The position numbers were made by a program, and so were the translations under genes. A stretch of 64,000 nucleotides of DNA from Porticoccaceae bacterium (GTDB lineage Bacteria > Pseudomonadota > Gammaproteobacteria > Pseudomonadales > Porticoccaceae), in the NCBI GenBank assembly GCA_018654575.1, contig JABILI010000004.1:1-64000 (forward strand). The letters are read 5' to 3'. The notes beneath the pieces are model-generated. The model did no database searches. It worked only from the letters and a program-made list of their open reading frames with translations, and was not told the origin of the DNA. Of the stretch, positions 1 through 64,000 are shown one piece after another. Numbering within the stretch: position 1 is the first letter of the stretch; each line of letters opens with the position of its first letter.

Positions 1-1
1 A

Positions 2-403
2 GTCGGTTTAGTTGAACAATTTCGGGTCGGGGCGCTAGATGATAATCAGGGTCCCTGGCAATATGAAGTAGTGGCTGGAATGGTGGAGTCCGGCGAAATG
101 CCAATCGATGTGGCCCATCGAGAGTTGCAGGAGGAAGCTGGGCTGGCAGTGGAAAAGCTACTTCTGATATGCGACTATTTGGTTAGCGCCGGTGGCACTG
201 ATGAAAAAATGCATATGTTTTGTGGCTTGGTCGATTTACGAGACAAGCAGGGTGTTTTTGGTTTGGAGAGCGAGAATGAAGATATATTGTTGCATGTGTG
301 GCCCTATCATGAGGCTCAGCAGGCATTAATTGATGGGGTGCTCAACAGTGCCGCGGTAACGATTGGCTTACTATGGCTTCAGCAACACCATAAAAATTTG
401 TGA
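2..403 (+). CDS. nudF: ADP-ribose pyrophosphatase NudF, 5' end missing
   Basis: Nudix hydrolase that would split ADP-ribose to AMP and ribose 5-phosphate in the cytoplasm. The frame is open from base 2, so the gene enters from outside the window. A complete Nudix box (G-x5-E-x7-REL-x-EE-x-GL) runs from the GMVESGE stretch to EEAGL, preceded by an EQFRVGA strand typical of NudF. An internal ATG at 71 is not the start, because family-like sequence continues upstream of it. It heads the nudF-yqiB-cpdA-yqiA-parE-parC order known from Pseudomonas and E. coli relatives, which supports NudF over other Nudix enzymes. The last 40 or so residues are poorly conserved. Confidence 0.88.
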   Translation, partial: VGLVEQFRVGALDDNQGPWQYEVVAGMVESGEMPIDVAHRELQEEAGLAVEKLLLICDYLVSAGGTDEKMHMFCGLVDLRDKQGVFGLESENEDILLHVWPYHEAQQALIDGVLNSAAVTIGLLWLQQHHKNL

Positions 404-478
404 AAGAGTCAGCAGATTTAATAGTAAAATGAAGTTAATGTTTACGATGATAACAAAATAGGATCAAGGGAAAAAGAA

Positions 479-919
479 GTGGCTTTTTTTGAAAATCGAA
501 GACGATATCTTGATTTGACGGGATTGCATGATGAATGCGAACGTAATTATCGACGTCTGCAGAAAACGGCCATTGATTCAAGACAGCTGGGTTCAAAGGT
601 GCTACTTCACTATCAGGAGCGGCCAGCATCTGGTTTATCTATTGAGGTGATTGAGGTAGCCAAGTACACCAGCACCTTGAATATTGTTACTGAACAGGTG
701 GGGCCGTATTGGATGCCTAAAATTGAGGTAAAGGTGCGCTCATACCGAGACGCAAAAATGGCTGAGGTCATTGAATGGTGCTCAGATCGAACGATTCCAT
801 GGGCTTTAACTGAGGCAGTTGGTCGGCAGGCTACAGATGAAAAGTGGCAGTGGAATATCTTTCTGGGTGAGGTGCTGGCTTACGGTTTGCACCATGGAAT
901 TATGGTTTCGGAAGCCTAA
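479..919 (+). CDS. yqiB: DUF1249 protein, YqiB family
   Basis: Small soluble protein of 146 residues with no known biochemical role. Its length, the YLDLTGLHDECERNY N-terminus and the conserved FLGEVLAYGLHHG C-terminus match the DUF1249/YqiB family. The start is a GTG at 479 with a purine-rich AAGGG eight bases upstream; no better ATG exists in frame. It sits between nudF and cpdA, its usual place in gammaproteobacteria, and its stop is two bases before the cpdA start, so the two are probably translated from one message. Function remains unknown. Confidence 0.82.
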   Translation: MAFFENRRRYLDLTGLHDECERNYRRLQKTAIDSRQLGSKVLLHYQERPASGLSIEVIEVAKYTSTLNIVTEQVGPYWMPKIEVKVRSYRDAKMAEVIEWCSDRTIPWALTEAVGRQATDEKWQWNIFLGEVLAYGLHHGIMVSEA

Positions 920-921
920 TA

Positions 922-1710
922 ATGATGGATAGCATCCAAATAACCCAGATTAGCGATCTTCACCTAGGATCAAGCAAAGACGCGACATTGGCGGGCGTAA
1001 ATACTCTAGATAGCTTTAAAGCGGTTCTTAACGCCCTTGATGACCAGGGGCGTGGGGATGATCTACTACTACTGTCGGGAGATCTATCTGGAGAGTCGAG
1101 TGCCGAGGCTTATGTTCTCCTCAATAAATTATTACTAGAAAAGGGCAAACAGGTAATCTGGTTGCCTGGTAATCATGACGATTCTGAATTAATGCAAAAG
1201 GGTTTAATTAATTTCCCTCCCAGCGCTGTCGTCGAGATGGGTGAATGGGGAATCTTAATCGTAGATAGCTCGCAATCGGGGACACCCATTGGCCATATTT
1301 CTGAAGCCCAACTACAGCATGTAAAGATAGGTTTGGAGCAGCTCGCCGGGAAGGCGGTTTTAATCGCTATGCACCACAGCCCTATTGAGGTTGGCAGCCG
1401 CTGGCTGGATACACAAAAAATCCAAAATGCTGATGCTCTGTATGATCTTCTCATACAGCACGGTAACGTGAAGGCGGTAATTACAGGCCATGTGCATCAG
1501 CATTTTGATGGGTTATGGGGTGAGCTAATACTTCATACGACACCATCTAGTTGCATTCAATTTAGACAGAATAGTGATGATTTTGCTCTGTCAGACCAAC
1601 CTCCCGGTTATCGTTGGCTGAACTTAAAGGCTAGTGGCGTAATAGAAACAGGCGTCGAATTTATTGCCGGTTTCGATCAAAGCCCCGATATCCAAAATAC
1701 CGGATACTAA
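922..1710 (+). CDS. cpdA: 3',5'-cyclic AMP phosphodiesterase CpdA
   Basis: Class III cyclic nucleotide phosphodiesterase of the calcineurin-like metallophosphoesterase fold, hydrolysing cAMP to AMP. The binuclear metal-site motifs appear in order: ISDLHLG near the N-terminus, LSGDLS, GNHDD, MHHSP and ITGHVHQH. Length (262 residues) fits CpdA. Two adjacent ATG codons at 922 and 925 could both start it; the first nearly abuts the yqiB stop. The neighbours nudF, yqiB, yqiA and parE are the conserved CpdA context, which favours this over other phosphoesterases of the fold. Substrate is inferred from family and synteny. Confidence 0.87.
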   Translation: MMDSIQITQISDLHLGSSKDATLAGVNTLDSFKAVLNALDDQGRGDDLLLLSGDLSGESSAEAYVLLNKLLLEKGKQVIWLPGNHDDSELMQKGLINFPPSAVVEMGEWGILIVDSSQSGTPIGHISEAQLQHVKIGLEQLAGKAVLIAMHHSPIEVGSRWLDTQKIQNADALYDLLIQHGNVKAVITGHVHQHFDGLWGELILHTTPSSCIQFRQNSDDFALSDQPPGYRWLNLKASGVIETGVEFIAGFDQSPDIQNTGY

Positions 1711-1720
1711 CGCAAAAACA

Positions 1721-1751
1721 TTCAACGACTCTTCTGATCTTTGGCTATAAT
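1721..1751 (+). promoter_or_regulatory. candidate sigma-70 promoter for yqiA-parE
   Basis: A perfect TATAAT lies at 1746-1751 in the 68-base gap between cpdA and yqiA. The -35 is poor: TTCAAC at 1721 would be at a 19-base spacing. It could give yqiA-parE-parC their own transcript. This is a motif reading only. Confidence 0.35.
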
Positions 1752-1778
1752 AGAGCTTGATTTTAAGAGTAGCACCCT

Positions 1779-2366
1779 ATGTCAACACTGCTCTATTTGC
1801 ACGGGTTTAACAGCTCCCCTCAATCGAAAAAAGCTATTCAGACACAACAGTGGCTAGCGCTCAATACCCCTAACATAAAATTTCTTTGCCCAGCATTACC
1901 ACCCTTTGGCAATGCCGCGTTAAAAATGCTGCAATCAATAGTAGAAGATCATTTGCATGAACCACTCTTTGTTGTCGGTAGCTCTATGGGTGGTTTTTTT
2001 GCTACCTGCTTGGTGGAGCAATACAACCTGCGAAGTGTGTTGATTAATCCAGCGGTTAGTCCAGCTCGCGGGCTAGATCATTGGTTGGGCGAAAATGCTA
2101 ATTATGTAACGGGCGAGAAGTGGGTATTCGAGAAAAAGCATATTGAAGAGTTTCGGCACCTAGACCCCAACCAGATAAACCATTTGGCTAACTATTTGGT
2201 CTTGTTACAAACAGGCGATGAAGTACTTGATTGCCGAGACGCTCAGGCTCGTTATACTGGAGCAAAAATAATTGTCGAACAGGGTGGCGACCACAGCTTT
2301 ATAGATTATGATCAGCATCTGGCAGCGATTCATCAGTTCCTGATTTTAGATTCAACCATAAACTAA
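1779..2366 (+). CDS. yqiA: YqiA-type alpha/beta-hydrolase (esterase)
   Basis: Small alpha/beta-hydrolase of 195 residues. The N-terminal LLYLHGFNSSPQSKK and the nucleophile elbow GSSMGGFFA (Ser in G-x-S-x-G) match the YqiA/YcfP family, for which weak acyl-CoA or palmitoyl-ester hydrolysis has been reported. An aspartate in LLQTGDEVLD and a histidine in GGDHSF near the C-terminus would complete the triad. It lies 13 bases before parE, the same arrangement as in E. coli. The physiological substrate is not known. Confidence 0.85.
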   Translation: MSTLLYLHGFNSSPQSKKAIQTQQWLALNTPNIKFLCPALPPFGNAALKMLQSIVEDHLHEPLFVVGSSMGGFFATCLVEQYNLRSVLINPAVSPARGLDHWLGENANYVTGEKWVFEKKHIEEFRHLDPNQINHLANYLVLLQTGDEVLDCRDAQARYTGAKIIVEQGGDHSFIDYDQHLAAIHQFLILDSTIN

Positions 2367-2379
2367 CCATAAGAGTGTC

Positions 2380-4272
2380 ATGAGCAATTATAACGCAAAA
2401 GATATCGAGGTTCTTACCGGCCTAGACCCTGTCCGCAAACGTCCGGGCATGTATACCGACACCACCCGACCAAACCACCTAGCTCAAGAGGTTGTCGACA
2501 ACAGCGTCGACGAGGCACTGGCTGGTCATGCCAGTCGAGTGGAGGTCACCCTGCATAAAGATGGTTCATTGTCGGTCTGCGACGATGGTAGGGGTATGCC
2601 AGTGGACATCCATCCAGAGCAGGGGTTCCCAGGAGTTGAAGTGATACTCTCAACCCTGCATGCCGGGGCTAAATTTTCCAATGATAACTATCAGTTTTCA
2701 GGTGGACTTCATGGCGTAGGCGTATCGGTTGTCAACGCTTTGTCCAATACCTTAGAGGTCACGGTAAAGCGGGACGGCAAGGTACATCAAATGATGTTTG
2801 CCAACGGTGAAAAAACCTCAGATCTAAAGGTTATTGACACCTGCGGGCAACGTAATACCGGCACTATTCTGCGATTTTGGCCAAACGCGGTTTACTTTGA
2901 TTCGATCAAATTTTCCGTCTCACGATTGCGTCATGTGCTGCGTGCTAAGGCAGTTCTATGTGGTGGATTGACTGTCAGTTTTCATGATGAAAATACTAAT
3001 GACAGCGAAGAGTGGTACTACGAAGATGGACTAAAAGATTATCTAGCTGGTGCTTTGCATGGATGGGAAGTACTGCCAGCGGAGCCTTTTATCGGAATCT
3101 TTGCTGCGGAAAATGAAGCTGTAGATTGGGCTGTTCAATGGTTGCCAGAGGGTGGTGAGTTAGTTCAAGAAAGTTACGTCAATCTAATTCCTACTCCTCA
3201 AGGCGGCACCCATGTAAATGGCATGCGTACTGGTTTGTTGGAAGCCATGCGTGAGTTTTGCGAGTTTAGAAACATACTGCCTAGGGGGATTAAGTTAACT
3301 CCTGATGATATTTGGGATCGATGTAGTTTTGTGCTCTCATCAAAGCTCGCCGACCCACAATTTTCTGGTCAGACCAAAGATCGACTATCTTCGCGAGAAG
3401 TCGCGGCCTTTGTTTCTGGTATCGTCAAAGATACCTTCAGTTTATGGTTAAACCAACACACTGAAGACGCCGAAAAATTGGCTGATTTGTGTATTTTTGC
3501 TGCGCAAAGCCGCATGCGAGCAAGCAAAAAGGTGGTGCGTAAGAAAATCACTCAAGGCCCTGCTCTTCCAGGAAAACTGGCTGATTGTTCCAGTGGCGAA
3601 CCTGAACGTTGTGAGATCTTTCTAGTAGAGGGAGACTCCGCTGGGGGCTCAGCCAAACAGGCTCGCAATCGAGAAAATCAGGCGATCATGCCATTGCGCG
3701 GTAAAATTCTAAATACCTGGGAAGTCGATTCTCAAGAGATTTTAGGCTCTCAAGAAGTACATGATATTTCTGTCGCACTGGGGGTGGATCCGGCCGTAGA
3801 GGATTTAGATTCCTTGCGCTACCACAAAATTTGTATTTTGGCGGACGCTGACTCTGACGGTTTGCACATTGCCACCCTTCTATGCGCCCTTTTCGTTCGG
3901 CATTTTCGACCCTTAGTCAGTCAAGGGCATATTTATGTGGCGATGCCGCCTCTGTTTAGAATCGACGTCGGTAGAGATGTTTACTATGCATTGGACGAGG
4001 CTGAAAAGCAGGGCATTTTGGATCGCATTCAAGCTGAAAAGAAGCGCGGTAAAGTCAATGTGCAGCGTTTTAAAGGTTTGGGTGAGATGAACCCGCTGCA
4101 ATTACGTGAAACAACCATGGACCCAGATACTCGACGATTAGTACAGCTAACGTTAGAGCACGGCGATGATACGAATAGTGTTATGGATATGTTGCTGTCG
4201 AAGAAACGTGCGCCAGATCGACGTAGCTGGTTGGAAAGCAAAGGTAATTTGGCCGATGCTAGCAAACTTTAG
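2380..4272 (+). CDS. parE: DNA topoisomerase IV subunit B
   Basis: ATPase subunit of topoisomerase IV, which unlinks replicated chromosomes together with ParC. The GHKL ATPase motifs are present: DNSVDEALAGH, DDGRGMPVD and GGLHGVGVSVVNALS. The TOPRIM domain has EGDSAGGSAKQ, PLRGKILN and the metal aspartates in DADSDG. The 630-residue length equals that of E. coli ParE (GyrB would be about 800), and the following gene is parC. An AAGAG lies upstream of the ATG. No truncation or frame problem is visible. Confidence 0.97.
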   Translation: MSNYNAKDIEVLTGLDPVRKRPGMYTDTTRPNHLAQEVVDNSVDEALAGHASRVEVTLHKDGSLSVCDDGRGMPVDIHPEQGFPGVEVILSTLHAGAKFSNDNYQFSGGLHGVGVSVVNALSNTLEVTVKRDGKVHQMMFANGEKTSDLKVIDTCGQRNTGTILRFWPNAVYFDSIKFSVSRLRHVLRAKAVLCGGLTVSFHDENTNDSEEWYYEDGLKDYLAGALHGWEVLPAEPFIGIFAAENEAVDWAVQWLPEGGELVQESYVNLIPTPQGGTHVNGMRTGLLEAMREFCEFRNILPRGIKLTPDDIWDRCSFVLSSKLADPQFSGQTKDRLSSREVAAFVSGIVKDTFSLWLNQHTEDAEKLADLCIFAAQSRMRASKKVVRKKITQGPALPGKLADCSSGEPERCEIFLVEGDSAGGSAKQARNRENQAIMPLRGKILNTWEVDSQEILGSQEVHDISVALGVDPAVEDLDSLRYHKICILADADSDGLHIATLLCALFVRHFRPLVSQGHIYVAMPPLFRIDVGRDVYYALDEAEKQGILDRIQAEKKRGKVNVQRFKGLGEMNPLQLRETTMDPDTRRLVQLTLEHGDDTNSVMDMLLSKKRAPDRRSWLESKGNLADASKL

Positions 4273-4296
4273 AGTGTTTACAACACAGGAAAACCG

Positions 4297-6552
4297 ATGA
4301 GCGATATCGTAACCTTTAATGATCAGGGTTTTGAAAGCAGACCCGTGAGCGTTTATGCCGAGCAAGCATATTTAGATTATTCAATGTACGTGATTCTTGA
4401 TCGCGCACTGCCGCATATTGGCGATGGATTGAAACCCGTGCAGCGCAGAATTGTGTATGCCATGAGTGAGCTTGGCCTAAAAGCCAGTGCGAAGTACAAA
4501 AAGTCAGCGCGTACCGTGGGCGATGTGATTGGTAAGTTTCACCCACATGGTGACAGTGCTGCCTATGAGGCTATGGTTTTAATGGCTCAGCCTTTTTCAT
4601 ACCGCTATCCTCTAGTTGATGGACAGGGTAACTGGGGTTCAGCAGATGATCCCAAGTCCTTTGCCGCGATGCGTTACACCGAATCGAAACTATCTCCTTA
4701 TGCTGATGTTCTGCTGTCTGAATTAGGTCAGGGTACTGCGACTTGGCGGCCTAATTTTGACGCCACGATGGATGAGCCTGAAATTCTGCCAGCCCGTGTT
4801 CCCAATGTGCTGCTCAACGGGACCACTGGTATTGCAGTAGGTATGGCGACCGATATACCGCCTCACAATCTCAATGAGGTGGTTAACGCCTGTCTGCATT
4901 TATTAGATAACCCGAAGGCGACGATTCCTGAGTTGATGGATTACATCAAGGCGCCGGACTTTCCCACTGACGGCGAAATTATTACCTCACAAGCAGACAT
5001 TTTAAACACCTACGAGACTGGGCGTGGCTCAGTAAAGATGCGTGGGATTTGGCATAAAGAAGATGGCGACATAATTGTCACCGCCCTGCCATTTCAGGCG
5101 TCGGGCTCAAAAATTCTTGAACAGATTGCCGCGCAAATGCGCAATAAAAAGCTGCCCATGGTGGAAGACTTACGCGATGAGTCAGATCATGAGAATCCAA
5201 CACGCTTGGTCATTACGCCACGCTCTAATCGCGTCGATATAGATGCCCTAATGGACCATCTCTTTGCTACTACCGACTTAGAGCGTAGCTACCGGATTAA
5301 TCTCAACATTATCGGCATTGATGGCAAGCCGTCGGTAATGAATTTACGTCAAATCCTCAAAGAATGGTTACGCTTTCGTATCGACGTGACGCGCCGACGC
5401 CTTGAGTATCGACTGCAAAAAGTTGATAAGCGATTACACCTCTTGGACGGCTTGTTAATCGCCTTTTTGAATATTGACGAGGTGATTAATATCATCCGCA
5501 CTGAAGACGAACCCAAGCCGGCTTTGATCGCTCGATTTGGTTTGTCAGATATTCAAACTGAGTATATTTTAGATACCAAATTACGCCAGTTGGCGCGGCT
5601 CGAAGAGGTTAAAATACGCGGCGAACAAGATGAATTGGCCACCGAAAAAGCGGAACTCGAATTGCTGTTAGGTTCCGACATTCGCTTGAAAACCTTAGTA
5701 AAAAATGAGCTGAAAAGTACCGCCGAGGAGTACGGTGATGCACGTCGATCGCCACTCAAAGAACGCGGTGAAGCCCAGGCATTTAATGAAAAAGATCTTT
5801 TGGTGGCTGAGCCCATTACGGTCGTTTTATCTGACAAAGGCTGGGTTAGAGCGGCTAAAGGTCATGAGATTGACCCAACCACTCTCAGTTATAAATCAGG
5901 TGATAAGTTCCTTTCATCAGCGCTTGGGCGCAGCAACCAGAATATCTTCTTGCAAGATTCTACAGGCCGCTACTACTCATTAGCTGGCCACACACTGCCT
6001 TCCGCTCGAGGTCAGGGCGAACCTGCCACTGGTCGGTTGAACCTACCGTCAGGTGCGCTATTCACCGACCTAATTATGGGTGCAGATGACCAAAAGGTGC
6101 TAATGGGTACCGACGCTGGGTATGGTTTTATTACCAAAGTGGGCGACCTATTTACTAAGAATAAAGCCGGTAAGGCAGTCGTTAGCATTCCCAAGGGCGG
6201 TCGAATTTTACAGCCCAAAATGGTAAATCCACAGGACTCTCATATTGCTGCGGTGAGTAATGAAGGGCGCATGTTGGTCTTTCCCATAGGCGACATTCCC
6301 GAATTAAGCCGTGGTAAAGGCAACAAAATTATTAACATTCCCGGCTCAAGGTTACAAAGCCGCGAAGAGTTTGTGGTTGATTATGCGGTGGTCAGTGAAA
6401 ATGACTCATTGGTTGTTCACTCCGGTAAACGCTATCTAGTGATGAAGCCCAAGGACTTAGAGCACTACCGTGGTGAACGCGGAAGACGCGGGCATAAGCT
6501 GCCGAGAGGGTTCCAGAAAGTTGACCGCTTGGATGTCGATGCGGGCAAATAA
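4297..6552 (+). CDS. parC: DNA topoisomerase IV subunit A
   Basis: Breakage-reunion subunit of topoisomerase IV, 751 residues, with a GyrA-type N-terminal domain and a beta-pinwheel C-terminal domain. The catalytic tyrosine is Tyr127 in AAMRYTES. The quinolone-determining region reads [12 protein letters not shown], with Ser87 and Glu91 at the positions of E. coli Ser80 and Glu84. The resistance-associated changes known at those two sites are therefore absent. The start has AGGA nine bases upstream, and the gap to parE is 24 bases, so both are probably co-transcribed. The stop codon lies inside a GC-rich hairpin. Confidence 0.97.
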
Positions 6553-6561
6553 GCCCGCATC
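6538..6561 (+). terminator. hairpin at the parC stop
   Basis: A nine-base-pair stem (GATGCGGGC with GCCCGCATC) and six-base loop overlaps the parC stop codon. It sits where parC and the convergent protease gene meet. There is no long T-run after it (CCCTTTACG), so it may be a weak terminator or a message-end hairpin. Confidence 0.5.
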
Positions 6562-6578
6562 CCTTTACGCTGGGCGTT

Positions 6579-7916
6579 TCAGTCTATTATTGAGTTGCGG
6601 CCTAACAGGTGAAACCCCTTTAGTAAGTTGAGCGCTTCGTAGAGTTGATTGTCGCTAATGGCCGGAGATTGATTCTCGGCGTTGTCTGCTAGTGAATCAT
6701 TCTCTTTATTTACCTTTTCTTCAGCCTCTAAATGACCGTCAAGGTCGGCTTCTTTAACTCTATCAGGGGCCATATAGGGCCGGATTTCAGCGCGCTCGAT
6801 GACAATATCAGGAACGATTCCTTCTGCTTGGATAGAGCGCCCATTGGGTGTGTAATAACGAGCCGTAGTCAGTTTTACGGCTCGGCCATCGCCCAGAGGC
6901 ATGACTGTTTGTACAGAGCCCTTGCCGAAACTCTGGGTGCCAACAATGGCGGCGCGACGATTATCTTGTAGTGCACCAGCAACAATTTCTGACGCGGAGG
7001 CGCTGCCACCGTTGATCAACACTACTACAGGTAAGCCATTGAGTATATCGCCGGCTTGCGCTTCAAATCGATGGTTGGCGCTGGGTAGCCTTCCCTCGGT
7101 GTAAACCACAGTGCCGCTATCGAGAAGAGCATCGGCAATTTTAACGGAAGCTGGAACTAGGCCACCCGGATTATTTCTTAAATCTATCACTAAACCTTTT
7201 AGGCCTTGAGTCGCTGAGCCCTCCACAGACAGGCTTAAGGTCTTAAGTTTTTCAACTTCCTCAATAAAGTCCTCTCCAGAACTGGCTTGGAATTGGGCGA
7301 TGCGCACATAACCAAAACTCTGCTCTAGTAGACGACTGCGTACAGCACTTATTTGAATAACGTCACGAACAATATTAAAGGTCAAAGGACCCTCTTCACC
7401 TTCGCGATAGATGGTCAGCTTAATGCTAGTACCCTTTTCTCCGCGTAGTTTATCGATAGCTTTTTGTAGGCCGATACCTCGCACTGGCGAATCGTTCATT
7501 TCAACAATTAGATCGCCTGCTTCAATACCAGCCTTGGCGGCTGGCGTGTCATCAATAGGAGAAATAACCCTAATCATACCGTTGTCTGCACCGACTTCCA
7601 TGCCTAGGCCACCATATTCTCCGGTGGCGCTTTCCTGAAGGTCGCCATAATCATCTGCTTTTAGGTAGGTCGAATGGGGGTCTAGGCCAGTTACTAGGCC
7701 AGCAATGGCATTTTCTAGTAATTCTGTGTCAGAGACTTCTTCGACATAGCCTTGGCGAATTTGTTCGAAAACCTGAGTAAACAACCTTAATTCTTGCAAG
7801 GGTAGCCGTTCTTCGGCAGTCACTTTTTCGTTCAAGGCTGAATTTTGCTCTGGAGTTCCCCCATAGGCGGGCAGCAGTGTGGATAACAGTAATACAGCTG
7901 TATAAATTCTTAGCAT
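6579..7916 (-). CDS. ctpA: S41 carboxy-terminal processing protease (CtpA-like)
   Basis: Secreted or periplasmic serine protease of 445 residues. A short signal peptide (LRIYTAVLLLSTLLPAYG) is followed by a PDZ domain (about 95-185) and the S41 catalytic domain. The Ser/Lys dyad is Ser307 in GGSASASEI and Lys332 in FGKGSVQ, 25 residues apart as in the family. The C-terminal 60 residues are acidic and low-complexity. The gene follows gpmI and envC, as in Pseudomonas, where members of this family work with cell-wall hydrolase control. The exact substrate here is an inference. A 59-base gap separates it from envC. Confidence 0.9.
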   Translation of the reverse strand: MLRIYTAVLLLSTLLPAYGGTPEQNSALNEKVTAEERLPLQELRLFTQVFEQIRQGYVEEVSDTELLENAIAGLVTGLDPHSTYLKADDYGDLQESATGEYGGLGMEVGADNGMIRVISPIDDTPAAKAGIEAGDLIVEMNDSPVRGIGLQKAIDKLRGEKGTSIKLTIYREGEEGPLTFNIVRDVIQISAVRSRLLEQSFGYVRIAQFQASSGEDFIEEVEKLKTLSLSVEGSATQGLKGLVIDLRNNPGGLVPASVKIADALLDSGTVVYTEGRLPSANHRFEAQAGDILNGLPVVVLINGGSASASEIVAGALQDNRRAAIVGTQSFGKGSVQTVMPLGDGRAVKLTTARYYTPNGRSIQAEGIVPDIVIERAEIRPYMAPDRVKEADLDGHLEAEEKVNKENDSLADNAENQSPAISDNQLYEALNLLKGFHLLGRNSIID

Positions 7917-7975
7917 TGTTGAGTCCTTTGAGTATCGCTCAATTTAAATCGCAAGACTAAACCTTAGCCTCTCGT

Positions 7976-9148
7976 TTAGGATTTCGCCATCCATTTTTTT
8001 GGGTTGGCGGGTTTTCCTTGGCTGCGGATTTCGAAGTAAAGTGCCGATTTATCTAGTCCGCCTGTGTTACCGGCTCGCGCTACTACCTCGTTAGTTTGCA
8101 CCGAGTCACCGGTATCTTTCAATAGCTCTTGGTTGTGGCCATAGAGCGTCATATAACCATTGCCATGTTCTATGATCAAGAGCAGGCCAAACCCTCTCAA
8201 ATAGTTAGAGAAAACGACACGACCTTGGTGAACTGACTTTACCTCTGCACCGGCATTAGCGTTTATCAGCCATCCCTGCCATTTTATCGGGCCATTACGT
8301 GCGCTACCAAAGCGGTGAGCTACACGGCCGTTGAGTGGCCACCGAAGTTCTCCTTTACGCGACACAAACGATTGTGATTGGGAGGGTAACACTAAATCTT
8401 CTACCGCTTGTTGCACGGCGTTGAGCAGCAGCTCTAATTGCCCGCGTTGTTTTCGCAATCCACGGAGTCTTTTTTTATCATCAGCCATTGTTAGCTGCAT
8501 TTTATCTAAGGCCAAGGTTCTTTTCGTAACCTGAATGGCTAGATTTTCCTGCTGCAGAGAAAGAGACTTCTTTGATGCCACCAACTCTAGTTTGTTCTTA
8601 TTGATGTCCTCAATGACCTTGGTTAATGCTTTAACATCAGCCAGATACTCTTCAATTTTTTTACCCCGAGCGTCAAGAAAGTAATCGTAGTATTTAAACA
8701 TTCGAGAAATTGCTTTTGGATCTTCCTGATTGAGTAATAGTTTAATGGGTTCTTGGTCGCCCAGTTTATGTGCAGCCCTTATTTGTTCTGTGATAGCGCT
8801 ATTTTGTAGGGTGATTCGTCGCTCTATAGCAATCTTATTCTTTTCTTTTACAGCGATTTTATTTTCCGCCGCTCCGATTTTTTGACGTATCAAACGCATG
8901 CTGGTTGTAATTTTACTGGCTTCAATTTCGACCTGAACGAGCTCAGTTTCTATCTCACTTTGTTGTCCACTGTTAGTTGCGAGGGTTTTTTCAAGGGTTG
9001 CTATAGTTTGTTTGAGACGGCTTAACTCAACTTGTGTGCTGTCCTCGGCAATAGCTATTGAATTAAGAAGTAGCGCGATAAAAATACCGACAACACGCCT
9101 ATGCAGACGGGCCATTGCGGCTGACTCCAATGGCAGCATAGCGTCCAC
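7976..9148 (-). CDS. envC: EnvC-like murein hydrolase activator
   Basis: Periplasmic coiled-coil protein with a C-terminal LytM (M23) domain. Known members activate amidases at the division site. Residues 40-260 are long heptad-rich helices; the LytM domain starts near 275. The first metal ligands of active M23 peptidases are missing (WQGWLINA where H-x3-D is expected), so it should be catalytically dead, like E. coli EnvC. The longest frame starts at a GTG overlapping the gpmI stop (TAGTG). A later ATG giving MARLHRRVVGIFIALLL as the signal peptide is also plausible, so the true start is uncertain. Confidence 0.87.
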   Translation of the reverse strand: MDAMLPLESAAMARLHRRVVGIFIALLLNSIAIAEDSTQVELSRLKQTIATLEKTLATNSGQQSEIETELVQVEIEASKITTSMRLIRQKIGAAENKIAVKEKNKIAIERRITLQNSAITEQIRAAHKLGDQEPIKLLLNQEDPKAISRMFKYYDYFLDARGKKIEEYLADVKALTKVIEDINKNKLELVASKKSLSLQQENLAIQVTKRTLALDKMQLTMADDKKRLRGLRKQRGQLELLLNAVQQAVEDLVLPSQSQSFVSRKGELRWPLNGRVAHRFGSARNGPIKWQGWLINANAGAEVKSVHQGRVVFSNYLRGFGLLLIIEHGNGYMTLYGHNQELLKDTGDSVQTNEVVARAGNTGGLDKSALYFEIRSQGKPANPKKWMAKS

Positions 9149-10683
9149 TATAAAAGTAAAGAACGGCCAGTCATCTCAGCTGGTTGCTCCATATCCAACA
9201 GAGCCAACAGAGTAGGAGCAATATCGGCCAGAGAGCCACCCACATCAAGTTTCACCCCAGGCCTACCAACATAAACGAGCGGCACCGGTAAAGTAGTGTG
9301 TTGGGTATGAGGCTGATTTGCAGTGTCATCAAACATCATCTCTACATTGCCGTGATCAGCTGTAATTAAGGCTTGACCGCCCACTCGAGCCAAACTAGCC
9401 AAAACTTTTTTTAAGCAACCGTCCACAGCTTCAACGGCGAGCATCGCCGCCTGATAATCGCCTGTGTGCCCGACCATGTCACAGTTGGCGTAGTTGCAGA
9501 TGATAGTGTCGAATTGGTTGGACTCGATAGCCTCTATTAGTTTATCGGTGACTTCTGGGGCACTCATTTCTGGTTGTTCATCGTAAGTAGCAACATCGAG
9601 TGAAGGCAGCAGTTTTCGTTGTTCGCCCTCGTACATTGCATCGCGGCCGCCACTCATAAAGAAAGTGACATGGGCATATTTTTCAGTTTCAGCAATGCGT
9701 AATTGATGCTTACCCTGATCCGACAAAAACTCACCAAGAGAATTAATGATTGGGATTGTTGGGAACGCAATGGGGCAGGTCAACGTACTTTCATATTCGG
9801 TTGTTGTTGCAAAGGTGCTGGGTAAGCGAACCACCTTGCGATCGAAGCCAGTAAAGTCCCGGTCAACTATTGCGTGCGTAAGTTGCCTAACTCGATCTGG
9901 GCGGAAATTCATGAAAATCATCGCATCCCCATCATCTAGTGTTACTGGGGCTTTATTTGGGTTGCCGATACTGATAGCGCTGACAAATTCATCATCTTCT
10001 CCCCGGACATAAGCATCTTTAAGCGCAGCAATGGGATCAACTGCAGAGTAACTGGCCACACCCTCGGTAATTAGCTGATACGCTTGATTGATGCGCTCCC
10101 AACGATTATCACGATCCATGGCATAAAAACGACCGATCATTGAGGCAATTTTTGCTACCCCTAGGCTTTCGCACAATCGATGTGTTTTTTCTAGTGACGA
10201 CTGAGCGCTGCGGGGTGGACAGTCACGGCCGTCCAAGAATGCATGTACATATATTTTCTCAGCCCCGCGTTGTGCCGCTAATTCGATCATAGCGTTAATA
10301 TGATCTTCATGGCTATGAACTCCGCCAGCGGAAAGTAAGCCGAGAATGTGCACTGCTCGCTTTGTATTAACGGCCTTATCTATGGCATCGCAGTAAATGG
10401 AGTTGGTATAAAAGTCACCATCACTAATAGCTTTATTAATACGGCTGAAATTTTGATAGATGACCCGACCTGCACCGATAGTCATGTGCCCGACTTCGGA
10501 GTTGCCCATCTGCCCATCCGGTAATCCAACATCTTCTCCTGAGGTAGCGATAAAGGTACTTGGATTGTCCACCCACAGATTCTCCCAGATAGGTGCTTTG
10601 GCATTGGCTACAGCATTAAAATGTGTGTTGTCGCTGTGGCCACAACCATCCAAGATCATCAGTACCACTGGTTTTCTTCTCAC
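9148..10683 (-). CDS. gpmI: 2,3-bisphosphoglycerate-independent phosphoglycerate mutase
   Basis: Manganese-dependent cofactor-independent mutase that interconverts 3- and 2-phosphoglycerate in glycolysis and gluconeogenesis. The 511-residue length, the LMILDGCGHS N-terminus and the phosphoserine nucleophile Ser62 in DGQMGNSEVGH are diagnostic. Metal-site sequences TADHGN and HTQHT are near the C-terminus. It begins a gpmI-envC-ctpA run on the minus strand, with a one-base overlap into envC that suggests translational coupling. Its promoter should lie in the 73-base gap after uup. Confidence 0.96.
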   Translation of the reverse strand: MRRKPVVLMILDGCGHSDNTHFNAVANAKAPIWENLWVDNPSTFIATSGEDVGLPDGQMGNSEVGHMTIGAGRVIYQNFSRINKAISDGDFYTNSIYCDAIDKAVNTKRAVHILGLLSAGGVHSHEDHINAMIELAAQRGAEKIYVHAFLDGRDCPPRSAQSSLEKTHRLCESLGVAKIASMIGRFYAMDRDNRWERINQAYQLITEGVASYSAVDPIAALKDAYVRGEDDEFVSAISIGNPNKAPVTLDDGDAMIFMNFRPDRVRQLTHAIVDRDFTGFDRKVVRLPSTFATTTEYESTLTCPIAFPTIPIINSLGEFLSDQGKHQLRIAETEKYAHVTFFMSGGRDAMYEGEQRKLLPSLDVATYDEQPEMSAPEVTDKLIEAIESNQFDTIICNYANCDMVGHTGDYQAAMLAVEAVDGCLKKVLASLARVGGQALITADHGNVEMMFDDTANQPHTQHTTLPVPLVYVGRPGVKLDVGGSLADIAPTLLALLDMEQPAEMTGRSLLL

Positions 10684-10756
10684 GAGTTCATGGTTCCTTT
10701 TATCCGGTCATTATTAGTCGGTTGATAAACTGATTGCAGTATATCAAAGTTTTTTT

Positions 10757-12628
10757 TTACAGCTCTAGCAACTCCCATCGCTCGTAGCACTTACCTAGTT
10801 GAGATTGCCACTCAGCGAGCTGATTTTCAGCCTTTTGTATTTCTGCTCTAGCCGACTGGTAAAATTCTGTTTCACTCATCTTTGCAGAGATACTCTGGAT
10901 TTGGATTTCCAGTAACTCAATTTTTTTGGGCAGTTCATCCAACTCACGCTGGTCTTTATAGGATAACTTTTTAACCACTAAAAGTGATTTAGGTTTTATT
11001 TTGACGTCAGCTGTAGATGTTGGCTGTTCTACCACTTTTCGCTGTCTTAACCAATCATCATAACCCCCAACATACTGATTGATGACCCCCTCGCCCTCGA
11101 AAACTAATGTGCTAGTTACAACGTTATTAAGAAAGGCTCGATCATGGCTGACCAAGATGACTGTTCCTTTGTAATCGATCAATAGTTCTTCGAGCAAATC
11201 TAAAGTATCAATATCCAAGTCGTTAGTTGGTTCATCAAGCACGAGTATATTTGAAGGGACCGTGAATAATTTGGCTAATAGTAAACGATTGCGTTCTCCG
11301 CCTGATAGAGCTTTAACTGGTTGGCGGCATCGATCTGGGGCGAACAAAAAGTCCTGTAAGTAGCTAATTACATGACGACTTTTACCGCCGATTTCGAGCA
11401 TGTCACGCCCGTCAGATACATTATCTTGAACTGTCTTTTCTTCGTCTAAGGCAGACCGATATTGATCAAAGTAGGCTACATTTAGATTTGTTCCAATTTT
11501 AATGGCGCCCTGTTGGGGCGTTAATTCACCTAACAATAATTTTATAAGGGTAGTTTTCCCAACGCCATTACGGCCGATGAAACCAACCTTGTCGCCTCGC
11601 TGAATAAGTGTTGAGAAATTACTAACTACCGTATCTTGATCAAAGGAAAAGGTAATATTTGTTGCCTCAGCGACTATCTTTCCAGATTTTTCTGCGTGCT
11701 GAATATCCATTTTAGCCGTGCCTAGACGCTTGCGTCGCTCGGCATACTCGTTGCGCATAGCTTCGAGAGATCGCACCCGGCCTTCGTTGCGCGTGCGGCG
11801 AGCTTTAATACCTTGGCGAATCCAGATTTCTTCTTGTGATAGACGTTTATCAAACAGCGCATCTTGTCTATCTTCAATTTTTAGATTTTCTTCTTTTCTG
11901 TCCAGATATGTACTGTAGTTACAGTTAAACTCAGCCAATTTTCCTCGATCAATTTCGATGAACCGATTAGCCAGGGTATCCATAAAACGGCGGTCATGGC
12001 TAATAAAGAGCAATGAGCCCTCCCATTTGAGTAGAAATTGTTCTACCCACTGAATAGCCTCAATGTCTAGGTGGTTGGTTGGCTCATCAAGCAGCAGCAG
12101 ATCAGGGTTGGAGACCAGTGCTCTAGCCAGCAGGACTCTGCGTTTATAGCCACCTGATAAGCTGGCAATATCGACATCTGGATCAAGATCCATTTTTGTA
12201 ATGATAGATTCAACGCGTTGGTTGATATCCCAGCCATCAATGCGCTCAATTTCAGCCTGGCATTGCTCTAATTGATTAAATATCTTGGGGCTAGAGTCGT
12301 GACTTAATTGCTGAGTGAGATGATGGAATTGTTGGATTAGCTTGCCTTCGGCGCCTAAGCCGGCAGCAATAACATCGAACACATTGCCTTGGGTATCATG
12401 CGGAACAGATTGCTCTAACTGAGCTACTTTTACGCCACTGGCGCGCTTAATAAGGCCCTCATCCGCAATAATTTGGCCTGTTATGATTTTTAGTAAAGTA
12501 GATTTTCCGGCACCATTTCTACCAATCAGACAAACGCGCTCGCCGGGTTCAATAACGAGGTTTATATGGTCAATAAGGGGTGGTTGGCCATAACTTAAAA
12601 AAACATCTTGCAGAGTGATTAGGGGCAT
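10757..12628 (-). CDS. uup: ABC-F ATPase Uup
   Basis: Soluble protein with two ABC ATPase domains and no membrane segments, 623 residues. Walker A GRNGAGKST (about 37) and GRNGVGKTT (about 350), signature LSGGYKRR and LSGGERNR, and Walker B LLLDEPTNHLD and LVLDEPTNDLD are all present, with the ABC-F linker between the halves. The C-terminal coiled coil (about 555-620, rich in Glu, Leu and Lys) is typical of Uup, which binds branched DNA and ribosome-related targets. The gene starts five bases after the RND exporter stop, so both are likely co-transcribed. Confidence 0.9.
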   Translation of the reverse strand: MPLITLQDVFLSYGQPPLIDHINLVIEPGERVCLIGRNGAGKSTLLKIITGQIIADEGLIKRASGVKVAQLEQSVPHDTQGNVFDVIAAGLGAEGKLIQQFHHLTQQLSHDSSPKIFNQLEQCQAEIERIDGWDINQRVESIITKMDLDPDVDIASLSGGYKRRVLLARALVSNPDLLLLDEPTNHLDIEAIQWVEQFLLKWEGSLLFISHDRRFMDTLANRFIEIDRGKLAEFNCNYSTYLDRKEENLKIEDRQDALFDKRLSQEEIWIRQGIKARRTRNEGRVRSLEAMRNEYAERRKRLGTAKMDIQHAEKSGKIVAEATNITFSFDQDTVVSNFSTLIQRGDKVGFIGRNGVGKTTLIKLLLGELTPQQGAIKIGTNLNVAYFDQYRSALDEEKTVQDNVSDGRDMLEIGGKSRHVISYLQDFLFAPDRCRQPVKALSGGERNRLLLAKLFTVPSNILVLDEPTNDLDIDTLDLLEELLIDYKGTVILVSHDRAFLNNVVTSTLVFEGEGVINQYVGGYDDWLRQRKVVEQPTSTADVKIKPKSLLVVKKLSYKDQRELDELPKKIELLEIQIQSISAKMSETEFYQSARAEIQKAENQLAEWQSQLGKCYERWELLEL

Positions 12629-12633
12629 AAAAG

Positions 12634-15183
12634 TTATTCGGTGCCTAGAATTGAGGGTTGCGTTGCACTGTCGGGGCCAAATGGCTTAGTTATTAAGATT
12701 AATTTAGGCAGTAATGTCATTGATCCAAGCAAGGCAGCCAACATAGCCAGACTGGTCAGAAGTCCAAAGTAAATTGAAGGAATAAAGTTTGATAAGGCCA
12801 AGATTGAGAAGCCAACAATAATGGTAGTCGCAGTATAAAACAGGGCTTGGCCTATACTGGCATGTGCACGATGCATTGAGGCAATATAGTCTTTATCGGC
12901 ACTAAATTCTCGGGCGAAACGAGTGAGGTAGTGAATCGCGTGATCTACTCCAATACCGACAGTGATCGCCGCGATAGTGATCGTCATCATGTCCAGAGGA
13001 ATGGACATAATCCCCATGCCGCCAAGAACAATTCCTGCGGCTAAGAAATTAGGCAAGATCGCGATTATAGATATTTTTATAGACTGAAAAAGCACCAAGA
13101 ACATAATCATTATGCCGACGAAAACTGCGCCTAGAGTGAGTATTTGTGATTTATATAAACTCTGAAGCATATTGTTATACAACACTAACAGACCGGTAAA
13201 CCGAATATTTTCCGGTGCTATACCGACTTCATTTTCGGCATAGTCGCGAATCTTCTCAAGTAACTCAGCACGACGCAATTGACCGCCAGTCTCCCTAGCA
13301 CGGAGCTGAATGCGGGTTTCATCAATATCCTCAAGAAGATAGGGCTCCACCATCTGCTGATAAATATCCTCTCCTAGACTTTGCCGCATAAAGGCAATTT
13401 CAAAATCGTTTAACGGATGCCCAAGAAGATCTGTCGCGATGTCACTGATCTGCGCCAGCGAGCTTACTTTGCCAACTTCGGGCTGAGCTTCAATAAAGCG
13501 CTGTAGTTTGCTTAAATCGGCTAACCCAGTAGATGAGAACCAATAGCTATCGGTTAGAGCGTCTTCGTCATTACCAAACTCATCTTCATCAAAATCATAG
13601 TCATCTTCATCACTGAAACCATAGTCATCTTCGACAGCTTCAGCGTTGCTTGTCGCTAGCGTGATAGAGGCTGGAGCTTGAATGATAATATCCAGAGGCG
13701 TTGTGCCACCAAGCGCCGTATCTATTATTTCCATGCCTTGATAGATTTCAGTGTCTGAGCGGAAATAATCGATAAAGCGGTTTTCAACCTCTAGCTTGGT
13801 GATTCCATAACTCGAGAGAATAGCCAGTGCCAATGCAATGAGCAGAACTGCAGGCCCATAGTGCTCGGTAAACCATGCAAATTTCGTCGTTATCACGCCA
13901 GAGTTGTCGGCGGCTGCCGAGCTCTTTCCTTTGCCAAGCAATATCATGCCGGCGGGTATCACCACAAAGGAAACTAATAGCGCAAGACTGATACCCATCG
14001 TCATCATCCAGCCAAAATCGATAACAGGTCTAATATTGCTGACGACCAGAGAAGTAAAAGCAACGATCGTAGTGAGTACGGTATAAACACAGGGTTTGGC
14101 CATAGAAATAACAGTCTCGCTAACCAGCTCATACTGTGTCGCATCTGGTTTGGCGGCTTGTAGTTCACGGTAGCGGACGATGAGATGAATAGTCAGCGCT
14201 AACGTTATGATTAACAGTAAGGAAACAAAATTAGATGATATAACCGTCAATCGCCAGTCAACCCAACTTAAAAGCCCAAGTATGATGGTCAAACAAAGAC
14301 CGCAGGTGACCAAAGGTAGAACGACCCAGCGAACTTGCCGAAAAATAAGGGCCAAGGTGGCAATGATAAACAGTAAAATGCCGGCGCCAAAAACTTGTAG
14401 ATCACTTTTAATAAAATCGATCATATCGGCGGTAATCATATCTGGACCGCCCAGAAAAATAGTGGCTTGACCGCGGTAGCCATTAATTAGGCCACGCACC
14501 GCATCGACTCTCTCGTGATCTTCTAACGCTGTGACAGTGCGATGGTTAAGGAATTCTAGGCTGACTGCATCCAGCTGAATTTTTTGCTCTACGGTGAGAC
14601 CTACAGTATCGCGCACTAGGCGTAAATCATCACGCTCAGTAACTAACTTCAAATAGGTCTCATCGAGCTTTAAGGTCGCTAGGATACCGGTGGTTTGCCC
14701 ATCGGCACTGAGAATAACATCCTTATAAATTGGACTATTTAGGAATTCTTGTTTTGCTAGCTGTTTATCAACATCGGCGGAAAGTAGTGTGTTTAGCTCG
14801 TCAGTTAGCTCCGAAATCTCAATCTTGGGGCTATAGAGTAGAGGCACGTCGAGCATAGACAGGACATTCTCGACGCCGTTAATGGTAAGTAGGTCGGCGC
14901 GTAGAGCTTTTAGCGCCTGAAGATTTTCTTCATCAAATAGATCGCCTTGTTTAGGCGAAAAGGTAACGATCAGATAATTGTCACTACCATAACGCTGAAC
15001 TACCTCACGGAAGAAGTTTAGGTCATCGTCATGTTCCAGTGTTAGAGAGTCAGCTGATGCATCTAGTTTGAAGTTGGGTAAGCCCATGGCCATGGCGATG
15101 GTCAGTAATATGATCGTCAGTATTGCCGCCAATGGATGACGCAAAATCGCCTTGTCGTAAATTTTAAATAGGGAAGATTGCAT
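12634..15183 (-). CDS. RND/MMPL-family exporter
   Basis: Inner-membrane transporter of 849 residues with two repeated halves, each with one membrane helix, a large periplasmic loop and a five- to six-helix bundle (about 245-420 and 665-835). The GVDHAIHYLTRFAREF motif follows the second-half helices, as in MMPL/RND proteins that export lipids or hydrophobic molecules. The second periplasmic loop holds a striking Asp/Glu-rich stretch at about residues 515-545. No membrane-fusion partner or outer-membrane gene is adjacent. Substrate unknown; HpnN-like lipid export is one possibility. Confidence 0.82.
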   Translation of the reverse strand: MQSSLFKIYDKAILRHPLAAILTIILLTIAMAMGLPNFKLDASADSLTLEHDDDLNFFREVVQRYGSDNYLIVTFSPKQGDLFDEENLQALKALRADLLTINGVENVLSMLDVPLLYSPKIEISELTDELNTLLSADVDKQLAKQEFLNSPIYKDVILSADGQTTGILATLKLDETYLKLVTERDDLRLVRDTVGLTVEQKIQLDAVSLEFLNHRTVTALEDHERVDAVRGLINGYRGQATIFLGGPDMITADMIDFIKSDLQVFGAGILLFIIATLALIFRQVRWVVLPLVTCGLCLTIILGLLSWVDWRLTVISSNFVSLLLIITLALTIHLIVRYRELQAAKPDATQYELVSETVISMAKPCVYTVLTTIVAFTSLVVSNIRPVIDFGWMMTMGISLALLVSFVVIPAGMILLGKGKSSAAADNSGVITTKFAWFTEHYGPAVLLIALALAILSSYGITKLEVENRFIDYFRSDTEIYQGMEIIDTALGGTTPLDIIIQAPASITLATSNAEAVEDDYGFSDEDDYDFDEDEFGNDEDALTDSYWFSSTGLADLSKLQRFIEAQPEVGKVSSLAQISDIATDLLGHPLNDFEIAFMRQSLGEDIYQQMVEPYLLEDIDETRIQLRARETGGQLRRAELLEKIRDYAENEVGIAPENIRFTGLLVLYNNMLQSLYKSQILTLGAVFVGIMIMFLVLFQSIKISIIAILPNFLAAGIVLGGMGIMSIPLDMMTITIAAITVGIGVDHAIHYLTRFAREFSADKDYIASMHRAHASIGQALFYTATTIIVGFSILALSNFIPSIYFGLLTSLAMLAALLGSMTLLPKLILITKPFGPDSATQPSILGTE

Positions 15184-15459
15184 AATGACAGCTAGCCTTA
15201 AAATAGTAATCGATAAAGATGCGCCATTATGCGGTTTTGCAGGCGAAATTTATAGACTGATGACGCAACATTGAGTAGTCCACTAAATATTTTTTGACGC
15301 TAAACTAATCATCTACTTTAATAAGTCTCTGCGTAAGTTAATTAGTGTCTTTAATAAGAGTCAAAGTAAATACTTTAATGTAGAGCCTCGAAGACAAAGG
15401 TTGTCGCTGAATAAGGCCAACATTAATGTTGTAAAGCAATAAGAAAAAGAGGGTTAGTC
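15184..15459. other. divergent intergenic region
   Basis: An AT-rich stretch separates the RND exporter from the reductase-like gene and must hold both promoters. TTAATAAG-like words recur near 15310-15360, but no clear operator or hairpin is seen. An AGAGGG ribosome site precedes the ATG at 15460. Confidence 0.4.
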
Positions 15460-16329
15460 ATGAAAAAATCAAACAGTATCATTGGTATATTGGCATCCTT
15501 AGTCATTGGCGGTCTCATACTGCTCGGGGGTAGTCAAGGAAGCCTTCAGATTGATGGTCTGCCTTTGTTTGCGCTTTGTGGCGCTATCGGGTTTGTTCTC
15601 CACTGGCTGATGTTCGTTCCCGCCTATGCCTTTCAAACCGAACACTATTTTGATTTAACGGGATCAATATCTTACATCACTACCGTAGTCGCAGTGGTAA
15701 TGCTGAACTCGTCCCTTGACCTTAGAGATCTTATTCTGTGCGCTATGATTGTCATTTGGGCGGTCCGTTTGGGTTCGTTTCTCTTCTGGCGAATAAAAAA
15801 GGACGGTCAAGATACACGCTTTATTGTTATGAAAACTCAGTTCACTTGGTTTCTGATGACTTGGACCCTGGGCGGGCTTTGGGTGTTGGTTACAATGGCG
15901 GCAGGATTGGCGGCAATAACGTCTAATATCACCGAGGAACTTGGGGTGTTATCCTATATTGGAATGTCTTTGTGGCTATTTGGATTTGCAGTGGAAGTTA
16001 CTGCAGACGCGCAAAAGCGACGCTTTAAGGCGTTGCCTGAAAATAAAGGGTGTTTTATTAAGTCGGGGCTATGGGCGTGGTCACAGCATCCTAATTACTT
16101 TGGTGAAATAACGCTGTGGTTTGGTTTAGCGTTGGTTGCGCTGCCGGTGTTATCTGGTTGGCAGCTATGTACGTTAATTTCACCGATATTTGTATATTTA
16201 TTGCTAACAAAAGTTAGCGGTATACCGCTGTTAGACCGGCTTGCTCTGAAGAAATGGGGAACTGATCCAGACTACATTGCCTATATAGAATCAACACCAT
16301 CATTAGTCCTTGCCCGGCCTAAGGTCTAG
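15460..16329 (+). CDS. DUF1295 / steroid 5-alpha-reductase-like membrane protein
   Basis: Integral membrane protein of 289 residues with about seven hydrophobic segments. The C-terminal WSQHPNYFGEITLW motif is the hallmark of the DUF1295 family, related to steroid 5-alpha-reductases and isoprenylcysteine methyltransferases, where it contributes to NADPH or SAM binding. A SAM- or NADPH-linked reaction on a lipid is therefore possible, but the substrate is unknown. It stands alone, 70 bases before a hydroxyacid dehydrogenase. An AGAGGG ribosome site lies upstream of the ATG. Confidence 0.8.
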   Translation: MKKSNSIIGILASLVIGGLILLGGSQGSLQIDGLPLFALCGAIGFVLHWLMFVPAYAFQTEHYFDLTGSISYITTVVAVVMLNSSLDLRDLILCAMIVIWAVRLGSFLFWRIKKDGQDTRFIVMKTQFTWFLMTWTLGGLWVLVTMAAGLAAITSNITEELGVLSYIGMSLWLFGFAVEVTADAQKRRFKALPENKGCFIKSGLWAWSQHPNYFGEITLWFGLALVALPVLSGWQLCTLISPIFVYLLLTKVSGIPLLDRLALKKWGTDPDYIAYIESTPSLVLARPKV

Positions 16330-16399
16330 TCTCAGCAAAGGTTTTGATGGATAATGGCTTCTTCAAAACAGTAACTCGTTTGAAATATTTGAGGAAGCT

Positions 16400-17359
16400 A
16401 TGAAGGGCGTTATTTTAGACTTTGACAGCATAGGACCGACAGACCTCGACCTGACTGCACTGTATGAATTACCCGTTGAGTGGGAAATTTATCCCGATTG
16501 CTTGGCCTCACAGGTAGCCGAACACATTGCCAGCGCGGATATTGTGCTGACTAATAAGACGGCAATTCGCGCATCAGAAATGGATCAATCTAAGTCTCTA
16601 AAACTCATCGCACTGTTTGCCACAGGAACTGACATTGTTGATTTAGTCGCAGCGAGCGAGAAAAACATAGTAGTGAGTAATGCGGTTGGCTACGGCACAG
16701 CCTCAGTCGTTCAGCACGTTTGGTCGCTGATTCTGGCGTTAACTACAAACCTTAAAGAGCACAGCAAGGCATCAATCGATGGCCGGTGGCGCAACAGCCG
16801 ATTTTTCTGTTTGCTGGATTCTCCGATACAAGAACTTGAGGGTAAAGTGCTCGGTATTATAGGGGCTGGCGAGCTAGGTTTAGGTGTGGCAAAAATCGCT
16901 GAAGCCTTCGGGATGAAAGTGTTCTTTGCGGCCTTACCCGGTCGATCTCATTCAAACCAAGACAATCGAATGCCATTTGAGATGTTGCTAAAAGAATCTG
17001 ATATCGTCAGTTTACATTGCCCTTTAACAGCAGAAACGGCTAAATTAATTGGCGCAGATGAACTGCAAGCAATGAAAAAATCAGCTTTTCTGGTCAATAC
17101 TGCACGCGGCGGTCTCATTGATGAGCAAGCATTAAAGAGTGCGCTGACTAAGGGAATTATCGCTGGTGCCGCTCTTGACGTCCTTAGCGTTGAGCCGCCC
17201 TCTGAAGGGAATGTACTCATTGATAGTTTTATCCCCAACTTGATCGTTACACCCCATGTGGCCTGGATTGCTCGTGAGTCGCGCCAGAGATTAGTGGGAC
17301 AGGTCGTCGAGAACATACAAGGGTTTCTTTCAGGTGAACCAAGAAATCAGGTCAATTAA
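16400..17359 (+). CDS. D-2-hydroxyacid dehydrogenase
   Basis: NAD(P)-dependent oxidoreductase of 319 residues, probably reducing hydroxypyruvate or glyoxylate. The nucleotide-binding GIIGAGELGLG (about 153-163) and the catalytic Arg236 (TARGG), Glu265 (SVEPP) and His286 (TPHVAW) are in the expected order. The N-terminal lobe is the usual flavodoxin-like half. Sequence alone does not separate glycerate dehydrogenase (HprA) from other members. GAGG lies upstream of the ATG. It is convergent with the phosphofructokinase gene, with a 25-base gap. Confidence 0.87.
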   Translation: MKGVILDFDSIGPTDLDLTALYELPVEWEIYPDCLASQVAEHIASADIVLTNKTAIRASEMDQSKSLKLIALFATGTDIVDLVAASEKNIVVSNAVGYGTASVVQHVWSLILALTTNLKEHSKASIDGRWRNSRFFCLLDSPIQELEGKVLGIIGAGELGLGVAKIAEAFGMKVFFAALPGRSHSNQDNRMPFEMLLKESDIVSLHCPLTAETAKLIGADELQAMKKSAFLVNTARGGLIDEQALKSALTKGIIAGAALDVLSVEPPSEGNVLIDSFIPNLIVTPHVAWIARESRQRLVGQVVENIQGFLSGEPRNQVN

Positions 17360-17384
17360 TAGAGGATACAGCCCTCTTGTATGT

Positions 17385-18662
17385 TTAAACCTTAAAGCCC
17401 TTAGGTAATTTTTTAGGCACCAATACATTTTTCAGGCGCACATAGCTGGGAATGCCATTTTTAAAGGGCGGGTAATCTTCCCCGGCGATTAAGGGCTCTA
17501 AATAATCACGAGCTTTTTGGGTGATACCATAACCATCCTTAGTGATAAATGAGCGAGGCATCTTCTTTTCCATATTAGCCACTTTTTCTAGTGGGGCCTC
17601 ACCCAATGACCAGCTGTATTTCTTACCTGACCCTCTCTCGATGGAAACCATCACAGAATGCTTACCCTGCACCGCCATTTCAACGGCTGCTCGACCCACA
17701 GCATAGGCTTGGTCTACGTCGGTCTTTGAGGCGATGTGACGTGCTGACCGTTGCAAATAGTCAGCCATAGCCCAGTGATATTTGTAGGCCGTAGACTGTT
17801 TAATCATGCTGGCTAGGGTTGGCGCTACGCCGCCAAGCTGCTGATGCCCAAAAGCATCTTTATTTATCGACCCAGAAATATGAGCGCCATCACTATATTG
17901 TGCTCCTTCTGAAGCGACAATAACGCAGAAGCCTTTTTCATGAACAGTTTGCTCAACCTTTTTAATAAATAGCTCTCGAGAAAAAGGAATTTCAGGGAAG
18001 AGAATGATATGCGGAGGGTCACCTGCCTGCTCTGCTGCAAGGCCTCCAGAAGCGGCAATCCATCCGGCATGACGACCCATTACTTCAAGGATAAAGACTT
18101 TGGTCGAGGATCCGGACATTGACTCAATATCGAGGCTGGCTTCCTTCGTTGAGGTAGCGATATATTTCGCCACTGAACCGAACCCAGGGCTACAGTCCGT
18201 TAGTGGTAGATCGTTATCAATAGTCTTGGGAATATGGATGGCCTGGATAGGGTAGCCCATTTTTGCCGAGATTTGAGACACTTTAAGGCAGGTGTCTGCT
18301 GAGTCCCCGCCGCCATTATAAAAAAAGTACCCGATATTGTGGGCCTTGAAGACTTCAATAAGACGCTCGTATTCTGCAGGACTATCTTTGTAATCATTCA
18401 TCTTATAGCGACAAGAGCCAAAAGCGCCGCCAGGCGTATGTTTAAGGGCGGCAATATCAGATAATGACTCTTTGCTCGTATCGATAAGATCTTCTTGCAA
18501 AGCGCCGACAATGCCATTTAAGCCTGCGTATAGTTTGCCGATCGTGGCGTTATTTTCACGCACAGCCTCTATAACGCCAGCTGCTGATGCATTGATGACG
18601 GCCGTTACGCCTCCAGATTGTGCATAAAAAGCATTTTTCTTATCCATGGGTAAGGCTCTCAC
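17385..18662 (-). CDS. 6-phosphofructokinase, probably PPi-dependent
   Basis: Phosphofructokinase-fold enzyme of 425 residues, longer than the 320-residue ATP-type PfkA. The phosphoryl-donor site reads NGGGDSADT and PKTIDND. Lysine in PKTIDND, in place of Gly in the ATP enzyme, marks pyrophosphate-dependent enzymes, which work reversibly in glycolysis and gluconeogenesis. In related enzymes the loop is commonly GGNDS or GGDDS; here it is GGGDS. The frame begins with GTG at 18662, preceded by AGGA at good spacing. An ATG five codons later (18647), giving MDKKNAFYAQSGG, is the alternative start. Confidence 0.88.
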   Translation of the reverse strand: MRALPMDKKNAFYAQSGGVTAVINASAAGVIEAVRENNATIGKLYAGLNGIVGALQEDLIDTSKESLSDIAALKHTPGGAFGSCRYKMNDYKDSPAEYERLIEVFKAHNIGYFFYNGGGDSADTCLKVSQISAKMGYPIQAIHIPKTIDNDLPLTDCSPGFGSVAKYIATSTKEASLDIESMSGSSTKVFILEVMGRHAGWIAASGGLAAEQAGDPPHIILFPEIPFSRELFIKKVEQTVHEKGFCVIVASEGAQYSDGAHISGSINKDAFGHQQLGGVAPTLASMIKQSTAYKYHWAMADYLQRSARHIASKTDVDQAYAVGRAAVEMAVQGKHSVMVSIERGSGKKYSWSLGEAPLEKVANMEKKMPRSFITKDGYGITQKARDYLEPLIAGEDYPPFKNGIPSYVRLKNVLVPKKLPKGFKV

Positions 18663-18784
18663 AAAGTTCCTGTTTGTTAGACTTTCATTTTAGTCCCTTG
18701 CAGGCTAAGGTGAAAGCGGAAACTAACTTGTTTTAGGTTATAGTGCCCATTAGTCCTCAGGTTGAAGTTTAGGTAGACCATCTT

Positions 18785-20155
18785 ATGCATATTCATATTC
18801 TCGGTATCTGCGGCACATTTATGGGAAGTCTTGCCTTACTTGCCAAACAAGCTGGCCATCAGGTTTCCGGGTCTGACACCAATGTTTATCCACCGATGAG
18901 TACGCAGCTTGAGGAAAGCGGTATACAGTTAATCGAGGGATTTGATCCTCAGCAGTTGTGCCCTTCGCCCGATTTAGTTGTCGTTGGGAACGCTATGTCT
19001 CGAGGTAACCCATGTGTGGAATATATGCTCGACAATAGATTGGCTTATATCTCTGGGCCTCAGTGGTTGGGGGAAAATATTCTAAGAGATAAACATGTCC
19101 TTGCAGTATCGGGAACTCATGGGAAAACCACTACTAGTAGCATGCTAAGCAAAATTCTCGATTTCGCAGGTCTTCAGCCTGGGTTTTTGATTGGTGGTAT
19201 TCCTCAAGACTTTGGTATTTCAGCGCGCCTCAGCGATGGTGATTATTTTGTGGTTGAGGCTGATGAATACGACAGCGCTTTTTTCGATAAACGTTCTAAA
19301 TTCGTCCATTATTTTGCTAACACGCTCATTATCAATAACCTTGAATTCGACCATGCCGATATTTTTGACGACTTGGCGGCGATTCAACGGCAATTTCATC
19401 ATCTCGTGCGAACCGTTCCCAGTGCAGGGACTGTCATTTCTCCGTCCTTTGATACTAATGTTAGTGAAGTTATTGATCAGGGGTGCTGGAGCAGTCAGGA
19501 GAGTTTTGGCGATCACGACGGTGATTGGAGATATGCGCTGATCTCTGACGATGGTTCGCAGTTTGATGTCATTCAGTCAGATCAAGCTGGACATGAACTT
19601 TCCCGCGGGACGGTAAAGTGGGCGCATAGCGGGTTACACAATGTGATGAATGGATTGTCTGCAGTTATTGCCGCACACCAAGTTGGGGTTAAGGTTGAAC
19701 AGGCTTGTGTGGCTCTAAGTGAGTTTGTCGGTGTAAAAAGGCGAATGGAAGTTATTTACCGAGGGTCAGGAGTAACGGTTTATGATGACTTTGCACATCA
19801 CCCGACCGCAATAAAGACGACATTAGAGGGGTTGCGAGCAAAGGTAGGCAGCGAATCCATAATAGCGATTATTGAGCCGCGTTCTGCAACCATGCGCATG
19901 GGTGCCCACCAAACTGCTTTATGTGCTTCGGTCGGTAGTGCCGATCAAGTTTATTGGTATCAGAATGCTGGCATCGATTGGGATGTTGGGGCCTTAGCCA
20001 AAGCAAGTTTAGCGCCTGCTCAATCGACAGACAGTATTGCAACCTTGCTTGAGCTAGCGTTGAAGCCCGTAGCGCCTAACAGACATATTGTGGTGATGAG
20101 TAATGGCGGTTTTGAAGGGTTTCACGCTAAGCTCACAGCAGCACTTTCTTCCTAG
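18785..20155 (+). CDS. mpl: UDP-MurNAc:L-Ala-gamma-D-Glu-meso-DAP ligase
   Basis: Murein-recycling ligase that attaches recovered tripeptide to UDP-N-acetylmuramic acid. The 456-residue protein has the Mur-ligase N-terminal fold (HILGICGTFMGSLALLA), the ATP loop SGTHGKTTTS (about 110-120), central EADEYDSAFFDKRSK and C-terminal YDDFAHHPTAI. The ICGTFMG N-terminus separates Mpl from MurC. It is divergent from the phosphofructokinase gene and its last four bases overlap the convergent dtd gene. Confidence 0.94.
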   Translation: MHIHILGICGTFMGSLALLAKQAGHQVSGSDTNVYPPMSTQLEESGIQLIEGFDPQQLCPSPDLVVVGNAMSRGNPCVEYMLDNRLAYISGPQWLGENILRDKHVLAVSGTHGKTTTSSMLSKILDFAGLQPGFLIGGIPQDFGISARLSDGDYFVVEADEYDSAFFDKRSKFVHYFANTLIINNLEFDHADIFDDLAAIQRQFHHLVRTVPSAGTVISPSFDTNVSEVIDQGCWSSQESFGDHDGDWRYALISDDGSQFDVIQSDQAGHELSRGTVKWAHSGLHNVMNGLSAVIAAHQVGVKVEQACVALSEFVGVKRRMEVIYRGSGVTVYDDFAHHPTAIKTTLEGLRAKVGSESIIAIIEPRSATMRMGAHQTALCASVGSADQVYWYQNAGIDWDVGALAKASLAPAQSTDSIATLLELALKPVAPNRHIVVMSNGGFEGFHAKLTAALSS

Positions 20156-20589
20156 CTACTTAGCATGAATGTTACTGGACCATCGTTGCATAGCGATACT
20201 TGCATATTAGCGCCAAAAATCCCGCTTTGAGTGACAGGGTGAATCCTTGCTGCCTGAGCAACAAAATGGTCATAAAGAAATTCGGCATGGTCGGGTTTCG
20301 CGGCAGCAGAAAAACTTGGGCGAAGCCCTTTTTTAGTGTCAGCCGCTAGAGTGAATTGGGAAACGATTAGTAGTCCACCACCCACATCTGATAGAGACAG
20401 ATTCATCTTTTCTTCGTCATCAGAGAAGATTCTATAGCTTAGGACCTTCTGTAAAAGTTTTTCAACATCAGCATTTGAGTCATTTTTTTGAACACCCAAC
20501 AAAAGCAAAATTCCTTGATCAATTTCCCCTGTTATTGATCCTTTGATCGATACAGATGCTCTAGAGACGCGCTGAACTAATCCGAGCAT
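20152..20589 (-). CDS. dtd: D-aminoacyl-tRNA deacylase
   Basis: Proofreading enzyme of 145 residues that removes D-amino acids from charged tRNAs. The family motifs are LLIVSQFTLAADT and the C-terminal NDGPVTFML, whose Gly-Pro forms the chiral-selectivity site. It lies five bases downstream of pip, an arrangement shared with Pseudomonas, so the two are probably one transcript. The 3' end overlaps mpl by four bases on the other strand. Confidence 0.95.
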   Translation of the reverse strand: MLGLVQRVSRASVSIKGSITGEIDQGILLLLGVQKNDSNADVEKLLQKVLSYRIFSDDEEKMNLSLSDVGGGLLIVSQFTLAADTKKGLRPSFSAAAKPDHAEFLYDHFVAQAARIHPVTQSGIFGANMQVSLCNDGPVTFMLSS

Positions 20590-20594
20590 AGTAG

Positions 20595-21554
20595 TTACTC
20601 TTGGCTATTTAAGTGGTGAGCTAGCCGCTCGGTGGCTCTGATCAGGGCGTCGGTTATGCCTGGCTCGCTAGAGGAATGGCCTGCGTCAGCGATAATATCC
20701 AACTGGGCTTCTGGCCAAGCTTCACTCAGAGCAAAAGCCTGATTGACGGGGCATACCATGTCATAGCGGCCGTGGACAATCGTAGCGGGAATGCCTCTTA
20801 GTTTATCAGTGTTGTTAATAATTTGGTTGGGCTCTAAAAACGCTTTGTTGATAAAGTAATGAGCTTCTATCCTGGCAATAGCCATCGCCATATGAGGGTG
20901 GGCAAAATGCCCAACGACATCTTCATTGGGGTGCAATGTTGCACAGCGCCCTTCTAACAGAGACCAGGCCTTCGCGGCGGCCATTTGCTCCAATTCATTA
21001 TCGCCGGTGAGACGGCGATAAAATGCATTGAGCAGATTGTGGTGCTCTGCTTCGGGAATAACATTAATGAAGTGCTTCCAGTAGTCAGGAAAGACATGCT
21101 TCACACCGTCTTGATAGAACCACGAAATATCCTCATCTCGACAAAGAAAAATACCTCGTAATACTAGACCCAGAACTAACTCTGGGTAAGTTTGTGCATA
21201 AACAAGGCTCAACGTAGAACCCCAAGAGCCTCCAAAAACAACCCAATGTTCTACGTTAAGAGCTTTACGAATAACCTCGATGTCGGCGATCAATGCGGTA
21301 GTATTATTATCTTCTAGCAGAGCATGAGGCGTTGACTGCCCAGCGCCGCGCTGATCGAACAAAATAATACGGTATTTATCAGGATCAAAAAAACAGCGAT
21401 CGGTTGGATTCGCCCCCCCACCAGGGCCACCATGGACGAATAAAACGGGAATACCCTCTGGGTTACCAGATTCTTCGACATACAGGACATGAGGAGCAGT
21501 CACCGCAAGAGATCGCGAGTGATAGGGCCTGATTGCCGGGAACGCTTTCTTCAT
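20595..21554 (-). CDS. pip: prolyl aminopeptidase
   Basis: Cytoplasmic alpha/beta-hydrolase of the S33 family, 319 residues, removing N-terminal proline from peptides. It has the oxyanion-region FVHGGPGGG (about 39-47), the nucleophile Ser110 in GGSWGSTL, and a likely acid and base in VHGRYDMVCP and ADAGHSSSE. The FDQRGAGQS sequence is typical of proline iminopeptidases. It precedes dtd by five bases. The first ATG gives the expected family N-terminus. Confidence 0.93.
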   Translation of the reverse strand: MKKAFPAIRPYHSRSLAVTAPHVLYVEESGNPEGIPVLFVHGGPGGGANPTDRCFFDPDKYRIILFDQRGAGQSTPHALLEDNNTTALIADIEVIRKALNVEHWVVFGGSWGSTLSLVYAQTYPELVLGLVLRGIFLCRDEDISWFYQDGVKHVFPDYWKHFINVIPEAEHHNLLNAFYRRLTGDNELEQMAAAKAWSLLEGRCATLHPNEDVVGHFAHPHMAMAIARIEAHYFINKAFLEPNQIINNTDKLRGIPATIVHGRYDMVCPVNQAFALSEAWPEAQLDIIADAGHSSSEPGITDALIRATERLAHHLNSQE

Positions 21555-21676
21555 TTATCGATGGCCTTTATTCTAATCCTTAATATTAGCGCAAAGCTGG
21601 CGAGATAGACAAAAAAACTCAACTGTTCTATTTTAGTGGTCGATAAAATAGATTCGAGACTATGGGAGTATTGTAG

Positions 21677-22246
21677 ATGACTGAGCTTGTTCGGTGTGAC
21701 TGGTGCGGAACGGATCCTATTTATCGGCAGTATCATGATACTGAATGGGGAGTTCCGTGTAGGGATGACATAAAGCTCTTCGAGTTTTTAATCCTGGAGG
21801 GTGCCCAAGCAGGGTTGTCGTGGAGCACTATTTTACGCAGAAGAGAAAACTATCGTCGGGCCTTTGCGCAATTTGATGTCGATCGGGTAGCAAAATTTAA
21901 CGATGATGATGTAGCCCGTTTGATGCAGGACTCTGGCATTATTAGAAACCGGCTAAAGATTGAGAGTGCGATGTCCAATGCACGCCTGTATCAGGAAGTT
22001 CAAAAAGAATATGGCAGCTTCAGTGATTTTATTTGGAGCTATGTAGATCATGTGCCTATGGTTAACCAATGGCCAGAGATTGAGGCGATACCTGCTACGA
22101 CGCCAATGTCTGATCGAATTAGCAGAGACATGAAGAAGCGAGGGTTTCGATTTTTTGGTAGTACGATCTGCTATGCCTATATGCAAGCAATGGGCTTGGT
22201 TAATGACCATTTGAAAGATTGCTTTAAGCACCCTACTGGATTCTAA
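21677..22246 (+). CDS. tag: DNA-3-methyladenine glycosylase I
   Basis: Helix-hairpin-helix base-excision enzyme removing 3-methyladenine. The 189-residue protein shows CDWCGTDP, YHDTEWGVP and LEGAQAGLSWSTIL, the core Tag signature. The Cys/His zinc ligands are in place at both ends: Cys7 and His20 at the N-terminus, and His and Cys in NDHLKDC near the C-terminus. It is divergent from pip and convergent with typA. The gene stands alone with no visible SOS or Ada box. Confidence 0.95.
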   Translation: MTELVRCDWCGTDPIYRQYHDTEWGVPCRDDIKLFEFLILEGAQAGLSWSTILRRRENYRRAFAQFDVDRVAKFNDDDVARLMQDSGIIRNRLKIESAMSNARLYQEVQKEYGSFSDFIWSYVDHVPMVNQWPEIEAIPATTPMSDRISRDMKKRGFRFFGSTICYAYMQAMGLVNDHLKDCFKHPTGF

Positions 22247-22327
22247 ATTAGCTTGTTATAGCCCATGTTCTTAGCTTGATATAGTCTTCTTTCAGCGCAG
22301 GATAGGAGCTCATTTAAATCACTACGG

Positions 22328-24139
22328 TTACTTTGAACTTCTTTTTCGGGCTATCTCTGTGAGAAACTTTTTACGCACTCTAATACTGGTCGGAGTCACT
22401 TCGACGAGTTCGTCATCTTCAATAAACTCAAGGGCTTGCTCTAAAGTATGTTTAATTGGAGGTACTAGTGTTAAGGCTTCATCCGTGCCCGAAGCGCGGA
22501 CGTTGGTCAGCTGCTTTCCTTTTATCGGATTGACGACCAGATCATTTGATCGCGAATGAATACCCACCACCTGACCTTCATACACGTCAATCGCATGACC
22601 TAAAAAGAGGCGGCCGCGAGCTTGGATGTTAAACAGAGCAAAGGCTGCTGTTTTGCCTTTAATCATGCTAACCAACGCACCATTTTTGCGGGCGAATTTC
22701 TCACCTTCTTTGGCTGGAGCGTAGCGATCAAAAATACTTGTCATGATGCCGGACCCTGACGTCAGTGTCAGAAAGGCACCACGAAAGCCGATTAATCCGC
22801 GTGAAGGCATAGAAAATTCTAGGCGGATCCTGCCTTTTCCATCAGGTTCCATATTAGTCAGTTCTGCTTTTCGCATACCTAGCTCTTCCATTACCGAGCC
22901 TTGATGTTTTTCTTCTACATCGATAACGACGTGCTCGAAAGGCTCGTGGACTTGCCCATCAACCAATTTTTTAACCACTTCGGGACGAGACACGCCCATC
23001 TCAAAGCCTTCGCGTCGCATTGTTTCGATTAAAACAGAAAGGTGTAATTCGCCACGACCAGAAACGATAAATTTATCAGGTGTATCCCCAGGCTTAACCC
23101 TGAGTGCTACGTTGTGAATTAGCTCTTGGTTGAGACGATCTTTAATGTTTCGGGTTGTTACATATTTCCCTTCTAAACCAGCAAAAGGAGAGTCATTGAC
23201 GACAAACGTCATGCTCACGGTAGGTTCGTCAACGCTCAGAGCAGGCAATGATTCGACATTGTCTGGGTCGCATAGAGTATCGGAGATGGCGAGGCCGTCA
23301 ATTCCATTGATGCAGACGATATCACCCGCTTCGGCTAGTTGAGTCTCAATTTGCTCAAGACCGAGGTAACCTTTAACGTTGAGAATCTTACCTTTTCGTT
23401 GATCACCGTTGGAGCTTTTAACAATTACCTGTTGCCCAGGTTTGAGGTTTCCTCGGGTGATTCTACCGACACCAATAACACCCACATAGCTGTCATAGGC
23501 TAGAGCAGAAATCTGCATTTGAAAGGGCCCCTCGGCATCAACCTGAGGGGCTGGAACATCGGCCACAATCATTTTATAGAGTGGCGTCATGTCTTCCGCC
23601 ATATCTTGGTAATCGTTACCGGCAATCCCATTAACCGCTGATGTGTAAATCACAGGGAAATCAAGCTGCTCCTCTGTTGCACCCAAGTTATCGAAAAGAT
23701 CGAAAACTTGGTCTAATACCCAGTCTGGTCGAGCACCGGGGCGATCAATTTTGTTAATGACGACAATCGGGCGCAAACCCTGCTCAAAGGCTTTTGAAGT
23801 CACAAATCTAGTTTGTGGCATGGGCCCATCAACGGCGTCAACGAGTAATAAAACAGAATCGACCATCGACAATACGCGCTCAACCTCTCCGCCGAAGTCG
23901 GCGTGTCCAGGAGTGTCTACAATGTTGATTCGGTATTCACCCCAGTTAATAGCGGTATTTTTGGCCAAAATTGTAATGCCGCGCTCTTTTTCCTGGTCGT
24001 TAGAGTCCATTAACCGTTCTGAATCCAAATCCTTTCGGTCTAGGGTGCCAGACTGGCTTAGAAGTTTGTCGACTAAGGTCGTTTTGCCGTGGTCGACGTG
24101 GGCGATAATGGCGATGTTACGCAAATGATTTATTGACAT
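22328..24139 (-). CDS. typA: ribosome-associated GTPase TypA/BipA
   Basis: Translation-factor GTPase of 603 residues involved in ribosome assembly and stress growth. G1 [10 protein letters not shown]3 DTPGHADF and G4 NKIDRP are at the N-terminus, followed by EF-G-like domains. The C-terminal region ([17 protein letters not shown]) is specific to BipA. It normally lies next to thiI in Pseudomonas; here the next gene upstream is a thiI-derived rhodanese fragment. The first ATG gives the expected [15 protein letters not shown]-terminus. Confidence 0.97.
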
Positions 24140-24273
24140 GGGGCTACCGGTTGGGTCAAAAGGTCGCGATTATAGTGGAATTCTCAGAAACTACCATTGA
24201 TCTTTTCAGCGATTCCTTCATAGCCCTTAAATATAGATGCGTGTTGTTTCCAAATATGCGCTTAAACCAAGGC

Positions 24274-24579
24274 TTAGCCCGACTTTGGTTGAGTCATAAT
24301 CCTGATATTTTTAAAACCATGATCGCGCATGATGTTTGCCTGTAGTCGACTCATAATGCCTTTGTCGCAGTAAACAAGGTAGGACTGCACATTATCAAGC
24401 TTGGTAAGTTGCGCATCTAAATTAAAAAAAGGGATTGAAATAACCTCGTTAGAACTTAAAATTAGTGGCGAGTCAGCTGCTTCCTGCGGATGGCGAACAT
24501 CGATAATAATATCTCCCGGCGCTGGCTCATTGACGGTTGCAATGTCTGGTTTTGGGGATTGATTGGTAAGCAATGTCAT
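24274..24579 (-). CDS. stand-alone ThiI-type rhodanese domain
   Basis: Protein of 101 residues matching only the C-terminal rhodanese domain of ThiI: IIIDVRHPQEAADSPL, ISIPFFNLDAQ and the catalytic loop YCDKGIMSRLQ with the persulfide cysteine intact. The ferredoxin-like, THUMP and PP-loop domains needed for 4-thiouridine in tRNA are absent, and the 471 bases upstream cannot hold them. The position between typA and glutamine synthetase is where full-length thiI lies in Pseudomonas. In Salmonella the ThiI rhodanese domain alone supports thiazole synthesis for thiamine, so this domain may keep that role. The ribosome site is weak. It could also be a remnant. Confidence 0.78.
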   Translation of the reverse strand: MTLLTNQSPKPDIATVNEPAPGDIIIDVRHPQEAADSPLILSSNEVISIPFFNLDAQLTKLDNVQSYLVYCDKGIMSRLQANIMRDHGFKNIRIMTQPKSG

Positions 24580-24706
24580 TTATAGTGCACCAACAGCTTG
24601 ATATCCTAGTATTTTAGCAATAAAAAACACCATAGTGCGTGCGTTAATCTTTAATAAATCCTTTAGACGGCATTAGCACCTAGATAGATCATGCTTATAC
24701 GCAAAA

Positions 24707-24723
24707 GGCACTATATTGGTGCA
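24707..24723. promoter_or_regulatory. NtrC binding site 1
   Basis: GGCACTATATTGGTGCA is a near-textbook NtrC dyad, with GCAC and GTGC half-sites whose starts are 11 bases apart. It lies about 150 bases upstream of the sigma-54 promoter, a normal enhancer distance. Confidence 0.85.
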
Positions 24724-24736
24724 TGAATTGAAATTT

Positions 24737-24753
24737 AGCACCGTTAAGGTGCG
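24737..24753. promoter_or_regulatory. NtrC binding site 2
   Basis: AGCACCGTTAAGGTGCG has the same GCAC/GTGC spacing as site 1 and lies exactly 30 bases from it, about three helical turns, as expected for cooperative NtrC binding. Confidence 0.75.
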
Positions 24754-24859
24754 ATAATAAGGTGTTTAGTGGACGTTAGCCTAGCTGCGGGTGAAGGTTT
24801 CCCCACAAGACCCCTAACGTTTGTGGCGCCTTTGCATAAAGCGTGTTAAATGAGTCCAT

Positions 24860-24875
24860 TGGCATGACAATTGCA
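24860..24875 (+). promoter_or_regulatory. sigma-54 promoter of glutamine synthetase
   Basis: TGGCATGACAATTGCA fits the -24/-12 consensus, with GG and GC separated by exactly ten bases. The predicted transcript starts near 24886, leaving a leader of about 165 bases before the glutamine synthetase ATG. Confidence 0.85.
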
Positions 24876-25050
24876 CATTTAAGCAGTGGAACAGTTAAAG
24901 TGTAAGTTCGATTGAAGTTAGAGATTTAGACTGCATATACAATTCAGGCAACTACTGGTTTAGGAATACTTAAATCCAATGTAAAATGGGCTATGATCCT
25001 TATCGGTGTTGTAATAGAAGTGAATTAATTTAAACGGAGAGTCATCAAAA

Positions 25051-26061
25051 ATGAAAGCAAAGTTAGAATATATTTGGTTAGACGGCACGGCGCCAACTCA
25101 ATGTCTGCGCAGTAAAACCCAGGTTCGACACGATTTTGGTGGAACGCTAGAAGAGTGCCCTATGTGGTGCTTTGACGGAAGTTCTACAAATCAAGCTGAG
25201 GGTAATGCTTCAGATTGCTTGCTAAAGCCTGTCGCGATTTACCCTGACCCAGACAGAAGCAATGCTTTTTTGGTCATGACTGAAGTGTTGAATGCCGATG
25301 GGACTCCTCACGTAACCAACGGCCGAGCGACCATTAATGATGACGACAATGACTTTTGGTTCGGCTTCGAGCAAGAGTATTTCTTGTGGGATGTTGACAC
25401 TCAATTACCACCTGGCTTTCCTCATGGTGGATTCCCGGCTCCACAGGGTCCTTATTACTGTTCTGTAGGCGCTGCCAATACCTTCGGGCGTGATTGTGTT
25501 GAAGAGCATTTTGACATTTGCTTGGAAGCCGGCATTAACGTTGAAGGCATTAACGCTGAAGTTGCTGCAGGCCAGTGGGAGTTTCAATGTTTTGCAAAGG
25601 GTGCCAAACAAGCTGGAGATGAAATTTGGGTTTCTCGGTATTTGTTAGAGAGAACCGGTGAAAAGTATGGCTATGCAATCAATTATCACCCTAAGCCTTT
25701 AGGTGATACCGACTGGAATGGTTCAGGCATGCATGCCAATTTCTCTAATGGCGCTATGCGTGACCTTGGTGATGAGGCTATTTTTACCAAGATATGCGAA
25801 GAATTTGGCAAAAACATTGAGCGTCACATTAGCGTTTATGGTGCGGACAATGATCAGCGCTTAACCGGTAAGCATGAGACTCAGTCTATTGACGAGTTCA
25901 GCTACGGTGTTTCAGATCGCGGAGCCTCTATTCGAATTCCGGTTGGCACCGTTGAAGATGGCTGGAAAGGCCGTTTAGAAGATCGTCGAACATCATCTAA
26001 CGCAGATCCTTATAAGGTTGCTGCTGCCATTATCAAAACAACGAAAGAAGCTTTGGCGTAA
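25051..26061 (+). CDS. glnII: glutamine synthetase, GSII type
   Basis: ATP-dependent ammonium assimilation enzyme. At 336 residues it is far shorter than the 468-residue GSI (GlnA) that normally occupies this locus. Motifs WCFDGSSTNQAEG, FGFEQEYFLWD, WNGSGMHANFS and RGASIRIP match the decameric GSII class found in eukaryotes and some bacteria. The C-terminal adenylylation loop of GSI is absent, so control is probably transcriptional. Two NtrC sites and a sigma-54 promoter precede the gene and ntrBC follows it. GGAG lies upstream of the ATG. Call is firm for class; activity untested. Confidence 0.93.
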   Translation: MKAKLEYIWLDGTAPTQCLRSKTQVRHDFGGTLEECPMWCFDGSSTNQAEGNASDCLLKPVAIYPDPDRSNAFLVMTEVLNADGTPHVTNGRATINDDDNDFWFGFEQEYFLWDVDTQLPPGFPHGGFPAPQGPYYCSVGAANTFGRDCVEEHFDICLEAGINVEGINAEVAAGQWEFQCFAKGAKQAGDEIWVSRYLLERTGEKYGYAINYHPKPLGDTDWNGSGMHANFSNGAMRDLGDEAIFTKICEEFGKNIERHISVYGADNDQRLTGKHETQSIDEFSYGVSDRGASIRIPVGTVEDGWKGRLEDRRTSSNADPYKVAAAIIKTTKEALA

Positions 26062-26069
26062 ATTAGGTC

Positions 26070-26096
26070 GCCCTGGGGGATCTCTTCCTTCAGGGC
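26070..26096 (+). terminator. candidate terminator after glnII
   Basis: Six-base-pair stem GCCCTG/CAGGGC with a 15-base loop, starting nine bases after the stop. It is followed by AGCTTTAAC, not a true T-run, so efficiency is doubtful. Confidence 0.4.
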
Positions 26097-26306
26097 AGCT
26101 TTAACGCAATGATTTAAAGCGCTCTCTCAAATGTACTGCCTTTTTAAGTTCTGCTTTCGAAAAAAATAGTTGATTATTAAGTTAGCTTGTCGAGTAGCTT
26201 ACCTTTAATATTATTTACTTTTTGCTCTATAAGCCCCGGTTTAGAGCCATTTCCGCCTAAAATTTTGTTCCTCTACGATTGAACGGTAGTGCGGCTCTGT
26301 AGCGCT

Positions 26307-26323
26307 TGCACTATAATGGTGCA
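26307..26323. promoter_or_regulatory. NtrC site overlapping a -10 before ntrBC
   Basis: TGCACTATAATGGTGCA is a near-perfect NtrC dyad with the same half-site spacing as the glnII sites. TATAAT at 26312-26317 lies inside it. Bound NtrC would block that promoter, as known for glnLp of E. coli, suggesting autorepression. Confidence 0.8.
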
Positions 26324-26487
26324 TAATAGGGAGTGTGTCATCCCCTGCTTAGTCGTTTAATTGGCTGCGTCCCCTATCCTTGCTGGCTCGCAGCGAATTG
26401 AGTTTTGGCGTGCTTATTGCTAGTAGTAAGGCATGTCAATAAATAGCACGCTTAGCAGCAGGTAAACGGATCAGTGTCCAAGGGCTT

Positions 26488-27567
26488 ATGAACTCGACTC
26501 AACTTCATCGACTATTACTCGACAATTTAAATACAGCGGTATTACTGTTGGATGCCGACTTGTCGATTAATTATGTTAATTCGGCCGTCGAGTCACTTTT
26601 ACAGGTGAGTAGCGTTCGACTGATAGGTTCGAATGTTTGTGAGTTATTTAGTGATGAAGAATCGTCTAAGGGAAATCTATTGGAGGCTTTAAAGAATAAT
26701 GTTGGACACACTCGCCGCCACGAATATCTCAGAGTATTAGCGTCGATGGATCTATTTCAAGTTGATTACACCGTTACCCCCGTTGAAATAAACCTTGAGC
26801 GAATGCTCTTGATGGAAATGCAGCCTATTGATCGATTTTTAAAAATAAATCGAGAAGAAGCGTTGTTGTCGGTACATGACACGTCAAAGAGTTTGATTAG
26901 AGGGTTGGCGCACGAAATAAAAAATCCCCTCGGTGGTATTCGAGGTGCCGCTCAGCTGTTAGATCAGGAAATTGTAGACATTGGTTTAGATGATGAAGCT
27001 CGTGAGCTGTGCAAAATCATTACCACTGAGACTGATCGGTTGCGCAATCTTGTCGATCGCTTACTAGGACCCAATGAGCTTCCGCAACTTGAACAAATAA
27101 ATGTTCACGAAGTGACTGAGCATGTAGCGGTTTTATTGGAAGCCGAGGCGCAGGGTACTTTAGTTATTTCAAGAGATTATGATCCCAGTATTCCCGATAT
27201 TCAGGGAGATAGAATTCAGCTAATTCAAGCAGTACTTAATGTCGCTCGTAATGCGATGCAAGCTGTCATAGAGTCGAATCTATCTACCCCATTAGTAACG
27301 ATTAAATCACGCATTCAGCGGAGCTTCACTATCGGGGGCGACCGCCACAGAGTTGTTTGCCGAATTGATGTTATTGACAACGGACCAGGGGTTTCTGCAG
27401 AGATCTTTGAGCGAATATTCTTTCCAATGATCAGTGGTCGTAGCAATGGATCTGGGCTCGGTCTCACGATTGCCCAGACTGCGATAAACGGACATCAAGG
27501 CATTATTGAATGTGACTCTGAGCCTGGCAATACTAGGTTCTCTATTTATTTACCCATCAGAGATTAA
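26488..27567 (+). CDS. ntrB: nitrogen sensor histidine kinase NtrB (GlnL)
   Basis: Cytoplasmic PAS-containing kinase that phosphorylates or dephosphorylates NtrC in response to PII. A PAS domain occupies about residues 5-110. The phospho-acceptor His142 is in LAHEIKNPLGGIRGAAQLL. N-box NVARNAMQAV, G1 DVIDNGPGV and G2 GSGLGLTIAQT complete the kinase domain. No membrane segments are present, as expected for NtrB. One base separates its stop from the ntrC start, so the pair is an operon. It is preceded by an NtrC dyad. Confidence 0.95.
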   Translation: MNSTQLHRLLLDNLNTAVLLLDADLSINYVNSAVESLLQVSSVRLIGSNVCELFSDEESSKGNLLEALKNNVGHTRRHEYLRVLASMDLFQVDYTVTPVEINLERMLLMEMQPIDRFLKINREEALLSVHDTSKSLIRGLAHEIKNPLGGIRGAAQLLDQEIVDIGLDDEARELCKIITTETDRLRNLVDRLLGPNELPQLEQINVHEVTEHVAVLLEAEAQGTLVISRDYDPSIPDIQGDRIQLIQAVLNVARNAMQAVIESNLSTPLVTIKSRIQRSFTIGGDRHRVVCRIDVIDNGPGVSAEIFERIFFPMISGRSNGSGLGLTIAQTAINGHQGIIECDSEPGNTRFSIYLPIRD

Positions 27568-27568
27568 T

Positions 27569-28990
27569 ATGAAAAACAAATCAGAAATTTGGATAGCAGA
27601 AGATGATCGCTCATTGCGCTGGGTAATGGAAAAGGCGATTAGTCGGGAAGGTATGGATGTTCGTAGTTTTGAGACGGGCGATGATTTACTTAGTGCTCTT
27701 AAGGGCTCTCAGCCAGAAATCATTATCTCAGATATCCGTATGCCAGGTATTGATGGCCTGGAGTTGCTGAAAGAAATTCACGGTAAGCATTCTGACATAC
27801 CCATCATCATAACCACCGCTCACTCTGACTTAGATAGTGCGGTGGCAGCTTATCAAGGCGGTGCATTTGAATACCTGCCAAAGCCTTTTGATCTAGACGA
27901 ATTAGTGGACGTTGCCCACCGTGCCATCTCATTTTCCAGACAGCAAAAGTCTGCTATAGAAGCGGTAGCGCCGCGCCCGATGGTCCAGGAAATTATTGGT
28001 GAGGCTCCGGCGATGCAGGAAGTCTTTAGAGCAATAGGTCGATTGTCTAACTCCAACATCACGGTGCTAATTAATGGTGAATCAGGTACTGGCAAAGAAT
28101 TGGTAGCTCAGGCGCTTCACAAACATAGCCCCCGAAAAACAGCTAAATTCATAGCTCTTAATATGGCCGCTATTCCTCATGACTTGATTGAGTCAGAATT
28201 GTTCGGTCATGAGAAAGGCGCGTTTACCGGCGCTTCCCAGCGGCGTGAGGGTCGATTTGAGCAAGCCGATGGAGGAACGCTGTTTTTGGATGAAATCGGA
28301 GATATGCCTGCGGAGGCTCAAACTCGGCTATTGAGAGTTTTGGCTGATGGAGAGTTCTACCGCGTTGGTGGCCATACGGCGGTTAAGGTAGATGTACGAA
28401 TTATTGCGGCGACGCATCAAAACCTAGAGGAATTAGTAGCGGCTAATCGCTTTCGAGAAGATTTATTTCACAGATTAAATGTCATTCGTGTTCATTTACC
28501 AAAATTGGCCGACCGTCGCGAAGATATTCCTCAACTGATGACGCATTTCTTTCATCGTGCGGCTAAAGAATTAGATATGGAACCCAAGGTTTTATCTCAG
28601 GAGGCTGAGGGGATTTTTTATAACTTGCCATGGCCTGGGAATGTCAGAGAGTTGGAGAATATATGTCGATGGCTAACTGTCATGTCGGCGGGACGAGAGG
28701 TGCTTCTCTCCGATCTACCCCCAGAACTAAAAGCCGAAAGCGCAGGTAAGGAATCTCCAATCCAAGGAGACTGGCAGCAGATGCTGAGACGTTGGGGCGA
28801 GCGAGAATTAAAGGCTGGGCACCAAAGCATACTTGAGCAGGCAATTCCTGATTTTGAGATAGCTATGATTGAAACGGCTTTGGCGCACACCGGAGGGCGT
28901 AAAAAAGATGCGGCTCTGCTGCTCGGTTGGGGCAGAAATACGTTAACCAGAAAGCTTCAAGAATACGACATGGAAAGCCAGGGCATCTAG
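27569..28990 (+). CDS. ntrC: nitrogen regulator NtrC (GlnG)
   Basis: Sigma-54-dependent activator of 473 residues. Receiver domain with phospho-acceptor Asp55 in [12 protein letters not shown]+ domain with Walker A GESGTGKE (about 170-177) and the sigma-54 contact loop GAFTGA (217-222), and a C-terminal Fis-type helix-turn-helix ([19 protein letters not shown]). An upstream in-frame start would add 21 residues lying over ntrB; the ATG at 27569 gives the normal N-terminus. It should act on the dyads found upstream of glnII and ntrB. Confidence 0.96.
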
Positions 28991-29001
28991 GTTAAATGCA
29001 T

Positions 29002-29029
29002 AAAAAACCCCGCCAAATTAGGCAGGGTT
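29002..29029 (-). terminator. terminator of secB, also facing ntrC
   Basis: Inverted arms AACCCCGCC and GGCAGGGTT with one mismatch and a six-base loop. Read on the minus strand the stem is followed by GGTTTTTTATG, a good T-run, so it mainly ends the secB transcript; it may also stop ntrC messages. Confidence 0.75.
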
Positions 29030-29050
29030 AGTCTACGTTGAAATCCAGCT

Positions 29051-29572
29051 TTAGTGTGTCGTATCTTCGCCTTTTGGCTCAGCTGTTTCATCGGCTTGGG
29101 CTTCCGCTTGTTGAACGGCGGAGGCAAAGAGTCCATCAAAATTAATAGGCGGTATCATCAAAGGAGGGAACGAACCCTTGGTAAGTGTGCTATCAATTAT
29201 TTCTCTGGCGTAGGGGAACAGCATTGAGGGACAGGTAGTGTTTATCACTTGAGTCAACTGCTGGCCTTCGATCCCTTGAATTGTAAACAGGCCTGCTTGC
29301 TCTACTTCGATCAAGTAAATAGTCTCTTCACCGTCGGTAACAGTAATCGTTAGTCGAAGAGCAACTTCGTATACACCCTCTCCAACCTTACTGCTTTTGG
29401 TGTTTAGATCTTGGCTTACTTTAGGTTGCCATTGTTTTTGAAAGGCTGCCACTCCCTGAGGAGTTTCAAAAGAGAGATCCTTGAGATAGATTCTCTGCAC
29501 AGCAAACTTTGGCCCAGTATCTTCTGTGGCTGCAACTGCAGCTTGGTCAGTCGAGGAGTTTTCGTCAGTCAT
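29051..29572 (-). CDS. secB: protein-export chaperone SecB
   Basis: Tetrameric cytosolic chaperone that keeps preproteins unfolded and delivers them to SecA. The 173-residue protein has the family core FAVQRIYLKDLSFETP and the C-terminal CPSMLFPYARE plus FPPLMIPPINFDGLFA. It is the last gene of a yibN-grxC-secB run, the same set as in E. coli and Pseudomonas. N- and C-terminal tails are acidic and variable. A strong terminator follows. Confidence 0.96.
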   Translation of the reverse strand: MTDENSSTDQAAVAATEDTGPKFAVQRIYLKDLSFETPQGVAAFQKQWQPKVSQDLNTKSSKVGEGVYEVALRLTITVTDGEETIYLIEVEQAGLFTIQGIEGQQLTQVINTTCPSMLFPYAREIIDSTLTKGSFPPLMIPPINFDGLFASAVQQAEAQADETAEPKGEDTTH

Positions 29573-29618
29573 TACTTAAACCTTTAATTGTGTGTGGATT
29601 AATGTGTTGCCATGATCT

Positions 29619-29903
29619 TTATATGGCGTCAGTTTTATCCAATTCAACCCTATTTTTCAAAAGAGTATCTAACTCACCAAGAGTCTCTAGCTGCTGTAAC
29701 TCAGAGTAACCCCCAACATGTGTGTCGCCTATCCAGATTTGTGGAACAGTGCGCTGACCGCTCTTTTCCATGATCTCTCGACGCAAATCCATGTCTGAAT
29801 CCACAGAAATATCATCAAAGCTAACATCTTTCGCGCTGAGTAGATGTCTAGCCGCCGTGCAATAAGGGCAGAATGGTGTTCCATAGAGAACTACCTGATG
29901 CAT
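29619..29903 (-). CDS. grxC: glutaredoxin 3
   Basis: Dithiol glutaredoxin of 94 residues. The active-site CPYC is at the N-terminus (YGTPFCPYCTAARHLL), and the glutathione-binding TVPQI cis-proline and GGYSELQ motifs follow. It is flanked by yibN and secB as in E. coli. The C-terminus is slightly longer than in E. coli GrxC. Spacing to secB is 46 bases. Confidence 0.94.
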   Translation of the reverse strand: MHQVVLYGTPFCPYCTAARHLLSAKDVSFDDISVDSDMDLRREIMEKSGQRTVPQIWIGDTHVGGYSELQQLETLGELDTLLKNRVELDKTDAI

Positions 29904-29925
29904 GTAAGCTCCTTTAATATTGTCA

Positions 29926-30360
29926 TTATAGCTTTTTGGGGCTAGCCTTTTTGCCTTGGACTACTGGCATATTTTGCTGCTGCCATTCGCTCATTCCGCC
30001 ACTCAATCGGCGAACCGTGTAGCCTTGTTTTGTCATCTCTTTTCCAGCACTGCCAGCGTGTTGGCCCATCTGATCAGCTAACACGATGACTTTTTCCCGG
30101 TGTTTCTCAATCTCACTTAACCGAGTCGCTATTTTAGTATGAGGGATGTTGATCGCGCCGTGAACGTGGCCTGCTTGGTAGTCAGCGGTTGCACGAACAT
30201 CCACAAGCACAGCCTGGTCTGAATTCATTAAAGACACTAGCTGCGAGCAAGTCATTGGTTTCCCGCCTTTCGTCCGTTCGGTCAATGCAAAAATATAGAT
30301 AAGCACCAGTAATAAGCTTATTAGGAGCCATTGCTCACTTGCAAAAATAAAAATATCCAC
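29926..30360 (-). CDS. yibN: YibN-like membrane-anchored rhodanese-fold protein
   Basis: One N-terminal membrane helix (about 8-26, LLISLLLVLIYIFAL) followed by a single rhodanese fold (VDVRATADYQAGHVHGAINIP). The catalytic cysteine position in the active loop (VLADQMGQHAGSAG) carries no Cys, and the only Cys of the protein is near the domain start, so sulfurtransfer is unlikely. The gene order with grxC and secB matches E. coli yibN, whose product is also a membrane rhodanese-like protein. Its role here is probably structural or regulatory, but that is inferred. Confidence 0.82.
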   Translation of the reverse strand: MDIFIFASEQWLLISLLLVLIYIFALTERTKGGKPMTCSQLVSLMNSDQAVLVDVRATADYQAGHVHGAINIPHTKIATRLSEIEKHREKVIVLADQMGQHAGSAGKEMTKQGYTVRRLSGGMSEWQQQNMPVVQGKKASPKKL

Positions 30361-30456
30361 GTAATTACACTCTTTAGCTAAGTTTTTGGAGCGCTAAGTC
30401 AGCGCGGCCTGAATTATACACATGAATGGTAGCCTTAGGAATTGGCTATCGTCTGA

Positions 30457-31284
30457 TTATGCCCATCGATGCCACACAGGATTGCAGTTGTCAGGCAGGC
30501 TGCTCACTAAGCCAAGGGCTGCCCACTTCATTCCTGGCGAGTGAAAGTCTGACCCGCAGGAGGCAAGCAGACCATATTGATTACATAAAGTGGCTAAATC
30601 TCTAGTAACAGCAGGTACTTGAAGGCCAGAAATAACTTCCATACCCTCCCCGCCTGCACTGCAAAAATCCGTGAGTAGCGCCTTGAGCTTTGTGCGGGTC
30701 ATTTTGTACTTGCTTGGATGAGCTAATATCGCGATGCCTCCTGACTCTCGAATCCACTCGACGACGGTGGCCGTCTTAGCCCATTGCTCTTTTATATCGC
30801 CGACTTTTCCTGCGCCAAGATATTTTTTGAACGCCTGCTTAATGTTTGACACGGCGCCTATATTAACAAGATGTTGTGCAAAATGAGGGCGTCCAATCTG
30901 GCCGTCGGCCAAAAGCGTCGCACCCTCTAGGCAACCCTCAAAGCCTAAGTTACTAAGACGTTCAGCAATTTTCTCAGCCCGATCAAGACGCGCTTTTTTT
31001 TGCTGCGCGACGCCAAAAATAATGGATTCACTCAGAGGGTCGACATTTAGTCCAACGATATGAACGCCCTGCTTGCGCCACTGACTAGAAAATTCAATGC
31101 CTGTAATGAGCTGCAATTTTGGTGGAATAGCTTTTATCGCGCTATATGCATCCAGAGTGTCATGGTCTGTAATTGACAGAATATCCAGTGCGCGCTCATT
31201 GGCTAGCTCAACCAACTGTTCAGGCGTTAAGCTGCCGTCAGACATGTTGGTATGGCAATGGAGGTCGACGTTCATAATGGTCAC
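30457..31284 (-). CDS. rnm: PHP-domain phosphoesterase, RNase AM-like
   Basis: Metal-dependent PHP-fold protein of 275 residues. Motifs DLHCHTNMSDG, ITDHDT, GIEFSS, LAHPSKY and SCGSDFH supply the trinuclear metal ligands. Length and motif order match YciV/TrpH, shown in E. coli to be a 5'-3' exonuclease (RNase AM) that also removes 3'-phosphate from adenosine bisphosphate. No trp genes are near. It is divergent from sprT. The N-terminal MTIMNVDLH allows a start at the first or fourth residue. Confidence 0.87.
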   Translation of the reverse strand: MTIMNVDLHCHTNMSDGSLTPEQLVELANERALDILSITDHDTLDAYSAIKAIPPKLQLITGIEFSSQWRKQGVHIVGLNVDPLSESIIFGVAQQKKARLDRAEKIAERLSNLGFEGCLEGATLLADGQIGRPHFAQHLVNIGAVSNIKQAFKKYLGAGKVGDIKEQWAKTATVVEWIRESGGIAILAHPSKYKMTRTKLKALLTDFCSAGGEGMEVISGLQVPAVTRDLATLCNQYGLLASCGSDFHSPGMKWAALGLVSSLPDNCNPVWHRWA

Positions 31285-31337
31285 TTTTCCGGGATTATAT
31301 AGATTGTACCAGTCTCTGCAGCCTATATAATCCTTAT

Positions 31338-31868
31338 ATGACTGACCTTAAAACTATCGCGTCTATTTCAGAAAAGCAAAAAGAACAGGTAAGTGACGCT
31401 ACTACCGCCTGTATTTACAGAGCTGGCATCTTATTTGAGCGAAAATTTGCCGAAATACCCGTTGATTTTGACCTGCGGGGTAAGTGTGCGGGCATGTATC
31501 AGGTAACGATCAGACAGCGGCGTATTCGCTACAATCCCTGGATATTTGCGAAATATTATCAAGAAAGTTTGACTAATACCGTTGTGCACGAAGTTGCACA
31601 TTATATCGTCGACTGTATATGGGGGTTGAGGAAGGTTAAACCTCACGGTAAAGAATGGCGCCAAACGATGATCGCTATGGGTGCAGTGCCAACTGTGACT
31701 GGAAAATATGATTTAACCGGCATCCCAACCCGGCAGTATCAGCGGCATGCCTATCACTGCAATTGTCGTGTTCATCAACTCACCCTGTTGCGGCACAACA
31801 AGATAGTCAATCGAGCCGCAACTTATCGATGTCAATTTTGCCATTCTGACCTCAAACAGGGGGGGTAG
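31338..31868 (+). CDS. SprT-family zinc metalloprotease-like protein
   Basis: Protein of 176 residues with the zinc motif HEVAHYIVD (HExxH) in a SprT-like domain and a C-terminal zinc ribbon with paired cysteines (HCNCRVHQ and YRCQFCHSD). SprT relatives include the eukaryotic DNA-protein crosslink protease Spartan; the bacterial role is poorly defined. It is eight bases upstream of a GIY-YIG gene, suggesting co-transcription. Confidence 0.83.
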   Translation: MTDLKTIASISEKQKEQVSDATTACIYRAGILFERKFAEIPVDFDLRGKCAGMYQVTIRQRRIRYNPWIFAKYYQESLTNTVVHEVAHYIVDCIWGLRKVKPHGKEWRQTMIAMGAVPTVTGKYDLTGIPTRQYQRHAYHCNCRVHQLTLLRHNKIVNRAATYRCQFCHSDLKQGG

Positions 31869-31876
31869 AACTGCTT

Positions 31877-32134
31877 ATGAGCTCCTGGTTCGTTTATATG
31901 GTTCGTGCAAGCGATCAAAGTCTTTATACCGGTATAACCACTGATATTGACAGGCGTTTGGCTGAACATCAGTCTGGAAAAGCGGGCGCTAAGTACTTTA
32001 GAGGGCGCAATGCCTGTGAGATGGTCTATACCGAGCCCAGCCATACCAGAAGCAGCGCCAGCAAGCGTGAGGCGGCTATCAAAAAGCTGACTCGGCAGCA
32101 AAAGCTTGAGCTAATTAGAGATCAGAAGCTATAG
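31877..32134 (+). CDS. GIY-YIG domain protein, YhbQ/UPF0213 family
   Basis: Small protein of 85 residues consisting of a GIY-YIG nuclease fold: VYMVRASDQSLYTGITTD, then RRLAEHQ, ARYFRGR-like AKYFRGRN, and SSASKREAAIKKL. Such stand-alone proteins act on, or are predicted to act on, DNA. Length equals that of E. coli YhbQ-type proteins. It directly follows the sprT-like gene. Confidence 0.88.
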   Translation: MSSWFVYMVRASDQSLYTGITTDIDRRLAEHQSGKAGAKYFRGRNACEMVYTEPSHTRSSASKREAAIKKLTRQQKLELIRDQKL

Positions 32135-32148
32135 TTTAATTGTATAGT

Positions 32149-32158
32149 TGTATATACA
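32149..32158. promoter_or_regulatory. candidate HutC-type operator 1
   Basis: Perfect ten-base palindrome TGTATATACA, identical to a second copy 145 bases downstream. The form TGTATA-x-TACA-like is typical of HutC-subfamily GntR operators. Confidence 0.55.
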
Positions 32159-32293
32159 TTAAAAAAGACGGTAATCTTAGGTTTCCTGCTGATCGGCGAA
32201 AATTGACTCTTTTAAGTGCAACTTAGGTGAACTTAACTGGTTTAACTGTTATTTCTAATAAGGCTTGTTTTTCTTCTTCGCTAAGGTTATAAA

Positions 32294-32303
32294 TGTATAT
32301 ACA
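32294..32303. promoter_or_regulatory. candidate HutC-type operator 2
   Basis: Second perfect TGTATATACA, extended to a 14-base palindrome (AATGTATATACATT), nine bases before the regulator start. A repressor bound here would block its own transcription or translation. Confidence 0.6.
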
Positions 32304-32312
32304 TTATGATTA

Positions 32313-33035
32313 ATGATTCTATTTATGATCAATACTATTAAACTACCTCAGTTTGAAGTGATCAAACAGTACGTTCGAGGACATATAAAGTCTGGTCATT
32401 GGCCGGTTGGTACCCGAACTCCTTCTGAAAATGAGCTTTCCGCGAGTTTCTCCGTTAGTCGAATGACCGCTCGAAGAGCATTACAGGAACTGGCTCAGGA
32501 GGGGCTATTAACTAGAGCTCCAGGTCTAGGGTCCTTTGTCGCACAGCCTGTCATAGCCCAACCAACTATAGAGTTACATAACATTATCGCGCTGGTTCAA
32601 TCAAAAGGAGCCTACAGCTGTCAGATTCTTGGTCTTGAACAAATCCCCGCTGACGCTGAATTGGCTCATTTGTTGAGTTTTGACGTTGATCAGCCGGTCT
32701 ATCGGGGAATATTCGTACATTTTGACGGTGATAAGGCCGTTCAATGGCAAGAGATTTTTGTAAATCCTGCGGTTGCCCCCGCTTTTTTAAAGCAAAAGTT
32801 CGTTAAAGTGGTACCAGATGAGTATTTGGAATGGATCGCCCCTAGCGATCAAGTAGATTCTCAAGTAAGTGCTGTCTTGGCAAAGCCGAGTCAGCGAAGG
32901 GCGCTTGGTTTAACCGAAGATAATCAGAGCGCCTGCTTACAGGTAACTAGGACATGTAAGCGATATTCGAGTTTGGTGAGCTCCTCTACGTTAGTCCATC
33001 CAGCACACCTCTACCAGTTAGGGACTACGTTATAG
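32313..33035 (+). CDS. GntR-family regulator, HutC/UTRA type
   Basis: Transcription factor of 240 residues: an N-terminal winged helix (about 10-75, PSENELSASFSVSRMTARRAL) and a C-terminal UTRA ligand domain ending TRTCKRYSSLVSSS. The subfamily includes HutC, which senses urocanate, but no histidine-utilisation gene is nearby, so the ligand is unknown. The start may be the ATG at 32313 or at 32325. Two identical palindromes upstream indicate autoregulation. The NYN-domain gene follows by 29 bases. Confidence 0.87.
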   Translation: MILFMINTIKLPQFEVIKQYVRGHIKSGHWPVGTRTPSENELSASFSVSRMTARRALQELAQEGLLTRAPGLGSFVAQPVIAQPTIELHNIIALVQSKGAYSCQILGLEQIPADAELAHLLSFDVDQPVYRGIFVHFDGDKAVQWQEIFVNPAVAPAFLKQKFVKVVPDEYLEWIAPSDQVDSQVSAVLAKPSQRRALGLTEDNQSACLQVTRTCKRYSSLVSSSTLVHPAHLYQLGTTL

Positions 33036-33064
33036 CTCGACAACTACCACTAAAGGGAAGTTAA

Positions 33065-33553
33065 ATGCCTAAAATCGCCATTTTCGTCGACGTTCAAAAT
33101 ATCTATTACACCGTAAAGGAAGCCTTTGGCTGTCATTTTAACTATCGCGAGCTTTGGCGGCAGGTAAGCCTTGAAGGGGATATTGTTCTAGCAAATGCCT
33201 ATGCCATTGACCGAAACAACGCCCAACAACGGAATTTTCAGGAGACGCTTCGTAATATTGGTTTCGATATTAAGCTAAAGCCGTATATCCAAAGAAGTGA
33301 TGGATCAGCTAAAGGTGATTGGGATGTGGGCATTGCAATCGATGTTATGGACGCTGCTGCCAGCGCCTCAGGCGGAGTTGACCGCGTAGTACTTTTATCA
33401 GGGGATGGCGACTTTGACATGCTCTTGCGCCGCGTGGGTCAAGATGGCAAAGTTCAGACTCTGGTCTATGGTGCCTCGGCATTAACAGCCCAATCACTAA
33501 TAGAGGCTGCGGAGACCTATAGACCCATTGAGGGCCCGCTACTACTGCGCTAG
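33065..33553 (+). CDS. NYN/PIN-like (LabA/DUF88) domain protein
   Basis: Single NYN domain of 162 residues, a PIN-like predicted RNase fold. Conserved acidic residues are in FVDVQN, GDWDVGIAIDVMD and SGDGDFDMLL. Relatives process or degrade RNA, but the target of this one is unknown. It is 29 bases downstream of the GntR-type regulator, with AAGGGAAG before its ATG, and may be under the same operators. Confidence 0.85.
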   Translation: MPKIAIFVDVQNIYYTVKEAFGCHFNYRELWRQVSLEGDIVLANAYAIDRNNAQQRNFQETLRNIGFDIKLKPYIQRSDGSAKGDWDVGIAIDVMDAAASASGGVDRVVLLSGDGDFDMLLRRVGQDGKVQTLVYGASALTAQSLIEAAETYRPIEGPLLLR

Positions 33554-33588
33554 AATAAATATAGCAAGTGCTTACAAACCTATCAAAG

Positions 33589-33978
33589 CTAGGTAATTAT
33601 TCCACCTTGGCCAGAGCCTCCCATACCACCTCCTTGGCCGGGCACGACAATTTGTGATGCCTGCTCACGGCGCATTTTTTCAAGTTCTATAGTGGCTTCT
33701 TCAACAGCGATTGCCGCTTTCGCCGCAAAGTCTTCTGCAGCTTCACCGATTGTTGAACCTTCTAGTACAAAGTTCAAAGGTAGTGCGCCCATCTGGGTCA
33801 TTATCTGGGCAGAGCCTAGAAAGCTAACCTCTCGATCGGGATCATCTAGGCCGGCGGATGTCACTGGCGTGAGTTTGCGAATGGCGCCCATTTTCTGATC
33901 CGTGAAGTTTTCCTCGCGAAAAAGCCCATTGGGATCCATGGCATTATCATTAGCGGTTGTCATAGAGCGTATTCTCAT
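33589..33978 (-). CDS. conserved-looking hypothetical protein with Gly-rich tail
   Basis: I do not recognise this family. The 129-residue frame has a charged N-terminus, a middle section (EVSFLGSAQIMTQMG, EGSTIGEAAEDFAAKAAIAVEEATIELEKM) predicted as helices, and a Gly-rich tail (GQGGGMGGSGQGG). No membrane segment or signal is seen. Starts at 33978 or five codons later (MTTANDN) are both possible. It is isolated between the NYN gene and slyD. Even codon structure and composition support a real gene. Confidence 0.6.
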   Translation of the reverse strand: MRIRSMTTANDNAMDPNGLFREENFTDQKMGAIRKLTPVTSAGLDDPDREVSFLGSAQIMTQMGALPLNFVLEGSTIGEAAEDFAAKAAIAVEEATIELEKMRREQASQIVVPGQGGGMGGSGQGGIIT

Positions 33979-34074
33979 GATTGATTAGTTTTCCGGCTAC
34001 CCTAGCAGACATATCTGTAGAGTTGAAGTCCGAACGCTTGAAGCTCTAAAGGCATTGGAACAGTGCCGAGACAT

Positions 34075-34099
34075 AAAAAAAGCCATCCTATGGTGACTT
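34075..34099 (-). terminator. candidate slyD terminator
   Basis: Read on the minus strand, a short CCAT/ATGG-centred stem is followed by GCTTTTTTTATG. It lies 25-50 bases after the slyD stop. The stem is imperfect. Confidence 0.45.
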
Positions 34100-34123
34100 T
34101 TAATATTCAGACAATACGTCTAA

Positions 34124-34609
34124 TTAGTGGTCATGCCCGCCCGGGCCATGCACGTGGCCATGATCAAGCTCTTCTTGTGTGGCATCTCGTACAGACTCTA
34201 TTACCACATCAAAATTTAAATTTTTACCGGCTAGTGGATGATTACCATCAACGGTTACAAACTCGTCAGTAACAGCTTTGACAGTGACAGGAACACTATC
34301 GCCATTGCCTGTTTGAGCTTCAAACTGCATACCCACTTCAATGTTGTCGACACCTTGGAATGACTCGCGCGGCACCTCTTGGATCAAATCAGGTTGTACC
34401 TCGCCATAACCTTCAGCGGCAGGAACAGCTACCACCATAGAGTCTCCTACGCTTTTTCCTGTAAGCGCACTTTCTAGGCCAGGAATAATATTTCCAGACC
34501 CATGTAAATAAGCTAAGGGCTCTTTTCCTGCAGAACTATCGAGTTGCTGGCCATTGTCATCGGTCAATGTGTAATGAAAACTTATAGCGCTATTATGTTT
34601 GATGGTCAT
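34124..34609 (-). CDS. slyD: FKBP-type prolyl isomerase SlyD
   Basis: Peptidyl-prolyl isomerase and chaperone with FKBP domain and insert-in-flap (about 70-130). Starts MTIKHNSAISFHYTL; the ATG at 34609 has GGAAAC eight bases upstream, whereas an earlier in-frame ATG has no such site. The C-terminus ends in a short His-rich tail (HGHVHGPGGHDH), much shorter than the metal-binding tail of E. coli SlyD, so nickel handling may be weaker. About 161 residues. It stands alone. Confidence 0.92.
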   Translation of the reverse strand: MTIKHNSAISFHYTLTDDNGQQLDSSAGKEPLAYLHGSGNIIPGLESALTGKSVGDSMVVAVPAAEGYGEVQPDLIQEVPRESFQGVDNIEVGMQFEAQTGNGDSVPVTVKAVTDEFVTVDGNHPLAGKNLNFDVVIESVRDATQEELDHGHVHGPGGHDH

Positions 34610-34689
34610 TATCTGTTTCCAGTGGGTAAATAAAGTGAGCATTATGCTTCAATAGAAAAGAAATATCGAACCCGTAATATTCATTAACA

Positions 34690-34703
34690 ATTGAACGTTC
34701 AAT
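34690..34703. repeat. 14-base palindrome upstream of slyD
   Basis: ATTGAACGTTCAAT is a perfect palindrome in the gap between the porin stop and slyD start, about 80 bases upstream of slyD. It could be an operator; no regulator is known to match. Confidence 0.4.
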
Positions 34704-34750
34704 AATTCGCATATGAATCTGTCCAAGTCAGTCTACTTGGCCATCTAGCG

Positions 34751-35707
34751 TCAAAATTTATGTTCCATACCTATACCAAAGGCAGTAAATTCAGCGTCAC
34801 CTAGCCCGATTTTAGAGTCAGTATTATCAGTATAAAACATGTAGAGTTTTGTATTCTTCGCCAGTTTGTAGTCGGCGCCTAACGACAGAGTCTGTTCTTC
34901 ATCCCCATCAACATCATCTTCGATAGTCCCGTACTGGGCTTTAAGTGTAATGTTGCTATCTGTTTTATAGGCAGCACTGACGAAATAGCCAGACTCATCT
35001 TTAGAGCCTAAATTATCTTGATTTTTCTGGTATAAAAATCCCAGTTTTAACGCGTCTATCTGATACTGCGCAATCATGCGCACAAGGTCTTGCTCATCGA
35101 TATCTTGATCGCCTGCAATAGCCAGATAGAGATTGTCATTGGTGTAATTAATTGAATATGACATACCATCACTGAGCCCGGTATCATCTTGCCCGTCTTG
35201 ATCGACATCTTCACCATCAGCTGGAATCATTGCTAGGGTTGCAGAAAAACCATTCATTTTTGGCGAAGTGTAGGCGACAATATTTGATACTCGATTCTCG
35301 CCTTCAAAGGCATTTTTAATATCGCCTTCAAGATCATTAAATAAATCTACTTTCTTCGCCGCAAGCTTAGTTGGGGTGTCATGGGTACCTGTCCAAACCA
35401 TGCCGAAATTACCCTTAAGGCCCGCGAAGGTATTACGTTGTTTAAATGTTTTTCCTTTACACTCACCGCTGTCAATACAGACCTCATATTCGACCTGATA
35501 AACAACTGTAAGTCCCTCTGATATTTTACTTTCACCTTTGATTCCCAGGCGAGAAGCGTTGCTGTTAAGGTCCCATTCACTGCTGCGCCCATCATCTTGG
35601 CTAACCAATGAGAGGTTAGCTTTACCGTAAACCTTCCCCCCAGTCGGCTCTTCACCAAAACTAAAAGAGGTAAAGCTAAGAGCTAATATAAACAACAGGC
35701 CTTTCAT
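34751..35707 (-). CDS. Gram-negative outer-membrane porin
   Basis: Beta-barrel porin of about 318 residues. A signal peptide MKGLLFILALSFTSFSFG starts at the ATG at 35707; a longer frame upstream is unlikely. The mature start GKVYGKANLSLV, the ASRLGIKGE motif, an extracellular Cys pair (CIDSGEC), the constriction-type loop and the terminal GMEHKF (Phe last) fit the 16-stranded general porin family. Acidic Asp-rich turns suggest cation preference. It is divergent from an M20 hydrolase with an inverted repeat between. Confidence 0.9.
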   Translation of the reverse strand: MKGLLFILALSFTSFSFGEEPTGGKVYGKANLSLVSQDDGRSSEWDLNSNASRLGIKGESKISEGLTVVYQVEYEVCIDSGECKGKTFKQRNTFAGLKGNFGMVWTGTHDTPTKLAAKKVDLFNDLEGDIKNAFEGENRVSNIVAYTSPKMNGFSATLAMIPADGEDVDQDGQDDTGLSDGMSYSINYTNDNLYLAIAGDQDIDEQDLVRMIAQYQIDALKLGFLYQKNQDNLGSKDESGYFVSAAYKTDSNITLKAQYGTIEDDVDGDEEQTLSLGADYKLAKNTKLYMFYTDNTDSKIGLGDAEFTAFGIGMEHKF

Positions 35708-35796
35708 AATTAATCCAAATGCTAATAATAGGTACAGGCGCGTGCGCCACAAATTGCAATATGAGGATTATAACCATGACACAACAAATATAGGCC

Positions 35797-35825
35797 TAAA
35801 TTGTTAAAAAACATCTAACAATTTA
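35797..35825. repeat. inverted repeat between porin and M20 hydrolase
   Basis: Arms TAAATTGTTA and TAACAATTTA are perfect inverted copies separated by nine bases, in the divergent gap. It may be an operator for one or both genes or a small hairpin. Confidence 0.5.
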
Positions 35826-35937
35826 AAGCTCTACAATGTATTTTTGGACATTAAAAATGATGCTACAGTGATTGCATGCGCCTTCATAAAAGTATTAACA
35901 TCCAACGATACTGGATACCCATTAAGAGGATAAAGGG

Positions 35938-37383
35938 ATGAGATTAACCTGCGCTAAGATCGCTAGGACTACTATTGTTACATTCGGCATAAGCTGTTGC
36001 AGTATTGGGTTGTCTGCAATGCCGGACTACCAAGAGAGCATAAACGCACATCAAAGCCAGTTTGAAAAGGTTGCTTTAGATCTTTGGAATTTTGCCGAGC
36101 TTGGTTATCAAGAAACTCAAAGCTCGACTTTGCTGCAAGCTGAACTCAAAGAAGAAGGCTTTACTGTCACGTCGGGTATTGCTGATATTCCGACCGCCTT
36201 TAAAGCAGAATATGGCACAGGTGGACCTGTTATTGGTATTTTGGGAGAGTTTGACGCGCTCCCAGGTATCGCCCAAAGCATCTCACCGTTCAAAGAGACG
36301 ATTGATAATGCAACTGGTGCTGGACAGGCCTGCGGGCACCACTTATTTGGCACTGGGTCAGCCTGGGCGGCAGTGGCGATCAAAGAATGGCTAGAGGAAA
36401 CTAAAACACCAGGACGTGTTGTTTTTTATGGGACGCCTGCGGAAGAGGGCGGTTCGGGCAAGGTTTATATGGCCCGCAGTGGTGCCTTTGACAATGTAGA
36501 TATCATGCTGCATTGGCATCCCGGTTCATCAAATGATGCCAGTCCTCGATCAACTAATTCTAATAAATCGGGTAAATTTACCTTCACAGGTATTTCCGCC
36601 CATGCAGCCAGTGCACCGCATAAAGGCCGTTCGGCATTGGATGGTGTCGAGGCCATGAACATGATGGTGAATATGATGAGAGAGCACGTACCTCAAGATT
36701 CGCGACTTCACTATGTTATTACCAAAGGTGGGTTAGCGCCCAATGTTGTGCCTGATCTGGCAGAGGTTTACTACTATGTCAGGCACCCAAGAAGAGAAAT
36801 GGTCAAAGAGCTTTTTGAGCGTGTTGTTAATACCGCTAGCGGCGCGGCATTAGGGACTGACACCCAAATGAGCTATGAAGTTATGCACGGCAATTACTCC
36901 TTGATGCCAAATGAGACACTGCAGCGAGTGATGCACACTAAACTTGAGGCGTTGGGAGGCGTAACTTACTCCAAAAAGGAGCAAGAATATGCTCAAGCTA
37001 TTTATAAAACCCTCGTCCAACCCGCTGGAAAAATTGGTGATCAGGAAACAGTTGCCCCTTACAAGCGGTCTCATGGTTACGGATCTACAGACGTCGGAGA
37101 TGTTAGCTGGTTAATTCCTACCGGCGGGATAAGTGTGGCGACTTGGGTTCCAGGAACCGCCGCACATTCTTGGCAGGCCGTGGCAGCAGGAGGGACTTCA
37201 ATAGGACTAAAAGGCACTAAGTTAGCCGCAAAAGCGCTGGCTGCAACAGCATTGGAGATTTATAAAAATCCGGATATTGCTGTTCGGGCACAAAAAGAAC
37301 TTCAAGACAATGTTGGGGCTAATTTTAATTACGAAGCGTTGCTGGGTGACCGGAAGCCACCCTTGGATTATCGAATTAACTAG
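35938..37383 (+). CDS. M20-family amidohydrolase, AbgB-like, exported
   Basis: Zinc-dependent amidohydrolase of 481 residues. A signal peptide-like N-terminus (ARTTIVTFGISCCSIGLSA) is followed by FAELGYQETQSS, ILGEFDALPG, AGQACGHHLFG and GTPAEEGGSGK, matching the peptidase M20D/AbgB group that cleaves p-aminobenzoyl-glutamate or N-acyl amino acids. The dimerisation domain lies about 200-330. Export is unusual for the group but the signal looks convincing. It is divergent from the porin, hinting at uptake of the same substrate class. Confidence 0.83.
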   Translation: MRLTCAKIARTTIVTFGISCCSIGLSAMPDYQESINAHQSQFEKVALDLWNFAELGYQETQSSTLLQAELKEEGFTVTSGIADIPTAFKAEYGTGGPVIGILGEFDALPGIAQSISPFKETIDNATGAGQACGHHLFGTGSAWAAVAIKEWLEETKTPGRVVFYGTPAEEGGSGKVYMARSGAFDNVDIMLHWHPGSSNDASPRSTNSNKSGKFTFTGISAHAASAPHKGRSALDGVEAMNMMVNMMREHVPQDSRLHYVITKGGLAPNVVPDLAEVYYYVRHPRREMVKELFERVVNTASGAALGTDTQMSYEVMHGNYSLMPNETLQRVMHTKLEALGGVTYSKKEQEYAQAIYKTLVQPAGKIGDQETVAPYKRSHGYGSTDVGDVSWLIPTGGISVATWVPGTAAHSWQAVAAGGTSIGLKGTKLAAKALAATALEIYKNPDIAVRAQKELQDNVGANFNYEALLGDRKPPLDYRIN

Positions 37384-37390
37384 GAAATGG

Positions 37391-38020
37391 CTAGGCTTTT
37401 GCGCTGGGCCTTTGGCTAACTTCAGCATACCAGCGGGCCAGATTCGTGTGATTTTCGGGGATTCTCTTTTTCACCCATTTGGCGAAATCAATGAAGACCA
37501 GAGCGCTTATATCGGCCACTGAAAAGTAGTCTTCCACCATATAGTGGCTAGATTCAAAATGTGAGTCCAAGTCTGAGAAGCAGTTATCGATACGCTCTAA
37601 ACCGCGTGTAGCTAATTCAGGAATCTGGCTGTAGTTATAAGGTCCAGGCATCGCCCTATTCTTCATCCCGGGAGCAGAATTTCTCAAAGCCTCCGCGCCT
37701 GCCGCAAAGCCATTCATAGTTACTCGGTTATTAGCCGACTCTACTAGCGCCCGCTCTATTGGTGTGCGTCCATAAAGGGGGTTGTCTGGATAAATCTCTT
37801 CTAAATAACGACAGATAGCATTGACCTGGCTGATGCTACTTCCATCATCTAGTTGTAGAAACGGAACCTCCATTAGGGGATTAATAGCTTTAAATTCATC
37901 AGAGAACTGTTCGCCACTCCCTAGATCAACTTGGATTGTTTCGATTTGAATATTTTTTTCAGCCATGAATACCCGAACTCTTCGGGGACTTGGTGCTGTG
38001 GCGCAATCATAAAATTTCAT
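37391..38020 (-). CDS. glutathione S-transferase
   Basis: Cytosolic GST of 209 residues with the thioredoxin-like N-terminal half (YDCATAPSPRRVRVFMAEKN; cis-Pro in EVPFLQLDDG; SISQVNAICRYLEE) and all-helical C-terminal half. The expected catalytic Tyr, Ser or Cys near residue 10 is replaced by the APSPRR region, where Ser11 is a candidate. Substrate unknown. It lies 17 bases downstream of dxs on the same strand and may be read from the isoprenoid operon. Confidence 0.87.
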   Translation of the reverse strand: MKFYDCATAPSPRRVRVFMAEKNIQIETIQVDLGSGEQFSDEFKAINPLMEVPFLQLDDGSSISQVNAICRYLEEIYPDNPLYGRTPIERALVESANNRVTMNGFAAGAEALRNSAPGMKNRAMPGPYNYSQIPELATRGLERIDNCFSDLDSHFESSHYMVEDYFSVADISALVFIDFAKWVKKRIPENHTNLARWYAEVSQRPSAKA

Positions 38021-38037
38021 CGTCTTTCCTCGTGTTG

Positions 38038-39957
38038 TCAGGAGGCTCGCTTGGGCAACTTTAAAATATCAAGCCGCTGTTCAATACTGTGCAAAATACT
38101 ATCTCTGCCAAGGCCTGAGTCACTCAACTGCTCACTGTGGCTGCCATGATCTATAAATCTATCGGGTAGACCTATATGCAGTACGGGCATCACAATACCT
38201 TTTTGGGCTAAGAACTCGCTGACCGCGGCACCAGCCCCGCCAGCAATACTACTCTCTTCCAGGGTAACCAATAACTGATGATCTAACGCTAGTTGGCGAA
38301 TTAATTCCTCATCCATAGGTTTTATAAATCGCATATCTGCAACTGTGGCATTAATCTGTTTAGCAACATCAAGGCCCGATGGCAGCAACGTACCAAAATT
38401 CAAAATGGCAACCTGAGCGCCGGTACGTATGATTTCACCCTTACCTAAAGGCAAAGCGGTCATTTCTTTTTCGATTGCCGCTCCTGGTCCCGTTCCTCTT
38501 GGGTAGCGCACTGCGGCAGGTCCTTTATGTATATAGCCTGTATAGAGGAGTTGACGGGTTTGATTTTCATCAGAGGGCGCCATAACAATCATATTAGGGA
38601 TACAGCGTAAATAGCTGACGTCATAGGCACCAGCGTGAGTGGCGCCGTCTTCACCGACCAATCCAGCACGGTCCAAAGCAAATAACACGTCTAAATTTTG
38701 GATGGCAACATCGTGGATCAGTTGATCATAGGCTCGCTGCAAAAATGTTGAATAGATGGCTACTACAGGCTTTGAACCTTCACAGGCCATTCCGGCGGCT
38801 AACGTTACCGCATGCTGTTCAGCAATAGCGACATCTTCATAACGGTCAGGGAATCGTTCGGCAAACTCATTCATACCCGATCCGTCACACATAGCAGGGG
38901 TAATGCCAACCAGACGCTCGTCTTGCTCTGCCATATCACAAAGCCAATCGCCAAATACTTTTTGATATTTAGGCCTAGTCGCTTTTTTAGGCTCAGTTAC
39001 TTCGACAATCGATTGTTTGGGCTCAATCTTATTTAGCGCATGATAGCCAACAGGATCACTCTCAGCAGGAGAAAAGCCTCTGCCTTTCTGAGTAATAATA
39101 TGCAGCATCACCGGCCCTTTAATCTCTTTCAGATTTGTCAGGGTTTGCACTAATAAAGGCAAGTCATGCCCATCAAGAGGGCCGATATAGTAAAAGCCGA
39201 GCTCTTCAAAAATGGTTGCCGGCGATACCATACTCTTCATATACTCTTCAGTACGACGCACAAAATTCTTGGCATGGGGAAGCGAGCGTAAAGCTTTCTT
39301 ACCACGCTCACGCAATTGGTTATAGAACCGACTGGCCCATAACTTAGAAAAGTAGGTGGATAAACCACCGATATTTTTTGAGATCGACATTTGATTATCA
39401 TTGAGAATAACCAGTAGATCTTTATCCACGTGTGAGGAGTGGTTAATGGCCTCAAAAGCTATTCCTGCGGTCATGGCGCCGTCACCCATTATGGCGACGG
39501 TTTTGCGGGTCTCATTAAGCTGGTCTGACGCCATTGCCATACCGAGAGCAGCACTGATTGACGTGCTCGAGTGCCCAACACCAAAGGTGTCAAACTCGCT
39601 TTCTGAGCGTTTTGGAAAACCAGACAAACCCCCTTTTTGGCGCATGCTAAGCATTTGCTCGCGGCGACCAGTAAGTATTTTATGAGGATAGGTTTGATGA
39701 CCAACGTCCCATACCAATCGGTCATTTGGAGTGTCGTAGACGTAATGAAGTGCAACAGTTAGCTCTGTCACACCCAGCCCAGCACCAAAATGCCCTCCGG
39801 TTTTGCCCACGCAATAAAGCATAAAAGACCGCAACTCATCGGTGAGTTGCAATAGTTCATCTTTAGTCAGTCCACGCAGATCAGCTGGCTCATTAACAGT
39901 GTCCAGCAAAGGTGTCGATGGGCGACTTTGAGGGATTTCGGTATAGGTCTTTTGCAT
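38038..39957 (-). CDS. dxs: 1-deoxy-D-xylulose-5-phosphate synthase
   Basis: Thiamine diphosphate-dependent first enzyme of the MEP isoprenoid pathway, joining pyruvate and glyceraldehyde 3-phosphate. The 639-residue protein has [16 protein letters not shown], the TPP motif [16 protein letters not shown] ending LNDNQMSIS, the transketolase pyrimidine region [10 protein letters not shown] and [14 protein letters not shown]. It follows ispA by 61 bases in the standard xseB-ispA-dxs order. Its cofactor need links it to thiamine supply, relevant to the nearby ThiI domain gene. Confidence 0.97.
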
Positions 39958-40018
39958 TTAAATCGCTAATGTCATTATATTTTTGATTAGGGTGTGAATA
40001 TTACACCAATTAGTCGCT

Positions 40019-40906
40019 TTAATAAGCTCGGTTAACGATAAAACCGGCAATATAACGAAACGGTTCAGCGCGATCACCAAATATCTCAAGGCATGCGATG
40101 CTTTCTCTGTATAGCTCAGCAACTTGGACTCTAGCATCATCAAGGCCGAGCAAAGAGGTATAGGTTGGTTTACCTTTAGCTGCGTCAGAACCCTGCTGTT
40201 TGCCTAATTGGGCGGTAGAGCTTTCGACATCAAGAATGTCATCCTGGATCTGAAATGCCAAACCAATAGCGCTAGCAAATTTTGTCAATGCGTCGAGCTG
40301 TCTTGACGTCGCTTGGTTTGTGGCGACCGCGCCCATCAATACACTTGCCTCAATCAAGGCGCCGGTTTTATGAGCATGCATAAATTTCAGTTGATCCAGC
40401 GTCAGCGATTCACCCGTGGCAGCAAGGTCGATGGCCTGGCCAGCGACCATACCTGAGCAGCCACTGTGATTGGCCAGTAGACGCACTAATTCAAGCTGTG
40501 TGGCTGGCGGTATTTCCTTCATGGCCGCTAACTGTTCAAAAGCCATCGCTTGCAGCGCATCGCCGGTCAGTATTGCCGTAGCCTCATCAAACTGGATATG
40601 ACAGGCAGGCTCACCTCGGCGCAAATCGTCATCATCCATGGCTGGAAGATCATCATGAATAAGAGAATAAGCATGAATCATCTCAATCGATGCGGCGGCA
40701 GTTTCAGTATGATGGTCGGCCTTTGCTACTGCATCAGCAGCCGCAAAGCACAATAATGGCCGTAGACGTTTCCCGCCGTTAAATACCGAGTAGCGCATCG
40801 CAGAAAGTAGCCGTTCTGCAGGGCCTTCGGCCGCCGGCAGGGCCCTCTCTAGCCTCTGATCAACTCGCGTAATATAACCTTCAATAGTTTTCTTCATTTT
40901 GGACAT
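40019..40906 (-). CDS. ispA: farnesyl diphosphate synthase
   Basis: Short-chain trans-prenyltransferase of 295 residues. The first aspartate-rich motif reads DDLPAMDDDDLRRG and the second QIQDDILDVE; GGKRLRP near residue 45 binds diphosphate. The bacterial two-residue insertion in the first motif (DDxxxxD) fits FPP synthase. The start is the first ATG or the one three codons later. It is preceded by xseB with an eight-base gap and followed by dxs. Confidence 0.95.
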   Translation of the reverse strand: MSKMKKTIEGYITRVDQRLERALPAAEGPAERLLSAMRYSVFNGGKRLRPLLCFAAADAVAKADHHTETAAASIEMIHAYSLIHDDLPAMDDDDLRRGEPACHIQFDEATAILTGDALQAMAFEQLAAMKEIPPATQLELVRLLANHSGCSGMVAGQAIDLAATGESLTLDQLKFMHAHKTGALIEASVLMGAVATNQATSRQLDALTKFASAIGLAFQIQDDILDVESSTAQLGKQQGSDAAKGKPTYTSLLGLDDARVQVAELYRESIACLEIFGDRAEPFRYIAGFIVNRAY

Positions 40907-40914
40907 GAGGCTCT

Positions 40915-41157
40915 TTAATTGTCGTCTTCAAGGCTATAGTGGGCACTCACTAATTCGTCACCTTGTCGGGTCAGTAGCTCGACTTTTTGTTCAGCATTTT
41001 TGAGAGCCTGCTGACACTCTCGAGCAACTTTAATTCCCTGCTCAAATGACTTCAAAGAATCCTCTAAGCTTAAGTCACCGCTCTCTAACGAAGCGACTAA
41101 CGCCTCTAGGCTTTCTAGTTGTTGCTCAAAATCAATTGCTTTTGTCATTTTAGTCAC
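40915..41157 (-). CDS. xseB: exodeoxyribonuclease VII small subunit
   Basis: Subunit of 80 residues with the family signature [32 protein letters not shown], a pair of amphipathic helices that binds the XseA tail. It begins the xseB-ispA-dxs operon. Translation may start at residue 1 or 4 ([10 protein letters not shown]). Function in DNA repair is known from the family; xseA is not in this window. Confidence 0.95.
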
Positions 41158-41287
41158 AAGTTCTCGCCTGTCTTTTAGAAATCAGTCTATGTTAATAAAG
41201 TACAACACTAACCAACCTATGTAAGGGGGTCAATGCTGATTATAGTCGTTGAGGTGCCTTATCTTTTACAGATTGGCGCTGCCAGCT

Positions 41288-42628
41288 CTAAAACCCATTA
41301 GCAAAGGTCATTAAGATAAGTACTGGACAGAAAAATTTAACGTACACGGGCCAAATTTTCCAAAACAAACCCTGTTCTACATTGGGGTTACCGCTCTTAA
41401 GTTCTTGAAGAATGGAATTGCGGTAGAAAATCCAGCCGGCAAAGATACACAGCATCATGCTTAGTAGTGGCTGCGCTCGCTCCGTCGTCATGGTAATCAC
41501 AAAGCCAAATAGCGAGTCAAAGTTCAGACAGATCATCGTACTAATTGCAAAAACGGCAAACCCCACCAGCCACGTGGCTTTATTGCGATTGACCTGATGG
41601 GCTTCCACGGCATAGGAGACTGGCACTTCAAGCATAGAAATAGACGAGGTTACTGCGGCAATAGACATTAGGACAAAAAAAGTAAAACCGACAAATAGGC
41701 CTGTGATACCCATGCCCTCAAATAACGCAGGCAGCACCTGAAAGATTAGGTCGGGTCCAGCAATTAAATCACCGCTCTCAGCATAGATAGTAACCCCTAA
41801 TTTCTGCGCCACAAAGATAGCCGGTAGCACTAATAATCCGGCTAAAAAAGCCACCGAGGTATCGGTTAAAGTCACCAGCGCACCCACCACGGGTAGGTTT
41901 TCATCGGCCTTAATATAAGAGCCATAAACTAGCATGGTGCCGACACCGAGTGACATGGAGAAAAAGGCCTGCCCCATAGCGCTAACGATAAGGTCTGGTT
42001 TAGTGATCTGTGAAAAGTCGGGCACCAAGTAATAGTTTAGTCCTGCCATTGCCCCGTCTTGAGAGAGTACATAGAGTATTAGCCCGAACATTAAAATAAA
42101 CAGGGACGGCATTAAGCGGTTCGACCATTTTTCGATACCCTGCTCAACGCCGGCACTAATAATTAAAACCGTTAATAAAATAAATATAGCTGCAAAGCCG
42201 ATATTACGAACCAGACTAAATTCTGTTAACCATGTACTAAGGTGACCAAGACCTAACATCGCGGTTACAGGCTCAAGCATAAAGGCGAGCATCCAACCGG
42301 CAACAATGCTGTAAAAACTTAAAATCAGCCCGGCAGTCACCATTCCTCCGATACCAACCAGTCGACCAACGGTTTTGGCCGACTGACTTGTGGAAATTTC
42401 TTGTAGAGCGCTAACCATGTTGGAGCGCGTATGACGGCCAATAATGAGCTCAGCCATCAAGGCAGGGTAGGCGAGTAGAAAGGCCAAAATGAGATACATT
42501 AATAAAAAGGCAGCACCACCATTTTCGGCAGCATTGGTAGGAAATCCCCAAATGTTGCCAAGGCCTACGGCAGAGCCAGATGCGGCAAAAATAAATGCCA
42601 ACCGCGACGAAAATTGACCTCTTTGCAT
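41288..42628 (-). CDS. sodium-dependent transporter, SNF (NSS) family
   Basis: Membrane protein of 446 residues with about eleven helices. The N-terminal FSSRLAFIFAASGSAVGLGNIWGFP is the sodium-binding signature of the neurotransmitter:sodium symporter family, whose bacterial members move amino acids. MALAELIIG-like ALMAELIIGRHTR follows. Substrate cannot be assigned. It is a single gene, divergent from ssrA. The first ATG gives the normal short N-terminus. Confidence 0.9.
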   Translation of the reverse strand: MQRGQFSSRLAFIFAASGSAVGLGNIWGFPTNAAENGGAAFLLMYLILAFLLAYPALMAELIIGRHTRSNMVSALQEISTSQSAKTVGRLVGIGGMVTAGLILSFYSIVAGWMLAFMLEPVTAMLGLGHLSTWLTEFSLVRNIGFAAIFILLTVLIISAGVEQGIEKWSNRLMPSLFILMFGLILYVLSQDGAMAGLNYYLVPDFSQITKPDLIVSAMGQAFFSMSLGVGTMLVYGSYIKADENLPVVGALVTLTDTSVAFLAGLLVLPAIFVAQKLGVTIYAESGDLIAGPDLIFQVLPALFEGMGITGLFVGFTFFVLMSIAAVTSSISMLEVPVSYAVEAHQVNRNKATWLVGFAVFAISTMICLNFDSLFGFVITMTTERAQPLLSMMLCIFAGWIFYRNSILQELKSGNPNVEQGLFWKIWPVYVKFFCPVLILMTFANGF

Positions 42629-42760
42629 GTTTGAAACCCTTGTGATTCTTATTCTAAGCGAGAGTCTAGGTGATTAAGTGATTAAATTCGACCTTAAATG
42701 GTTAAAATAGGTAGGCGAGCATAGATTTATTAATAGTCTGCTTAATATCAATACTTACTG

Positions 42761-42769
42761 TGCTAAAAT
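42761..42769 (+). promoter_or_regulatory. extended -10 promoter of ssrA
   Basis: TGCTAAAAT is a perfect extended -10 form, ending 12 bases before the mature tmRNA 5' end. A weak -35 (TTAATA at 42742) lies 16 bases upstream. Confidence 0.6.
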
Positions 42770-42781
42770 CTCATACCTCAG

Positions 42782-43173
42782 GGGGGCGTTCTGGATTCGA
42801 CGCGGGTTACAAAACCTCCGGTGCATGCCGAGATGGTGACCAATCTCGTTAATCCAAAGTCGCAAACTTATAGTTGCCAACGACGACAACTACGCACTAG
42901 CTGCTTAAACCCCAGTGTAGTGCCGTTTGACTGGAGCCGTGCTTATGCGTCCAGAATTCTAAACCCTTAGGGGAGAGGAATGCTCAAATGTCATATCTCA
43001 TGAGATCGTGATGAAGCTTGTTCGGGGCGGACTCACTAAAAACTTACCGAAATCGTTTGTTGTGCGCCCTGTCAGTCGGGTTGCAGCACACTAAATTTAA
43101 AGACTGAACTAAGCATGTAGAGCCGTAGGCAGCGGACAAGCGGACGCGGGTTCAATTCCCGCCGCCTCCACCA
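42782..43173 (+). ncRNA. ssrA: transfer-messenger RNA
   Basis: The 392-base RNA rescues stalled ribosomes. The 5' acceptor strand GGGGGCG pairs with CGCCTCC before the ACCA end, with one G-U. TTCTGGATTCGACG is the conserved post-acceptor segment. The tag reading frame at 42876-42908 encodes ANDDNYALAA (resume codon GCC, stop TAA), one residue different from E. coli ANDENYALAA. The T-arm GCGGGTTCAATTCCCGC precedes the 3' end. An extended -10 lies upstream. The 3' end is the left junction of an inserted element. Confidence 0.97.
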
Positions 43174-43175
43174 AA
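43151..43175 (+). repeat. left attachment repeat (ssrA 3' end)
   Basis: The 25 bases TTC(A)ATTCCC...CCACCAAA recur at 50225-50249 with one mismatch (A/G at the fourth base); the last 21 are identical. It covers part of the T-arm, acceptor strand and CCA of ssrA. Confidence 0.9.
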
Positions 43176-43208
43176 TAGCTGTTTTTTATTGTCCAATAAA
43201 GCCTGAAT

Positions 43209-43231
43209 AGCCCATTATATATGGGCTTTTT
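43209..43231 (+). terminator. present terminator of ssrA
   Basis: Seven-base-pair stem AGCCCAT/ATGGGCT, loop TATAT, then TTTTTC. It is 36 bases after the ssrA 3' end and belongs to the inserted element. Confidence 0.8.
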
Positions 43232-43272
43232 CATATACACTCTATCTATCATAGTCCAAGAAAATCCACTAA

Positions 43273-43335
43273 GATACCAACAAATAGTTGGTATTTATGT
43301 TGGTACTTTTACTTATCTTAGGCGAGATACCAACA
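43273..43335. repeat. left cluster of TGTTGGTA words
   Basis: Four copies of the core GTTGGTA: inverted at 43273-43282 and 43326-43335 (GATACCAACA), direct at 43287-43293 and 43298-43306. They lie between ssrA and the integrase gene and are candidate arm-type integrase sites. Confidence 0.6.
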
Positions 43336-43403
43336 AAGGTACGTCTTGAACCCAATTCATATCATCTAGATAAGTACAGTGGTGTCCAAGAGAGGGCAAG
43401 CAT

Positions 43404-43775
43404 GTGCAAAAGTTAGCGGCGATAACGATAAAACAAGCAAAGTCAAAAGATAAACCCTACAGTCTTGTGGATGGTGGGGGGCTTTATATTCTAATAAAAC
43501 CTCAAGGTAAATACTGGCGTTATAACTATCGATTCGAGGGCAAGCAAAAAACCCTAGCCTTAGGCGTTTATCCTGCTGTTAGCTTGTCTGATGCGCGAAG
43601 GACGCATTACATTGCGCGTGAACAAGTGACTTCAGGTATTGATCCCACCCAAGTTAAAAGAGCTAAAAAGATATCATCACATTTGGCTTCTGGCGATTCC
43701 TTTGAGGCGACCGCACTTGAGTGGTTTGGTCAAAGAATGTCAGATAAGTCAGATAGTCATAAAAGTCGATATTAG
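43404..43775 (+). pseudogene. truncated P4-type integrase (arm-binding domain only)
   Basis: The 123-residue frame matches the N-terminal DUF4102 arm-DNA-binding domain of P4-like tyrosine integrases (YSLVDGGGLYILIKPQGKYW, LALGVYPAVSLSDARR) and the start of the core-binding domain (FEATALEWFGQRM). It ends at SHKSRY-stop, where full-length enzymes of about 400 residues continue with the core and the catalytic R-H-R-Y domain; none is found downstream. The GTG start is preceded by AGAGGG. The truncated product might still bind arm sites but cannot recombine DNA. Confidence 0.88.
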
Positions 43776-43782
43776 TTGCTCC

Positions 43783-43909
43783 ATGAAAAAAGCTACGTTA
43801 GCCCTGCTGTCCACATTACTTTTTTTTCAACCCCATTCTTTTTGGGGATGAGTTGGCAGAGCTTCATACGAAAGCGGAAGCTGGGTATGCGGGTGCGCCG
43901 TTCAATTAA
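43783..43909 (+). pseudogene. remnant of a Sel1-repeat secreted protein
   Basis: An ATG opens a good signal peptide (MKKATLALLSTLLFFQPHS), but the frame stops after 22 codons. Shifting one base continues with DELAELHTKAEAGYAGAPFN, which resembles the start of a Sel1-type repeat, then a stop. I read it as a frameshifted, truncated leftover eight bases after the integrase fragment. Confidence 0.5.
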
Positions 43910-43930
43910 ATTGTTACCGGGGAAAATGAA

Positions 43931-44161
43931 ATGAATAAACACTTGGTTGTAATATTGCTGATTACAGTATTTTCTACGAACCACACCTATGCTATCAGGC
44001 TATTTGGTCCACATGGGGCTGACGGGGTACAGCTGGAGACTGTTACCACCGCCAGAAAAACAAAAAGGGGCTTATGGCCCCTTTTATATTTCTATATAAG
44101 TTCAGATCTTCGGACTCTCCCAAGTTTATTCCAGCATTTATGCAGCATTGGCGAAGTATGA
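43931..44161 (+). pseudogene. short secreted-protein remnant
   Basis: A frame starting MNKHLVVILLITVFSTNHTYA looks like a signal peptide, followed by about 25 residues (RLFGPHGADGVQLETV) that I do not recognise. A strong terminator hairpin lies inside the rest of the frame, so the natural gene probably ended or was broken near 44060. Whether a short peptide is made is unknown. Confidence 0.35.
44063..44085. terminator. strong hairpin within element debris
   Basis: Nine-base-pair perfect stem AAAAGGGGC/GCCCCTTTT with loop TTATG. A-run and T-run make it bidirectional. It isolates the integrase side from the TonB receptor operon. Confidence 0.8.
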
Positions 44162-44395
44162 GCCTTTGATTCCACGATGGACTGCTTGATAGATTATTCC
44201 CAGCACGACACTGGAATGCAGATACCGTTACACCTTTTGAGCGAACACGCGTACTCCATCCGGACCCCTGTCCTATAGTAGTAGGTCCAGCTCTATAAAT
44301 AAAAGTTGTAATGGAGATGAATATAAGTAACGAGTTTAGGGAGTAAGATAAAGGCCGCTACCAGTGAAGACGGCAAGTGAGGTGCATCACCGTGA

Positions 44396-44527
44396 ATTAA
44401 GAACTTCACGGATGAAGTGTACTTTCCGTCGACATTTGATTTTGCCGGCTTTTTTGGAACATCCCAACGTCAAGCCGCGCAAGCTCTCTGGTTCGGTGGC
44501 ACTCTTCGCTACTCCTGGGGAGGATAA
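44396..44527 (+). pseudogene. C-terminal fragment of another TonB-dependent receptor
   Basis: An open stretch without start codon reads IKNFTDEVYFPSTFDFAGFF and ends TLRYSWGG-stop. The N-x-TDE-x-Y plus FxFAGFFGT plus final aromatic strand pattern is that of the last strands of TonB-dependent receptors. Only about 43 residues remain. It lies 172 bases before an intact receptor gene and is too different from that protein's end to be a duplicate. Confidence 0.5.
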
Positions 44528-44698
44528 TCGGTCTAAAAGAATTAAGGAAAGCATATTAGACTTGTTTGGAAAAGGGTGTCATTAGGGAACTCTTTTTCTA
44601 TTCGACGAATAAATTACTTATGTTTCTGGAGTCATGTAAAATATATATCCGGTGTTCTGGCACGATCAGCTTAGTAAAACTCTAGATAAGGTGTACAG

Positions 44699-46675
44699 AT
44701 GAAATTCTCATCATCGCAATTATTCTTAATCACGTTTCTTCTTTTTACAGGAAGTGTTATTTCAGTTAGAGCAACGGAGATTGAAGAAATATTAGTTAAA
44801 GAAACGGGTATTGAAGAGACGATCCCCCTGGATTTAAGTAAATACGGTAATCGTGTTGAAATAATCACCAGCCAGGAGATCGAGGAACATGGATTCAACG
44901 ATATTGCACAAACGGTACAGATGCTGGTACCGGGTTTATATATTGCGCCAAAGAATGGCCCCTTTGATTATTTCAATGGTTCACTGCAGGGCTCACGAAG
45001 CCAGGATATTCTGTGGTTAGTGGACGGTGTGCGAATTAGTAACCGGCTTTATAATACGACTATGCCACTTGATACTATCCCGGCGCATATGGTGGAACGT
45101 ATTGAAGTACTCAAGGGCGGACAGGGGATCTTCTACGGCACACAATCGGTGAGTGGTGTGGTAAACATCGTGACGAAATCTTTTCGAAGTGAAACCGATG
45201 GGGCGATTTCTGCAGGGGCACACAGTAATGAAGGTTACAACGTCAACGGCCAATTACGAGGGAGTATAGGCAATCATGAGTATGTATTCTATGCATCGAG
45301 AGATGAGGCAGACGGTTTCCAGGCCTTTAGTGATAGCGATACCGAAGCCAGTGCTACCGACAGGAAACGAGGATATGTAGTCAATAATGTTGGTCTGAAA
45401 TACGCCTATAATTTTAGTGATGCTTCGCATGTCATGTTGCATTACCAGTACACTGATAATAAGGTTGATTTTGCCAGACCCACCGATGTTGCGGAGGCCT
45501 TTAACGAGCGTAGCGAAGATTTATTCTCTATAAAGTGGGATCATCAGTTCTCTGAAAATATCTCACTGTTTGTAAAAGGCTACTATCATAACTGGAGCAG
45601 TGACTGGACAGAGCGCCACAACGATTTGACTAATCCCGGCAGTATCATAAATATCAGTGATAAAGAGTTTTGGGGGTATGAAGATTATGGCGTGAATACC
45701 ATGGGTAAATTTAATTTGCACAAGGGTATGGAATATGTGTTGGGCTATGATCACCAAAGTTTTTCGGGACGTGATGACGTCCTACTGATTGCGGACCAGT
45801 CTGAACAGGTTGGCGCCGTTTACTTCCAGGCCAGGACCACAAGTGCCTGGTTTGAAAATACCTCGCTAGCATTTGGCGTCAGGCACAATGAACAATCCGA
45901 TGCCGGCGGCACCACTGTCTGGAACTTCAGTGGTAAACATGAATTCAACGATAGCGTTTTTATGCGTGGCAACATCGGCACGGCTTTCCGTCTTCCCGAT
46001 GCATGGCAATTGTTTGGTAACGACCCCTGTTGCACACAAGGTAACCCGGCACTGGAAGGTGAAGAAAGCGTCAATGTCAACGTCGCGCTGGGCGGTCAAT
46101 TAGATAACATCGCAAATGGCTTGAGCTGGGAGCTTATTGGATTTCATCGTGCCGTTGATAATCTGATTGGCAGCGCCAACCGCATTAGAATAAACAGTAC
46201 CAACAAAGTGGAAATGATCGGTGGCGAACTCATCGCCTCATTGGCCATTAATCCGGAATGGCAAACCAATCTGGATTTTGTCTACACCGACGCCGAGGCG
46301 AACGGCAGCGACCAGCAAATTGTCGATATCCCCAGGACGACAGTAAAATGGAATCTGAATTACCAGCCACAGCAATACCCCCTGGGCCTGTCATTATCAC
46401 TAATACACGTAGGAGACGTCTTTTCCGATGTCGGTGGTTTCTTTGCCACGGGCGAGAATGCGGAACACGGTGATTACACAGTGGTTGATCTGTCCGGTTA
46501 TTATCAACTTGGGCAGGATGGAAAACACCGCCTTGGATTCCGGGCGGAAAACCTATTGGATGAAAACTATAACACCTCTATTCGTACGGCCACCCGTGAC
46601 AACGGCACAGCTTATCTGTATGGAAATCGTGGTGTCCCTATGAGTTTTCACTTGAATTACACCTATCGTTTCTAA
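44699..46675 (+). CDS. TonB-dependent outer-membrane receptor
   Basis: Outer-membrane receptor of 658 residues for energised uptake. Signal peptide (about 1-25), a TonB-box-like EIEEILV, a plug domain (about 45-160 with GSRSQDILWLVDGVRI and VERIEVLKGGQGIFYGTQSVSGVVNIVT), then a 22-strand-type barrel ending NYTYRF. AAGGTG precedes the ATG. The next gene, a PepSY membrane protein, often accompanies siderophore or metal-chelate receptors, so iron or another metal complex is the likely cargo, but no ligand can be read. It is the main cargo of the ssrA element. Confidence 0.92.
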   Translation: MKFSSSQLFLITFLLFTGSVISVRATEIEEILVKETGIEETIPLDLSKYGNRVEIITSQEIEEHGFNDIAQTVQMLVPGLYIAPKNGPFDYFNGSLQGSRSQDILWLVDGVRISNRLYNTTMPLDTIPAHMVERIEVLKGGQGIFYGTQSVSGVVNIVTKSFRSETDGAISAGAHSNEGYNVNGQLRGSIGNHEYVFYASRDEADGFQAFSDSDTEASATDRKRGYVVNNVGLKYAYNFSDASHVMLHYQYTDNKVDFARPTDVAEAFNERSEDLFSIKWDHQFSENISLFVKGYYHNWSSDWTERHNDLTNPGSIINISDKEFWGYEDYGVNTMGKFNLHKGMEYVLGYDHQSFSGRDDVLLIADQSEQVGAVYFQARTTSAWFENTSLAFGVRHNEQSDAGGTTVWNFSGKHEFNDSVFMRGNIGTAFRLPDAWQLFGNDPCCTQGNPALEGEESVNVNVALGGQLDNIANGLSWELIGFHRAVDNLIGSANRIRINSTNKVEMIGGELIASLAINPEWQTNLDFVYTDAEANGSDQQIVDIPRTTVKWNLNYQPQQYPLGLSLSLIHVGDVFSDVGGFFATGENAEHGDYTVVDLSGYYQLGQDGKHRLGFRAENLLDENYNTSIRTATRDNGTAYLYGNRGVPMSFHLNYTYRF

Positions 46676-46757
46676 TCAGCCGGCAGTAGGGTAGTGCACG
46701 CGAGCTTGTACTATAATAGGCAGATTCCTTATCTGTTTCCTTTTAATATAATTAGCC

Positions 46758-48188
46758 ATGTTCAAGACACTTGTCCTCATACATCGTTATATCGGTATTG
46801 CCATTGGCTTGCTCATGGTGCTCTGGTGCGTGTCCGGTATTGTTATGATGTATGTGCAGTATCCTTCGCTTGATCAGAATATGCGTCGACAGGGGCTACC
46901 ACCACTTGATCTAACTGATTGTTGTCAACTGCCAGCGGATGACACCAATGATCAAACGGTCGACTATCTTGAAATTGAAATGCTGGCTAACACCCCCATC
47001 CTCCGTCTGGGCTGGTTACCAGATGATGAATTGAGCATTAACCTGCGTAGTGGCGAATGGCTCTATGAGACCTCTGAACAGCAAGCGCAGAAAATTGCTG
47101 ATTCATTTAATCACCATGCCGGTTATCCGGGTAAGCCAGTCTATCTTGGACCAGTTGAAAAAGATCAATGGACCATTCAGGTAAAATATTCTTCCCATGC
47201 ACCTATGTATCATTTCGCTCTAAACGATCCCGATAACACAGAGCTGTATATCTCTAGCACGACCGGTGAAGTGGTGCTGGTAACGACAGCCCATCAACGC
47301 ATCTGGAACTGGTTTGGTTCCGTACCCCATTGGCTTTACTTTACAACACTTCGTGAGGACATCAGATTATGGAGCAATACCGTCATCGTCCTGTCCCTTA
47401 TCGGTACATTTTTAACACTTATTGGTATCTACATTGGTATCACGAAGTTCCGCTTCAAAGCAAAAGCACAGGTACGGACGCCCTACAAAGGTTGGGCCTA
47501 CTGGCACCACATCATCGGCCTCGTCTTTGGATTATTCGTTCTGACCTGGGTCATCAGCGGCTTTTTTTCCATGGCGCCTTTTGGATTTCTGACAGGTGCA
47601 TCACATCAGGAAGAAGCGATACGGCTACGGGGTGAACCCATGAGTTGGAATCAGGTAGAAGACATAGTGACAGGTTTATCCTCTCAACAATTTCCAGGCG
47701 ATGTAAAAATACTAGAAGTAAACACCCTGCTCGGTAAACCGGCCTTGGTGACCTATAACTCAAAAAATGAATCCAGTCGTATTAATCTGGAAACAATGGA
47801 GCCAGATTTGATTGATGAAAAGTTATGGACAAAAATTACAGCGAGTGTTGGAACTGATACACAGATCTTACAAAGCGGATGGTTGAACGAGGGTGACAGC
47901 TATTACTATGAGCATCACAATCAAAGACGATTCCCCGTGTATCGTATTATCGTCGACGATGCCGGTGAGACACATTACTACCTTGATGCAGTCAGTGGCA
48001 GGATGCTTGACAAAATGGATGGTAATCGACAATGGTACCGCTGGTTGTTCAATGCCCTGCACAGCTGGAATTTCACAGCACTGTTTCGTACAAGACCTTT
48101 CTGGGATGGTTTGATGTTGCTGTTGTTATGTGGTGCAACCACAGTATGTATGACAGGTTTCTACATGGGTGTCAGAAGATACCTATAA
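46758..48188 (+). CDS. PepSY-domain inner-membrane protein
   Basis: Inner-membrane protein of 476 residues in the PepSY-TM family. Four membrane helices are visible: about 9-33 (HRYIGIAIGLLMVLWCVSGI), 205-230, 252-275 (WHHIIGLVFGLFVLTWVISG) and 445-470. The periplasmic parts hold PepSY-like repeats. Histidines at helix ends (HR, WHH, HSW) could bind haem. Family members next to TonB receptors are thought to reduce or process ferric chelates. It follows the receptor by 83 bases and its stop overlaps the next start by one base. Confidence 0.87.
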   Translation: MFKTLVLIHRYIGIAIGLLMVLWCVSGIVMMYVQYPSLDQNMRRQGLPPLDLTDCCQLPADDTNDQTVDYLEIEMLANTPILRLGWLPDDELSINLRSGEWLYETSEQQAQKIADSFNHHAGYPGKPVYLGPVEKDQWTIQVKYSSHAPMYHFALNDPDNTELYISSTTGEVVLVTTAHQRIWNWFGSVPHWLYFTTLREDIRLWSNTVIVLSLIGTFLTLIGIYIGITKFRFKAKAQVRTPYKGWAYWHHIIGLVFGLFVLTWVISGFFSMAPFGFLTGASHQEEAIRLRGEPMSWNQVEDIVTGLSSQQFPGDVKILEVNTLLGKPALVTYNSKNESSRINLETMEPDLIDEKLWTKITASVGTDTQILQSGWLNEGDSYYYEHHNQRRFPVYRIIVDDAGETHYYLDAVSGRMLDKMDGNRQWYRWLFNALHSWNFTALFRTRPFWDGLMLLLLCGATTVCMTGFYMGVRRYL

Positions 48189-48688
48189 TGAATATTATTG
48201 AGCGGCATACTCATTATATATACGCATTTCCCGGATATTCTCAGCCCTTGAAGAAGAACCTCGGTGACAATACTGTCGTAATATTCGCAAATGTTGGTTC
48301 AAGCGATCCACTTGGCATCAACTATGACAATGTTTGGGAGTCAAATGGCGACCTCAGCTGGATCGGCAAGACCAGATCGAAGTTGACTGATAAAGTTATT
48401 CAAGAAATGTTGATTGAAGAATGTAAGGTCTTGGTATTCACAAGATCGGGAAAGCGAGATCCGTGGTTCTATAACGGCATCGCGACCCCGGTAGATATTC
48501 AGGATGAAACACCAGTAATTATTCGTTGGTCTTTCGAAGAGAGAGCTATTAGAGCAAGGGCAGAATATCAAGGATCCGCTCTACAGAGCAGCGAAGACAA
48601 TACCTACAACCTCCTATACGTGGCATCTGCAACCAACCTGGGAACCTCTGAAGAACTAGATGTCAGGAAAATTGAACACAAACTCTAA
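48188..48688 (+). CDS. unknown protein, possible SRA-like or DUF3427-like fold
   Basis: Protein of 166 residues starting at an ATG overlapping the PepSY stop (TAATG), so probably coupled. I do not firmly recognise it. The pattern NYDNVWESNGDLSWIGKT followed by a strand pair VLVFTRSGKRDPWFYNG and a final IIRWSFE recalls SRA-like or DUF3427 domains that read modified DNA, often found in restriction proteins. No signal peptide. Why such a protein follows an uptake pair is unclear; it may be an independent cargo gene. A longer upstream frame lies within the PepSY gene and is unlikely. Confidence 0.6.
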   Translation: MNIIERHTHYIYAFPGYSQPLKKNLGDNTVVIFANVGSSDPLGINYDNVWESNGDLSWIGKTRSKLTDKVIQEMLIEECKVLVFTRSGKRDPWFYNGIATPVDIQDETPVIIRWSFEERAIRARAEYQGSALQSSEDNTYNLLYVASATNLGTSEELDVRKIEHKL

Positions 48689-48721
48689 CTTAACCATTGG
48701 TCTCGTTATTGGGGGCAGGTC

Positions 48722-49756
48722 ATGAACAAGCTATCTATTTCGCTTTTTGTAATATTACTAATTGTATGCCTAACTGGTTATTACTACTGGACAACCACAC
48801 CAGAATACTCGCTGAAACAAATTGCAACCGCGATCGAACAACATGATGTCGATACATTTGAAAAGCACGTCGATATCGAAAATTTTGTCGAGAGTGCAAT
48901 TGACCAATTTATGCTAGAGCAACTGTCTTCGGTCACTGATGCAAAAAGTAGTGGTTGGGAAAGTTTAGGAGCTGCGTTCGGTGCCGGTTTGATTGAAATG
49001 ATGAAACCAAAACTCGTTAGTTATGCCAAAAAGTCAATTATTCATTATGTTGAAACGGGAAATATTGATGATGATATTAATGTTAAGGAAGATGAAATAA
49101 CTATCGCAACCTTGACTAGCAGTATTGGTTTGGCCGATAAAAATAATTTAAATTTCAAAATAACCAAGAATGGCAAAGTAGCCATATTGAAAATACCTTA
49201 CCATAATGACGAGATTCAGACGGATATGGTAATCCAGATCACCATGCGAGACAAAGGTGGGTATTGGAGAATTATTGAAATCAAAAACTTGCAAGATATG
49301 CTCGCTCAAATCGAGTCGACTAAAGAGCAGCAATTGCTCGCTGCAAACCAGCCTATAAAAGACAAAATAGAAAAAACGATTACAGTACTGCAATTGCAAA
49401 AAACAAGTGTTGGCAAAAAATCTTGGGAAGAAAAAGTCCGTATTAGTATGGCGATTCGAAATGACCACTTACGTAACATTGTAGAAGTAAGCGGCGAGAT
49501 CGTGATTAAAGATAAAAGTGGTGAAGTAATAAAGTCATTACCTGTTACCGTTGAGACACCGATAAAAATTGGAACCGCTGAAATATTGAATTGGGAGATT
49601 GATATCAATCAGTTTAAAAGTGATGATGTCAAATTGTACAAGTTATCCAATAACGAAGTTGATATCGATTTTACAGCATCAAGAATTAAACTTGATAATG
49701 GTAATGAAATTAAACTATTTTCTGATTGGAACGAAATGAAATCCTATCAATTATAG
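48722..49756 (+). CDS. DUF2939-like membrane-anchored protein
   Basis: Protein of 344 residues with one N-terminal membrane helix (about 5-24, LFVILLIVCLTGYYYW) and a large outer domain. The segment YSLKQIATAIEQHDVDTFEKHVD matches the start of DUF2939, a family of unknown function; the C-terminal 120 residues look like a separate beta-rich domain (VRISMAIRNDHLRNIVEV). A GGGGGCAGG-like site precedes the ATG. It is the last intact gene of the element operon. Function unknown. Confidence 0.7.
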   Translation: MNKLSISLFVILLIVCLTGYYYWTTTPEYSLKQIATAIEQHDVDTFEKHVDIENFVESAIDQFMLEQLSSVTDAKSSGWESLGAAFGAGLIEMMKPKLVSYAKKSIIHYVETGNIDDDINVKEDEITIATLTSSIGLADKNNLNFKITKNGKVAILKIPYHNDEIQTDMVIQITMRDKGGYWRIIEIKNLQDMLAQIESTKEQQLLAANQPIKDKIEKTITVLQLQKTSVGKKSWEEKVRISMAIRNDHLRNIVEVSGEIVIKDKSGEVIKSLPVTVETPIKIGTAEILNWEIDINQFKSDDVKLYKLSNNEVDIDFTASRIKLDNGNEIKLFSDWNEMKSYQL

Positions 49757-50224
49757 GGGGATTTCGTTAGGAAAAGTTATTTTATTTGCTAGTTGAACAC
49801 TAGGAGATTAAAAAGAATCACTTATTGTGATTGGGTATTAAAAAGCACCGTTGATAAAATGACGGATGGCAAAATTATAGAAGCCTATACCCAATCATCT
49901 GATACATCTTCACTCTAGTATCAAAGGTTGTTGATTTGCATGCTCGTTTGACCCACTTATGATGGCACAAAGAACTGCTTATCTTTTCCTGTCTCCCAAA
50001 CATTAATCGTTTGCCAAAAACTCGGCCAAGGTCCGCGGTCAGAGCGATGCCGCCGTGTTTTAGGCTCCAAAATTCAGCCAAGCCAGGGCATTCGCGGCCG
50101 TCTGCGGCACGGGCCCCTAGAAAAAACAAGACTAGGCCAGCTAAAACTATTGTTGGTACTTCTGTTGGTACTTTTCTAGACAGATAGATAAAGGTATAGA
50201 TATATAAAGGGTCTTAGAGGCCTC
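49757..50224. other. right-end debris of the element
   Basis: 468 bases with no convincing gene. A minus-strand frame at 49875-50129 has no recognisable domain. A GATTGGGTAT/ATACCCAATC pair (about 49829 and 49889) is inverted over 50 bases. Two TGTTGGTAC words lie close to the right repeat. Confidence 0.5.
50151..50171. repeat. right pair of TGTTGGTAC words
   Basis: TGTTGGTAC occurs at 50151-50159 and 50163-50171, matching 43298-43306 exactly, about 55-75 bases inside the right repeat. Candidate arm-type integrase sites. Confidence 0.6.
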
Positions 50225-50249
50225 TTCGATTCCCGCCGCCTCCACCAAA
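50225..50249 (+). repeat. right attachment repeat
   Basis: Copy of the ssrA 3' end (TTC(G)ATTCCC...CCACCAAA), 24 of 25 bases identical to 43151-43175. The 5' half of the T-stem is missing, so it is not a second tmRNA or a tRNA. Confidence 0.9.
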
Positions 50250-50258
50250 AAAAGATAG

Positions 50259-50282
50259 CCCCTTGTTATCCAAGGGGTTTTT
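50259..50282 (+). terminator. putative original ssrA terminator, now displaced
   Basis: Seven-base-pair stem CCCCTTG/CAAGGGG, loop TTATC, followed by TTTTT. It begins ten bases after the right repeat, the place expected for the ssrA terminator before insertion. Confidence 0.8.
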
Positions 50283-50340
50283 CTTTATCTAGCTTTCAAT
50301 TGAATACACTTTCTCAGAGAGTGATACAGCTATTAGTTTT

Positions 50341-50493
50341 CTATTGGTCAAATTTTGGGAGTTTTGCGAACAAAGTAGCCGATACGATCATAAAGGCTGC
50401 CGCTGTGAACAAAGATGCGGTATAAGAGCCAGTCGCGTCACGAATCGCACCGAGGATTACTGGACTAAGGCCCGATGCCGCATCAGCTAAACT
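50341..50493 (-). pseudogene. C-terminal fragment of an MFS transporter
   Basis: Directly after the esterase stop, in the same frame, 50 codons read SLADAASGLSPVILGAIRDA, then a helix-like stretch ending LFAKLPKFDQ-stop. This resembles the last one to two helices of an MFS permease. No start codon or upstream part exists. A deletion seems to have joined the esterase end to this tail, next to the element border. Confidence 0.7.
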
Positions 50494-51432
50494 TTACTTT
50501 TGGGTGAATTTTCGTAATGTTTTGGCAACCGCTGAAATAGCTTCTTTACCCTCATCAAGCACACCTGCTAAGGATACAAATGGATGGAACATTCCTGGAT
50601 ATTCTTGCAGGCTGACATCAATACCACTGGCCGTCAGGCGGTTGGCGTAGGCCACGCCCTCATCTCTTAATGTATCGTAGCCTGCAACTATAATTAATGT
50701 TGGTGGTAAGTGCGTCAGCTCTTTTGCTATAAGCGGAGCGTAACGAAAGTCTTCGCGATTTTTGTCTGAGACAATGTAGCTTTCATGAAACCAAAGCACT
50801 GTATCTCGCTCCAAAAAATAGCCTTTTGCAAAGGCAAGGTGCGACGAAGAATCCGCATGAGATGCTGTGGCTGGGTAGATCAACACTTGGCATTTGATAT
50901 TGGATATGCCCTGGTCTCTTGCCAGTATTGTGACCACGGCAGCTAAACTTCCTCCAGCACTGTCGCCACTGATAGCGATATTATTTTTATCCCCACCAAA
51001 AGTTTCAGCTTGCTGTAGCACCCACAACAAAGCGGTATAGGCATCATCTATTGCCGCTGGAAATTTATGCTCTGGCGCTAGACGGTAATCCACCGATACG
51101 ATGATACAGTCAGACTGCACACAGATTTGCCTACACAATGTGTCGTAGCCGTCTAGGGTGCCAATTACCATTCCCCCACCGTGATAAAAAATACATACAG
51201 GTAAGAGTGCCTGTGACTGCTTAGGCGAGTAAATACGTATTGGAATCGATAAGTTGTTTTGTTCAACAACGCGGTTTTCTACTGAAAAGACATCGACCCA
51301 CTGGGACGCGAAATATTTCGGCCTTGCAGCATAGGCTTCCCGTGCTTTCTCTGCCCCTAAAGCGCGCATAGGGGTTCTGTCTGAGGCGTTAATAATATCA
51401 AGGAATGCTTTGGCTTGCGGATGTAAGGGCAT
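50494..51432 (-). CDS. HSL-type alpha/beta-hydrolase (esterase)
   Basis: Carboxylesterase of 312 residues in the hormone-sensitive lipase family. The oxyanion motif HGGG is at 84-87, the nucleophile Ser158 in GDSAGGS, the acid in VAGYDTLRDEG and the base in GMFHPFVS. No signal peptide, so it is cytoplasmic. It could open an ester or lactone in the pathway. It is 16 bases downstream of an MFS gene in the minus arm of the catabolic cluster. Confidence 0.9.
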   Translation of the reverse strand: MPLHPQAKAFLDIINASDRTPMRALGAEKAREAYAARPKYFASQWVDVFSVENRVVEQNNLSIPIRIYSPKQSQALLPVCIFYHGGGMVIGTLDGYDTLCRQICVQSDCIIVSVDYRLAPEHKFPAAIDDAYTALLWVLQQAETFGGDKNNIAISGDSAGGSLAAVVTILARDQGISNIKCQVLIYPATASHADSSSHLAFAKGYFLERDTVLWFHESYIVSDKNREDFRYAPLIAKELTHLPPTLIIVAGYDTLRDEGVAYANRLTASGIDVSLQEYPGMFHPFVSLAGVLDEGKEAISAVAKTLRKFTQK

Positions 51433-51448
51433 GTTATATGTCTCTTGC

Positions 51449-52810
51449 TTAAGGACTAGTTAGTTCGGTGGGTTTCTGCTTGAGAGTACGCAGTTGTCGC
51501 ATTGCGTAAATCGACAATAACAGACCGATGGTGCAGGCGAAAATACCGACAATGGCCATTGAATAACGCAAGTCTGCTGGATCACGAAAAACATAATCGG
51601 TTAACACCGCCACAAGCGTTGGCCCTACGCCTAATCCTAGAATGTTGAGAGTAAATAGATAAAGGGCTGCTGCCTGTGCCCGCAGACGGTTAGGGGTAAT
51701 GTCATGAACTACCGCCATGGCAATCCCTAGAGGCAAACCATGGATAAATTTAATCACCGCGACAAGTCCCAGGGATACCCATGGGTTGTCTACCAGAGTC
51801 ACGGTGGCGGCAGGGATCAGCAGTGCCGCAAAAGCGATCACAGTTATGCGAACATGGGCTAAACCATCACCGCGACTCGCCCTAGCACTGGCTATTAGGC
51901 CGCCAGAAATTATCCCGGCTGGGGCGAATATCAAAACCACAGTGCCATAATATTTGCTCACTTGGAGCGTATCCCAGCCGTAGGTTCGAATAAAGAACGA
52001 CGGTGTCCATGCCGTCAGTGAATAAGAGTAGAGCGCGCCAAAGGCCATCGCTAGATAAAAACTCAGGTAAAAACCCTTGCGTTGTCTAAACCAATGCATA
52101 GCCTCGCCCATGGGTATGGTTTTTGGCGCACCTGACACTAGTCCTTGCCTAGCAGGCTCACGCAGTGCCATGACCAAAAAGAAGAACAGCAGGCCTGGGG
52201 AGCCTACGGCGATAAATGTTAATTGCCAACCGCGTAATTCGCCTACCCATGGGAGGGTGACTGTGCCTACATTGTCAAAAAACTCGATTACCTGTCCGCC
52301 CAGCAACATGGCTACACCCACACCTAGATAGATCCCCATGGTGTATACGCTCATGGCTTTGGCGCGCTTTTCCTCAGGAAAAGAATCAGAAATAAGTGAG
52401 TATGCAGCAGGTGACAGTGCTGCCTCGCCAGCCCCAACACCAATTCTTGCGGCAAATAAATGGCCAAAGTTTTTCGCCAAACCACAGGCCACTGTCATTG
52501 CACTCCAAAAAAGAACGCCCACCGCAATAATTGAACGCCGGCTTTTACTGTCAGCTAGGCGCGCAATTGGGATGCCCAGAAAAGTGTAAAAAACGGCAAA
52601 TGCCAAACCATATAAAAGGCTGATTTGTGTGTCGTTCAATAATAGGTCGCGCTTGATAGGTTCTATCAAAAGGACAATGACCGTGCGATCAAGAAATGAA
52701 AACATATAAAGCAGCATAAGCAGCAGAGTCATATACCAAGCATAAACAGGGCTGGGTCTCTCTGGTGTTACAACTGGGCTAGTGGTTTCTGGCATTGGTT
52801 CAACGTTCAT
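51449..52810 (-). CDS. MFS transporter, Spinster-like
   Basis: Twelve-helix permease of 453 residues with LLLYMFSFLDRTVIVLLIEP in helix 1 and the MFS loop GIPIARLADSKSRR. It is clearly paralogous to the permease at 61463-62878 (shared FLDR, LIEPIxRDL, GVGEAxLSPAxYSL, GIYLGxG). This subgroup is common in marine and sphingomonad catabolic clusters for hydrophobic substrates. Substrate unknown; uptake of the cluster's starting compound is the simplest idea. Confidence 0.9.
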   Translation of the reverse strand: MNVEPMPETTSPVVTPERPSPVYAWYMTLLLMLLYMFSFLDRTVIVLLIEPIKRDLLLNDTQISLLYGLAFAVFYTFLGIPIARLADSKSRRSIIAVGVLFWSAMTVACGLAKNFGHLFAARIGVGAGEAALSPAAYSLISDSFPEEKRAKAMSVYTMGIYLGVGVAMLLGGQVIEFFDNVGTVTLPWVGELRGWQLTFIAVGSPGLLFFFLVMALREPARQGLVSGAPKTIPMGEAMHWFRQRKGFYLSFYLAMAFGALYSYSLTAWTPSFFIRTYGWDTLQVSKYYGTVVLIFAPAGIISGGLIASARASRGDGLAHVRITVIAFAALLIPAATVTLVDNPWVSLGLVAVIKFIHGLPLGIAMAVVHDITPNRLRAQAAALYLFTLNILGLGVGPTLVAVLTDYVFRDPADLRYSMAIVGIFACTIGLLLSIYAMRQLRTLKQKPTELTSP

Positions 52811-52931
52811 TTTTATGACCTTTTTTATTGTACTTAATAGATCAAAGAGAAAACAATAAGAGTGTTACTATCTTGTCCTACATAGTTGTAGCGTTGGTTA
52901 GTGGATCAGAACTACGCTATAGGCAAGGGTA

Positions 52932-53690
52932 TTAGCCTGCAGTCCAGCCTCCGTCCACAAGTATGTGGGTGCCGGTGACCAGAGATGATGCAGCCGATGC
53001 CAAATAGAGGGCCGCACCCATTATGTCTTCCACCTCGCCCACACGGCTAAGCTTGATCTTGTCTTGGATCCATTTCAAACCTTCGGGATTATCTAATGTG
53101 GCTTGAGACAGGGGTGTACGAATAAAGGTCGGGCAGATGGTATTGATGCGGATACCCAATGGACCCCATTCAATAGCCATACTTTTGACCATGCCTTCCA
53201 GGGCATGCTTGGATGCGCAATAAACGCTGCGATGAGTGCCGCCAATGTGGCCCATTTGTGATGAAATATGAATGATTGATCCATCGATCTTAGCCGCTTT
53301 CATTAACTGTGCGGCGTAAATTGACAAGAAATAGGCTGACCGCAGATTAACGTCCATGACACTGTCAAAGTCCTCTGCTGAGGTTTCAAGAGCCGGCTTT
53401 TGCCGCGCCATTCCTGCGGAATTTATGACGATATCAAATGGCTGCTGCAGCGCAGTTTTCAATGCACCAAGATCCGTTTGATCTAGGGTTAATGCCTGTG
53501 CGTCTAATCCCTTTGCTGTTATTGCATCAACGGTTTGATTCAAACGGTCTGCACTGCGCGCAGCACAGACAACCGATGCACCTGCCTCTGCCATAGTCAC
53601 GGCACAGGCTTGACCGATCCCAGAGGATGCGCCGGTCACTAAGGCACGCTTGCCCTGTAGGGAGAAAGATGGGGTAGAGGGCAATATCAT
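52932..53690 (-). CDS. short-chain dehydrogenase/reductase
   Basis: Classical SDR of about 252 residues. Cofactor motif TGASSGIGQ at the N-terminus, NSAG near 90, catalytic Ser in HISSQMG and YCASK (Tyr and Lys), and the C-terminal VTGTHILVDGGW. The ATG at 53690 has GGAG seven bases upstream; a longer frame starting six codons earlier lacks a site. NAD(P)-linked oxidation of a secondary alcohol or reduction of a ketone in the pathway is likely. Confidence 0.92.
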   Translation of the reverse strand: MILPSTPSFSLQGKRALVTGASSGIGQACAVTMAEAGASVVCAARSADRLNQTVDAITAKGLDAQALTLDQTDLGALKTALQQPFDIVINSAGMARQKPALETSAEDFDSVMDVNLRSAYFLSIYAAQLMKAAKIDGSIIHISSQMGHIGGTHRSVYCASKHALEGMVKSMAIEWGPLGIRINTICPTFIRTPLSQATLDNPEGLKWIQDKIKLSRVGEVEDIMGAALYLASAASSLVTGTHILVDGGWTAG

Positions 53691-53803
53691 AATGTAGCTC
53701 CAACACAAAAATGCGCGGGGAACCTCTTCCCGACTTTGTTAAACGATCGCAAGCGACCAAAGGCGGTTGCGATCGTTGCACGGTTTTTTATTGCTAGATT
53801 CAT

Positions 53804-55132
53804 TTATTCAGTAACAGCGCGATAAGGGGCGCCTGTTCCGTATGGCACATCAATTCCGCCGTAGCGACGCACACGCATATTGCACTGCTCTGCATGACCG
53901 ACAAATCCTTCGAGCATGCATAAACGGCTACCGTATTCTCCAACCAAGGTTGCGGCCTCGTCGGTCATGATTTTTTGGTAGGAATGGGTCTTCAAAAACT
54001 TACCCACCCATAAGCCTCCTGTATAACGTCCGGCTTTTTTAGTGGGCAATGTATGGTTTGTTCCAATCACCTTATCGCCGTTGGAAACGTTAGTCCTTGG
54101 ACCAAGAAAAAGCGCGCCGTAACAGGTCATGTGTTCAAGGAACCAATCATCACGGGTGGTCATGACTTGGACGTGTTCCGATGCCATATCGTTTGCGACG
54201 GTCAACATCTCCTCATAGGTACCACATAAGATCACTTCGCCGTAATCAGCCCAGCTGACGGCCGCAGTGTCTGCCGTGGGTAAAATTTTCAGCAAGCGAT
54301 CAATTTCGCGCAACGTATCATCGGCAAGTTTGCGCGAGTTGGTCAGCAATACCGCGGGGCTGTTGTAACCATGTTCCGCCTGTCCTAATAAGTCTGTGGC
54401 GCAGAGTTCGCCGACGACGGTATCATCGGCTATCACCATTGTCTCAGTAGGGCCGGCGAACAAATCAATTCCAACACGACCAAACAGCTGCCGTTTGGCC
54501 TCAGCGACGAATGCGTTGCCCGGGCCAACAAGCATATGAACGGGCTTAATCGTTTCAGTCCCAATGGCCATTGCGCCAACGGCCTGAATACCGCCCATAA
54601 CGTAGATCTCGTGTGCACCACCAAGATGCATGGCAGCAATAACCGCCGCATTGGGTTTGCCCTTAAACGGCGGCGTGCAGGCTAGAATCCGTGGTACCCC
54701 AGCCACCGTGGCTGTGGCTACGGACATATGGGCGGATGCAACCATCGGAAACTTGCCACCGGGAACATAGCAACCAACGGATTGTACTGGGATATTTTTG
54801 TGACCCAAGATAACGCCCGGCAGGGTTTCTATTTCAATATCTAGCATGCTGTCACGCTGTGCTTGGGCAAAGTTTCGAACCTGCGCTTGGGCAAATTTGA
54901 TGTCGGCCAACTCACGCTCCGACAGCGATGCCATTAAGTCAGAAATCTCTTGCTCTGAAAGCTTAAAAGAGGGTGGCGTATAATTATCGAAGTTCGCAGA
55001 TAGTTCGCGCACCGCGACGTCGCCACGTAATTCAATATCTTTCAGGGTTGCCTCCACAACCGCCTTGGTCTTGGCATCATCTTCTGCACGTTCTGAGTTT
55101 GGTTTTCCGCGTTTAAGATATTGGACAGCCAT
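53804..55132 (-). CDS. HisD-family dehydrogenase, probably not histidinol-specific
   Basis: Histidinol-dehydrogenase-fold enzyme of 442 residues. All HisD zinc and catalytic residues have counterparts: Gln251 and His254 (GQAEH), Glu319-His320 (SEHVQ), Asp353 ([10 protein letters not shown]) and His413 (FVGHAEQ). Histidinol dehydrogenase oxidises an alcohol to an acid in two steps; relatives such as HpsN act on other substrates. No his genes are near, and the gene sits between an SDR and the P450-ferredoxin pair, so oxidation of a primary alcohol made by the P450 is a good inference. Confidence 0.87.
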
Positions 55133-55160
55133 GATTTTTGCCTTAATTTAGTGTGTGGCT

Positions 55161-55421
55161 CTATAGTGTTGTTGTTTTTGCTTCCCAGGATGCAAGGGCT
55201 ACTTTAATCTCATCGACACCCTGCATTACCTGGGCTTCAGTAGGTGAAAAATTGTCTTTGAGCATTTTTCTAGCCAACATGTGCTGCCCCGGCCGGTTTA
55301 TGTTTTCAACCGCGCACAGGAGCTTATCCAGGTAGTGATAAACAGCAAAGTTGCCATCAGCCGGATTACCGCTGACCAATCCGCTACACCTGTTTTCAGA
55401 GGGTCTGCCACCAGCTACCAC
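55161..55421 (-). CDS. small unknown protein
   Basis: A frame of 86 residues between ferredoxin and the HisD-like gene, overlapping the ferredoxin end by seven bases. The C-terminal half (MLARKMLKDNFSPTEAQVMQ) looks like a structured helical protein. I do not recognise the family. A later start is possible. Position and lack of shadows on this strand support a real gene, but it could be the tail of a lost larger one. Confidence 0.5.
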   Translation of the reverse strand: MVAGGRPSENRCSGLVSGNPADGNFAVYHYLDKLLCAVENINRPGQHMLARKMLKDNFSPTEAQVMQGVDEIKVALASWEAKTTTL

Positions 55422-55729
55422 GTGACTTTCATGCGGATACCGTCGAGCTCCTGGGAGGCAACGAGCTGACAGCTTAAACGACTGGTTGGTGTCCGCCCGG
55501 ACTCGACCATATCGAGCATCTCATTTTCCATGGCGAAAGGTTGGCCCGCCGCGACGCCGCTAGTCTCGTCAACTTCAACATGGCAGGTTGCACAGGCCAT
55601 GGAGCCACCACATTCGCCGTAAATGGATTCGATGTCATTGGCAATCGCCGCTTCCATCAGATTGACACCTTCTGCTACAGAGGCGTTGTGCTCAGTACCG
55701 TCTGGATACACCCAACAAACGTTGATCAT
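55415..55729 (-). CDS. 2Fe-2S ferredoxin
   Basis: Adrenodoxin/putidaredoxin-type ferredoxin of 104 residues, the usual electron donor to class I P450s. Cluster ligands are Cys40, Cys46, Cys49 (GECGGSMACATCH) and Cys87 (SRLSCQL). It follows the P450 stop by three bases. No ferredoxin reductase gene is seen in the window, so a reductase encoded elsewhere must supply electrons. Confidence 0.95.
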   Translation of the reverse strand: MINVCWVYPDGTEHNASVAEGVNLMEAAIANDIESIYGECGGSMACATCHVEVDETSGVAAGQPFAMENEMLDMVESGRTPTSRLSCQLVASQELDGIRMKVTW

Positions 55730-55732
55730 TAT

Positions 55733-57004
55733 TTATTCTCCTAAGTCTACTTTCAGTTTTACAGGGCCTCGAAAGCCCATGTTGAGCGGCCACTGGATTG
55801 TATCTTCCTCGTCTAGTCGCATGTTCGGATAACGCTGAGTCAACTCTTCGAGCAGAATTTTCATTTCCATGCGAGCCAGTGGCGCGCCCATACAAAAATG
55901 AATGCCGTTGCCAAAGGCCAGATGCTGTCGGGCATTCTTGCGCTCAACATCAAACTTCATCGGGCACTCAAAGGAGTCTTCATCATGATTCGCAGATACC
56001 AGTGACATCAGAATGGCAGACCCTTTGGGAATGGCGACGCCACCGATTTCAACATCGGTAAGAGTCAAGCGACGCCAGGTGATGAACGGGGTCATATAGC
56101 GCAACCCTTCCTCGACGGCATTGGGAATAAGTGCAGGGCTTTTCACCAGCTTTTGCCACTGTTCGCGGTCGCTGAGCAGCGCCCAGAGCAAACTCGCAGA
56201 GCCATTTGAGGTGGTCTCATGACCGGCGGCAAGCACACCGTGAATAAGGCTAGCCACCTCATTCATACTTAATACTTCATCATCCCCATTGCGCGTGCGC
56301 AACAGATGACTGACATAGTCATCGCCATCGAAGCCATTTGCTAAACCCGTCTTTAAACGCGAGTTGGCGACACTTTTACAGAAATCAAAATACTCCACTA
56401 ACCCACGGGCACCATCAATCGAATCCTCTTCTGTGGGCTTTCCCCAGGTCATATTAAAGGTGTTATCTGACCACTTTTTGACTCGGTAAGATTCTTCCTG
56501 TGGCACACCAACTAACAGAAACAACACTTTTGCCGGAAGCTCGTAAGTCACAGCCTCGACCAAATCGACGGCGTTCTTTCCCTCCAGAGTGGCGATCTGC
56601 TGTCGAGTAAGTTCACGGACTTGCGACTCATACTGGGCAAAGCGCTTTGTGTTCAGAAACTGCCCGGAGATATTGCGAATCCGAGTATGCTTGGGTCGGT
56701 CCGTATTTGCCTGGGTTGGCTCACGGGTATAGTGACCATCAACCATGATTTGCTGAACTTCTGATGAAAATGCGTTAATCGGGGATTGCGAATTACTGGC
56801 AGAAAAGCGGTCCGGGTCTCGGAAGATAGCCTGGATATCATTTTTTTTGGTAACAACCCAGCAGCTCAGCTCTTCATTGTAAAAAACCGGCTCACTCTCC
56901 CGAGCTTCTTTCAGGAACTCGAACATTCCATCTTGTTCATAGGGGCGAAAACGCTCGCCTAATTTGCCACTTGAAAAAGGGCAGGATTGCAGGTCTTTAG
57001 TCAT
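55733..57004 (-). CDS. cytochrome P450
   Basis: Soluble bacterial P450 of 423 residues. The haem ligand is Cys371 in FGNGIHFCMGAPLARME, the oxygen-activating helix reads AAGHETTS (259-266), and the ExxR motif is Glu299-Arg302 (EEGLRY). Ferredoxin follows three bases later. AAGAGGAAT precedes the ATG. It should hydroxylate a hydrophobic substrate, consistent with the terpenoid- or steroid-like setting, but the family number and substrate cannot be read. Confidence 0.95.
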   Translation of the reverse strand: MTKDLQSCPFSSGKLGERFRPYEQDGMFEFLKEARESEPVFYNEELSCWVVTKKNDIQAIFRDPDRFSASNSQSPINAFSSEVQQIMVDGHYTREPTQANTDRPKHTRIRNISGQFLNTKRFAQYESQVRELTRQQIATLEGKNAVDLVEAVTYELPAKVLFLLVGVPQEESYRVKKWSDNTFNMTWGKPTEEDSIDGARGLVEYFDFCKSVANSRLKTGLANGFDGDDYVSHLLRTRNGDDEVLSMNEVASLIHGVLAAGHETTSNGSASLLWALLSDREQWQKLVKSPALIPNAVEEGLRYMTPFITWRRLTLTDVEIGGVAIPKGSAILMSLVSANHDEDSFECPMKFDVERKNARQHLAFGNGIHFCMGAPLARMEMKILLEELTQRYPNMRLDEEDTIQWPLNMGFRGPVKLKVDLGE

Positions 57005-57018
57005 TGTTTTTATTCCTC

Positions 57019-57510
57019 TTAAGGTTGACGGTTCTCGGCAAGCAGGGAATTATCGTAATCCATACCGACAATCCACTCTCCGGCGACCAATGATCTCGAT
57101 GTCGAATAGCGGTTTAACTCAGCGATCAGCCCAGCCATATCTTGTGCAGGCCCAACAGGTGGCGACGCGATATTCTCGATCTCTGAGACACGAGTATGAA
57201 ATGCCGCATGGCCGTGTGCATCAATAAAACTCGGTAGCAGTGCAGACTCACCTATATGAACGAGTTCGTCTTCTTCTCCAGTCCAATGACGTTTTTCACC
57301 AACAAAGACGATCGCCCCATCTTTCACGGCGACAAAATCAGTGGGCCTGGCCTGGTCACTAAAGGCAATAATGTTGCTGCCAAAAAAAGCGATGTCAGCC
57401 TTAAGACTTTCTGTCGGCACCGACGCCGGTTCAGGAGTAGAGCTACCACAGCCAACACTAAGGATGATTATTATCAGTAGACTTGTATGCTGTATCTTTG
57501 AACGGTTCAA
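57019..57510 (-). pseudogene. truncated lipoprotein amidohydrolase (YtcJ-like)
   Basis: The likely start is a TTG at 57510 with a perfect AGGAG eight bases upstream (57519-57523), giving LNRSKIQHTSLLIIIILSVG followed by the lipobox cysteine. The mature part has an N-terminal amidohydrolase strand region (VAVKDGAIVFVGE, LLPSFIDAHGHAAFH with the HxH metal motif), then stops at LLAENRQP. Family members are about 550 residues, so the C-terminal two-thirds is missing. It ends 15 bases before the P450 start, and a deletion between them is likely. Confidence 0.75.
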
Positions 57511-57535
57511 AGTCGCTACTCCTGAATTCTGACGG

Positions 57536-58747
57536 TTAATGAATTCTAACGACCATGGCGGCGCCAGCACCAGCGGCGCCGGATATAGCGATGAGTCCAG
57601 TATGCTTTTTTCGGCGCTCCAATTCATCGATCATCATGCCTAGAATATTAACGCCTGTTGCGCCCATTGCATGGCCCATGGCGATGCCGCCGCCATTGAC
57701 GTTGTAACGGTCCAAAGGCACATCAAGTTGCTTAGCAAAATTCATCGCCGTTGCCGCAAATCCCTCATTGAATTCCCACAAGTCTATATCTTCTCCAGCT
57801 ATCCCCGTGCGTTCAAGCACGTCTTTGGCTGCGGCATAGCCTCCCGTCAATCCTTCAATTGCGGCAGCGCTCTTAGCAGAGAAGCCAATAATTTCCGCTC
57901 GTACTGGCAGGCCCAAACTAGCTGCCATTTCACCAGTAGCAAGTAGCGCCAGTGATGCGCCGTCGACCATCCCCGGAGAGTTCCCTGGGTGGTGGTGGTG
58001 AGGGATATGGTCAACCTCTGGGAAGCTTTTACAGAGTAGTTCGTCAGACCCTTGCGCACCTAAAGCCTCAAAAGAAGGGTTGAGTCTAGCCATACTTTCA
58101 ATTGATGAGCCTGGGCGAATTAATTCATCGTCACTTAACAATACGTCCCCAAGTTCATTCTTGACGGGAACTAGAGAGCGCTTGAAGTAACCTTTTTCTG
58201 TAGCCAGTGCCGCTTTGTTGTGGGATGCCGCAGCATAGGCATCCAGCTCTTCTCGTGAGTATCCTTGCTGACCGGCGATAAAATCTGCTGTCACACCGTT
58301 GGGGATAAAGGGCACCTTAGATGAGACATCCGGATCGGTGAATAGAGGGCCTCGGTCCGACAGAATAGGGACTCTAGACATGGATTCTACTCCGCCAACC
58401 ACATAGAGCTCACCTTGGCCTGAAAGCAGTTTGGCTGCAGCCATAGAGCAGGCGGTAACACTGGAAGTACAAAAACTGTTGACTGTCGTCCCTGAACCTC
58501 GCGTTTCCCAGCCGGCGTAGAGCGCGGCGGTGTGTGCTATGTTGCCGCCCTGATCATTCAATTGCCCGACGCAACCTAAGATAACCTCGTCGACTTTGGA
58601 TGGATCAATAGCCGTTCTATTTCTCATCTCATCGAACAGAGTTTTCAATAAATCAACTGGTTTAACCTGATGTAGCGCGCCTTTAGGGCTTCCTTTGCCG
58701 CGCGGAATACGAATAGCTTCGAGTACAAAAACACCCATTGTTGACAC
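57536..58747 (-). CDS. thiolase (acetyl-CoA acyltransferase family)
   Basis: Thiolase of 403 residues. The acyl-accepting Cys93 is in VNSFCTSSVTAC, and the GHAMGATG histidine motif is present near residue 355. The C-terminal catalytic cysteine position (usual C-x-G) is serine here: Ser389 in IAISGAAGAG. It lies 12 bases after the oxygenase gene. Beta-oxidation-like thiolysis of a side chain is likely, if the Ser variant is active; otherwise a condensing or binding role is possible. Confidence 0.87.
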   Translation of the reverse strand: MSTMGVFVLEAIRIPRGKGSPKGALHQVKPVDLLKTLFDEMRNRTAIDPSKVDEVILGCVGQLNDQGGNIAHTAALYAGWETRGSGTTVNSFCTSSVTACSMAAAKLLSGQGELYVVGGVESMSRVPILSDRGPLFTDPDVSSKVPFIPNGVTADFIAGQQGYSREELDAYAAASHNKAALATEKGYFKRSLVPVKNELGDVLLSDDELIRPGSSIESMARLNPSFEALGAQGSDELLCKSFPEVDHIPHHHHPGNSPGMVDGASLALLATGEMAASLGLPVRAEIIGFSAKSAAAIEGLTGGYAAAKDVLERTGIAGEDIDLWEFNEGFAATAMNFAKQLDVPLDRYNVNGGGIAMGHAMGATGVNILGMMIDELERRKKHTGLIAISGAAGAGAAMVVRIH

Positions 58748-58759
58748 TCCTATGAAAAG

Positions 58760-60247
58760 TTAAGGCGCAGTCTTATTGCGCTGATTGCGTTCTTGAGCTT
58801 CGCGGATATCGCTGCCGCGGCCCCAGTATGCATGTGATCCAAAGGGCACCCACTGAGGCAGTTGCACTCGGGCTATCGGGCCTTCTGAGACTTTTTTGGC
58901 ATCCCAGATGTAAACTTCAGTTTCCTTCTTGTCGCCAACGTAGGCGATTAAATAGCCATCGTCTTCGTCTTTTGAATCAGCCCTTGGCGCAAATACAGGC
59001 TGCTGCATAAATTTACCCTCAGGCAGTATATACCTATCGGTTTCCCGCATTTTTTGGTAATCAAACTTTTGAATACCGTTGTGCAAGAAGAAAGGGATCT
59101 CAGGGACTAATGCGTTGTAGGAATAGCGGTTCTTTATACCCAAGTATGCAGAGTTGATTCCGGGAGACTCTGCGCAGCTGTCGTCAATAATGCGCTCGCT
59201 AGCCTCTCCAGTCTTCAAGTTGAATCTATATTCGGTTAGGCGCGGCTGGGTGATATGGTAGGAAAGAAAATAGTTTTGTATCTTTACTCTTGACGTGCCT
59301 GCTGGAACCATGGGTAAGGGGTTGAGCTGTTTGTAGGCATAGGCAATGATACAGTCGTCTTCTTCATAAGCATTCACAGTATGCAAGATGTACGTTGGCT
59401 CACATTCAAACCAGACTACATCAGCGCCTTTACCGTAGCGAGGTATAACGCCGAATCGTGACGCCTTAGTCTGATCAAATAGCAGCTTCTTCTTTTTTTG
59501 TAGCAGTAGTTCAGGATCCCAAAATAGTGGCAAGTCATGGACTATGGTGTGGTTTTCGGTGATCCAGCAGTCGTGGGGTAGGCGAGGGCCGGGAAGCGCA
59601 ATGTCAGTAGCGCAAATCAGTTTATTATTTTTGTCGACAACCCCGTACTGCATATAGGGTTCTTCCTGAAAGCTGTAATTGAAGAACAAAAATTCTCCGG
59701 TACGCTCGTCAACTTTTGAATGGGCAGAAACTCCCTTGACCCAATCGCCACTGAAGTCCTCTGCGCCAATTGTGTGAAAGTCGACAGGATCCAGCCTGTA
59801 AGGCTTACCACAACGAGAAAACATGGTTTTGAATTCGCCATTATGAAGAAGGACATCTGTACCGGAATTATTTTTTAGGCCATCTTCAGCTTGAAACCCA
59901 TCGCGCAAGCCAGGATACAAGCCTTCGCCCGCTTCCTGTTCCTTTAAATAACCCTCAGTCATCACCATACGGTTTCTATAGTCAGCCTGGCCCTGCTTAA
60001 AAGCCACCCCATGGACCATGCCATCTCCATCAAACCAGTGATAGCGACCGCTGATTGAATGTTCAATAGGGTTGTGGGAGTTACGAATATAAACCCCATC
60101 AAGATCCGATGGAATTTGCCCTACTACCTTAAGGTCGATTGCCGTTATTTCCTTGTCGACAGGACCATGATAGCTATCGTGCAGATAGTCGTTTCCCTCT
60201 TCGGTCATTTTCAAAGTCAGCGAGTTGTGAATTATTACACTATCCAT
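58760..60247 (-). CDS. carotenoid-cleavage-oxygenase-family dioxygenase
   Basis: Non-haem iron oxygenase of 495 residues in the RPE65/lignostilbene-dioxygenase family, which splits conjugated or stilbene-type double bonds. The four iron histidines are His176 (SAHSK), His225 (PHDCWIT), His289 (ILHTV) and His472 (GSHAYW). YIRNSHNP and YHWFDGDGMVHG mark the N-terminal blades. Start at ATG 60247, with GAGGA eight bases upstream; an ATG five codons earlier overlaps that site. First gene of the minus arm, so perhaps the first step. Substrate could be an apocarotenoid, stilbene or isoprenoid. Confidence 0.92.
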   Translation of the reverse strand: MDSVIIHNSLTLKMTEEGNDYLHDSYHGPVDKEITAIDLKVVGQIPSDLDGVYIRNSHNPIEHSISGRYHWFDGDGMVHGVAFKQGQADYRNRMVMTEGYLKEQEAGEGLYPGLRDGFQAEDGLKNNSGTDVLLHNGEFKTMFSRCGKPYRLDPVDFHTIGAEDFSGDWVKGVSAHSKVDERTGEFLFFNYSFQEEPYMQYGVVDKNNKLICATDIALPGPRLPHDCWITENHTIVHDLPLFWDPELLLQKKKKLLFDQTKASRFGVIPRYGKGADVVWFECEPTYILHTVNAYEEDDCIIAYAYKQLNPLPMVPAGTSRVKIQNYFLSYHITQPRLTEYRFNLKTGEASERIIDDSCAESPGINSAYLGIKNRYSYNALVPEIPFFLHNGIQKFDYQKMRETDRYILPEGKFMQQPVFAPRADSKDEDDGYLIAYVGDKKETEVYIWDAKKVSEGPIARVQLPQWVPFGSHAYWGRGSDIREAQERNQRNKTAP

Positions 60248-60323
60248 AATGCGGGTCCTCATTAGATGTTAGACTACAGTGGGTTTGACTTGTTGTTCAC
60301 ATGTCTTAGAGCTATGGTAAAGT

Positions 60324-60339
60324 AACTTCATTAATAATA
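60324..60339. promoter_or_regulatory. shared motif upstream of the regulator gene
   Basis: AACTTCATTAATAATA ends 33 bases before the regulator ATG and lies in the divergent gap to the oxygenase. It matches 14 of 16 bases of 61414-61429, which is placed at the same distance from the next gene. Confidence 0.4.
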
Positions 60340-60372
60340 CTAGCTATTCATAAACATACGTAGGGATAGAAA

Positions 60373-61269
60373 ATGACTCCGGCACGCAAAAATATTAGCG
60401 CTTTTGAGATTATGGGAGACTACTGGAGCCTGCTGATCGTTCGGGAGTTAATGTATGGGGCATCCAGTTGGTCGGCCTTCAGCGCAGTGATTTCAATACC
60501 CCCGTCCACTCTGAGTAATCGGCTTGCAAAGCTTGTTGCTGCAGGTTGTGTGGTAAAAAGTGAGCAGCCAAAGCGTGCTAAAGGAACGTATAAGCTGACT
60601 GAGGCGGGTAAGGGGTTGTTTCCAATTCTCATTGTAGCCAGAGAGTGGCAGCTGCGGTGGGACTTGCGTCCTGGAGCCTTTGTTTCTCCCTGGGTGCATG
60701 AATGTGGGGCGCCTTTGCATTGCAAGACCACCTGCATGGCCTGTTACGGGGAGGTTCTATCCCAGGATATTCTCTTTAAAGGAGAGGCCCTTGCGCATGA
60801 GCATGGGGGTACATTGAACCACAGGACGAGCAATAAAATTAATGTCGATCTTCGCACTAGTAACGCAAAAATAGCAAAAATCACAATTTTCTTGGGGGAT
60901 CAGAAGGCCCTGAAAGTTATGGATGCTCTTCTTCGGGGGTATAATCGTTTCGATCACATTCAAAAATGGACAGGATTGCACCCAGCTGTTTTGTCTGCGC
61001 GCCTTCGCAAGCTGCAGCTCCTTGATCTCTGTGTTACCCGTCTGTATCAAGATCTTCCTGATCGGTTTCTGTACATCACAAGTGACGCGGGAAAAGAGCT
61101 GATTGGCTTGATAGTGCAGCTTATGGAGTGGGATGCTGGTGCGAAAGGCGCCGGCTCGGCTCGGGCTCTGTTGCACCATAAGCCCTGCAGTCACGCACTG
61201 AAGGTTGCGCTGATATGTCGCGCCTGCGAAGGCCATATAACCTATGAGAACACTTCAGTTAACCTCTAG
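60373..61269 (+). CDS. double HxlR-type transcriptional regulator with zinc ribbons
   Basis: Protein of 298 residues containing two HxlR-like winged-helix domains in tandem. The first, about 8-95, has MGDYWSLLIVRELMYG and SNRLAKLVAAG; the second, about 175-255, has LKVMDALLRGYNRFDHIQ and SARLRKLQLL. Each is followed by a His/Cys cluster that could bind zinc: His109, Cys111, Cys117, Cys121, Cys124, and His269, Cys272, Cys282, Cys285. HxlR proteins normally have one domain and dimerise; this one may act as a monomer. It lies between the two arms and is the likely pathway regulator. Confidence 0.83.
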   Translation: MTPARKNISAFEIMGDYWSLLIVRELMYGASSWSAFSAVISIPPSTLSNRLAKLVAAGCVVKSEQPKRAKGTYKLTEAGKGLFPILIVAREWQLRWDLRPGAFVSPWVHECGAPLHCKTTCMACYGEVLSQDILFKGEALAHEHGGTLNHRTSNKINVDLRTSNAKIAKITIFLGDQKALKVMDALLRGYNRFDHIQKWTGLHPAVLSARLRKLQLLDLCVTRLYQDLPDRFLYITSDAGKELIGLIVQLMEWDAGAKGAGSARALLHHKPCSHALKVALICRACEGHITYENTSVNL

Positions 61270-61413
61270 GCTCCCACTCTAAGCCCTGAAAAAGCACCTT
61301 CTTCTCTCTTCGCTAGCTGGCCTGCTGGCGGAGTTGGCGCACCTGTCTTTTTGCCGCTTTTAACCCGTTTGGATGAAGCTTCAGTTAACATCTCTCTAAA
61401 ATAATAGTTGACC

Positions 61414-61429
61414 AACTTCACTTATAATA
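61414..61429. promoter_or_regulatory. shared motif upstream of the second MFS gene
   Basis: AACTTCACTTATAATA ends 33 bases before the TTG start of the MFS gene and includes TATAAT. It matches the copy upstream of the regulator gene at 14 of 16 positions. Confidence 0.4.
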
Positions 61430-61462
61430 GTTAAATGTTGAAAAATAAAGGGGTAAATTCGG

Positions 61463-62878
61463 TTGCCAAAAAGCAAAAAAGACAATAATTCTGCAGCTGG
61501 CTATGGTTCTAGTGACGGACAAAGCTCGGCTAATCTAGTGGCCTTTTGGTTGATGCTAGCCTACTGCCTCTCTTTTCTAGATCGTCAATTACTGGTGTTA
61601 ATGATTGAACCAATCCAGCGTGATTTAGGTATCAGCGACACAATGTTCAGTCTGTTACACGGAGCTTCTTTTGCTTTGTTCTACACCATAACGGGACTAT
61701 TTCTTGGCAAGATTGTTGATACTAAGAGCCGTGTCAAAATAATCGCTTTTTCAGTTTTCTTATGGAGTTTGGCTACCGCAGTAAGCGGCATCTCTCGCAG
61801 CTTCTTTCAGTTGTTTTTGGCGCGTATGTTTGTCGGTGTTGGCGAAGCAGGCCTGTCGCCAGCAACCTATTCGCTACTTGGGGATCTATTTGATGCCAAG
61901 AAGCGCTCATTGGCATTTGCTATTTATGGTGCAGGCATCTATCTGGGTACTGGTCTTGCCTTTCTGCTTGGCGGGAAATTGGTAGGCTATCTTTCGGGCC
62001 TACCACCTACGGATCTACCCTTTTTGGGAGAGATATACAGTTGGCAAATAGCATTTTTTGTCTTTGCCGCGCCAGGTATTTTTCTGTCAATACTATTCTA
62101 TTTTTTCGTTGCCGAACCTGTCAGGGGAGGGCAAGAAAACACAGCCAATCTCAGTGCGCCTGCTAAAGAAGCAGCTCCAGTAAGCTTTACGGCGTTCTTA
62201 CGCCACTATCGCGCGAATCTAACACCTTATCTTGGCCATAATCTTGGTTATGGCTTGCACATGATGTTTAGCTACTCATTCCTGGCCTGGACGCCTGCAA
62301 TGCTGATGCGAGTGCATGGCCTAGAGATTGGTGAAGTCGGTCTGTATATCGGCTTATGTCTGCTTATTTGCGGGCCTGGGGGTAGTTTTGCAGGCGCTGC
62401 GCTGTCTAATTACTTTGCTAAACGCGGCGTTTCAGACGCCCAATTGCGGATTAGTGCCATAGGTTCATTGCTACTTGGCCTTTTTGGAGCCTTGTCAGCT
62501 GGCCTAGACGATACCCAGTTGTCAATCGCTGCTGCTGCTGCTGCTATTTTCTTTATGGGGCTGCCTGCAGGACTCAATGGCGCTACTCTACAGACTATTA
62601 CACCGCCCCATTTTAGAGGTCAGGCGGGCGCGTCCTTTATGTTGATTGGTAATATTTTGGGGCTAGGCTGTGGGCCACTTTTGGTCGCTCTATTAACAGA
62701 CTATGTGTTCATGGACCAATCTATGGTTCATTACTCGTTGCAAGTCTTTGCATTGACGACAATGCCGCTATCGGCAATTTTACTTTGGAGGGTGAGGCGC
62801 TACTTCGCCATTGGAAATCCTGCTAATAATGCAGATCTAACTGTCGCAACAATTGATGGCAGTGGGGCGCAGCTATGA
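61463..62878 (+). CDS. MFS transporter, Spinster-like
   Basis: Permease of 471 residues with twelve helices and FLDRQLLVLMIEPIQRDLG in helix 1, paralogous to the MFS protein at 51449-52810. The start is a TTG at 61463 behind AAAGGGG; no ATG gives a full helix 1. Its TGA overlaps the next ATG by ATGA, so it is coupled to the acyl-CoA synthetase. Two related permeases in one cluster suggest two substrates, or import plus export. Confidence 0.88.
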   Translation: MPKSKKDNNSAAGYGSSDGQSSANLVAFWLMLAYCLSFLDRQLLVLMIEPIQRDLGISDTMFSLLHGASFALFYTITGLFLGKIVDTKSRVKIIAFSVFLWSLATAVSGISRSFFQLFLARMFVGVGEAGLSPATYSLLGDLFDAKKRSLAFAIYGAGIYLGTGLAFLLGGKLVGYLSGLPPTDLPFLGEIYSWQIAFFVFAAPGIFLSILFYFFVAEPVRGGQENTANLSAPAKEAAPVSFTAFLRHYRANLTPYLGHNLGYGLHMMFSYSFLAWTPAMLMRVHGLEIGEVGLYIGLCLLICGPGGSFAGAALSNYFAKRGVSDAQLRISAIGSLLLGLFGALSAGLDDTQLSIAAAAAAIFFMGLPAGLNGATLQTITPPHFRGQAGASFMLIGNILGLGCGPLLVALLTDYVFMDQSMVHYSLQVFALTTMPLSAILLWRVRRYFAIGNPANNADLTVATIDGSGAQL

Positions 62879-64000
62879 TCTTCGCCTCAAAGGACAGGAT
62901 AGAGTCATGCACAGCTAAAGGCTGGTGGGGTAGTGAGACTTTAGATCAGCTGTTTCTCAGAAATGTGGCCAATAACCCTGATCGTACCGCAGTGGTAGAT
63001 CCCGATAACCGTGGGGAAATAACCCATGGAAAAAACCAACGCCTAACCTATCGTGAATTGAATCGAAAGGTCACAGAGGCCGCCGAGGAGTTGATAAAGC
63101 GTGGCGTTATAAAAGATGACATTGTTGTATTTCAGCTTCCCAATATTCATGAAAGTATTTTGATGCTCTTGGCCTGTAGCCGCGTCGGCGCCTTAGCAAG
63201 TCCTATTCTCGTTGACTTCTCTGACCACGAGCTTGAACAAATCCTCGGTCATTTGCAACCGAAAATATTTGTCACCGTTAACCGATTTAAAAAACGCCAT
63301 CTTTTGGCTGATGCGAAACCCATTTGTCAAAAGTATGAGGTTATCTGTATATCTGTGGAGGACTTAGATCAATCTTTTTCCGAGTCTCAATTAGAGGCTG
63401 CTGAAAAAACTATCGCCTCCCATCAGCTGGGTCATGCATTAACCGCTAACGATGTGAACACTCTTTGCTGGACATCGGGCACCGAAGGGTTTCCAAAGGC
63501 CGTAATGCGAACGCATAACCAATGGATGGTTACTGGAAGAGCAATGACCGATAGCGCGTCTATTCGCGATGGCGACGTTATCCTTAATGCTCGACCGCTG
63601 GTGAATATGGCTGCTATAGGCGGTGGACTTTATTCTTGGCTAATCTGTGGTGGCTCTTTTGTGCTGCATCACCCGCTCAGTATACCGCTGGTGCTTGAGC
63701 AGCTTAAGCGTGAAAAGGTCACCCTGACCTTTATGCCCCCTGCCTTTATTATTAGCCTACTGCAAGATCCGGTAGTACGTCAGCAAGCAGACCTAAGGAG
63801 TTTGCGTACTATGGGTTCTGGCTCTGCCGCGATACCTGGCTGGGCGATCGAAAATATGAAAAGCGAATACGACATTGATGTGATCAATTTCTTCGGATCC
63901 AACGAAGGTATTTCGTTACAGAGTAATGTACTTACGGTACCAGACCCAACACTGCGCGCTACCTATTTTCCGCGACTAGGTCGCAGTGAGTTTAATTGGC
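62875..64000 (+). CDS. acyl-CoA synthetase (AMP-forming), 3' end missing
   Basis: The frame starts at ATG 62875, overlapping the MFS stop (ATGA), and stays open to the window edge: 375 codons are visible. The AMP-binding motif TSGTEGFPKAV is present, as are the N-terminal DQLFLRNVANNPDRTAVV and NFFGSNEG, typical of the ANL superfamily. It would activate a carboxylic acid to its CoA ester, matching the HisD-like and thiolase genes of the other arm. The C-terminal domain lies outside the window. Confidence 0.9.
   Translation, partial: MIFASKDRIESCTAKGWWGSETLDQLFLRNVANNPDRTAVVDPDNRGEITHGKNQRLTYRELNRKVTEAAEELIKRGVIKDDIVVFQLPNIHESILMLLACSRVGALASPILVDFSDHELEQILGHLQPKIFVTVNRFKKRHLLADAKPICQKYEVICISVEDLDQSFSESQLEAAEKTIASHQLGHALTANDVNTLCWTSGTEGFPKAVMRTHNQWMVTGRAMTDSASIRDGDVILNARPLVNMAAIGGGLYSWLICGGSFVLHHPLSIPLVLEQLKREKVTLTFMPPAFIISLLQDPVVRQQADLRSLRTMGSGSAAIPGWAIENMKSEYDIDVINFFGSNEGISLQSNVLTVPDPTLRATYFPRLGRSEFNW

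Follow-up and report, generated by a model that had tools for sequence, protein, structure and literature searches.

A putative catabolic gene cluster around a carotenoid-oxygenase-family enzyme with an altered iron site fills an ssrA-integrated genomic island in a Porticoccaceae bacterium

We analysed a window of 64,000 nucleotides from a Porticoccaceae bacterium (GCA_018654575.1, contig JABILI010000004.1, positions 1 to 64,000) and found that a 25.4-kb segment, contig positions 50248-75684, is filled by a catabolic cluster and bounded by exact direct repeats of the ssrA 3' end. Because these ssrA-derived repeats mark its borders and an integrase remnant lies beside ssrA, the segment is a genomic island integrated at ssrA. 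We lean towards reading its cargo as an uptake and oxidation route for a hydrophobic, alkene-bearing and perhaps ester-linked compound.

Every gene named in the first-pass annotation was found in its place, from the esterase at 50494 to the ligase at 62875, with identities and boundaries established by the tools (Table 1). All nine genes of the minus arm, the amidohydrolase remnant included, follow one another head to tail, separated by 3-282 bp, and the two permeases are paralogous, as first proposed. The expectation that the cluster runs on past the right edge was borne out: the contig extends to 78,854, and a further 11.7 kb of cluster holds an NMO-like gene, an SDR, an ALDH, three alpha/beta hydrolases, a TonB receptor, another SDR, a second carotenoid oxygenase (CCO2) and an XRE regulator. 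In a near-identical genome (G682) the genes stand in the same order, spread over two contigs whose overlap falls within CCO1; C78 matches over 9.4 kb and C49 over 16.4 kb, each at 99%, and a chimeric assembly is thus unlikely. The G682 proteins are 97-100% identical and show no further breaks except the contig end inside CCO1.

Table 1. Features of the island and its integration site. G262 is a sister species; L109 is a Halieaceae MAG, L110 a Sphingopyxis MAG and L209-L211 are plasmid loci.
Feature	Position	Strand	Evidence or remark
ssrA (tmRNA), integration site	42782..43173	+	ARAGORN; Rfam RF00023, 208.8 bits
att copy 1, 3'-terminal 18 bp of ssrA, TTCCCGCCGCCTCCACCA	43156..43173	+	exact contig search
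First tandem att-bounded segment	43174..50247	.	TonB receptor and PepSY protein; outside the catabolic cluster
Integrase remnant, 123 aa, N-terminal arm domain only	43404..43775	+	Arm-DNA-bind_3, 4.4e-23
att copy 2, left border of the catabolic island	50230..50247	+	exact contig search
Hormone-sensitive-lipase-type esterase, LipP1 family, accessory block	50494..51432	-	NF058653, 356.8 bits (cut-off 350)
MFS permease 1 (MFS1), paralogue of MFS2	51449..52810	-	42% to MFS2 of G262
SDR1	52932..53690	-	usual partner of the HisD-like gene
HisD/HpsN-family alcohol dehydrogenase	53804..55132	-	match scores and alignment
2Fe-2S ferredoxin (Fdx)	55415..55729	-	Fer2; 96% in G262
Cytochrome P450	55733..57004	-	5gwe, 285 bits; 95% in G262
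Truncated Amidohydro_3 gene, 5' remnant	57019..~57522 (start approximate)	-	full-length orthologue in G262
Thiolase, core gene	57536..58747	-	catalytic residues by alignment
CCO1, RPE65/carotenoid-oxygenase family, core gene	58760..60262	-	PF03055, 1.8e-115
Two-domain HxlR regulator, divergent centre, core gene	60373..61269	+	
MFS permease 2 (MFS2)	61463..62878	+	93% in G262; 49% in L109 and L209
Acyl-CoA ligase, core gene	62875..64000 (ends at contig 64584, beyond the window)	+	39-54% in L109, L110, L209-L211
att copy 3, right border of the catabolic island	contig 75667-75684 (beyond the window)		exact contig search

A given 18-mer is expected by chance in ~2e-6 copies; the exact ssrA 18-mer starts at 43156, 50230 and 75667. 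The tmRNA tag reads ANDDNYALAA (ARAGORN). The integrase remnant adjoins ssrA and not directly the border of the catabolic segment. In G682, ssrA is followed by a frame of at least 233 aa, 82% identical to the remnant, which runs off the contig end, and in three relatives by 416-aa integrase-like frames whose similarity to the arm domain is 31-32%. The relatives read at ssrA carry integrase-like frames or other genes downstream, and further att copies occur at ssrA in relatives. When we searched with 1119 bases of the ssrA region, the match ended at base 392-407 in the 21 other genomes of the genus with a whole-gene match; in G682 it extended to base 983. A later 67-bp match to the same query was seen in genome G681, on another contig. 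Since the cluster and ssrA of G682 lie on separate contigs, insertion at ssrA is demonstrated in the present genome only (G000). ABH1, an alpha/beta hydrolase of the cluster, is present at E<=1e-60 in 3 of 112 genomes of the family. Islands integrated at ssrA by P4-type integrases form a known class, and ours is like them in its ssrA 3'-end repeats, its arm-domain integrase beside ssrA and its tandem att copies; it differs in its cargo and in that the integrase is truncated.

A core of HxlR, ligase, NMO/FabK-like enzyme, SDR, ALDH, hydrolase, carotenoid oxygenase and thiolase recurs in other classes of Proteobacteria: in L109, L110 and the plasmid loci L209-L211. There the oxygenases are 44-65% identical to CCO1, and identities to the other enzymes are 53-59% (SDR2), 62-65% (ALDH), 60-65% (ABH1), 49-56% (NMO), 39-54% (ligase) and 41-58% (thiolase). 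Its plasmid carriers are pRW412b (Sphingopyxis granuli RW412), pRK1-2 (Cupriavidus basilensis) and pENH92 (C. necator NH9), records whose genes are annotated by product name only, with enzymes 39-65% and HxlR 29-39% identical to those of the island. Where the island has a P450, these clusters have a Rieske oxygenase or none; the Cupriavidus plasmids carry a porin and a TTT binding protein in place of the TonB receptor; and, unlike the island, all lack HisD at threshold. No characterised homologue or described pathway with this gene set was found in the open-licence literature, in line with the first-pass annotation, which could name none.

At least one of HxlR, thiolase, ligase and NMO lay within ~5.5 kb of the oxygenase in 60 of 71 full-length trimmed loci of the CCO1 subfamily, versus 0/20 loci of other CCOs, a control set that is small and not phylogenetically independent. 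HxlR itself occurred in 48/80 and 13/16 subfamily loci and in none of the 20 outgroup loci. SDR2 and ALDH were each rare (2/80 named subfamily loci), as was ABH1 (7/80), and the full core is therefore one variant of a looser cassette. Homologues of MFS1 or MFS2 reached threshold in 4 of 96 oxygenase loci and in none of 18 HisD loci; the Cupriavidus loci gave no MFS match by tblastn at threshold, though MFS genes are annotated there.

CCO1 is modelled by AlphaFold with a mean pLDDT of 93.3, and all 50 Foldseek rows shown were CCO-family structures. It shares its fold with Osmanthus fragrans CCD1 (7vud/9luz/9m6z; TM 0.84 by query for 9m6z and 7vud) and the four iron-binding His, at 30-32% identity. 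These ligands are H181, H230, H294 and H477. The available parts of PMC6060882, PMC12051055 and PMC8191317 describe three outer-sphere Glu/Asp residues bonded to the His in this family; by alignment CCO1 keeps E365 only and has R150 and Q421 at the other two positions. CCD1 keeps a Glu where CCO1 has Arg150, and the subfamily has one extra residue just before that position. We found the first outer-sphere carboxylate replaced in 113/113 subfamily sequences (by Gln, Asn, Arg, Leu, Met, His or Ile); by column it is kept in 21 of 22 outgroup rows, the remaining row having Glu one column away. The second is Gln in the CCO1 branch. In CCO2 the first iron-binding His is Glu, both here and in G262, leaving three His and a Glu.

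As the CCO1 site lacks residues considered conserved, dioxygenase activity of CCO1 is an assumption. It is conceivable, if rather unlikely, that a large natural CCO subfamily runs on a remodelled site of four His with only two outer-sphere carboxylates, or one in the CCO1 branch, and is tied to a dedicated cassette of HxlR, thiolase, ligase and FMN enzyme. Its members might then catalyse a reaction different from classical alkene dioxygenation, or act on polar compounds or acids, and define an undescribed, class-crossing catabolic pathway on islands and plasmids. Papers on the family treat the four-His, three-carboxylate iron centre as common to carotenoid oxygenases, and a structural study of one CCO reportedly included Glu-to-Gln and Glu-to-Asp mutants at the position equivalent to the carboxylate missing in the subfamily. 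A widespread natural set without this carboxylate offers a direct way to ask about the role of the residue and about other chemistry.

We infer the reactions and their order, and the substrate class is suggested by family resemblance. The compound would enter through the TonB receptor at the outer membrane and then MFS2 at the inner membrane, and ABH1 could open an ester bond or one related to it. Hydroxylation or demethylation may follow by a monooxygenase that can be exchanged, the P450 with its ferredoxin in this island and a VanA-type Rieske enzyme in Sphingopyxis, and SDR2 would oxidise an alcohol. CCO1 may then use O2 to cleave a C=C bond, giving two carbonyls; ALDH would form an acid, and the ligase the CoA ester. 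The NMO-like enzyme, to which FabK-type FMN enoyl reductases and nitroalkane dioxygenases are about equally close in sequence, may adjust the double bond, and the thiolase would release acetyl-CoA. The thiolase keeps the nucleophile Cys and the His, as do 41/41 sequences; at the position of the second Cys, present in 14 of the 41, it has Ser. An alcohol side product may be oxidised to an acid by the HisD-like/SDR1 pair, and HxlR would sense the substrate. No enoyl-CoA hydratase or acyl-CoA dehydrogenase was seen among the island genes, and the CoA part is thus incomplete. The gene set offers a concrete pathway that can be tested and that lies on mobile DNA; the substrate can be sought in the plasmid carriers of Sphingopyxis and Cupriavidus.

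The P450 is almost confined to this genus: among 293 genomes of the order searched at E<=1e-70, only the present genome and G262 have matches above 40% identity, and the next best among the matches listed in the order is 37%. The gene is also present in G682, and L109 ends in an 83-aa P450 fragment; in the Sphingopyxis clusters a VanA-type Rieske oxygenase takes its position. Among solved structures its best relatives, which match it along almost its entire length, are 5gwe, which we take to be CreJ, and CYP116B-like chains. Unlike these, the island P450 is a stand-alone protein with its own ferredoxin, no reductase at the locus and linkage to a CCO operon. G262 has a ferredoxin reductase after the ferredoxin, and this gene is absent here. 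The G262 Amidohydro_3 orthologue is 575 aa long; ~1.26 kb of the gene is missing from our locus, where two alignments overlap by 3 bp at 57026-57028, and G682 holds the same remnant. By eye, the remnant has a lipoprotein signal.

The HisD-like protein passes the TIGR00069 cut-off, yet its closest relatives are not histidinol dehydrogenases: it scores 384 bits against CpHpsN (8v35) and 214 against HisD (1k75). The residues aligned with the Zn ligands and with Glu318, His319 and Asp352 of HpsN, the DHPS 3-dehydrogenase, are kept. The signature His126, which recognises the sulfonate according to the available part of PMC11382572, is Met here; 36 of the 37 printed rows, the window's included, lack it, and the gene neighbours differ too. 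At the thresholds used, neither HisD nor SDR1 occurred in any of 96 subfamily-oxygenase loci, and a homologue of the HSL-type esterase in one. SDR1 homologues accompany HisD in 13/18 HisD loci. In a 4.5-kb locus from an unrelated family (L085, family f9), one strand carries NMO, HisD (68%) and part of an SDR1 (48%), and a subfamily oxygenase runs divergently from them, which makes recruitment of HisD/SDR1 into such pathways plausible. The pair is probably an accessory that came from other loci, and we consider the odds that it serves the island pathway about even.

The first-pass annotation had joined all genes from esterase to ligase, HisD and P450 included, in a single pathway, a proposal to which we give somewhat less than an even chance. 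Nine minus-strand genes closely spaced in one att-bounded island, the identical order in G682 and the resemblance of MFS1 to permeases of CCO clusters speak for it, and L085 is an independent link of HisD/SDR1 with such a cassette; we gave the proposal more weight because that locus proved to hold NMO and SDR1. Against it, besides the absence of the pair from CCO-centred loci, 17 of the 18 HisD-centred loci fetched lack core genes. G262 has no HisD orthologue, its best match being a 64% paralogue on another contig, and its ferredoxin reductase sits where the HisD block starts, exactly where our locus has its largest gap, 282 bp. What stands is a divergent, HxlR-centred catabolic cluster with a recurring core; the oxygenase/P450/HisD trio is not supported as a unit in the form first proposed, and L085 counts in favour of the first-pass reading. 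The annotation had counted a failure to co-occur in relatives against its proposal, and this is largely what we found for HisD, SDR1, the HSL-type esterase and the P450, but not for the core. That the HisD block serves a sulfonate (DHPS) pathway, with HpsN, SDR and MFS as in hpsRNOUPsuyAB, is very improbable given the lost His126 and a search of the genome that found no GD_AH_C-family protein, presumably the family of SuyB; nearness to HpsN is in its favour. So is C. pinatubonensis, where HpsN, dehydrogenases and an MFS carrier occur together in the available part of PMC11382572.

As to the substrate, we consider a hydrophobic alkene, apocarotenoid-like or of another kind, more likely than lignostilbenes. 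The hydrophobic compound of the first-pass annotation remains probable; its phenylpropanoid-like option is disfavoured in its lignostilbene sense, since the marker Lys is absent in all 113 subfamily sequences. CCO1 shares with the lignostilbene dioxygenases (LSD4, LsdA, NOV1, P. brassicacearum LSD) the fold, the four His and the occluding Thr, which is kept in 113/113 sequences and is invariable in the stilbenoid clade as far as the available part of PMC12051055 goes. Conversion of isoeugenol and 4-vinylguaiacol is described for two bacterial CCOs (PMC6700365, available part), and the Sphingopyxis clusters include the VanA-type enzyme. Even so, degradation of lignostilbene-, isoeugenol- or vinylguaiacol-like aromatics by the core seems improbable. 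Lys-134, which binds the 4-hydroxyl in the available part of PMC8191317, is Ser in CCO1 and Y/S/W/F in 113/113 subfamily sequences, and the equivalent of Glu-135 is replaced in all of them; for Tyr-101, also a 4-hydroxyl ligand, the column assignment is unsure, its spacing to the Lys being unlike LSD4. CCO1 scores 243 bits against plant CCD1 versus 105-135 against bacterial LSDs, and in the tree the single LSD structure included falls outside the subfamily clade, across a branch with 99% support. Specific degradation of carotenoids or apocarotenoids is possible but more doubtful than not: CCD1 is the best match in sequence and fold, the TonB receptor suits a bulky substrate, and, judged by record titles, the subfamily occurs in several phyla and in marine, soil and freshwater bacteria. 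The best NCBIfam model, an apo-carotenoid 13,14-cleaving dioxygenase, scores 235 bits, however, far below its cut-off of 675; identity to CCD1 is low, the outer-sphere Glu is replaced, and no ionone- or carotenoid-specific partner was recognised. Loss of the reductase beside the P450 and truncation of the amidohydrolase suggest that the island may be partly decayed. With the truncated integrase and the altered CCO2 ligand they could even mark a relic that no longer works as a unit, to which we assign a small probability: the other frames are open, HisD keeps its aligned catalytic residues, the thiolase its nucleophile and CCO1 its His ligands, and G682 shows no additional breaks apart from its contig end.

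All genes named in the first-pass annotation were present where it had placed them, as judged from annotation and profile matches. The minus strand of the window carries an HSL esterase, an MFS permease, an SDR (SDR1), a HisD-family dehydrogenase, a ferredoxin, a P450, a thiolase and the carotenoid oxygenase CCO1; the plus strand carries a two-domain HxlR regulator, a second MFS permease (MFS2) and an acyl-CoA ligase. The ferredoxin and P450 frames are open and, by eye, their key motifs look normal. That annotation had read the genes as one catabolic pathway, and the kind of pathway stands while its extent does not. On the right it is larger: the contig is 78,854 bases long, the window is its first 64,000, and the plus arm runs on to an XRE regulator gene. 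A promoter scan found 10 candidates against a shuffle mean of 14.6, no signal over shuffles, and a terminator scan 19 against 12.7 (sd 4.2).

Features of the plus arm at and beyond the window edge
Feature	Contig position	Strand or arm	Remark
Acyl-CoA ligase	end at 64584	+	beyond window
NMO-like	64584-65543	plus arm	
SDR2	65543-66322	plus arm	
ALDH	66313-67833	plus arm	
Hydrolase ABH1	67826-68626	plus arm	
TonB receptor (TBDR1)	68601-70805	plus arm	
SDR3	70927-71700	plus arm	
Hydrolase ABH2	71804-72598	plus arm	
CCO2, second carotenoid oxygenase	72632-74155	plus arm	L003 12632-14155
Hydrolase ABH3	74124-74882	plus arm	
XRE regulator	74879-75205	plus arm	

The cluster is a genomic island. An ssrA gene lies at 42782-43173 (ARAGORN, Rfam), and its exact 18-base 3' end (att) reappears, identically oriented, at 50230-50247 and 75667-75684; a given 18-mer is expected by chance in about 2e-6 copies in the contig. 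The catabolic cluster, esterase through XRE gene, coincides exactly with the second att-bounded segment (50248-75684). Adjoining ssrA is a 123-aa integrase fragment limited to the arm domain. Three relatives have a 416-aa frame similar to that domain, after ssrA or after a second att copy, and several relatives carry extra att copies. The match ends at 392-407 of 1119 query bases in the 21 other genus genomes with a whole-ssrA match and extends to 983 in the near-identical genome G682, with matches, several of them partial, in 34 of the 50 genomes compared. ABH1 was found at E<=1e-60 in 3 of 112 family genomes, namely this one (G000), its sister species G262 and G682.

Within the genus, ssrA serves as a hot spot for integration (window 42782-43775, L258-L265): integrase-like frames follow it in several genomes, some sites have two or three att copies, and the cargo differs. 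The G202 site (L259, 3818-12786, after ssrA) holds a catabolic-looking block in which frames for a Rieske-type oxygenase, a reductase and an FAD monooxygenase-like protein were recognized by eye from their start sequences. In the window, a smaller att-bounded segment (43174-50247) encodes a TonB receptor, a PepSY membrane protein and a DUF2939 protein. A short leftover beside the left att copy of the cluster (50394-50494) resembles, by eye, the tail of a further MFS gene and has an 88% copy in G682 (C49:47489-47728).

We compared the cluster with its closest relatives. G682 matched at 99% identity over 9.4 and 16.4 kb with the same gene order; its ssrA sits on a third contig, apart from the two cluster contigs. 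An assembly chimera at the ferredoxin/HisD junction was rejected because G682 has the identical arrangement, a check limited by the near-identity of the two genomes, which may share a source. G262 has the CCO1-P450-ferredoxin arm in common with the window (P450 95%, CCO1 96%). Between thiolase and P450 it encodes a 575-aa amidohydrolase that survives in the window just as a 5' part, and its ferredoxin is followed by a ferredoxin reductase that has left no trace in the window; the rest of the window genome yielded no close reductase orthologue (best match 39%). No syntenic match was found in G262 left of window position 55379, where the HisD block of the window begins; the only matches to that region were paralogues, HisD-like and SDR-like, located on contig C30.

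A core of the cluster recurs in other bacteria. Tblastn detected all eight core genes (HxlR, ligase, NMO, SDR2, ALDH, ABH1, CCO and thiolase) in L109, from a Halieaceae MAG, in L209, from plasmid pRW412b of Sphingopyxis granuli, and in two Cupriavidus plasmid loci, L210 (pRK1-2) and L211 (pENH92). A Sphingopyxis MAG (L110) has the core minus HxlR within the sequenced stretch examined. Homologues of MFS2 and TBDR1 occur in L109, L110 and L209; their place is taken in the Cupriavidus loci by porins and genes annotated as MFS. The Sphingopyxis clusters differ in carrying a VanA-type Rieske oxygenase. At the thresholds used, tblastn found no P450, ferredoxin, HisD or HSL in these five loci; an 83-aa P450 fragment lies at the end of L109. 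A CCO1 relative at E<=1e-20 was present in 76 of 293 order genomes and a P450 match at 1e-70 in four of the 293, with more than 40% identity in two. At E<=1e-125, the sole match to CCO1 among 398 phylum genomes was CCO1 itself.

CCO1 belongs to a wider CCO subfamily, represented here by 113 sequences. At subfamily loci from named genomes, we counted HxlR in 48/80, two thiolase types in 39/80 each, NMO in 25/80 and ligase in 22/80; none of these was found at 20 loci of other CCOs, an outgroup of few loci from the same order, about 11 kb each (two shorter), and the linkage statistic is uncorrected. After trimming to 5.5 kb either side of the CCO, at least one linked gene was present at 60/71 full-length subfamily loci and at 76/96 of all subfamily loci. 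Gene counts were taken from tblastn tables, as shadow ORFs distorted ORF picking in GC-rich loci. The window genome has a second such cassette on contig C83 (L038, 4134-11785), comprising CCO, HxlR, NMO, ligase and PRK06289-type and PRK08242-type thiolases, with a pyruvate dehydrogenase E1-like gene close by; other genomes have similar cassettes too.

The HisD-family enzyme and SDR1 (the HisD pair) have another distribution. Neither was found at any of the 96 CCO-centred loci. Among 18 HisD-centred loci (20 minus L096 and L097, fetched for P450 relatives; HisD is in all by construction), SDR1 was present in 13 and core genes were absent from 17. We somewhat favor the reading that the island carries a core pathway to which the HisD pair is accessory. 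The first-pass annotation had proposed the oxygenase, P450 and HisD-like genes as a conserved trio; P450 and the HisD pair are instead accessories. The competing explanation, a single pathway spanning all genes, HisD pair and P450 included, has a little under an even chance. It gained from L085 (G164 contig C483, 3-4209), a 4.5-kb contig from a genome of another family. There, NMO, HisD (68%) and an incomplete SDR1 (48%) share a strand, and a subfamily CCO, which has Leu at its altered carboxylate position, is encoded divergently; that genome is listed with 6% contamination, and the link still lies within one contig. Because L085 groups these genes, the pair looks less like an unrelated neighbor, the single-pathway explanation rose from unlikely, and our confidence in a core pathway with an accessory HisD pair fell very slightly.

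The HisD-family enzyme scored 384 bits to HpsN versus 214 to histidinol dehydrogenase, and the latter identity was rejected on score. Excerpts of PMC11382572 single out His126 as distinguishing HpsN from HisD. By alignment, the window enzyme has Met there and keeps the remaining aligned catalytic residues; this replacement, with no GD_AH_C protein found in the genome, led us to reject a DHPS/sulfonate role for the HisD block. In a motif survey of 37 rows including the window (~23 distinct genes; L073 did not match the motif pattern), 36 had Met or Leu at that position and one had His. These motifs suggest that, within the HisD/HpsN family, the window enzyme and its His126-less relatives form a third group. 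Third-group loci (L079-L095, L098) have a GGKFPM or GGKYPL motif without His126 (exception L095), often with an SDR1-like gene. Neighbors in three of them that we scanned were ABC transporter parts, SnoaL and cupin proteins, a LacI regulator and a Meth_synt_2 protein.

Judged from sequence, the CCO iron site is the most novel element of the cluster. The predicted CCO1 model has the CCO fold (mean pLDDT 93.3), with Osmanthus CCD1 as its best solved matches. Excerpts of PMC8191317, PMC12051055 and PMC6060882 describe a center of four His, three bonded to outer-sphere carboxylates. In our alignment, on which all residue mapping rests, the carboxylate adjoining the Lys-134 position of the lignostilbene dioxygenase LSD4 is replaced in 113/113 subfamily sequences (Gln 78, Asn 14, Arg 9, Leu 6, Met 4, Ile 1, His 1). 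Among 22 other CCOs from the same order, 21 have Glu in that column and the remaining row has it one column off. Rows with fewer than 400 (subfamily) or 250 (outgroup) aligned query residues were left out; one excluded as short was a CCO1-like fragment, 69% identical, from a locus with masked stretches (L178). The trait falls on one branch (99% SH-aLRT) in a quick tree of 71 rows, 46 of the 113 subfamily rows among them, with the trait columns left out. The CCO1 branch also has Gln at a second carboxylate in 5/5 sequences (window, G262, L109, L110, L209), two of which, L110 and L209, are identical in the tree. In both the window genome and G262, CCO2 has Glu where the first iron-binding His would be, giving 3-His/1-Glu; in its nearest plasmid relatives that position is still His.

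The literature searched on CCO residues and the cluster yielded no description of the subfamily's natural carboxylate replacement. PDB titles list Glu150Asp and Glu150Gln mutants of Synechocystis ACO, whose Glu150 we take to be the equivalent of the residue replaced here. Sui et al. are said to have reported in 2016 that Glu150 mutants are impaired. A lignostilbene reading of the core is disfavored by CCO scores, the residue table and tree position; Tyr-101 was dropped as a further lignostilbene dioxygenase marker because its alignment column is unsure.

Among the other enzymes, the NMO-like protein has two best solved matches that score nearly the same, a FabK-type enoyl reductase at 84.6 bits and a putative nitroalkane dioxygenase at 83.7 bits. 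In the thiolase family, the Cys nucleophile and the His are conserved in 41/41 sequences; 14 of the 41 retain the second Cys, which is Ser in the window.
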